Shown here: piece after piece, positions 1-22,836 of the stretch
Layout of the letters: each line of letters begins with the position of its first letter
Position numbering within the stretch: the stretch's first letter is position 1
IMG/VR virus record: IMGVR_UViG_3300042324_000153
Location: 1 to 22,836 of that record
Reading direction: 5' to 3' (one strand)
Length of the DNA: 22,836 nt
DNA from: a virus
Translations under genes and position numbers: made by a program
Notes under the pieces: model-generated
Database searches by the model: none
What the model saw: the letters and a program-made list of their open reading frames with translations, nothing else
Told to the model about the DNA's origin: nothing

Positions 1-279
1 TTTTTAATTGATGTTGCTTCATCCAATGTTTTACCCTTGACCCAGTCTGTGACAAGACTTGAGCTAGCAATTGCTGACCCGCACCCATATGTTTTAAATT
101 TGGCATCTGTTATAATTCCTGTTTCTTTATTCACTTTTATTTGGAGTTTCATTACATCTCCAACAACCACACGCCGGGGCTCCTACCATACCAGTCCCAA
201 CGTGCGTGTCCTCCTTATCAAAAGTTCCCACATTTCGTGGGTTTTCGTAGTGGTCAACTACTTTATCTGAATATGCCAT
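1..279 (-). pseudogene. iscU: IscU-like Fe-S cluster scaffold, frameshifted, 3' end outside window
   Basis: IscU/NifU-N proteins are scaffolds on which [2Fe-2S] clusters are built before transfer to apo-proteins. Read from ATG at 279-277 (GGAG Shine-Dalgarno 7 bases upstream), the product begins MAYSDKVVDHYENPRNVG and reaches MVGAPACG, with the cysteine at residue 37 as in E. coli IscU. The frame then breaks: about 7 extra bases near 161-168 shift it, and it stops near position 130. Past the insertion the IscU frame resumes in another phase ([10 protein letters not shown], then [17 protein letters not shown], including the second ligand cysteine) and continues to the window edge. So about 90 codons of a clear IscU are present, disrupted just before the catalytic Asp39. 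The start overlaps the 3' end of the HNH gene by 17 bases. It is either a real pseudogene or a sequencing/assembly error. Family identity is very secure; its inactivity is not. Confidence 0.85.
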
Positions 280-868
280 TATAGTTCTCCAATATACTAT
301 TAACTATTTCCTCAGATTGAAACGTGTCCCATTTCTTTCTGTTTTCTTCACCTGTTATAAATCTTAAATTACATAGATGTCCTATAATCATAGGATCAAT
401 TTTAAGTTCATATCCCTGTTTAAAAGGTATGATATGATCCAATTGAATATCTGTTTTCCTTTTGCCAGTAACTGGCATTAGATTTTGCTCTCTAAGTCTA
501 TATAGAGTCCGGCGTGTTGCTTTATTACATTCTCTCTTGTATTTAACTAACTCATCATTTATTTGTTTTTTAGGTCGTTGAACGTTTAATTTTCCTTCCC
601 AATTTGGATTTGATGAACCAGTCCATTTTTCTTTTTGTCTTGGATTATCTTTCCCCTTGTTCCATCCATGACCCTTTTTAAGACCTTCTGTGTTTAATTT
701 AGACTTTTGGTCAGGTGTCATTTTTATACCCTTGTTCCAAGGTATATTGCCTACTCGATTTATCGGGTTTTTGCAAGGAGTTGAACAAAACTCTAAAAAT
801 CTAGGTTTAGTTATAAACCCAATTCCACAATGCGAGCAACATATTAATAAGCCATATTTATTTTTCAT
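263..868 (-). CDS. Free-standing HNH homing-type endonuclease
   Basis: A 201-aa DNA endonuclease of the phage homing type. It starts with a zinc-ribbon-like pair, CSHC (residues 11-14) and CSTPC (about 28-32). A Lys/Asn/Trp-rich middle follows with NUMOD3-like DNA-binding repeats (PWNKGIK, GWNKGKDNP, GSSNPNWEGK). A C-terminal HNH beta-beta-alpha-metal motif comes last (LDHIIPFKQGYE, then NLRFITGEENRKKW). Such enzymes cut a conserved site in a neighbouring gene and spread by repair. It sits between the 38-aa ORF and iscU, overlapping the start of iscU by 17 bases, which suggests insertion into an existing operon. There is no obvious Shine-Dalgarno, but a near-late-promoter sequence lies 5 bases upstream. 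The full domain set suggests it is intact. Its target is unknown; iscU is the obvious candidate. Confidence 0.9.
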   Translation of the reverse strand: MKNKYGLLICCSHCGIGFITKPRFLEFCSTPCKNPINRVGNIPWNKGIKMTPDQKSKLNTEGLKKGHGWNKGKDNPRQKEKWTGSSNPNWEGKLNVQRPKKQINDELVKYKRECNKATRRTLYRLREQNLMPVTGKRKTDIQLDHIIPFKQGYELKIDPMIIGHLCNLRFITGEENRKKWDTFQSEEIVNSILENYNGIFR

Positions 869-873
869 ATAAC

Positions 874-881
874 TATTTATC
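874..881 (-). promoter_or_regulatory. Possible late promoter of the HNH gene (one mismatch)
   Basis: On the minus strand this reads GATAAATA, one base off the T4 late core TATAAATA, and ends 5 bases before the HNH start codon. A late promoter so close would give an almost leaderless transcript. With one mismatch in an AT-rich genome this could be chance. Confidence 0.3.
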
Positions 882-906
882 TAGGTGCGCCCGTTTGTGA
901 GGATTA

Positions 907-1023
907 TCAATCCTTTTTGAACATAGTCAAAATCTTTGTTTGAATGTTCTTTGCAAACTGAGGTTGAGGGAAATTCCAACCAATAAAAGCACCTAGTGCT
1001 AACCAAAATAATGTTTCTAACAT
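907..1023 (-). CDS. 38-aa membrane microprotein
   Basis: A short ORF of 38 codons plus TGA, with ATG at 1023-1021 and a strong Shine-Dalgarno (AAGGAG) upstream. The product begins MLETLFWLALGAFIGWNF, a hydrophobic segment long enough for one membrane helix, then PQPQFAKN and a basic tail ending MFKKD. The polarity (helix first, positive tail inside) suggests a small inner-membrane protein. It lies between the 188-aa gene and the HNH gene and is transcribed in the same direction. From general knowledge, T4-like marine phages often carry tiny proteins of this look; I cannot name a function. A role in lysis or membrane remodelling is possible but unsupported. The ribosome site and clean frame make it a real gene candidate. 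Confidence 0.75.
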   Translation of the reverse strand: MLETLFWLALGAFIGWNFPQPQFAKNIQTKILTMFKKD

Positions 1024-1050
1024 GATATATACTCCTTGTATGTATTGTAT

Positions 1051-1617
1051 TTAGTATGCTTCAGCTTCTTCGTCTACTACTATCCAACCTAACTTTAACA
1101 AATCTTCTCGTATTTCATCAGTTACACAACTTTCTGGTACAAACTTTTTACTTTGTATATATGCTTCTTGCAGTTCCTTAGTAAGGGCACGAAATTCATC
1201 ATCATCTAGTATCTTGGCATCCCTGATACCACTGCAGTACCAGTCAATGTAATCACCCTTGCCTTGCATATCAGCAATAATACCGCCGGCGTGTCTCCAA
1301 CTACAACTCCAACGTTTCTCAGTTAGTATGGGCCACACATCATTTTTAATAAAATCATTGTTACACATTGAGGCATACAAATGTTGTGCATAAACATCGT
1401 CTAATTTAGCTTTGTCTACGATCCATTGAGTACTACGAAGGTCATACTCCATGTTGTCTTTTTGCCAGTCGGGATCTACGATATTAGCTTCATCTTGTTC
1501 TTGCCAAGTTTTATACATTTGAATATAGTCGGGATTAGGCTCTTCACCTTTTTCTTCACAACGTTTAATATAACCTTCTTTTTGAAAAGTATTTCTATCT
1601 GGACTACTACTTATCAT
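1051..1617 (-). CDS. Conserved phage protein of unknown function (188 aa)
   Basis: A soluble, acidic 188-aa protein with no membrane segment. The ATG at 1617 is preceded by GAGG at good spacing. The N-terminal half is charged and Trp-rich (MYKTWQEQDEANIVDPDWQ). The centre has a striking cluster, CSWRHAGGIIADMQGKGD, followed by YIDWYCSGI. The C-terminus, VTDEIREDLLKLGWIVVDEE, looks like a small helical end. The central motif seems familiar from T4-like cyanophage and pelagiphage hypothetical proteins, but I know no function or domain name. It overlaps the upstream DUF2452-like gene by 11 bases, so the two are probably translationally coupled. The Cys/His/Trp/Asp cluster could be a binding site; that is inference. 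Confidence 0.7.
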   Translation of the reverse strand: MISSSPDRNTFQKEGYIKRCEEKGEEPNPDYIQMYKTWQEQDEANIVDPDWQKDNMEYDLRSTQWIVDKAKLDDVYAQHLYASMCNNDFIKNDVWPILTEKRWSCSWRHAGGIIADMQGKGDYIDWYCSGIRDAKILDDDEFRALTKELQEAYIQSKKFVPESCVTDEIREDLLKLGWIVVDEEAEAY

Positions 1618-2083
1618 CTTCTACCTCTATCCAAGTGTGGTCACCTAACCATTTAACTTTGCAAATATATTCATAGTCAATCGGCTTACCAGCAGACCAA
1701 TCATTAGGTCCATGAATACTTAATCTTGTAAACTGTTTACGTATATCAAAGAGTAACCAATATATGTTACCATTTGATAATTGAAAATCATATTTAGCGG
1801 CGTGAACCATATCAGTCAAATCAAGTCTATGTTTAATCTGTTCAGCTTGCTTTTGTAATACTTCAACCAGTTCCATGATTCTATCATACTCTTGTTTGGC
1901 ATGTAAACGTGCTACATTAAGCATAATGTCTTTATGTTTTTCTACTGGTACTAAATCAAATTTAGGTCCTGAACTTTCAGTAGCATATGGTGTTACGTTG
2001 CGATTAAAGAAATGTATCAACGATCCGGAACTAGTAGAATCATAACTACTGACACCGTTAGCTGAATTTGGTTTTTCAATCAT
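1607..2083 (-). CDS. DUF2452-like protein
   Basis: A 158-aa soluble protein. The N-terminal 40 residues are Ser/Asn-rich and probably flexible. Residues about 45-100 form a long amphipathic helix region (DLVPVEKHKDIMLNVARLHA, then repeated Glu/Gln/Lys). A small beta-type domain follows, with NGNIYWLLFD, TRLSIHGPNDW and WIEVEDDK. The tyrosine-tryptophan strand followed by a Leu-Ser-x-Ile-x-Pro-x-x-Trp-like motif resembles the DUF2452 family as I remember it, found in bacteria and phages without known function. It begins just after the SleB hydrolase and overlaps the next gene. No convincing Shine-Dalgarno is visible, so translation may depend on coupling. The family assignment needs a profile search. 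Confidence 0.6.
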   Translation of the reverse strand: MIEKPNSANGVSSYDSTSSGSLIHFFNRNVTPYATESSGPKFDLVPVEKHKDIMLNVARLHAKQEYDRIMELVEVLQKQAEQIKHRLDLTDMVHAAKYDFQLSNGNIYWLLFDIRKQFTRLSIHGPNDWSAGKPIDYEYICKVKWLGDHTWIEVEDDK

Positions 2084-2089
2084 TGTATA

Positions 2090-2707
2090 TTATATCTTAT
2101 TTTCATTAGAAGCTACAGTCTTTTGGGAATTTTTTGTCTTCTTATTTTTACTGTAAAAGATATGATTACCGATCTTAGCTACTTGCTTATATGGCCATAA
2201 TGGATCCACTTGCAAGTTATGAAAAAACAATGCTGTTTTTGGCAGTACATCTATATAAGCATCATATGCTAATACTTCATATGCAACACGTTCAGCTTGT
2301 TTATATGTTGGGTTGTTTTGATTAGGTTCCCCTTTACCTTCACAAACCCAACTAAACTGACATAGTTTTACTTTTTGTATTTCATCGTCAACTAACCTAT
2401 CTATCATATTTGATTGATATATAACTGCACAAGGGTTCTTTTCAAAACCGTATGCTATTCTATTCATCACTACCCGTGCTACTGCCGCTTGCCCAATCAA
2501 CGGTTCACCACCTGCTTCATAGAATATATTTTTAGCTAAACATTTTAATTGTTTTGGATCTACTAATTTAGCAACAACTTCAACAACTTTTTCTTCTTGT
2601 TTTTCCTTAGCCAAATTTATATTAGTTGATCCTGCAGTTAATAGACCCATACACAATACTATTATAGTTAGTATTTTTTGAGGGAGGTTGAATTTCCATA
2701 AAAACAT
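2090..2707 (-). CDS. SleB-type cell wall hydrolase with N-terminal membrane/signal segment
   Basis: A peptidoglycan hydrolase of the SleB (Hydrolase_2) family, probably the phage endolysin or a wall-degrading virion enzyme. I start it at the ATG at 2707-2705, preceded by AAGGAAA; the frame is open further to a TTG but without support. The protein is 205 aa. A basic start (FLWKFNLPQK) leads into a hydrophobic stretch (ILTIIVLCMGLLTAG, residues 12-26), a signal peptide or signal-anchor. The catalytic domain runs from about 50 to 185: CLAKNIFYEAGGEP holds the conserved Glu (about residue 64), followed by QAAVARVVMNR, typical of SleB, and several cysteines (CAVI, CQFSWVC). A Lys/Asn-rich tail ends it. 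It sits between a tail protein and DUF2452. A signal-arrest-release endolysin is one possibility. Confidence 0.88.
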   Translation of the reverse strand: MFLWKFNLPQKILTIIVLCMGLLTAGSTNINLAKEKQEEKVVEVVAKLVDPKQLKCLAKNIFYEAGGEPLIGQAAVARVVMNRIAYGFEKNPCAVIYQSNMIDRLVDDEIQKVKLCQFSWVCEGKGEPNQNNPTYKQAERVAYEVLAYDAYIDVLPKTALFFHNLQVDPLWPYKQVAKIGNHIFYSKNKKTKNSQKTVASNENKI

Positions 2708-2744
2708 AATGTTTCCTTTCTGCTTATTACTAAGCAATATGGTA

Positions 2745-4247
2745 TTAAATGTTATCCCAACAATCGCAATTACAACGAATTACTTCATCAATTGCTTCTT
2801 GTACAGGATAAGTTGCGGGTAATAATATATCAGAAGTATATATTACTGAAAGTTCAGGACTTATTAAGTTCTGATAACGTGAACCAGCAAAGCTGCCTGG
2901 TTCATTTGCTTGACCGGTATCTATTGCAACACCGTCACTATAATAAAGTTCAGTAGTTGGGTCATAATAACCATATGGATCAGGAGATCCAATGTCAGTT
3001 ATTAATGTTGCCGGTGCACTACCTGCCAATGTACCGTTTGCAATTAACTCTGATTGTTGATTTTTAGTTAATGTATTATCTATGTTGTTATCTAATGGAA
3101 TACCAGCTTCTTGTAATCTAGCTTGATTACGTGCTTGACGTAACATTGCTACTATACTTCTTCCGCCGACCGTATTATAATTTGCAATAGCTTCTAATGT
3201 TTGTGAATACATATTAGGTTGAGTAAACATTGCATAATTAGGTATAGTATCAACAAATGCATATTGAGTGCCAGGATAGCTAGCTATCGTAGGTTCTCTC
3301 TCATAATCAGGAGAACTATTAGGTACACCAATTGCTAATCCTGTTGCAATTGCACGTTGTTCTATTGATAATAATGTTCCAGTGGTATTCCAATTAGTTA
3401 TTAATTGTTGCGCAAGTGCAGGTTGTGCATTTCTGATACTTGCTATCTCTGCATTAGCGGCATCAATATAAGTCTGTACCGTAGTATTCATAGTAGGCCA
3501 ACCACCACCGGGAGGTGCATTAATCACCACAGTGCCGGCTACGCCTGAATAACTTATAGATATAATTCTTCCAAAAGTAGTTATATTATTAGGATCTGTA
3601 CCTATTGTTGCTGTTGCTGGATTGCCACCTACTGTAACTGTTGGTGCAGATGCATATCCACCACCTTTGTTTGTATAAGTAAATGTTGTACCATTCCAAG
3701 TAGCAGTTGCTTGTTCCCAAGTTACTGCTAGATATAAATTTTTATAAATCGTATATAGATTAGTTGTTTCTAATTGCTGAATGAGAGGTGTAATGTTTAT
3801 ACCAAGATAGGGTAATCCACTCATACATCCTAAGAAGTTACTCATCGTATATGTATTATACGGTCCATTGCCTAACGCAATTAACGCTAATCCCTGACTT
3901 GCTAACGTTGTATCAGTAGGAACACTAGAGCCATTGACATTTAATCCCTTAGTTGTTTCTAAACTATTAACTACTTGTGCAAACTTTTCAATTGGTATAC
4001 TTGATATGTTTTTAATCTGTTGCATTGATACACTAAACGAACCGGCAGCTGTAGCAATATCAGGAGGTAATATGCCATCTAAATATGCACCAAATCCTTG
4101 TGGGATAACTTGAATGTTTGTTATGTTTGATTGTGTTGTTCCTGAATCAGGTAATACGTTGGTAGTGGATGTGCCGGTAGTTGCATATGCGCTACTACTA
4201 GGTGCACTTATATCATCTCTTAAATTTTGATTAAAAATGCCTGCCAT
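2745..4247 (-). CDS. Probable tail/baseplate structural protein (500 aa) with inserted beta module
   Basis: A 500-aa Ser/Thr/Asn/Gln-rich protein of virion type with no signal peptide or membrane helix. It starts at ATG 4247, sharing one base with the stop of the 419-aa gene (TAATG). Residues 1-45 are low-complexity Ser/Thr. Residues about 191-248 contain a glycine-rich beta module (YTNKGGGYASAPTVTVGG, then ISISYSGVAG) of a kind often inserted in phage structural proteins, flanked by helical parts (LYLAVTWEQA before, TYIDAANAEIASIR after). Residues about 330-400 are helical and Gln/Arg-rich (MLRQARNQARLQEAG). The extreme C-terminus is CNCDCWDNI, a tight cysteine cluster. Position just after the PAAR and 419-aa genes suggests a central baseplate or spike-associated role. 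No family is recognised; function is inferred from composition and context. Confidence 0.65.
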   Translation of the reverse strand: MAGIFNQNLRDDISAPSSSAYATTGTSTTNVLPDSGTTQSNITNIQVIPQGFGAYLDGILPPDIATAAGSFSVSMQQIKNISSIPIEKFAQVVNSLETTKGLNVNGSSVPTDTTLASQGLALIALGNGPYNTYTMSNFLGCMSGLPYLGINITPLIQQLETTNLYTIYKNLYLAVTWEQATATWNGTTFTYTNKGGGYASAPTVTVGGNPATATIGTDPNNITTFGRIISISYSGVAGTVVINAPPGGGWPTMNTTVQTYIDAANAEIASIRNAQPALAQQLITNWNTTGTLLSIEQRAIATGLAIGVPNSSPDYEREPTIASYPGTQYAFVDTIPNYAMFTQPNMYSQTLEAIANYNTVGGRSIVAMLRQARNQARLQEAGIPLDNNIDNTLTKNQQSELIANGTLAGSAPATLITDIGSPDPYGYYDPTTELYYSDGVAIDTGQANEPGSFAGSRYQNLISPELSVIYTSDILLPATYPVQEAIDEVIRCNCDCWDNI

Positions 4248-5506
4248 TACACTATTCCTTGCGCTGTAGGAGAAGTTAAATTACTATTCAGGCCACCATT
4301 ACTATATATAGGATAATATATCTTACTATTAGCAGGTCCACCTACTGTATTATACACTGGAACTGTTAATGTTGCATAGCTATTTGGGAATAATTTTATG
4401 GGATTGAGTAAATCACACAATGATTCTAACCCTATAGTCTTACAATTTAATGATACTAATATATCTTTTAAATCTTGTCCCAAAATAATACCAAATGCTC
4501 CGTATATTTTACGTTCTTGTTCTTTGGTAACTGGTTGTATGTTACCTAATATTTCTCCCAATTCAGCTACTGTTATGCCACTTGCAATTAATGCAAGACT
4601 TACTGATTTAGTGACTGCATTATTTTGTTGTAACGTTGATAATAAATTACTAGGTAAACCAAATGTTGATATAGATTGTAAATTTATAGCTTTGCCACTA
4701 GCAATTAAATCTTGACCAAATACAGTTGTTGCTATACTTACACCGGCAATATCACCGGTAATTAAGTCATCCATATTACTATAAGTACCATCTAAAAATT
4801 CTTGTGAATTATTTACTGCTAGTATAGTACTATTACTGTATTCAATAAAACTATATGCTGTCATAAACCCAGATAGAAAATCTTTATAGGCTCCACTATC
4901 GGCTGATATTCCGCTGTTGTAATTAAACTCGTTATAACCTTGCAATGCAAATAATCTAGTATAACCCCATCGTGTTACTTCATTAGTGTAATTGTAGTTA
5001 CTTGCCCAATTAGGATAACCAGTCCAATTAAACGTTGACGGAGGACTATTACCTAATGCAGGAATACTATTAGATCCGATAGATATTAAATTATTGTATG
5101 TTGTGCTATCAACTGTATATGACGTAGTGGTAGTTGCTGTGCCTGTACCAGATCCTATACCGGATGCAGTAAATGTCACTCCCACTGTATTACTAGATGC
5201 ACCAATAGCTACAAAGTTAGTAGTACCTATATATGTAATAGTATAACTGGATCCCACAGTAAAGTTTCCTGCAACAACAGTAACATTTGGTGCGCCTCTA
5301 CTATAAGCATCATTAATAGCATATGTAAGTAATCGTAAACAGGTATCGTTAACAATATTACCCAAGTTGGCAGCAGATGATGTACTAGTACTAGATCCAA
5401 CAAAGTTTACCATTATGGGATTAATATTAAACCCAATATTTTGCAATAATGAGCTTAATGTATTAACACCTAATGGACTTTGTTTAGCTGAATCACTCAT
5501 GGACAA
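4247..5506 (-). CDS. Probable tail/baseplate structural protein (419 aa) with inserted beta module
   Basis: A 419-aa protein rich in Ser, Asn, Thr and Gly, structural in character. Residues about 78-124 form a recognisable small beta module (AGNFTVGSSYTITYIGTTNF, then AIGASSNTVGVTFTASG, ending GSGTGTA) that recurs as an insert in many unrelated phage virion proteins. The surrounding sequence is mostly helical, for example LGEILGNIQPVTKEQERKIY near residue 320. The start lies inside the 3' end of the PAAR gene (10-base overlap), and its stop shares a base with the start of the 500-aa gene, so the three are coupled. That arrangement suggests a spike/baseplate assembly unit. I do not recognise the core domain. 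Hub, tape-associated or spike-adaptor roles are all possible. Confidence 0.65.
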   Translation of the reverse strand: MSMSDSAKQSPLGVNTLSSLLQNIGFNINPIMVNFVGSSTSTSSAANLGNIVNDTCLRLLTYAINDAYSRGAPNVTVVAGNFTVGSSYTITYIGTTNFVAIGASSNTVGVTFTASGIGSGTGTATTTTSYTVDSTTYNNLISIGSNSIPALGNSPPSTFNWTGYPNWASNYNYTNEVTRWGYTRLFALQGYNEFNYNSGISADSGAYKDFLSGFMTAYSFIEYSNSTILAVNNSQEFLDGTYSNMDDLITGDIAGVSIATTVFGQDLIASGKAINLQSISTFGLPSNLLSTLQQNNAVTKSVSLALIASGITVAELGEILGNIQPVTKEQERKIYGAFGIILGQDLKDILVSLNCKTIGLESLCDLLNPIKLFPNSYATLTVPVYNTVGGPANSKIYYPIYSNGGLNSNLTSPTAQGIV

Positions 5507-5790
5507 AATACATCAGGACTACCCTGTACGATACTATGACCGCAACTGTTTCCTGATCCTACTCTAAGTACCGGACTACCTTCGGCAAAAACTGTAGGAC
5601 TACCTTCTGTAGTAGTTGCTGCCGCGTGTGGTGGATGGGGGTTGTTTCTTTTTTGTGGCCAAGGAGCGTGTGGAGTGATTTGACTAACGTGTAATCCAAC
5701 AGAAATTCCATTGGCAAACACAGTGCCGGCACCTCTAATGATAGTACCGCCAACTTGATTTGCATCACCTATACGACTTAATTGTGCCAT
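5497..5790 (-). CDS. PAAR-domain spike tip protein
   Basis: A 97-aa PAAR-type protein, the conical metal-binding tip that caps the central spike of contractile tails (T4 gp5.4 analogue). It begins MAQLSRIGDANQVGG, followed by GAGTVFANGISVG. A proline/histidine-rich loop comes next (PWPQKRNNPHPPHAA). The second PAAR repeat closes it: EGSPTVFAEGSPVLRVG and CGHSIVQGSPDVFCP. The histidines and cysteines are the likely metal ligands. Length is normal for a stand-alone PAAR protein. The gene follows the Sm-like gene by one base and overlaps the 419-aa gene, which makes the latter a strong candidate spike or baseplate partner. No toxin or extension domain is fused. Confidence 0.92.
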   Translation of the reverse strand: MAQLSRIGDANQVGGTIIRGAGTVFANGISVGLHVSQITPHAPWPQKRNNPHPPHAAATTTEGSPTVFAEGSPVLRVGSGNSCGHSIVQGSPDVFCP

Positions 5791-5791
5791 T

Positions 5792-6097
5792 TTATCCCAA
5801 TACGATTTTTTTACTAGGTACTTTAATACCAGTTGTTGCTTCTAAGTACTTGTCTTTGATGTTATCATCAGTTTCAGCATACATTGCAACACTAGTAGTA
5901 TTTAGCTTAAATTCACCCTTTGGATTTGCAGTAAAAATACTTGGAATCATTTGCATACCCTGTTGTGATGGGGCAATAGATACTGGTTCTTCAATCTGAA
6001 TAAACTCTGAACCTGATTGAATTACCTTTGCAATTAATTCCTCCCCGGAATTAAGCTTAAATGTGTACACTGTATTTGGATGGATTGCTATTTGCAT
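5792..6097 (-). CDS. Small beta-rich protein, possibly Sm-like
   Basis: A 101-aa protein that starts VYTFKLNSGEELIAKVIQSG, then FIQIEEPVSIAPSQQGMQMI. Alternating hydrophobic strands separated by a Ser-Gly-Glu turn resemble the Sm1 motif of Sm/LSm folds, which in bacteria (Hfq) and phages can bind RNA. The second half (FTANPKGEFKLNTTSVAMYA) would supply the last strands, and a charged helix-like tail (DDNIKDKYLEATTG) ends it. Its ATG overlaps the glutaredoxin stop (TAATG). I recall similar small proteins in T4-like marine phages, without known function. The Sm-like suggestion is a fold guess from pattern; structure prediction or a profile search would settle it. Confidence 0.5.
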   Translation of the reverse strand: MQIAIHPNTVYTFKLNSGEELIAKVIQSGSEFIQIEEPVSIAPSQQGMQMIPSIFTANPKGEFKLNTTSVAMYAETDDNIKDKYLEATTGIKVPSKKIVLG

Positions 6098-6327
6098 TAA
6101 TTACTTTCTGTTAATTTTTGTTTTAGTTCGGTGAAACCACCGATCAGTACACCATCTAAGATGATTTGAGGTACTGTTCTTGCTGATGGAATTTCTTCTA
6201 ATAGTTCTTCTTTTGTATACCCGTCTCCGATTTTCTTTTCTTCAAATTGGATACCTTTTTGATTTAACAATGCCTTTGCTTGGTCGCAGTAAGGGCAGTG
6301 ATATTTACTCCATACGATTGCTTTCAT
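6097..6327 (-). CDS. grx: Glutaredoxin
   Basis: A compact 76-aa glutaredoxin, the dithiol reductant that recycles the disulfide formed in ribonucleotide reductase. The active site is HCPYC (Cys11 and Cys14). The cis-proline motif TVPQI and the GGFTEL glutathione-contact region are in the expected order, and length is typical of phage glutaredoxins. It follows nrdB by 12 bases with a strong AAGGAG ribosome site and is directly coupled to the next gene by TAATG. Placement right after nrdAB makes it the probable electron donor to NrdA, like the thioredoxin/glutaredoxin of T4. It could also help Fe-S handling, since an iscU-like gene lies further downstream. Confidence 0.95.
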   Translation of the reverse strand: MKAIVWSKYHCPYCDQAKALLNQKGIQFEEKKIGDGYTKEELLEEIPSARTVPQIILDGVLIGGFTELKQKLTESN

Positions 6328-6339
6328 TTTTTATTCTCC

Positions 6340-7440
6340 TTATATATTTGGCAAGTCATCATAGTTTAATGATTCACTCATTACACCTATAACGTAATTT
6401 GTTGATTCGGTTTCCTGCAATGCAGATTGTTTTTTACTTGTGTCACTATGTTTATTGAACCAAGGAATAGGTGTACTCTTTGGCGCAGGATTATTATATC
6501 GTATACCGATTTCTTTCAATGCTCCTACAGCAGTATAATCTACAAAGTCTTTTAACACAGTTGCATTCAATCCAATAACTGGTCCCAGTTTAAACAAATA
6601 GTCAGCCCAATCTTTTTCTTCTTTAATTACATCTAGGTAAAGTTGATATACTTCAGCTTCACATTCTGATTTTACTTGTGCAAATCTGCTATCTTCTTTT
6701 ACTACTTGATTAATAAGGTAAGCAGTCCAGCCTTTATGTAACAATTCATCTTGGAGAATTAAACTGATAATGTTACCATTACCAATAAAGATTTTGTTCT
6801 CAACCATTGCTAGACTTGTAGCAAATGATACCATAAAGCGGAATGCTTCTAATGCGTAACTAGCGTGTAATGCCATATAGATGGCTTTGATGTGTTCTTT
6901 TTCATTTACATCTATACCTAACTCTTTACGGCAATTAACTTGATGTAACTCATCATAATAAAGTCCAACACTACTTGCCATATCTACAATTTCTTTTGTG
7001 TCGTGGATAGTGTTGAATACATCTTTAGGCACATTGTAGATATTACGAATGATGTGACTATACGAACGACTATGGATGTTAGTCTCAAAGAAGCTCCAGT
7101 TATAGATCAATGCTTCTAGTTCGGGTAATGATACAACAGGAGTAAACACTTGACTTGGTGCTCGTCCTTGCAAACTATCTAATGCTGTTTGTCGTAATAG
7201 ATTACTAGTAAAGATATGCTTTACCGCATCGCTTGCATCTTTGAAATCATTGGCATCCTTGGTTAGAGAAATTTCTTCTGGAATCCAAAAGAAACCACGT
7301 GCCGTTGTTTCAAAGTCTGCAATCTTTTTATATTTCACCTCCTCAAACCTTTGAATGGTTACGGGACCTTCCGGGTCCAAAAACATTTTTCTATTCAAAT
7401 AATCTGTCTTAGTGTTTAGGTTGTATTGTTGTTTTGACAT
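6340..7440 (-). CDS. nrdB: Ribonucleotide reductase class Ia small subunit
   Basis: NrdB carries the di-iron centre and tyrosyl radical that start ribonucleotide reduction in NrdA. The 366-aa protein has the expected residues: Asp88 (ALDSLQGR), Glu119 and His123 (FFETNIHSRSY), radical Tyr127, Glu198 (YALEAFRF), and Glu232 and His235 (QDELLH). The C-terminus, YVIGVMSESLNYDDLPNI, resembles the NrdA-docking tail of E. coli NrdB. There is one oddity: between the first Glu and His ligands there are three residues, where E. coli has two (ETIH). The gene follows nrdA by 9 bases with AAGGAA before the start. It serves deoxynucleotide supply during phage replication. Confidence 0.97.
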   Translation of the reverse strand: MSKQQYNLNTKTDYLNRKMFLDPEGPVTIQRFEEVKYKKIADFETTARGFFWIPEEISLTKDANDFKDASDAVKHIFTSNLLRQTALDSLQGRAPSQVFTPVVSLPELEALIYNWSFFETNIHSRSYSHIIRNIYNVPKDVFNTIHDTKEIVDMASSVGLYYDELHQVNCRKELGIDVNEKEHIKAIYMALHASYALEAFRFMVSFATSLAMVENKIFIGNGNIISLILQDELLHKGWTAYLINQVVKEDSRFAQVKSECEAEVYQLYLDVIKEEKDWADYLFKLGPVIGLNATVLKDFVDYTAVGALKEIGIRYNNPAPKSTPIPWFNKHSDTSKKQSALQETESTNYVIGVMSESLNYDDLPNI

Positions 7441-7449
7441 TGTTTTTCC

Positions 7450-9771
7450 TTAAAGCTTGCAGGACAAGCAATCTTCCTCTTCATCCATATCATTAAAGCC
7501 GCTTGGCAAATCTAATACAGTTTCATCTTGACTCTTACTACCTGCTTTGTTAATCAAGCTATAGTAGAATGTTTTTAATCCCCACATATGTGCCTGCATC
7601 AAGTTCTTAGCAATCAATGTTGTTGGGACTTTACGTTCAGGGAAATGTGCTGGATTGTAGAAAGTATTAGTTGATATACTTTGATCCACATAGGCTGCAA
7701 TCACAGCCGCTGTCTTTAAGTAACCATCACAATCTTTTTGATCCCACATCAATTGATATTTGTTTTTTAACTTATGATATTCTGGAACAACTTGTACAAA
7801 ACTTCCTGCTTTACTTTCTTTTACACTAATTAAACTCATTGGCATTTCAATACCATTAGTAGAGTTAATTACTACTGAACTAGATTCTACAGGAGCTACA
7901 GCCATTTGTGTAGCATTACGGACACCATGACTACGCATCATAGCACGTAGTCCTTCCCAGTTTAATTCGGGTTCAAAGTTAGCTAATTCGTTAACACCTT
8001 TAGCTCTTAGTTCCCAGGGGAAGATACCTTGACCATATCTTGTTTTATCACTATGTTCACATCTACCGCGTTCCTGTGCTAGTTCTACACTTGCTTCAGT
8101 TAAGTAGAAGGATAAGTGTTCCATCCACGTCTTGACTTCAGCCAAGGAGTCTTTTTCTCCGTACTTAAGACTTCGCTTGGCGTGCCAGTAGGCAAGATTA
8201 GTAATTCCAATTCCAAGAGGTCTGATTTCATCGTTTGATAGTTTAGACTGAATGGATAGAAAGTCTTGATAGTCAAGAATGTTATTGAGGCTACGATGCA
8301 ATATGCGACAAGCACGGCGCATATCTTCTGGGTTACGGAACGCACCCCAATTGATACTGCCCAATGTGCAAAGAGCGATACGACCATCGCTGTCATCCAA
8401 ACGTTTAAAGGATTTAGTAGGTAAAAGAATTTCACAGCATAAATTACTCTGGTAAATTGTATGATATTCAGGATCAAATGGACCTTGATTCATAACGTTA
8501 TCAACGAACACTAAGTAGATACGTCCTGTATCTGTTCGTTCTTTTAATATGCCTGACTTGAATACTTCTTCAGCAGACATTGTTTTCTTTCTTAAGTCTT
8601 TACGTTTTTCATATTTTACGTATAGTTCTTCAAATAGTTCTGTGTTTTTGTAAAATGCTTCGTATAAATCAGGAACTTCATTGGGGTCAAAGAATGTTAT
8701 TTGTTCTTTGTTTTTAAATCGTCTCCAGAAGAATGCACTAAGCACAACCCCATAATCCATATGACGGACTCGGGTTTCTTCTGTTCCTTGATTGTTTTTA
8801 AGGACAATAAGATCATCAAACTGATGATGCCAAATAGGATAAAAAACAGTAGCACTTGCATTGCGGATACCTCCTTGTGAGCAACTTCTTAAATCACCGA
8901 ACCATTTCTTTAAGAACGGAATCATGCCGGTGTGCATAATTTCGCCACCGCGAATGGGTGATCCTAATGGTCGTAGTCTACCAATTTCGAGACCAATGCC
9001 AGCACGTTTGCTAGCATATTTTGCCATCATTTCACCAGAAGCAAAAATACTATCCAAGTCATCATCACTGCGAATAAGTACACACGAACTGAATTGTTTA
9101 GTAGGGGTGCCGAGACCAGCAAGGACGGGAGTAGCCAGAGTAAATAATCCATCACTTGCGGCATTATAATATTCCTTTATATAGCGCAGCCTTGCGTTGT
9201 TAGGTTCTTCTTTATGAAATACTGTTGCGGCTGCGATCATATATCTAACTTGTGGTGTTTCATATGTTTGTTTTGTTGAACGGTTGCGGACAAGATATTT
9301 TTCAATCAATTGTTCAATAGCGGCATAACTATATTGTTCATCCTTAGAGTGGTCAAGCAGGTCATCCATTTTGTTCCAATCTTCTTCAGTATACCATTCT
9401 AGTAACTCCGGTGTATATAAACCAGTAGCTACATTAGTTGTTACAATATTATAAAGACTGGGAGGTGAATAATCCCCATAAACATCTTTACGTAACATAG
9501 ACAGACGTTGTTTACCTGCTACATATTGATAATTTGTATGTCCTACATCTGGATTATTTTCTACGTCAATCAAGTCAACTACAGCACGTAGAGTAATTTC
9601 GTCAATTTGTCTGGTTGAAATCCCATCATAGAAGTGTAGTTGTGATTTTATTTCTACCATTGACGGGCTAACATCTGCTATCCCTACACATATTTTTGCC
9701 ACTTGTGCTTGCCATTTTTCTAACATTAATGGCTCTTTTGTCCCATCTCGTTTGGTGACGTGTATTTTCAT
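7450..9771 (-). CDS. nrdA: Ribonucleotide reductase class Ia large subunit
   Basis: NrdA is the catalytic subunit reducing ribonucleoside diphosphates to deoxy forms. At 773 aa it is full length (E. coli 761). The N-terminus (about 1-95) is an ATP-cone (VTKRDGTKEPLMLEKW). Catalytic residues are present: Cys230 (FSSCVLI) and Cys468 (IALCTLGSINW) as the redox pair, Asn443-Leu-Cys445-Cys-Glu447 as the radical site, the tyrosine pair in KTFYYSL for radical transfer, and a C-terminal CLSCKL (Cys768, Cys771) that accepts electrons from glutaredoxin. No intron or intein interrupts it, although phage nrd genes are frequent homing targets. It lies 3 bases after the 145-aa gene. No promoter of its own is visible, so it may be read through from the glycan genes. 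Confidence 0.98.
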   Translation of the reverse strand: MKIHVTKRDGTKEPLMLEKWQAQVAKICVGIADVSPSMVEIKSQLHFYDGISTRQIDEITLRAVVDLIDVENNPDVGHTNYQYVAGKQRLSMLRKDVYGDYSPPSLYNIVTTNVATGLYTPELLEWYTEEDWNKMDDLLDHSKDEQYSYAAIEQLIEKYLVRNRSTKQTYETPQVRYMIAAATVFHKEEPNNARLRYIKEYYNAASDGLFTLATPVLAGLGTPTKQFSSCVLIRSDDDLDSIFASGEMMAKYASKRAGIGLEIGRLRPLGSPIRGGEIMHTGMIPFLKKWFGDLRSCSQGGIRNASATVFYPIWHHQFDDLIVLKNNQGTEETRVRHMDYGVVLSAFFWRRFKNKEQITFFDPNEVPDLYEAFYKNTELFEELYVKYEKRKDLRKKTMSAEEVFKSGILKERTDTGRIYLVFVDNVMNQGPFDPEYHTIYQSNLCCEILLPTKSFKRLDDSDGRIALCTLGSINWGAFRNPEDMRRACRILHRSLNNILDYQDFLSIQSKLSNDEIRPLGIGITNLAYWHAKRSLKYGEKDSLAEVKTWMEHLSFYLTEASVELAQERGRCEHSDKTRYGQGIFPWELRAKGVNELANFEPELNWEGLRAMMRSHGVRNATQMAVAPVESSSVVINSTNGIEMPMSLISVKESKAGSFVQVVPEYHKLKNKYQLMWDQKDCDGYLKTAAVIAAYVDQSISTNTFYNPAHFPERKVPTTLIAKNLMQAHMWGLKTFYYSLINKAGSKSQDETVLDLPSGFNDMDEEEDCLSCKL

Positions 9772-9774
9772 TTT

Positions 9775-10212
9775 TTACCCTATATTCTTATTAATTGTTG
9801 TTATATCTAACTTGCGTACTATTTTAAAATCTTTTAGATTATTACTTATCACCGTATCTGGCCAGTAATTCAGTATATATTTTGCGTTGTCAACCAAGAC
9901 TAATGATATGTCATCGCCCTGTACATCCGTTGCTAATACAAATTCTATATCAGAAATATCCATTAACAGTAGAGTATAACACATTCCTAGACCCCTTGCA
10001 AGTGTACAGTAGGTGTTTTCTACCAAAAGATCCCAAGGACCGGGCCACTCACTGACTTCATTTGGGTGAAGATGATAGTTAATTAATGGTGCATTTTGCC
10101 ACCATTTATCTACTTCTACACATTGTTGAGATAAATCAAGATTTTTGATTTTATTGCGTAATTTGTACCAGCTTTGTAATCTATTGTCATAAGACGATTG
10201 AAATATATTCAT
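9775..10212 (-). CDS. Conserved phage protein of unknown function (145 aa)
   Basis: A 145-aa soluble protein, Trp-rich at the N-terminus (RLQSWYKLRNKI, VDKWWQNAPL). It then has YHLHPNEVSEWPGPWDLL and NTYCTLARGLGMCYTLLLM. The His, Cys and Asp residues spaced along it (LHP, YC, GMCYT, FVLATD) recall a cysteine-protease or transglutaminase-like arrangement, but that is only suggestive. I have an impression of similar proteins near nrd genes in T4-like aquatic phages; no family name comes to mind. It ends 3 bases before nrdA. A small hairpin lies directly before its start codon and no clear Shine-Dalgarno is seen, so translation may be controlled by structure or coupling to hldD. Confidence 0.65.
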   Translation of the reverse strand: MNIFQSSYDNRLQSWYKLRNKIKNLDLSQQCVEVDKWWQNAPLINYHLHPNEVSEWPGPWDLLVENTYCTLARGLGMCYTLLLMDISDIEFVLATDVQGDDISLVLVDNAKYILNYWPDTVISNNLKDFKIVRKLDITTINKNIG

Positions 10213-10213
10213 T

Positions 10214-10229
10214 AGATAACTACTTATCT
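10214..10229 (-). promoter_or_regulatory. Small hairpin just before the 145-aa gene start
   Basis: A perfect 6-bp inverted repeat (AGATAA and TTATCT around a 4-base loop) spans the hldD stop codon and ends one base before the ATG of the 145-aa gene. In mRNA it would cover the ribosome-binding region. It is short and AT-rich, so stability is modest. Confidence 0.3.
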
Positions 10230-11000
10230 TTTTTCAATATTAGCTAACGTTTTCCTTGTTTTAGTCATATCAGCACACGTATACTTCTGATAACTAGCTT
10301 TCAATATCTCCGGCATAGGAATCTCTACTACTTTTACATTAAATGTGTTTGCTACATCTAAAAAGCTAATAGGTTTCCCACTACCTATATTAAATATACC
10401 TGATTCTTTAATATTTAAAAACTGTAAATGCGTATCTATCACTTCTTCTACCGGTACAAAATCTCTTTTATGATCTGCACTATTCTCAAATACACGTATT
10501 TCACCTGTTTTTGATTGTTCATAAAACTGAAAGAATGGACTTGCTTGCTTATCTTTGTGTTCTTCGCCTACACCATTAGATGCGTATACATTGAAATATC
10601 TAAATCCTTGTACTATACTGCCTGTAGGATGTTTCTCTACATATCTTTCAAACAAATACTTGCTCCAAGCGTATGGATTTCTTGGATCTACAGGTGCTGT
10701 TTCACTAAAATCAGTCCCTAATCCATACACGCTTGCACTACTAGAATATTGCATATTAACTCCAAACGTCTTACATTCTTCATATAAGTCTATGCTAAAC
10801 TCTGTATTCTGTCTAAGTATCTTATCTATATCACGCTCAGTGGTGCTACTGATTCCTCCCATATGAATGACCCATTCGAATTCCATTACGCTAGGTCTAA
10901 TTCCATCTGACCATTCAAATGTCGTAACATCGTGTTCTTTTAGTGCTTTAAGCATATAACTGCCAATAAAGCCGTTGTGTCCAGTTAATAGTATTTTCAT
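10224..11000 (-). CDS. hldD: ADP-heptose 6-epimerase-like NAD(P)-dependent epimerase
   Basis: A 258-aa short-chain extended dehydratase/epimerase closest in motifs to HldD (RfaD), which converts ADP-D-glycero-D-manno-heptose to the L-glycero form. The nucleotide site is LTGHNGFIGS (residues 5-14). SSTTERD near 51-57 matches the HldD-specific segment. Tyr110 and Lys114 form the catalytic YxxxK (NPYAWSKYLFERYV). GFRYFNVYA, HKRDFV (the second HldD lysine), SGIFNIGSG and YQKYTCADMTK all follow in HldD order. It is about 50 residues shorter than E. coli HldD (310), mainly from compact loops and a short C-terminus. It overlaps the HAD gene by ATGA and completes the heptose module. A related NDP-sugar epimerase activity cannot be ruled out. 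Confidence 0.85.
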   Translation of the reverse strand: MKILLTGHNGFIGSYMLKALKEHDVTTFEWSDGIRPSVMEFEWVIHMGGISSTTERDIDKILRQNTEFSIDLYEECKTFGVNMQYSSSASVYGLGTDFSETAPVDPRNPYAWSKYLFERYVEKHPTGSIVQGFRYFNVYASNGVGEEHKDKQASPFFQFYEQSKTGEIRVFENSADHKRDFVPVEEVIDTHLQFLNIKESGIFNIGSGKPISFLDVANTFNVKVVEIPMPEILKASYQKYTCADMTKTRKTLANIEKR

Positions 11001-11290
11001 CTAAAATATGTACCTACATTAAAAGCTTTATCATCTATCCACATATCATATGCAGGTTTACCTACCTCAGCCGTAGTATACTTAACACCCCAATCATTCA
11101 ATTGTTTAAGTGTAAGTTCAAGCCAATTCTTACCTGTATTACTGCCACGTGCTGTCCAATAATGTATCTCGTTGCCTGCGTCATATAACTTATTAAAATG
11201 TTCTATACGTGATAGATACGGTTCTGCGTTTGCATAATCTCCATTAGTTGTAGTACAAATAGTACCATCAATATCTACTATAATTTTCAT
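10997..11290 (-). CDS. Small HAD-family phosphatase of polysaccharide clusters
   Basis: A 97-aa minimal HAD hydrolase without a cap domain. The nucleophile motif is IVDIDGTIC (Asp6, Asp8). WTARGSNTGKNW holds motif II, a lysine follows in VGKPAYDMW, and WIDDKAF is the acidic motif IV. Such short HADs occur in capsule and LPS clusters, where substrates are phosphorylated sugars. Inside the heptose module it could dephosphorylate heptose 1,7-bisphosphate, the step normally done by GmhB. However, it is half that size and lacks the zinc cysteines of GmhB, so this is inference. It overlaps both neighbours by ATGA (cupin upstream, hldD downstream), a sign of strict coupling. Confidence 0.8.
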   Translation of the reverse strand: MKIIVDIDGTICTTTNGDYANAEPYLSRIEHFNKLYDAGNEIHYWTARGSNTGKNWLELTLKQLNDWGVKYTTAEVGKPAYDMWIDDKAFNVGTYFR

Positions 11291-11643
11291 TTCTGACTGT
11301 CTCCCGGTAATACTCTATAGTTATCTTCTACACTATCAGGTGTACTAACTTCAATAATAGTACCTTCTTCTAAGCATATAACCTGATGAGGTTGAAGTGG
11401 TCTATTGCGCCATACTTCACCCTCTTTTAATGTAACATCGTGTAAGCTAGCATCTTGCGTTTCAATGAATTTAATCATAAATAATCCACTTAATATATAC
11501 CAACTTTCATCCTTTTCAGCGTGAAAATGCATACTGAATTTTGCACCCTTATTGAATTTCAATAACTTGCCGCAATACTTATCAGTAGTAGCCCATATCA
11601 ATTCGTGGCCCCAACCTTTTTCTACAAATCCTTCAAGTCGCAT
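11287..11643 (-). CDS. Cupin, probable sugar-phosphate isomerase or regulator
   Basis: A 118-aa single-domain cupin. The opening EGFVEKGWGHELIWATTDKY and CGKLLKF are followed by the metal-binding motif HFHAEKDESWYILSG (two His and Glu), then GEVWRNRPLQPHQVICLEEG with the second conserved histidine. It resembles the C-terminal cupin of type II phosphomannose isomerases and small cupins found in LPS and heptose clusters. Its placement between the HldE kinase half and the HAD gene suggests action on a phosphorylated sugar of this pathway. The exact reaction is unknown; it may replace the missing GmhA isomerase step or act on another sugar. Overlap with the kinase gene is 11 bases and with the HAD gene ATGA. 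Confidence 0.8.
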   Translation of the reverse strand: MRLEGFVEKGWGHELIWATTDKYCGKLLKFNKGAKFSMHFHAEKDESWYILSGLFMIKFIETQDASLHDVTLKEGEVWRNRPLQPHQVICLEEGTIIEVSTPDSVEDNYRVLPGDSQK

Positions 11644-12388
11644 TTATTTCCTCCAATGTAGGTGCGTATACACCAACGTGTTGCACTGTAATAGAACTAG
11701 CTCTGATGGCAAACTCTATTGCTTGTTCCATATCGTCTGCTACTAAGTAGCCATATGTTAACGCTGATAAGAAGGTGTCCCCCGCTCCACAAACATCAAA
11801 CACATCTACTTTAGGTACACTAAATGTTTTATTATTATATGATACCCCGCTACTACCACGTGTTAATACCATATTAGAACAATCACTAATTCTACTAGAA
11901 TATTCTGTTTCGTTAATCTTTACAATGCAACCTTCAAATAGTTTTAAATCACGTTTCTTGGTATCAACAAAGATAGGACCTTCATACTGTTGTCTAATAC
12001 CCTTAATAAAATCTTCTGTGACAAATCCTTTAGCATAATCAGATATAACTACAGCATCACTACCTTCTAGAAATTTCATTACATAATCTAAATTGCAGGG
12101 ATTAGACTTTACATCATCATCTATACGCATTAAATGTTGCTTAGACTTTGCATCTATTAAACGTTTCTTTTTAGATGGGTCTCCCAAGAATGAGGTGACA
12201 TTTAGTCCCAATGCTAATAGATTTTCTTTAACATTACTTCCCATACCTGATTTAGTTTCAGTGTGTTTAGGAACAAAAACAGGTACAGGAGCTTCAGGGC
12301 TCATTCTATCTACTGTACCATATTGATATTCATCAATGCAGGTGTCGCCTATTAATATAATTTTCAATTGTCTTTGTGGTTGATTCAT
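11633..12388 (-). CDS. HldE N-domain-like heptose-7-phosphate kinase (PfkB family)
   Basis: A 251-aa PfkB/ribokinase-family sugar kinase matching the kinase half of HldE (RfaE), which phosphorylates D-glycero-D-manno-heptose 7-phosphate at C1. HldE signatures are clear: GDTCIDEYQYG, then RMSPEAPVPVF (residues 28-38), GMGSNVKENLLALG in place of the usual GGAANVA motif, VVISDYAKGFV, and the anion-hole/catalytic motif VCGAGDTFLSAL (GAGD at 201-204). About 30 residues present after the LVG strand in E. coli are missing, giving a compact form. It overlaps the adenylyltransferase gene by 56 bases in another frame; a weak AGGG precedes the ATG. A later TTG start at codon 8 is possible. Together with the adenylyltransferase gene it rebuilds a split HldE. 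Confidence 0.85.
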   Translation of the reverse strand: MNQPQRQLKIILIGDTCIDEYQYGTVDRMSPEAPVPVFVPKHTETKSGMGSNVKENLLALGLNVTSFLGDPSKKKRLIDAKSKQHLMRIDDDVKSNPCNLDYVMKFLEGSDAVVISDYAKGFVTEDFIKGIRQQYEGPIFVDTKKRDLKLFEGCIVKINETEYSSRISDCSNMVLTRGSSGVSYNNKTFSVPKVDVFDVCGAGDTFLSALTYGYLVADDMEQAIEFAIRASSITVQHVGVYAPTLEEINAT

Positions 12389-12740
12389 CTATTACCCTAT
12401 CAAAGAATACTAATTCCTCAGCATACTCCGAACCTATTACTTTTTTATTCTTCCAATCACTTCCGACTATCATAATGTTCGGCTTGTATTGTTCAATGAT
12501 ACTCTCTAACTCAAAATCAGTATTGAATACTAATACCTTATCTACTGCTTTTAAATTACTGAGTAATGCTACCCTATTATCTATTTTGTTGAATGGTCTA
12601 TCACTACCTTTTTTCTCGGTTACACGATTATCAGAATCAATTGCAACCAATAGATATGTGCCTAAACTCTTTGCATAGTTTAATAAGTCTAAATGACCCA
12701 TATGTAATATATCAAACGTTCCATTAACAAAAACTTTCAT
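12333..12740 (-). CDS. HldE C-domain-like heptose-1-phosphate adenylyltransferase
   Basis: A 135-aa cytidylyltransferase-fold enzyme corresponding to the second half of HldE, which transfers AMP from ATP to heptose 1-phosphate to make ADP-heptose. Motifs in order: VNGTFDILHMGHLDLL (the HxGH nucleotide site), VAIDSDNRVTEKKGSDRPFN, then IVGSDWKNKKVIGSE, and ESTTKTIENYI, which matches the STTxxI end motif. Length equals the E. coli domain. In most bacteria both HldE halves are fused, kinase first; here they are separate genes in the opposite order, with a 56-base overlap. Glycerol-3-phosphate cytidylyltransferase is a related alternative, but the RPFN and heptose neighbours favour HldE. It begins 30 bases after glf with only a weak ribosome site. 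Confidence 0.85.
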   Translation of the reverse strand: MKVFVNGTFDILHMGHLDLLNYAKSLGTYLLVAIDSDNRVTEKKGSDRPFNKIDNRVALLSNLKAVDKVLVFNTDFELESIIEQYKPNIMIVGSDWKNKKVIGSEYAEELVFFDRVIDESTTKTIENYINRRHLH

Positions 12741-12770
12741 ACACTATTCTAACATAACCTGTAGTAAATA

Positions 12771-13775
12771 TCAAGCTTTTTGTTCCAAAAATTGATGGGC
12801 AGTTTCTAATGATGAACTAATAGCCATATGCATATCAATATACACATACATTCCACAACGTCCAATAAACGTATTTTTTGTATTTTCGATAGCTTTATAC
12901 TTCTTATATAACTCTCTATATGTATCAATTGGATAATAACGTTCATTATTATTGTCTTTATAATCACAAGGTTCTTCAAATGTTAATGTTGTATTACCCG
13001 TATTAATATTATTGGGTAGTTTATTCCATTCAGTCATTCTGGTAAACGAACCATTATCAGTAAAATTAACTACGGTAGTAGGTAACATACTGGGTGAGGG
13101 AAACGTTATTGAATGAAATTTAATAGACCTATATGGTAATTCCCCGTATATGAAATCATAATATACATCTATGGGCATAGAATTAAAGATATGATCATAA
13201 TTATCTTCCATACTCTTATCAAACATCGTATTCAACTTAACGGTAATGTTTGGATGATTTAATATATTAGTGAATAATGTCGTATATCCGTGTGTCGGTA
13301 GATATTGATATTCATCTCTAAAATATCTACTGTCGTCATTATCTCTAGTACTAACTCGATTTAATACGTCTTTGCTTAGTGTTTTATAATGTTCTCCCCA
13401 CATCTTTTTACTGTAGGGTTCAAAAAATGTATTGTTTATATCTTCTTTTTTTACTGTTTCTAATGTGATTGTGTTAACCGGAAACGGTACATATTTGCCA
13501 CTTTCCAGTAACGCCAACACGTGATGTTCATAGAATGTCCACTCGGTAAATTTACTAACCCAATCAAATACTTTTTTGTTACTAGTATGAAAGATATGCG
13601 GTCCATATTTATGAATGCGTAATCCGTGTTCATTGATATAGTCATATGCATTACCACCAATATGGTCTCTATTATCAATAACTATTACGTTGTAATTGTT
13701 TTCTGCAAGTTCTCTCGCTACTACACTACCAGCAAAGCCTGCCCCTACTATTAAGATATTTTGTTTTGTTCCCAT
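12771..13775 (-). CDS. glf: UDP-galactopyranose mutase
   Basis: A 334-aa flavoenzyme that interconverts UDP-galactopyranose and UDP-galactofuranose, the donor of Galf in surface glycans. The FAD-binding start ILIVGAGFAGSVVARELA is followed by IDNRDHIGGNAYD, the mutase-specific HKYGPHIFHT (about residues 55-64), VPFPVNTITL, and near the end NERYYPIDT and FIGRCGMYVYIDM. These are diagnostic of the family. It is somewhat shorter than E. coli Glf (367). The ATG at 13775 has GGAAGA at good spacing and overlaps the GT2 gene by 25 bases, so the GT2 enzyme may use UDP-Galf or work in the same glycan. The following gene starts the heptose module. Confidence 0.95.
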   Translation of the reverse strand: MGTKQNILIVGAGFAGSVVARELAENNYNVIVIDNRDHIGGNAYDYINEHGLRIHKYGPHIFHTSNKKVFDWVSKFTEWTFYEHHVLALLESGKYVPFPVNTITLETVKKEDINNTFFEPYSKKMWGEHYKTLSKDVLNRVSTRDNDDSRYFRDEYQYLPTHGYTTLFTNILNHPNITVKLNTMFDKSMEDNYDHIFNSMPIDVYYDFIYGELPYRSIKFHSITFPSPSMLPTTVVNFTDNGSFTRMTEWNKLPNNINTGNTTLTFEEPCDYKDNNNERYYPIDTYRELYKKYKAIENTKNTFIGRCGMYVYIDMHMAISSSLETAHQFLEQKA

Positions 13776-14551
13776 AATTCTTCCAAATCTTTTACATAAA
13801 AAGATATATCTTTAGCTTCCCCTAAATGAATAGCTAAAGTTTTCATAGGCATCATCATCCTAACTTCAGGTTGTTGCCATACTTTACTTATTGTGTTACC
13901 TTCCCAATAGCCTTCTATTGTGCCGATATCCAATAAACTATAAAATTCTTCTTTATATTTTTTAAATAAATTTACTGGTATTAAAAATGATTCGTGTGTA
14001 AACCAAGTATTTCTATAATATCTATCTGGTCCTGGTATAACCATACAGGGATAAACATATGTTCCGTTGAAGGGATTCTGTGGATGATAGTATAGTTGAT
14101 TAAAATCTTGAGGAAAAATACATATAGTTAACTCAGGACTAATAGATTCTAAATAGTTTCTTGCATCTATCATTGTAGCAATACTATTTGGATAATGCAA
14201 ATAGTCATCTTCTACTAGATAAACAAGTTCATCGTCCGGTAACTGACTAATGTAGTCTAATGCAATCTTTAAACTATATCTAGATTTTTGTTTAATATCT
14301 TTAAATTCAATTGTTGGATCAACTACTACATCTTGTATTGTAGCATTAGCAAAATGGTTATGTAAGAACTGTTTAGTCTCAATGGAAGAATCATCATCAA
14401 TTACGTGTAAACTAAAAGGGTTATTATAATTAGTTAATGACGTTACTAGTGAGTTATAACATCTTTTTACACATTCGTCTTTTGGCACAATGCGATTACT
14501 TGCCAATGAGGCTTTATCACAGGTCCTTAATACCACATTTAGTTTTTGCAT
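13751..14551 (-). CDS. GT2-like glycosyltransferase
   Basis: A 266-aa GT-A fold glycosyltransferase of family 2 type. I choose the ATG at 14551, which overlaps the stop of a 28-aa upstream ORF (TAATG); an open TTG start 24 bases earlier lacks support. It starts MQKLNVVLRTCDKASLAS, then NPFSLHVIDDDSS for the donor nucleotide. ELVYLVEDDYLHYPNS (about 130-145 counting from the chosen start) holds the metal-binding acidic triad. CMVIPGPDRYYRNTWFTHES and EGYWEGNTISKVW form the acceptor side. No membrane segment is visible. Overlap with glf by 25 bases suggests cooperation, possibly Galf transfer, but donor and acceptor cannot be read from the sequence. The late promoter at 14654 is the nearest upstream promoter. 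Confidence 0.8.
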   Translation of the reverse strand: MQKLNVVLRTCDKASLASNRIVPKDECVKRCYNSLVTSLTNYNNPFSLHVIDDDSSIETKQFLHNHFANATIQDVVVDPTIEFKDIKQKSRYSLKIALDYISQLPDDELVYLVEDDYLHYPNSIATMIDARNYLESISPELTICIFPQDFNQLYYHPQNPFNGTYVYPCMVIPGPDRYYRNTWFTHESFLIPVNLFKKYKEEFYSLLDIGTIEGYWEGNTISKVWQQPEVRMMMPMKTLAIHLGEAKDISFYVKDLEELWEQNKIS

Positions 14552-14637
14552 TACTTCAAGCCTAAACTCTTGCAAATATGTGCTAGATGGATTTTGTCCG
14601 AGCTCGGTAAGCCCGTAATAAGAATACGTGGTGTCAT
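14551..14637 (-). CDS. 28-aa remnant of a P-loop nucleotide kinase
   Basis: A 28-codon ORF with ATG at 14637 and a good AGGAAA ribosome site. It reads MTPRILITGLPSSDKIHLAH and then ICKSLGLK before TAA. The first half is the start of a P-loop kinase such as adenylylsulfate kinase or a related small kinase (normally ILITGLPGSGKTTLA). The second glycine of the Walker A is Asp and the Thr/Ser is Ile, so it could not bind nucleotide normally, and nearly the whole domain is missing. Its stop overlaps the GT2 start (TAATG). It may now serve only as a leader that couples translation to the GT2 gene. A decayed gene is the simplest view; identity to a specific kinase is uncertain. Confidence 0.6.
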   Translation of the reverse strand: MTPRILITGLPSSDKIHLAHICKSLGLK

Positions 14638-14653
14638 ACTATTTCCTGTAAAA

Positions 14654-14661
14654 TATTTATA
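14654..14661 (-). promoter_or_regulatory. T4-type late promoter core TATAAATA
   Basis: An exact TATAAATA on the minus strand, 17 bases before the ATG of the 28-aa remnant. It lies in a gap of about 50 bases and points into the GT2-glf-heptose run. In T4 this octamer, read by the gp55 sigma factor, is sufficient for late transcription. Confidence 0.7.
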
Positions 14662-14685
14662 ATAGAGACAGTATAACCATTTATT

Positions 14686-15105
14686 TTACATCAAAGCGTC
14701 TACTTCTTCATGTGTCGTAGCGGCTTCAATTTGAGCTATTTTTGCTAATAATGTTTCTTTGGCAGCACTAACCAAACTAGTATCAAATTCTTCTGCAGGA
14801 TTAGCACTCAGTTGTAGTTGTATTTGTTGGTAAACAACCTGCTGAAATAATCCATTAGCTTGTCCGATTAACGAACCTTTGCGTTCATCTATTTCTAAAT
14901 CACGTTTACCCCAAATAATTTCAACTGGACTTTTACTAAGATCAAATGTGTGTGTGGTCATTATTTCACGATTTTGTATTAGATCAGGGATTATTTCAAC
15001 TGCTTCATTCCAACCATCTTGACCTGCAGGTGGTGCGGAGTCCCAGCAGTCTGTTACTGAATTATCTATTACCCTTACCCAATATCCTGTTTTAATTGTA
15101 CTCAT
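14686..15105 (-). CDS. Conserved phage protein (139 aa), possibly tail-fibre associated
   Basis: A 139-aa protein with two parts. The first (STIKTGYWVRVIDNSVTDCW, then PPAGQDGWNEAVEIIPDL) is beta-rich with many aromatics. The second (WGKRDLEIDERKGSLIGQAN, then long helices rich in Gln, Ala and Glu ending HEEVDALM) looks like a coiled or helical bundle. This beta-head/helical-tail layout is seen in tail-fibre assembly chaperones and small fibre proteins, but I recognise no named family. It has its own late promoter (15126) and a good AAGGAAC ribosome site, and stands alone between two glycosyltransferase operons. Late expression and layout favour a virion-related or assembly role rather than sugar metabolism. 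Confidence 0.65.
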   Translation of the reverse strand: MSTIKTGYWVRVIDNSVTDCWDSAPPAGQDGWNEAVEIIPDLIQNREIMTTHTFDLSKSPVEIIWGKRDLEIDERKGSLIGQANGLFQQVVYQQIQLQLSANPAEEFDTSLVSAAKETLLAKIAQIEAATTHEEVDALM

Positions 15106-15125
15106 TTTAAATGTTCCTTATATTA

Positions 15126-15133
15126 TATTTATA
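15126..15133 (-). promoter_or_regulatory. T4-type late promoter core TATAAATA
   Basis: Exact TATAAATA on the minus strand in the 62-base gap between the GT2 gene and the 139-aa gene, about 20 bases before that gene's ATG. The rest of the gap is AT-rich and shows no clear terminator hairpin. Confidence 0.7.
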
Positions 15134-15167
15134 TTAACTTTTCTTGTTTTTTTGTATAACTAAAATA

Positions 15168-15992
15168 TCAGTTAGGTGGATTTTTTCCTAAAGTTTCTAA
15201 TAATTTTGATTTCAATAATATGTCTAATGGTACATTCTGATAGATGTAAGTTAATATGCCGCGTACCTGTGTATATCTTTCATCTTTGTGAGTGTGATTG
15301 ATAAACACTATCCCGCAAGTAACATAGTTTTCTAAATCTTCTATTTTATAATAATGCGCCAACAAGTACCATAAAGTCCAACAGTTAGTTGGATTGCTTT
15401 CAAACTCATCTTTTAACATTTTTATATACAATTCAGGGCGAGATTGTTTTTTAAAATCTTGGTCATGTATTAGATAGATATTTTCATTATATATTTCAAC
15501 TTCATATCTATCTTTGTGCTTAAACCAAAGATGTTCATAGATAGGTTGTGCCCAAGTATAATCGTGTCTACGATGTATTTTGTTTGTACCTAAAAAGTTA
15601 GGAGGACCTACTCTAACATTTTCTGTATATAAATCTAATCTATCACACGATATGTTAGTAACAGTAGGATTAGCTTCCATTGTGTTTTTCATTTCAGCTA
15701 ACACATTGATACTGAAATATTCATCTAGATCCGGACTTAAACACCAATCTACGTCAGTAGGAATCATATCTAAGTTGTAGTTACGTGCTACATTAAATAT
15801 CCATGGGGTGAATATCTTTTGCTCAATAATCAGATTAGGATCGACCTTTGCAGCCTCTTGAAACATTTCCCAAGTCCCGTCAGTTGAACCGGTATCAAGT
15901 ATCACTCTATATGTAAATTTTTTGGTATAGTATAACCACTTCTCTACGTATTGAAGTTCATTTTTACAGATTGTATATGCTGCCGTTTTCAT
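15168..15992 (-). CDS. GT2 glycosyltransferase (WaaE-like)
   Basis: A 274-aa family 2 glycosyltransferase. It begins MKTAAYTICKNELQYVEKWL, followed by VILDTGSTDGTWEMF, the classical donor-site motif of LPS-type GT2 enzymes such as WaaE. WIFNVARNYNLD and then DVDWCLSPDLDEYFS carry the DxD-like metal site (about residue 92). The C-terminal part (ELYIKMLKDEFESNP, CWTLWYLLAHYYKIEDLENY) is helical and reads like one or two TPR-type repeats. It is the last gene of the five-gene operon and starts with an ATGA overlap with the methyltransferase before it. The acceptor is unknown; a heptose or hexose of a phage-directed glycan is likely from context. Confidence 0.85.
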   Translation of the reverse strand: MKTAAYTICKNELQYVEKWLYYTKKFTYRVILDTGSTDGTWEMFQEAAKVDPNLIIEQKIFTPWIFNVARNYNLDMIPTDVDWCLSPDLDEYFSINVLAEMKNTMEANPTVTNISCDRLDLYTENVRVGPPNFLGTNKIHRRHDYTWAQPIYEHLWFKHKDRYEVEIYNENIYLIHDQDFKKQSRPELYIKMLKDEFESNPTNCWTLWYLLAHYYKIEDLENYVTCGIVFINHTHKDERYTQVRGILTYIYQNVPLDILLKSKLLETLGKNPPN

Positions 15993-16594
15993 TCTTGTGT
16001 CTTAATAAATGATGTCTGTGATCCGTCTGGAATATTCAATATGTTTAACTTATGCCAATTGCATTGTATAAACATCTCCACTGCCATTCGCACACTCATC
16101 TGTGCTGATTGTGTGCCATTTTTGTCGGTATAACGCCAAGTAGTGGTATCGTCACATAAAATAACTCCACCTACACGTAGTATTTTCCAAGCTAATACCA
16201 AGTCTGTTAATACTTCGCTTGCTTTGTGATCTCCGTCAATATATATAAACTCTGCGTTGACGTTGTTATTAATCAAATCAATTAGTCCATCTGTACTATG
16301 TTTTTGTATATAAGTTACATTGTTATTTTTATTGAACCCAAGATTATCTAAGAAGTTTTGTTTTACAATATTAAAATCCTCGCTCATATCATTACTACCA
16401 ATATGCGGGTCTATTGCATATATTTTCAGGTTAGGATTATACGGTGTAAGTTGGTCACTCATCCAAAATGTTGTAGAGCCTTCAAACACACCAATTTCTA
16501 CAATTGTATTTGGTACTCCGTATGTGTTTACTAAGTGACCAACATTAGTCATTGCACCCTTACCACAATTAAAATCCATGCTAAATTTGTACAT
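15989..16594 (-). CDS. SAM-dependent methyltransferase (Methyltransf_24-like)
   Basis: A 201-aa class I methyltransferase of the type found in polysaccharide and antibiotic clusters. The SAM site is TIVEIGVFEGSTTFWMSD (about 30-47), then KIYAIDPHIGSND. AEFIYIDGDHKASEVLTDL (about 115-133) and VGGVILCDDTTTWRY form the metal/active region typical of Methyltransf_24 and CmcI-like enzymes. It is slightly short. The start overlaps the preceding gene's stop (TAATG), and its end overlaps the GT2 gene (ATGA). It probably O-methylates a sugar of the same glycan. Protein or small-molecule substrates cannot be excluded. Confidence 0.85.
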   Translation of the reverse strand: MYKFSMDFNCGKGAMTNVGHLVNTYGVPNTIVEIGVFEGSTTFWMSDQLTPYNPNLKIYAIDPHIGSNDMSEDFNIVKQNFLDNLGFNKNNNVTYIQKHSTDGLIDLINNNVNAEFIYIDGDHKASEVLTDLVLAWKILRVGGVILCDDTTTWRYTDKNGTQSAQMSVRMAVEMFIQCNWHKLNILNIPDGSQTSFIKTQE

Positions 16595-17199
16595 TATTGC
16601 TTTCTATATATAACTATATTCTTCTCAGGATTGATATAGGGTGTTTCTTTTACTTTAGTTAAGAGTTTCTCTATTGCAGTAAACACATTGAAGTAGTCAT
16701 TATCCCAGATAACAAAGCCCTTAGAGTCTACATCACTGGGTATGAATCTGTTATCTTCATTTATTAAAACTAAGTAACCGTTTGGTTTTAGCGTATTGAC
16801 TATCTTTTCTATCTCTTGTTGTGGGTTCTCTACGTGTTGTAATACAAATACCGCTAAACATACATCTACTGAATTTTCATCGGGTAGTTGTGATATTATT
16901 TTAAACTTCCTTGGGTTAGAAACATATAGGGTAGCAAAAGTTTTCATACTTTCACTGATATCAAAACCCAATACAGAGCAATCAAACTTAGTAATTAGTT
17001 CTTTACTAACACGACCCATACCACAACCAAAGTCTAATACAGTTGATTGATTAGTAATAATGTTTTCATTATATATTGTATCAACTAAGAAATGTGTTTC
17101 TTTGTGGAACTTTTCTGGTTTATCAGATTCAAAGCTGAGAACCACATTCATTGCCTGAGTGATTGTGGTTACATCAAATGCTTCTTTAACATATCTCAT
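16594..17199 (-). CDS. SAM-dependent methyltransferase (Methyltransf_11/25-like)
   Basis: A 201-aa class I methyltransferase. After a helical N-terminus (EAFDVTTITQAMNVVLSFES) come STVLDFGCGMGRVSKELI (motif I, about 52-69), VLGFDISESMKTFA (acidic loop), SVDVCLAVFVLQHVENPQQE (motif IV/post) and LKPNGYLVLINEDNRF. The form is common in small-molecule and sugar methylation. It starts within the stop of the GT25 gene (ATGA) and shares a base with the next methyltransferase, so two methyltransferases of different families are made side by side. They probably act on different hydroxyls of the glycan. The substrate is not readable from sequence. Confidence 0.85.
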   Translation of the reverse strand: MRYVKEAFDVTTITQAMNVVLSFESDKPEKFHKETHFLVDTIYNENIITNQSTVLDFGCGMGRVSKELITKFDCSVLGFDISESMKTFATLYVSNPRKFKIISQLPDENSVDVCLAVFVLQHVENPQQEIEKIVNTLKPNGYLVLINEDNRFIPSDVDSKGFVIWDNDYFNVFTAIEKLLTKVKETPYINPEKNIVIYRKQ

Positions 17200-17915
17200 G
17201 TTTTAAGTTTATCGTTACGTTCCGTAGTTCTACCGGTTAATGGTCTAGCTAGAATTGTAGTGTCAGTAGTTACGTTTATGTTTTTATCATAAGCGAACAT
17301 ACCTTGATGTGTAATATTAAACAAGTCTGCTCTCATCATAATATCTAACGGAGCACATATACCCATTTTTAATACGTGCGAGATTAAGTTCTTTGCCATT
17401 AATGGGTCTAATGCATATGCGTGGGCACGACAGATAAACAGATAATTAGGTCCTTCACTAGCGTGAGGTGGTATAGTTGGATGTATTTTCCATCCTTGCT
17501 CTGCCCACTCAGCACCGCCTAGGTAACATATTGAGTTAACTGAATCATATGAAGTAAACTTCTTAGTCATAATGCTATCGTGTTCTAAGATAACAATAGG
17601 CTTATCAATCTTGGCGCAATGAACCCACAGGCTGATGTGACTTAATGCACAAGCAACTTCACCTCTAGTTAAGTAATGGTCTGTAATCTTTAGCATTTTG
17701 ATTACTGAATCACCTACGCTGTGGTCAGGTACTGTAATTTCAGAGCCAATGCCGTTGAAGGCATCCCATACTTTATATTGCATACCTACATTCATACAAC
17801 TGAGTTGGCATCGTTTAGAATACCGTTCAGATGATTCATTACCTTTTACAGTAATGATGTAAGCGTGTTCTACTTCAAAATCACGTTTATAGAATAAATT
17901 AAGATTTGTGTCCAT
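17196..17915 (-). CDS. GT25-like glycosyltransferase
   Basis: A 239-aa glycosyltransferase resembling family 25 (LPS beta-galactosyl/glucosyltransferases such as LgtB). Residues 17-35 read HAYIITVKGNESSERYSK, the family's opening strand, then VWDAFNGIGSE. The core TRGEVACALSHISLWVHC (83-100) followed by DKPIVILEHDSIM has the acidic site at Glu111-His-Asp113, where family members carry LEDD. C-terminal parts (RAHAYALDPLMAKNLI and LDIMMRADLF) match the usual order. It overlaps the fusion gene by 17 bases and the following methyltransferase by ATGA. The single His in the acidic motif is unusual but not clearly inactivating. Donor and acceptor are unknown. Confidence 0.82.
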   Translation of the reverse strand: MDTNLNLFYKRDFEVEHAYIITVKGNESSERYSKRCQLSCMNVGMQYKVWDAFNGIGSEITVPDHSVGDSVIKMLKITDHYLTRGEVACALSHISLWVHCAKIDKPIVILEHDSIMTKKFTSYDSVNSICYLGGAEWAEQGWKIHPTIPPHASEGPNYLFICRAHAYALDPLMAKNLISHVLKMGICAPLDIMMRADLFNITHQGMFAYDKNINVTTDTTILARPLTGRTTERNDKLKT

Positions 17916-19620
17916 CTAATGCCCGTTTAAATTCACTGTAGTCAATACGACCAGGTTTGTGTACTTGAATTAACATTCTAGTTGATAATGCTACATTATT
18001 CAAGTGATTTAGGGCATGAGTAAGTTCTTCTTGCGTTATTTTGCCATTAGATAGACGTTGTTGATATGGATCAGTATACTCAAACTGAGTATCACATACT
18101 TCGATATCAATATCTTCTTCAAATGCTAGTAATGAATCACTTTCACCTTTATTTGCTTTTTCAAACATATGACGTTTGTTAAACAAGTTAAACATAGCAA
18201 CAGTAATCAATCGTTTATGTGTTGGGTCATCTAATGCAGTATCACAGCGCCAATGTGGAGTTTGTATTTCCCAAACAGCACCATTCTCACTTACACGATA
18301 TAGTTCTTTAATAACATCAATGAAGTCTCTACCAGTTTCTCCTAGATGTTCTAATATATCTTTAGCTACAACGTGTGAGTATTCGTTGTCTTTCCATGGC
18401 CAAGGTAGAACACTTAAATCAACCTGTTCATCGGCATCAATGAATGGTGATTTATCAACGTTAACAAATCCATCAAATTTCTTAAAGCCACAACCCAAGT
18501 TAAGTTTCTTAGTGACACGATCCTCATTTGGTTGATCGATATGTTTTAAGTTGAAACGTGCTTCTAGTGCAGTGTAAAGACTTTGGAATGTTGGGTCCCA
18601 TTTCTTTGGATCTGTTTGTCTAAAGATTTGTACACATTTGTAGTATGGGCTTGTGTTAGCATCAGGTGAGCCTGGTGTCCACGTATGATACGGGAGTATA
18701 GGAACGATGACCCATGTTTCTTTACCCATTGCGGCTGCTAAGTGTGCTACACTTGTACAAGATGAGATAACGATATCCATATTAGCAATAGCTGCCATTG
18801 TATCTTCCCAGCTTAACAAGAAGTGTTGCAAGTCAGTTACATTTTCAGGTAGTTGAATAATGTTATGATCCTTTTGCAAACTATATACCTGTAGTTCATC
18901 ATATTTTGCTAAGTTAGTGATAAAGTTCTCTGGAAACTTTCTAAATTGTTGATGTTCAAATTTAGGATTGCCTGCCCAACGAATACCAACTTTAATTTTT
19001 TCGCTGTTGACGAATGTTTTCCAAATTTCAATACTATCAGCTTTAGCAGTTAGATAAGGATCGTTTGGAAAGTTTGAGAATTCGTGACCAGCTACCCATC
19101 CGGCACTAAATCCAGGAACCCAATAATCATGAGGTACAGTATGTGATTGATTTCGTAGTATAACTTTATCTACACCTTCAATACGTTCAAATACTGATAC
19201 TAGTTCAGGTGCACAAGCGATGTATACTGATTTTGCACCTTGTTTTTTAAAGCTAGTAGCAAAACGTGCGTGAATGATTTCATCTCCGTACCCACCTTCT
19301 AGTGATACAATAATAGATTTATCGTTGATAGAATGTTTTTCTGGGTTAAAAATAGGTGCATCTGTTTTAAGAGGAGGGCTACCGTATACATTTAAGAAGC
19401 GACCATTCTCTAATAGTTGACAGCCTTTTCTATAGTCACCGTCTTGAATCATAAACCAACCACGGTTAAAGCAATGACGCATCCAAATATCTTCTGTATT
19501 TTGTCCTTTAGCGTCTACTATTTTTTCAGGGCCTATGTTTTCTAATTTATCTGATAATATTCTGGCTTCTAGATGTTTACCTTCTAATTGAAGCTTGAGC
19601 ATCATATCTATTTCGTGCAT
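17899..19620 (-). CDS. GT9-like glycosyltransferase fused to a SAM methyltransferase
   Basis: A 573-aa two-enzyme fusion. Residues 1-95 are helical, TPR-like (EDIWMRHCFNRGWFMIQDGD). Residues about 100-355 form a GT-B glycosyltransferase like family 9 and related TPR-linked enzymes: SLEGGYGDEIIHARF (donor loop), VGIRWAGNPKFEHQQFRKFP, and DIVISSCTSVAHLAAAMGK (about 282-300), then WVIVPILPYHTWTPGS and an RQTDP end. Residues about 370-573 are a class I methyltransferase (KLNLGCGFKKFDGFVNVDKS, then HVVAKDILEHLGE). Family 9 includes heptosyltransferases using ADP-heptose, which fits the downstream heptose genes. The start has GGAGAA and follows a late promoter. It is the first gene after the RCC1 repeat gene and overlaps the GT25 gene by 17 bases. 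Alternative donors remain open. Confidence 0.85.
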   Translation of the reverse strand: MHEIDMMLKLQLEGKHLEARILSDKLENIGPEKIVDAKGQNTEDIWMRHCFNRGWFMIQDGDYRKGCQLLENGRFLNVYGSPPLKTDAPIFNPEKHSINDKSIIVSLEGGYGDEIIHARFATSFKKQGAKSVYIACAPELVSVFERIEGVDKVILRNQSHTVPHDYWVPGFSAGWVAGHEFSNFPNDPYLTAKADSIEIWKTFVNSEKIKVGIRWAGNPKFEHQQFRKFPENFITNLAKYDELQVYSLQKDHNIIQLPENVTDLQHFLLSWEDTMAAIANMDIVISSCTSVAHLAAAMGKETWVIVPILPYHTWTPGSPDANTSPYYKCVQIFRQTDPKKWDPTFQSLYTALEARFNLKHIDQPNEDRVTKKLNLGCGFKKFDGFVNVDKSPFIDADEQVDLSVLPWPWKDNEYSHVVAKDILEHLGETGRDFIDVIKELYRVSENGAVWEIQTPHWRCDTALDDPTHKRLITVAMFNLFNKRHMFEKANKGESDSLLAFEEDIDIEVCDTQFEYTDPYQQRLSNGKITQEELTHALNHLNNVALSTRMLIQVHKPGRIDYSEFKRALDGHKS

Positions 19621-19645
19621 ATTTTCTCCGTTATGTGTTGTGTTG

Positions 19646-19689
19646 GTTTTTTGTATATAAAACTGTAAAGTTATTTATATACAAAAAAC
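19646..19689. repeat. Perfect 15-bp inverted repeat around a late promoter
   Basis: On the plus strand, GTTTTTTGTATATAA (19646-19660) and TTATATACAAAAAAC (19675-19689) are exact reverse complements separated by 14 bases. It fills most of the gap between the RCC1 gene stop and the fusion gene start, and overlaps the late promoter. In RNA it could fold as an AT-rich stem, perhaps ending RCC1 transcription or capping the next mRNA; as DNA it could be a protein-binding palindrome. Confidence 0.8.
19672..19679 (-). promoter_or_regulatory. T4-type late promoter core TATAAATA
   Basis: Exact TATAAATA on the minus strand, about 52 bases upstream of the fusion gene ATG and 26 bases beyond the RCC1 stop codon. 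It lies across the loop and right arm of the inverted repeat, so hairpin or cruciform formation would affect it. It would drive the five-gene glycan operon. Confidence 0.7.
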
Positions 19690-19704
19690 GAAATTAATTA
19701 ATTT

Positions 19705-22700
19705 TTACTTAGTAAACCCGAAGTGATTAAAGCCATTTGATACGGTCACTGCAGAGTAACCAACCGACGTAATTGCCGGTATTAATGGGCGATTGTCGTT
19801 GAATCCCCATTCGTATAATACATTGTTAGGATCTATGACAAAAGTACTATTAAAATTCGCAGATACCTGTGTCCAAGATGATGTACCAATTTGTGTAGGC
19901 ACACTATACATATTAGGAGGAGTATATGCTTGATTAGTGCCTAATTGAACTGGGCTGGATTTAGAGATCCTATCATTTAGACCAAGTTGACCACTAGTAT
20001 TAAGACCCCAAACATAAAGTTTGTTATCATTGCGAGTAGCCATCGATGAATTTATATTGGATCCACCTTTATTTAAATTAGTATATATAGAAGTACCAAG
20101 TTGTACCGGAGCTGATCTAGATAGAATGTCTAATAATCCTAATTGACCATTAGCATTATTACCCCAAGTAAACAAATAGCCATCACTACGTATAGCAAAT
20201 TGACTTGCACCAGTTGTTGAAGTGATAGTCCAAGAATCGGTTGCTGTGGGCAAGAATATTGGACTTAATGCAGATGTTACTGAATTAATTCCCAATTCAC
20301 CATTGGTATTAGTTCCCCAAGTATATAAACCATATAACTGATCTAATCCAATAGTAAATAGACCACCAGCTGAGACCATAGCCCATGAACTTGTACCAAT
20401 TTGTATTGGGCTTGATTTTGAAATTATTGTACTATCCCCTAATTGACCACTAGTACCTAATCCCCATGTAAATAATAAGTTATCGCTACGTACACCAGCC
20501 ATATAGTTTACACCAGAACTAACAGATGTCCAACTAATAGTGCCTAGTTGTACCGGACTACTTCTTAGTATCACATCGTTTGTTCCTAGTTGTCCGCTAG
20601 CATTATTTCCCCAAACATATAATAGTCCATCACTAGTAATGGCTGCTGTTGCAACACTACCGGCTGAAATAATACTCCAGCTATTTGTACCTATTTGCAC
20701 AGGACTACTTCTGCTTAATATAGCATTGTCACCTATTTGACCATTAGTACCAAGTCCCCACATAAATAGTGCACCATCACTACGTATTGCACCACGTGAT
20801 GTATTTTTAGAAATACTTGTCCAAACAGTACCAACGCCAATTTGTACTGGACTACTACGAGAGACTGTATCATTTTGTGCTAATTCACCGTTTGTATTAA
20901 TACCCCAAGCCCATAGTTTATTAGTAGCATCAAGAGCCATAAAGTTTGCAAGACCTGTTGATGAAGATACGGTGGTCCAACTACTTGTACCAACTTGTAC
21001 TGGACTACTACGATGTACTAAATTATTTGATGCTAGTTGTCCTGATGCGTTATCACCCCAAGTAAACAATCCACCGTCAATACGAATAGCGACGGTTGAT
21101 GTAGTAAATAAACCAACAGCAGTCCAAGAGCTTGTGCCAATTTGTACTGGACTGCTACGAGATATTGTATCATTTAGACCTAGTTGTCCACTAGTACCTA
21201 AACCCCACATAAACAATGCACCGTCACTACGAATGGCAGCACTAGTAGACAGTCCAGTTGATATTGTATTCCAGCTTAAGGCTGCAGGTTTGCTTGTAGT
21301 AGTCAAGTATGTCTGTTGTATCTCTGCACTTGTGAATGAATTTACTTGTACTGGACTAGACCTATTAGCAATGGATCTATCTCCTAATTGTCCACTAGCA
21401 TTACCGCCCCAAACATATAATAAATTATTTGTATTAATTGCAGAAGTTGAGCTTTGTCCAGCACTTACTATATTCCAGCTTGTACCAACTTGAACTGGAC
21501 TACTGCGGGATAATACTGTAGTATCTCCAAGTTGTCCTGTAGTATTAATACCCCAAGTAAACAATCTATTATCAGATGTAATTCCACCCACAAAAGTTAC
21601 GCCTGCACTTATTTGTGCCCAACTACTTGCGCCAATTTGTACCGGAGCAGATCGAGATATGATAGTAGTATCACCTATTTGACCACTAGCGTTAAGACCC
21701 CAAGCAAATAACAAGTTATCAATACGTATACCATATGATGTAGTTCCACCTGAGCTTACTGCATTCCATGACTCATTTATTGATCGGATAAATACTGGAC
21801 TACTTCTGGCTCCAAGAGATTCACTTAATCCAAGCTGTCCATTATTATTTTGTCCCCAAATGAAAAGTTGATTATCAGTATAAGTCAACGCCATAGTTAC
21901 TCCAGGAGACGTGCCTATACTAACCTGTGACCAACTGCTTGTACCAATTTGTACTGGACTACTACGAGGTAATATTGTATTGTCTCCTAGTTGACCATTA
22001 GTATTAATACCCCAAGACCAAAGAGTGTTGTCAAGACGTAAGGCAGTGGTTGTAGCAAATCCAGTTGATATAACAGACCAACTGCTTGTACCAATTTGTA
22101 CTGGACTACTACGAGGTAATATTGTATTGTCTCCTAGTTGACCATTAGCATTAATACCCCAAGACCACAGTGTAGAGTTAGTTCGGATAGCCATAGCATA
22201 CGACAGTCCGGCTGACACACTAGACCAACTGCTTGTACCTATTTGTACTGGACTACTGCGTGGCACGATAGTAGTTGATCCTAATTGTCCACTAGTATTA
22301 TCTCCCCAGGAGAAAAGAGCACCATCCAAACGTATAGCATATACACTTACATCTCCGGCACTAACCTTTGTCCAACTACTTGTACCAACTTGTACAGGAC
22401 TACTACGATGTAGTATAGTGCCATCACCTAATTGTCCGGCGTTATTATTACCCCAAGTAAACAATGCACCATCACTACGTATTGCACCAACACAAGCCAG
22501 AGTACTTACAAGAGTTCCTGTTGCAACACTTCCTGAAACTATAGTCCAGCTACTTGTACCAACTTGTACAGGACTACTGCGATGTACTAAGTCATTTTGA
22601 CCTAATTGTCCTATTGTATTTAATCCCCATGACCACAACGTATTATCATTACGGATTGCATACATTGCATTATTGCCTATTGATATCTGAGACCAGCTAG

Positions 22701-22836
22701 TTGTACCCAATTGTATTGGACTATTTGTATTAACAGTCGAATTTTGTCCTAGCTGTCCAAATGAATTAATTCCCCAAGTAAACAATGCTCCGTCACTACG
22801 TATTGCCGCTGAACTCCCAATAGACCCACCTGCATT
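19705..22836 (-). CDS. Giant RCC1 beta-propeller-repeat protein, 5' end outside window
   Basis: About 1043 codons are visible and the frame stays open to the window edge, so the true start lies upstream. The protein is built of about 19 RCC1-type repeats of roughly 49 residues plus a degenerate last one. Each has the form LFTWGxNxxGQLG, then a short loop and RSSPVQIGTSSW, then a strand ending AIRSDGA. RCC1 repeats form seven-bladed beta-propellers, so this region would make nearly three propellers. No catalytic motif or membrane segment is seen. The end, NGFNHFGFTK, looks like a cap. Repeats 10 and 19 carry insertions (for example the LTTTSKPAALSW region). RCC1 repeats in phages probably serve as fibre or adhesin surfaces. 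Ser, Thr and Asn are abundant. Near-identical DNA between repeats shows recent duplication. Confidence 0.92.
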   Translation of the reverse strand, partial: NAGGSIGSSAAIRSDGALFTWGINSFGQLGQNSTVNTNSPIQLGTTSWSQISIGNNAMYAIRNDNTLWSWGLNTIGQLGQNDLVHRSSPVQVGTSSWTIVSGSVATGTLVSTLACVGAIRSDGALFTWGNNNAGQLGDGTILHRSSPVQVGTSSWTKVSAGDVSVYAIRLDGALFSWGDNTSGQLGSTTIVPRSSPVQIGTSSWSSVSAGLSYAMAIRTNSTLWSWGINANGQLGDNTILPRSSPVQIGTSSWSVISTGFATTTALRLDNTLWSWGINTNGQLGDNTILPRSSPVQIGTSSWSQVSIGTSPGVTMALTYTDNQLFIWGQNNNGQLGLSESLGARSSPVFIRSINESWNAVSSGGTTSYGIRIDNLLFAWGLNASGQIGDTTIISRSAPVQIGASSWAQISAGVTFVGGITSDNRLFTWGINTTGQLGDTTVLSRSSPVQVGTSWNIVSAGQSSTSAINTNNLLYVWGGNASGQLGDRSIANRSSPVQVNSFTSAEIQQTYLTTTSKPAALSWNTISTGLSTSAAIRSDGALFMWGLGTSGQLGLNDTISRSSPVQIGTSSWTAVGLFTTSTVAIRIDGGLFTWGDNASGQLASNNLVHRSSPVQVGTSSWTTVSSSTGLANFMALDATNKLWAWGINTNGELAQNDTVSRSSPVQIGVGTVWTSISKNTSRGAIRSDGALFMWGLGTNGQIGDNAILSRSSPVQIGTNSWSIISAGSVATAAITSDGLLYVWGNNASGQLGTNDVILRSSPVQLGTISWTSVSSGVNYMAGVRSDNLLFTWGLGTSGQLGDSTIISKSSPIQIGTSSWAMVSAGGLFTIGLDQLYGLYTWGTNTNGELGINSVTSALSPIFLPTATDSWTITSTTGASQFAIRSDGYLFTWGNNANGQLGLLDILSRSAPVQLGTSIYTNLNKGGSNINSSMATRNDNKLYVWGLNTSGQLGLNDRISKSSPVQLGTNQAYTPPNMYSVPTQIGTSSWTQVSANFNSTFVIDPNNVLYEWGFNDNRPLIPAITSVGYSAVTVSNGFNHFGFTK
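21929..22020. repeat. Recently duplicated RCC1 repeat DNA, copy A
   Basis: A 92-base stretch that matches copy B (22076-22167) at 91 of 92 positions by eye; the only difference is a T/C in the segment before TTAATACC. The copies are 147 bases (49 codons, one repeat unit) apart, so duplication preserves the reading frame. Confidence 0.85.
22076..22167. repeat. Recently duplicated RCC1 repeat DNA, copy B
   Basis: Partner of copy A at 21929-22020. Flanking sequence differs between copies, so conversion or duplication involved mainly the loop and first-strand part of the repeat. Confidence 0.85.

Follow-up and report, generated by a model that had tools for sequence, protein, structure and literature searches.

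The five genes at the centre of the locus described here have their closest described counterparts in the cyanophage cassette T4-GC 304-308 of P-SSM2, S-CAM1 and their relatives; in P-SSM2 and S-CAM1, tail-fibre genes lie near the cassette. Their products also include members of the kinase, adenylyltransferase and epimerase families of the GmhA/HldE/GmhB/HldD pathway. Two protein glycosyltransferases offer further parallels, as TibC puts heptose on the protein made by its neighbouring gene (stated in a portion of PMC4358343), and the flagellin glycosyltransferase FlmG combines a helical N-terminus with a GT-B-type domain (stated in a portion of PMC7591256). Our literature search found no on-topic paper on ADP-heptose in cyanophages or on cyanophage fibre glycosylation.

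The window, by which we mean the whole 22,836-nucleotide stretch of viral DNA analysed, contains the following features.

19705..22836, minus strand: RCC1-repeat protein, its 5′ end lying beyond the window edge (RCC1, PF00415, 452 bits)
19672..19679, minus strand: late-promoter-like site TATAAATA, 51 nt before the 573-aa gene
17899..19620, minus strand: 573-aa hub protein, with a helical N-terminus, a GT9 domain (~94-359) and a SAM methyltransferase domain (~368-558), as predicted by AlphaFold2
17196..17915, minus strand: GT25-family glycosyltransferase (PF01755, 50.6 bits, above cut-off)
16594..17199, minus strand: methyltransferase, Methyltransf_11 type (59.8 bits, above cut-off)
15989..16594, minus strand: methyltransferase, Methyltransf_24 type (62.8 bits, above cut-off)
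15168..15992, minus strand: GT2-type glycosyltransferase (PF13704, 28 bits, just above cut-off; phrog_13126, E 5e-32)
15126..15133, minus strand: late-promoter-like site TATAAATA, 20 nt before the 139-aa ORF
14686..15105, minus strand: 139-aa protein, no match in Pfam, PHROG and NCBIfam family searches
14654..14661, minus strand: late-promoter-like site TATAAATA
13751..14575, minus strand: GT2-like glycosyltransferase, weak match (PF00535, 14.8 bits, below cut-off)
12771..13775, minus strand: UDP-galactopyranose mutase, UGM (PF03275, 167 bits, cut-off 26.3; TIGR00031, 279 bits, cut-off 303.75)
12333..12740, minus strand: HldE domain II-like adenylyltransferase, NTase (TIGR02199, 110 bits, cut-off 181.5)
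11633..12388, minus strand: short heptose-7-phosphate kinase resembling HldE domain I (TIGR02198, 137 bits, cut-off 345)
11287..11643, minus strand: cupin (25.6 bits, cut-off 27.2), proposed sedoheptulose-7-phosphate isomerase replacing GmhA, from GmhA exclusion, kinase fusions and a shared motif
10997..11290, minus strand: small HAD phosphatase, EcbF-like (TIGR01689, 36 bits, cut-off 162), proposed 7-phosphatase replacing GmhB
10224..11000, minus strand: HldD-like ADP-heptose 6-epimerase (TIGR02197, 199 bits, cut-off 274.6)

We interpret this block as a swappable glycan island, located where the late and fibre genes of a T4-like phage lie, which makes ADP-heptose without GmhA and decorates an acceptor of virion assembly, and we assign this reading a probability of roughly 0.6. 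The cupin would convert sedoheptulose-7-phosphate to heptose-7-phosphate, on which the HldE-I-like kinase, the HAD phosphatase, the HldE-II-like adenylyltransferase and the HldD-like epimerase would act in turn to yield ADP-heptose. UGM would supply UDP-Galf, the hub and the other transferases would use these donors together with methylation, and the decorated acceptor, most likely the adjacent RCC1-repeat protein, would be made during virion assembly. The block may have a single shared glycan product.

The original prediction placed the start of this stretch at position 9775, but the ORF at 9775-10212 co-occurs in related loci with NrdA (ribonucleotide reductase) and not with glycan genes, so that the glycan genes start at about 10224. 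The NrdA matches, among the 15 listed of at least 5000, are to Xanthomonas and Stenotrophomonas phages (54-58.5% identity). Annotated phages provide no DNA near-match to the window, and psbA, present in five of six annotated isolates, is found in none of 31 IMG/VR contigs of the window's group, many of which are fragments.

Family searches and the predicted structure of the hub together recovered the enzymes that had been predicted, including three methyltransferase domains (the third lying inside the 573-aa protein), but several fall below cut-offs, and the GT2-like protein at 13751-14575, which is among them, is not confirmed. The best NCBIfam families for the kinase, NTase and epimerase are HldE-I, HldE-II and HldD, in each case below the cut-off. 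An 18-row phage kinase profile finds its top PDB match in 4e84, a heptose 7-phosphate kinase (E 2e-44), the NTase scores 69 bits against a TagD-type family compared with 110 for TIGR02199, and the epimerase scores 70 bits against the GalE family compared with 199 for TIGR02197. Because the top PDB sequence matches of the NTase are named cytidylyltransferases, ADP is not certain as its nucleotide. The window differs from the GmhA/HldE/GmhB/HldD pathway in that a cupin is found instead of a SIS-type GmhA, and in the NCBIfam search for GmhB the small HAD matched the EcbF-BcbF family instead. The predicted supply of ADP-heptose and UDP-Galf is well supported by gene families and synteny, and it is very probable that the cassette makes ADP-heptose.

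All five cassette genes (NTase, kinase, HAD, cupin and epimerase; 10224-12740) are on one strand in the window. The same five are present in the T4-like cyanophages P-SSM2, S-CAM1, S-SM2 and P-TIM68, and S-T4 has four of the five with no HldD match; the block is thus of a known kind, and the suggestion that such complete nucleotide-sugar synthesis is unusual in a phage does not hold for the five-gene set itself. The P-SSM2 and S-CAM1 proteins are 42-54% (NTase) and 42-44% (kinase) identical to those of the window, but both genomes arrange the cassette as NTase-kinase-HAD-cupin and encode the epimerase on the opposite strand, and S-SM2 has the genes scattered between other ones. Unlike T4-GC 304-308, the window cassette is joined to UGM, glycosyltransferase and methyltransferase genes and to the GT9 hub. 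Public annotation names the cupin 'cysteine dioxygenase' and gives the label 'phosphoheptose isomerase' to the HAD.

Co-occurrence in related phages, proposed as a check by the original prediction, was examined in 81 hub loci from which loci near-identical to the window (L007-L012) were excluded. Cassette genes occur in 16 of 53 nonredundant hub loci and are absent from the other 37. Within the 16, the NTase and the cupin are present in all, the kinase in 15, the epimerase in 14 and the HAD in nine; in phage locus L091 the kinase alone has no match, the cupin, NTase, HAD and epimerase all being present. The cassette is the only part missing from loci L051 and L017, and in L013 it is present, 83% identical in DNA, with other genes around it, indicating that the five genes travel as a unit. 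Three contigs retrieved through the cupin (L111, L112 and L114) appear to be phage DNA that was assigned to cellular bins, as judged by gene order and high identity to phage cassettes.

The hub's sequence alone is too weak to classify its transferase domain, with GT9 scoring only 13.4 bits and a PDB profile search retrieving no GT9; we call it GT9 because its predicted structure is GT9-like. The AlphaFold2 model (mean pLDDT 91) retrieves GT9 protein 3tov (Z 18.0), WaaF (17.5), TibC (16.5) and WaaC (16.3), and eight GT9 entries (Z 16.1-18.0) head the list, followed by a plant NDH-PSI complex chain (15.1) and UDP-GlcNAc 2-epimerase (11.4). The structural model therefore places the hub with GT9 chains and not with an unrelated family, and the protein is predicted to carry a heptosyltransferase-type (GT9) fold fused to a methyltransferase.

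The proposed likeness to the TibC/AAH autotransporter heptosyltransferases, beyond the shared GT9-like fold, is the transfer of heptose to the protein of a neighbouring gene. As a TibC-like (BAHT) enzyme the hub was rejected, having neither the N-terminal beta-barrel (the N-terminus being helical in the model) nor the conserved four-cysteine iron finger, and having an added methyltransferase domain; the single cysteine conserved in all 46 rows is C288, with C377 present in 42. Its predicted N-terminus, with five helices in residues 3-75, and its GT-B-type domain resemble FlmG, but the N-terminus is much shorter and has no TPR match in Pfam, a methyltransferase is fused and another donor is expected. 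Since 37 of the 53 hub loci are without any cassette gene, the donor of the hub may be a different sugar or ADP-heptose supplied by the host.

The arrangement of late-promoter-like sites bears on when these genes might be expressed. The window contains exactly three TATAAATA sites, all on the coding strand and located in the three gaps that are largest within or next to the block from 9775 to 19620 (14576-14685, 15106-15167 and 19621-19704), as expected for starts of T4-type late transcription units. The number is below chance (3 observed, mean 6.0), but the placement is non-random, since gap-fitting 8-mers account for 3.1% of positions and three of three would have a probability of ~3e-5 if independent. 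In related loci the site lies upstream of 10 of 16 gp13-like ORFs, of nine of 62 hub ORFs (across 53 nonredundant loci), of one of 16 GT2-like ORFs (nonredundant loci) and of both 139-aa ORFs, those of the window and of L051, the only further nonredundant locus in which this gene was counted. Expression of the glycan genes together with virion genes, as originally predicted, is plausible from these positions, but late timing is tentative: the third unit continues, across gaps of 11 and then 3 bases, through a gene of no assigned function into nrdA, and the 6 terminator-like sites seen between 7000 and 20000 are about as many as chance would give (5.2).

The neighbours of the hub suggest a candidate acceptor. 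An RCC1 gene lies directly upstream on the same strand in 41 of the 47 nonredundant loci with room for it, the genes after the hub are exchanged between phages, and in many related loci the island adjoins gp13/gp14-like genes. An isolated relative, Synechococcus phage BUCT-ZZ01, likewise carries hub and RCC1-like neighbours. The RCC1-repeat protein has a weak match to a phage 'tail' family (phrog_20500, 39 bits) and is a candidate fibre-like virion protein, its virion role being suggested by its neighbours; it is also our candidate glycan acceptor. That the glycan goes on the virion is slightly less likely than not.

The glycan could instead be placed on the host envelope, in lipopolysaccharide (LPS) or capsule, blocking rival phages or altering the cell surface, which is a serious possibility that we hold below even odds. 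GT25, GT2, UGM and heptose genes are typical members of LPS and capsule clusters, and the hub GT9 fold ties with the LPS heptosyltransferases WaaF and WaaC. Modification of the host envelope is also the usual proposal for cyanophage LPS genes, as put forward in a portion of PMC9602691. Against this, no flippase, ligase or polymerase was found among the window proteins scanned (20 of 26 in Pfam and PHROGs, the other six in NCBIfam only), and the late-type promoters and the RCC1 and gp13/gp14-like neighbours suit virion assembly better.

The original prediction mentioned the cupin as a companion of the heptose enzymes and missed that GmhA, the first enzyme of the pathway, is absent. No SIS-type GmhA (PF13580) was found in 37 phage records, which include many fragments and of which 24 have the cupin; nine of 14 control genomes were positive. 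As genomes found through the cupin are a biased sample, we repeated the exclusion analysis on an HldD-selected draw from the archaeal phylum of genome G051 and on a kinase-selected draw of Patescibacteria, with genomes requested at ≥70% complete. Among 279 archaeal genomes 36 are HldD-positive, all with the kinase; 11 of these have the cupin without strong GmhA, and 25 have strong GmhA without the cupin (Fisher p 1.7e-9, or 1.9e-8 without two genomes first found through the cupin, treating genomes as independent and ignoring kinship). In Patescibacteria the kinase is present in 16 of 379 genomes, with the cupin in seven and GmhA in ten: six have the cupin only, nine GmhA only, one both and none neither (p 9e-4, rising to 5e-3 when two genomes discovered via the cupin are left out, on the same assumption). 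Thresholds were set after seeing gaps in the output, at HldD at least 212 bits (next lower 173), cupin at least about 98-100 (next lower 45 in archaea, 77 then 49 in Patescibacteria) and GmhA at least 180 (next lower 166 in a control and 117 among HldD-positives). In cellular genomes the kinase (PfkB) is moreover fused in one frame to the cupin (443 aa, and 354 aa at a contig edge) and, separately, to a GmhA-type SIS domain (510 and 526 aa).

The separation is incomplete. Weaker SIS matches occur in two of the 11 cupin-positive archaea (117 and 87.5 bits) and in one cupin-only Patescibacteria genome (90 bits), the cupin lies near a weak SIS domain (51 bits) in L152, the cupin is present in three of 36 HldD-negative controls, and three of the 11 cupin-positive archaea (G139, G164 and G094) have the cupin gene apart from that of the kinase. 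We nevertheless consider it likely, from this pattern of gene content, that the cupin is a sedoheptulose-7-phosphate isomerase of a new type that replaces GmhA, so that the cassette would provide every step between sedoheptulose-7-phosphate and ADP-heptose.

A less probable view, which we find doubtful, is that the cupin acts later, as a ketoisomerase or epimerase on a nucleotide sugar, with heptose-7-phosphate coming from host GmhA. Phages may lean on the host, and GmhA-like matches above 90 bits occur in 11 of 26 genomes picked through the cupin, including five of the 14 with the kinase above cut-off, which is evidence counter to replacement. The nearest fold is the CapF cupin domain (Z 16.0), whose substrate is a nucleotide sugar, followed by phosphomannose isomerases (14.8), quercetinase (14.6) and seed vicilin (14.5), but the fold fits many enzymes, and the fold search does not single out an activity. 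The candidate metal ligands of the cupin are H39, H41, E46 and H86 in the numbering of the window protein. A later-acting cupin would leave unexplained both the cupin/GmhA exclusion and the separate kinase fusions in cellular genomes.

That the enzymes put sugar on modified bases of phage DNA and make no surface glycan is highly improbable, for while phage glycosyltransferases often act on DNA (stated in a portion of PMC12619734) and the top PHROG label of the Methyltransf_24-type protein is 'DNA methyltransferase' (30 bits), Pfam assigns that protein to Methyltransf_24 at 63 bits, no base-modifying synthase was recognised among the window proteins scanned (Pfam, PHROGs and NCBIfam), and UGM, HldD and GT9 point to glycans.

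Returning to the swappable glycan island, its most specific form would combine a self-sufficient ADP-heptose pathway, using a cupin-type isomerase shared with DPANN archaea and Patescibacteria, with a hub that heptosylates the phage's own RCC1-repeat fibre and a sugar supply that can be swapped, a conjunction that we regard as unlikely in its entirety. In the phage heptose cassettes of public genomes the isomerase label seems to be on the wrong gene, the HAD instead of the cupin. Should the cupin prove to be the isomerase, a central envelope pathway would gain one enzyme class, the incomplete-looking pathways of DPANN archaea and Patescibacteria would become complete, and phages with the cassette would need only sedoheptulose-7-phosphate from the host. 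The cupin hypothesis makes testable the old question of what use aquatic T4-like phages have for their sugar genes.

The sequence covers a complete IMG/VR record of 22836 bases, in which all genes taken as real lie on the minus strand. Comparison of the enzymes named in the original prediction with Pfam, PHROGs and NCBIfam shows that their families were correctly assigned, with modest scores for most. The UDP-galactopyranose mutase (UGM) is clearly identified by family searches, and HldD, HldE-I and HldE-II are the top NCBIfam families for their respective proteins at scores below the equivalog cut-offs, as may be expected of divergent phage forms; the HAD phosphatase is EcbF-like, not GmhB. 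The GT9 domain of the 573-aa hub protein (17899..19620) is nearly invisible from sequence (13.4 bits), and the second of the two proposed GT2 glycosyltransferases (13751-14575) is unconfirmed at 14.8 bits. We have also trimmed the boundary: the 145-aa ORF g145 (9775-10212) keeps company with NrdA in related loci, even those lacking the heptose cassette, and is therefore removed from a glycan finding that otherwise mostly stands. The nrd block also contains a PAAR-type protein (5497-5790; 38 bits, below cut-off), a possible tail-spike tip.

A scan of viral contigs with the hub protein found 116 relatives, of which 80 were kept; with L013 these make 81 loci, or 53 when reduced to one per 95% identity. 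A gene with RCC1 repeats, encoding a candidate fibre-like virion protein, lies immediately upstream of the hub on the same strand in 41 of the 47 loci with at least 600 bases upstream. Of the six exceptions, L079 and L013 have another hub-like ORF first and RCC1 further upstream (in L013 two additional genes intervene), L028 has a 166-aa gene between the two, an epimerase precedes the hub in L075 with RCC1 elsewhere, and L061 and L090 have no RCC1 match within the locus. Downstream of the hub the content varies by phage, with GT25, GT2, methyltransferases, UGM, the heptose cassette, or none of these, followed by ribonucleotide reductase genes (NrdA in 21 of 53 loci) or, in other loci, by a block with gp13/gp14-like genes, named after the S-CAM1 annotation. 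The 'factory' of the window is a new example of an already known sort of phage island; the RCC1-hub anatomy is new.

The heptose cassette (10224-12740; nucleotidyltransferase, kinase, cupin, HAD and HldD epimerase) is a single module: it is missing from L051 and L017, a pair of similar contigs in which the flanking sequences (70% and 80% identity to the window) are only 16 bases apart, and it is present amid other genes in L013, where the cassette has 83% identity over 2.9 kb and, a distant hub aside, the window's glycosyltransferase, methyltransferase and UGM genes are lacking. Only the nucleotidyltransferase, kinase and cupin genes are retained in the phage loci L041 and L046, neither of which shows an HldD or HAD match, and their product would be the D,D form; TibC is described as using a D,D-heptose donor (PMC4358343). 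Kinase and nucleotidyltransferase are fused into a single HldE-like protein of 384-393 aa in L032, L056, L057, L063, L068, L071 and L077, on the strand opposite to the hub.

The enzymes had been assigned to three late-promoter units, and the late-promoter sequence occurs at three places:

19672, coding strand: TATAAATA site in an 84-base gap, 51 nt before the listed start
15126, coding strand: TATAAATA site in a 62-base gap, 20 nt before the listed start
14654, coding strand: TATAAATA site in a 110-base gap, 78 nt before the listed start

The count is below chance (3 versus 6.0 expected); the placement is not what chance would give (~3e-5 for 3/3 inside non-coding gaps, if the sites are independent). 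Late promoters at the unit starts are plausible, but the third unit runs on into the 145-aa gene and then nrdA, across gaps of 11 and 3 bases, and terminator-like sites are no commoner than chance. Among the 53 nonredundant loci the motif precedes 10 of 16 gp13-like ORFs, both homologues of the 139-aa ORF at 14686..15105 (the window type and L051), 9 of 62 hub ORFs (a count that takes in split ones) and 1 of 16 GT2-like ORFs; in the nonredundant related loci it precedes none of the counted kinase, cupin, HAD, epimerase, g145, NrdA or NrdB ORFs. The ATG directly after the third site opens a short stretch (14575-14637) resembling the N-terminal end of a P-loop kinase/nucleotidyltransferase-like protein of 264 aa that is complete in L051, L017 and L013; because only ~20 codons are left, it appears to be what survives of a deleted gene.

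An AlphaFold2 model of the hub built from 46 phage rows has a mean pLDDT of 91. Residues 94-359 resemble GT9 enzymes (V. parvula GT9, Z 18.0; WaaF, 17.5; TibC, 16.5; WaaC, 16.3), above a plant NDH-PSI complex chain (15.1) and UDP-GlcNAc 2-epimerase (11.4), and residues 368-558 resemble SAM methyltransferases (Z up to 12.8). Because TibC and WaaC tie, with WaaF about one unit higher, the modelled fold does not let us choose between LPS and protein as the acceptor. The hub has neither the iron-finger cysteines nor the N-terminal barrel of TibC. The FlmG glycosyltransferase is described as binding flagellin via its N-terminal domain (PMC7591256), a precedent that such an arrangement can work, which says nothing on whether the hub does so.

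LPS genes are described as well known in cyanophages (PMC9602691), and P-SSM2, S-CAM1, S-SM2 and P-TIM68 have all five cassette genes, as in the window, with four of the five in S-T4. The window kinase matches 35 phage records, 31 of them cyanophages or marine single-cell viruses, and by list comparison the cupin is present in all 31; the other four are two large uncultured phages, a Salmonella genome record and a faecal phage. The cupin search likewise gave 35 phage records, four without a kinase match at that sensitivity, and both lists contain many duplicate entries. A GmhA-type domain is missing from all 37 phage records searched (six annotated phages and 31 IMG/VR contigs, which are often fragmentary); 24 have the cupin and 23 cupin plus kinase. 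Cassette genes occur in 16 of the 53 hub loci (nucleotidyltransferase 16, cupin 16, kinase 15, being absent from L091, epimerase 14, HAD 9), and the cupin is unlikely to be a mere accessory, because it is as constant as the kinase and nucleotidyltransferase. PHROG and derived labels (10997-11643) call the HAD a 'phosphoheptose isomerase' and the cupin a 'cysteine dioxygenase'; both look wrong. Transketolase can produce sedoheptulose-7-phosphate, and a gene annotated as transketolase-like adjoins the heptose genes in S-SM2 and P-TIM68 (L002 5725-6933; L005 7317-8462).

A cupin profile search of cellular genomes gave 84 stretches, 80 of them kept, some with the cupin near HldD-, HldE- and HAD-like genes. 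The archaeal operon L160 (genome G051) has the order cupin-HldD-kinase-GmhB-nucleotidyltransferase, with all steps but GmhA. Among 26 genomes chosen via cupin loci the kinase is above cut-off in 14, and GmhA-like matches above 90 bits occur in 11 of the 26 and in 5 of those 14. One Neomarinimicrobiota genome has two similar cupin-type heptose operons (L096, L097), with a GmhA-like gene and an above-cut-off kinase elsewhere.

To keep the choice of genomes independent of the cupin, 279 genomes were drawn from the phylum of G051, which includes genomes titled Woesearchaeota, and selection among them was by HldD. HldD reaches at least 212 bits in 36 (next score 173). Every one of these also carries the kinase (E at or below 1e-40), and 11 have the cupin (at least 100 bits). 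GmhA (at least 180 bits) is found in 0/11 cupin-positive genomes versus 25/25 of the others (Fisher p 1.7e-9; 5.8e-7 counting weaker SIS matches of 117 and 87.5 bits in two of the 11; 1.9e-8 leaving out G051 and G041, first met via the cupin; all uncorrected for kinship). Eight of the 11 cupin-positive genomes have cupin and kinase no more than ~1 kb apart or in one frame; G139, G164 and G094 do not. Of 36 HldD-negative controls, three have the cupin, two of these with a weak HldE-like kinase, and one has GmhA at 180 bits or more. A second draw took 379 genomes from the phylum of the Nomurabacteria genome G054, which we take to be Patescibacteria, selected by kinase. Cupin (at least 98 bits) is present in 7 of the 16 positives and GmhA (at least 183 bits) in 10; none lacks both, and only G545 has both, with GmhA adjoining the kinase and the cupin on a different contig from it (p 9e-4, or 5e-3 without G054 and G035, first met via the cupin; kinship uncorrected). 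Four GmhA-type genomes have faint cupin matches (37-49 bits), and one cupin-type genome a GmhA-like match of 90 bits.

Both the cupin and GmhA also exist as kinase fusions. A single protein unites kinase and cupin in G088 (443 aa) and in G237 (354 aa, where the contig ends), and another unites kinase and GmhA in G125 (510 aa) and G146 (526 aa). The next gene is a nucleotidyltransferase-HAD fusion in G088 and G146, apparently also in G237 (judged from its sequence), and in G125 it codes for a protein of 183 aa that carries a GmhB-like motif. In search tables only, cupin and kinase share a frame length side by side in Patescibacteria G628, G496, G518 and G546, as do kinase and GmhA in G454. Phage and archaeal cupins have in common K-x-W-G-x-E, C-x-K and H-x-H-x-x-K-x-E, along with other individual positions. 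GmhA is an aldose-ketose isomerase, and the G051 cupin matches the Pfam phosphomannose isomerase (29.9, cut-off 23.6) and D-lyxose isomerase (24.4, cut-off 20.8) domains, which places it in a fold that includes known aldose-ketose isomerases; the same matches for the window cupin are below cut-off. The cupin fold fits many non-isomerases too, and L152 combines a cupin cassette with an SIS domain that scores a weak 51 bits, so that the cupin might not be an isomerase, which we consider improbable given that the mutual exclusion and the kinase fusions argue that it fills the slot of GmhA. Full-text searches, mostly outside subscription titles and with matches judged by title or the opening of the abstract, found no paper on a cupin as sedoheptulose 7-phosphate isomerase, or on a cupin with GmhA or ADP-heptose. 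The cassette is already known and its first step is not; what is new above all is the case for the cupin as a candidate replacement of GmhA.
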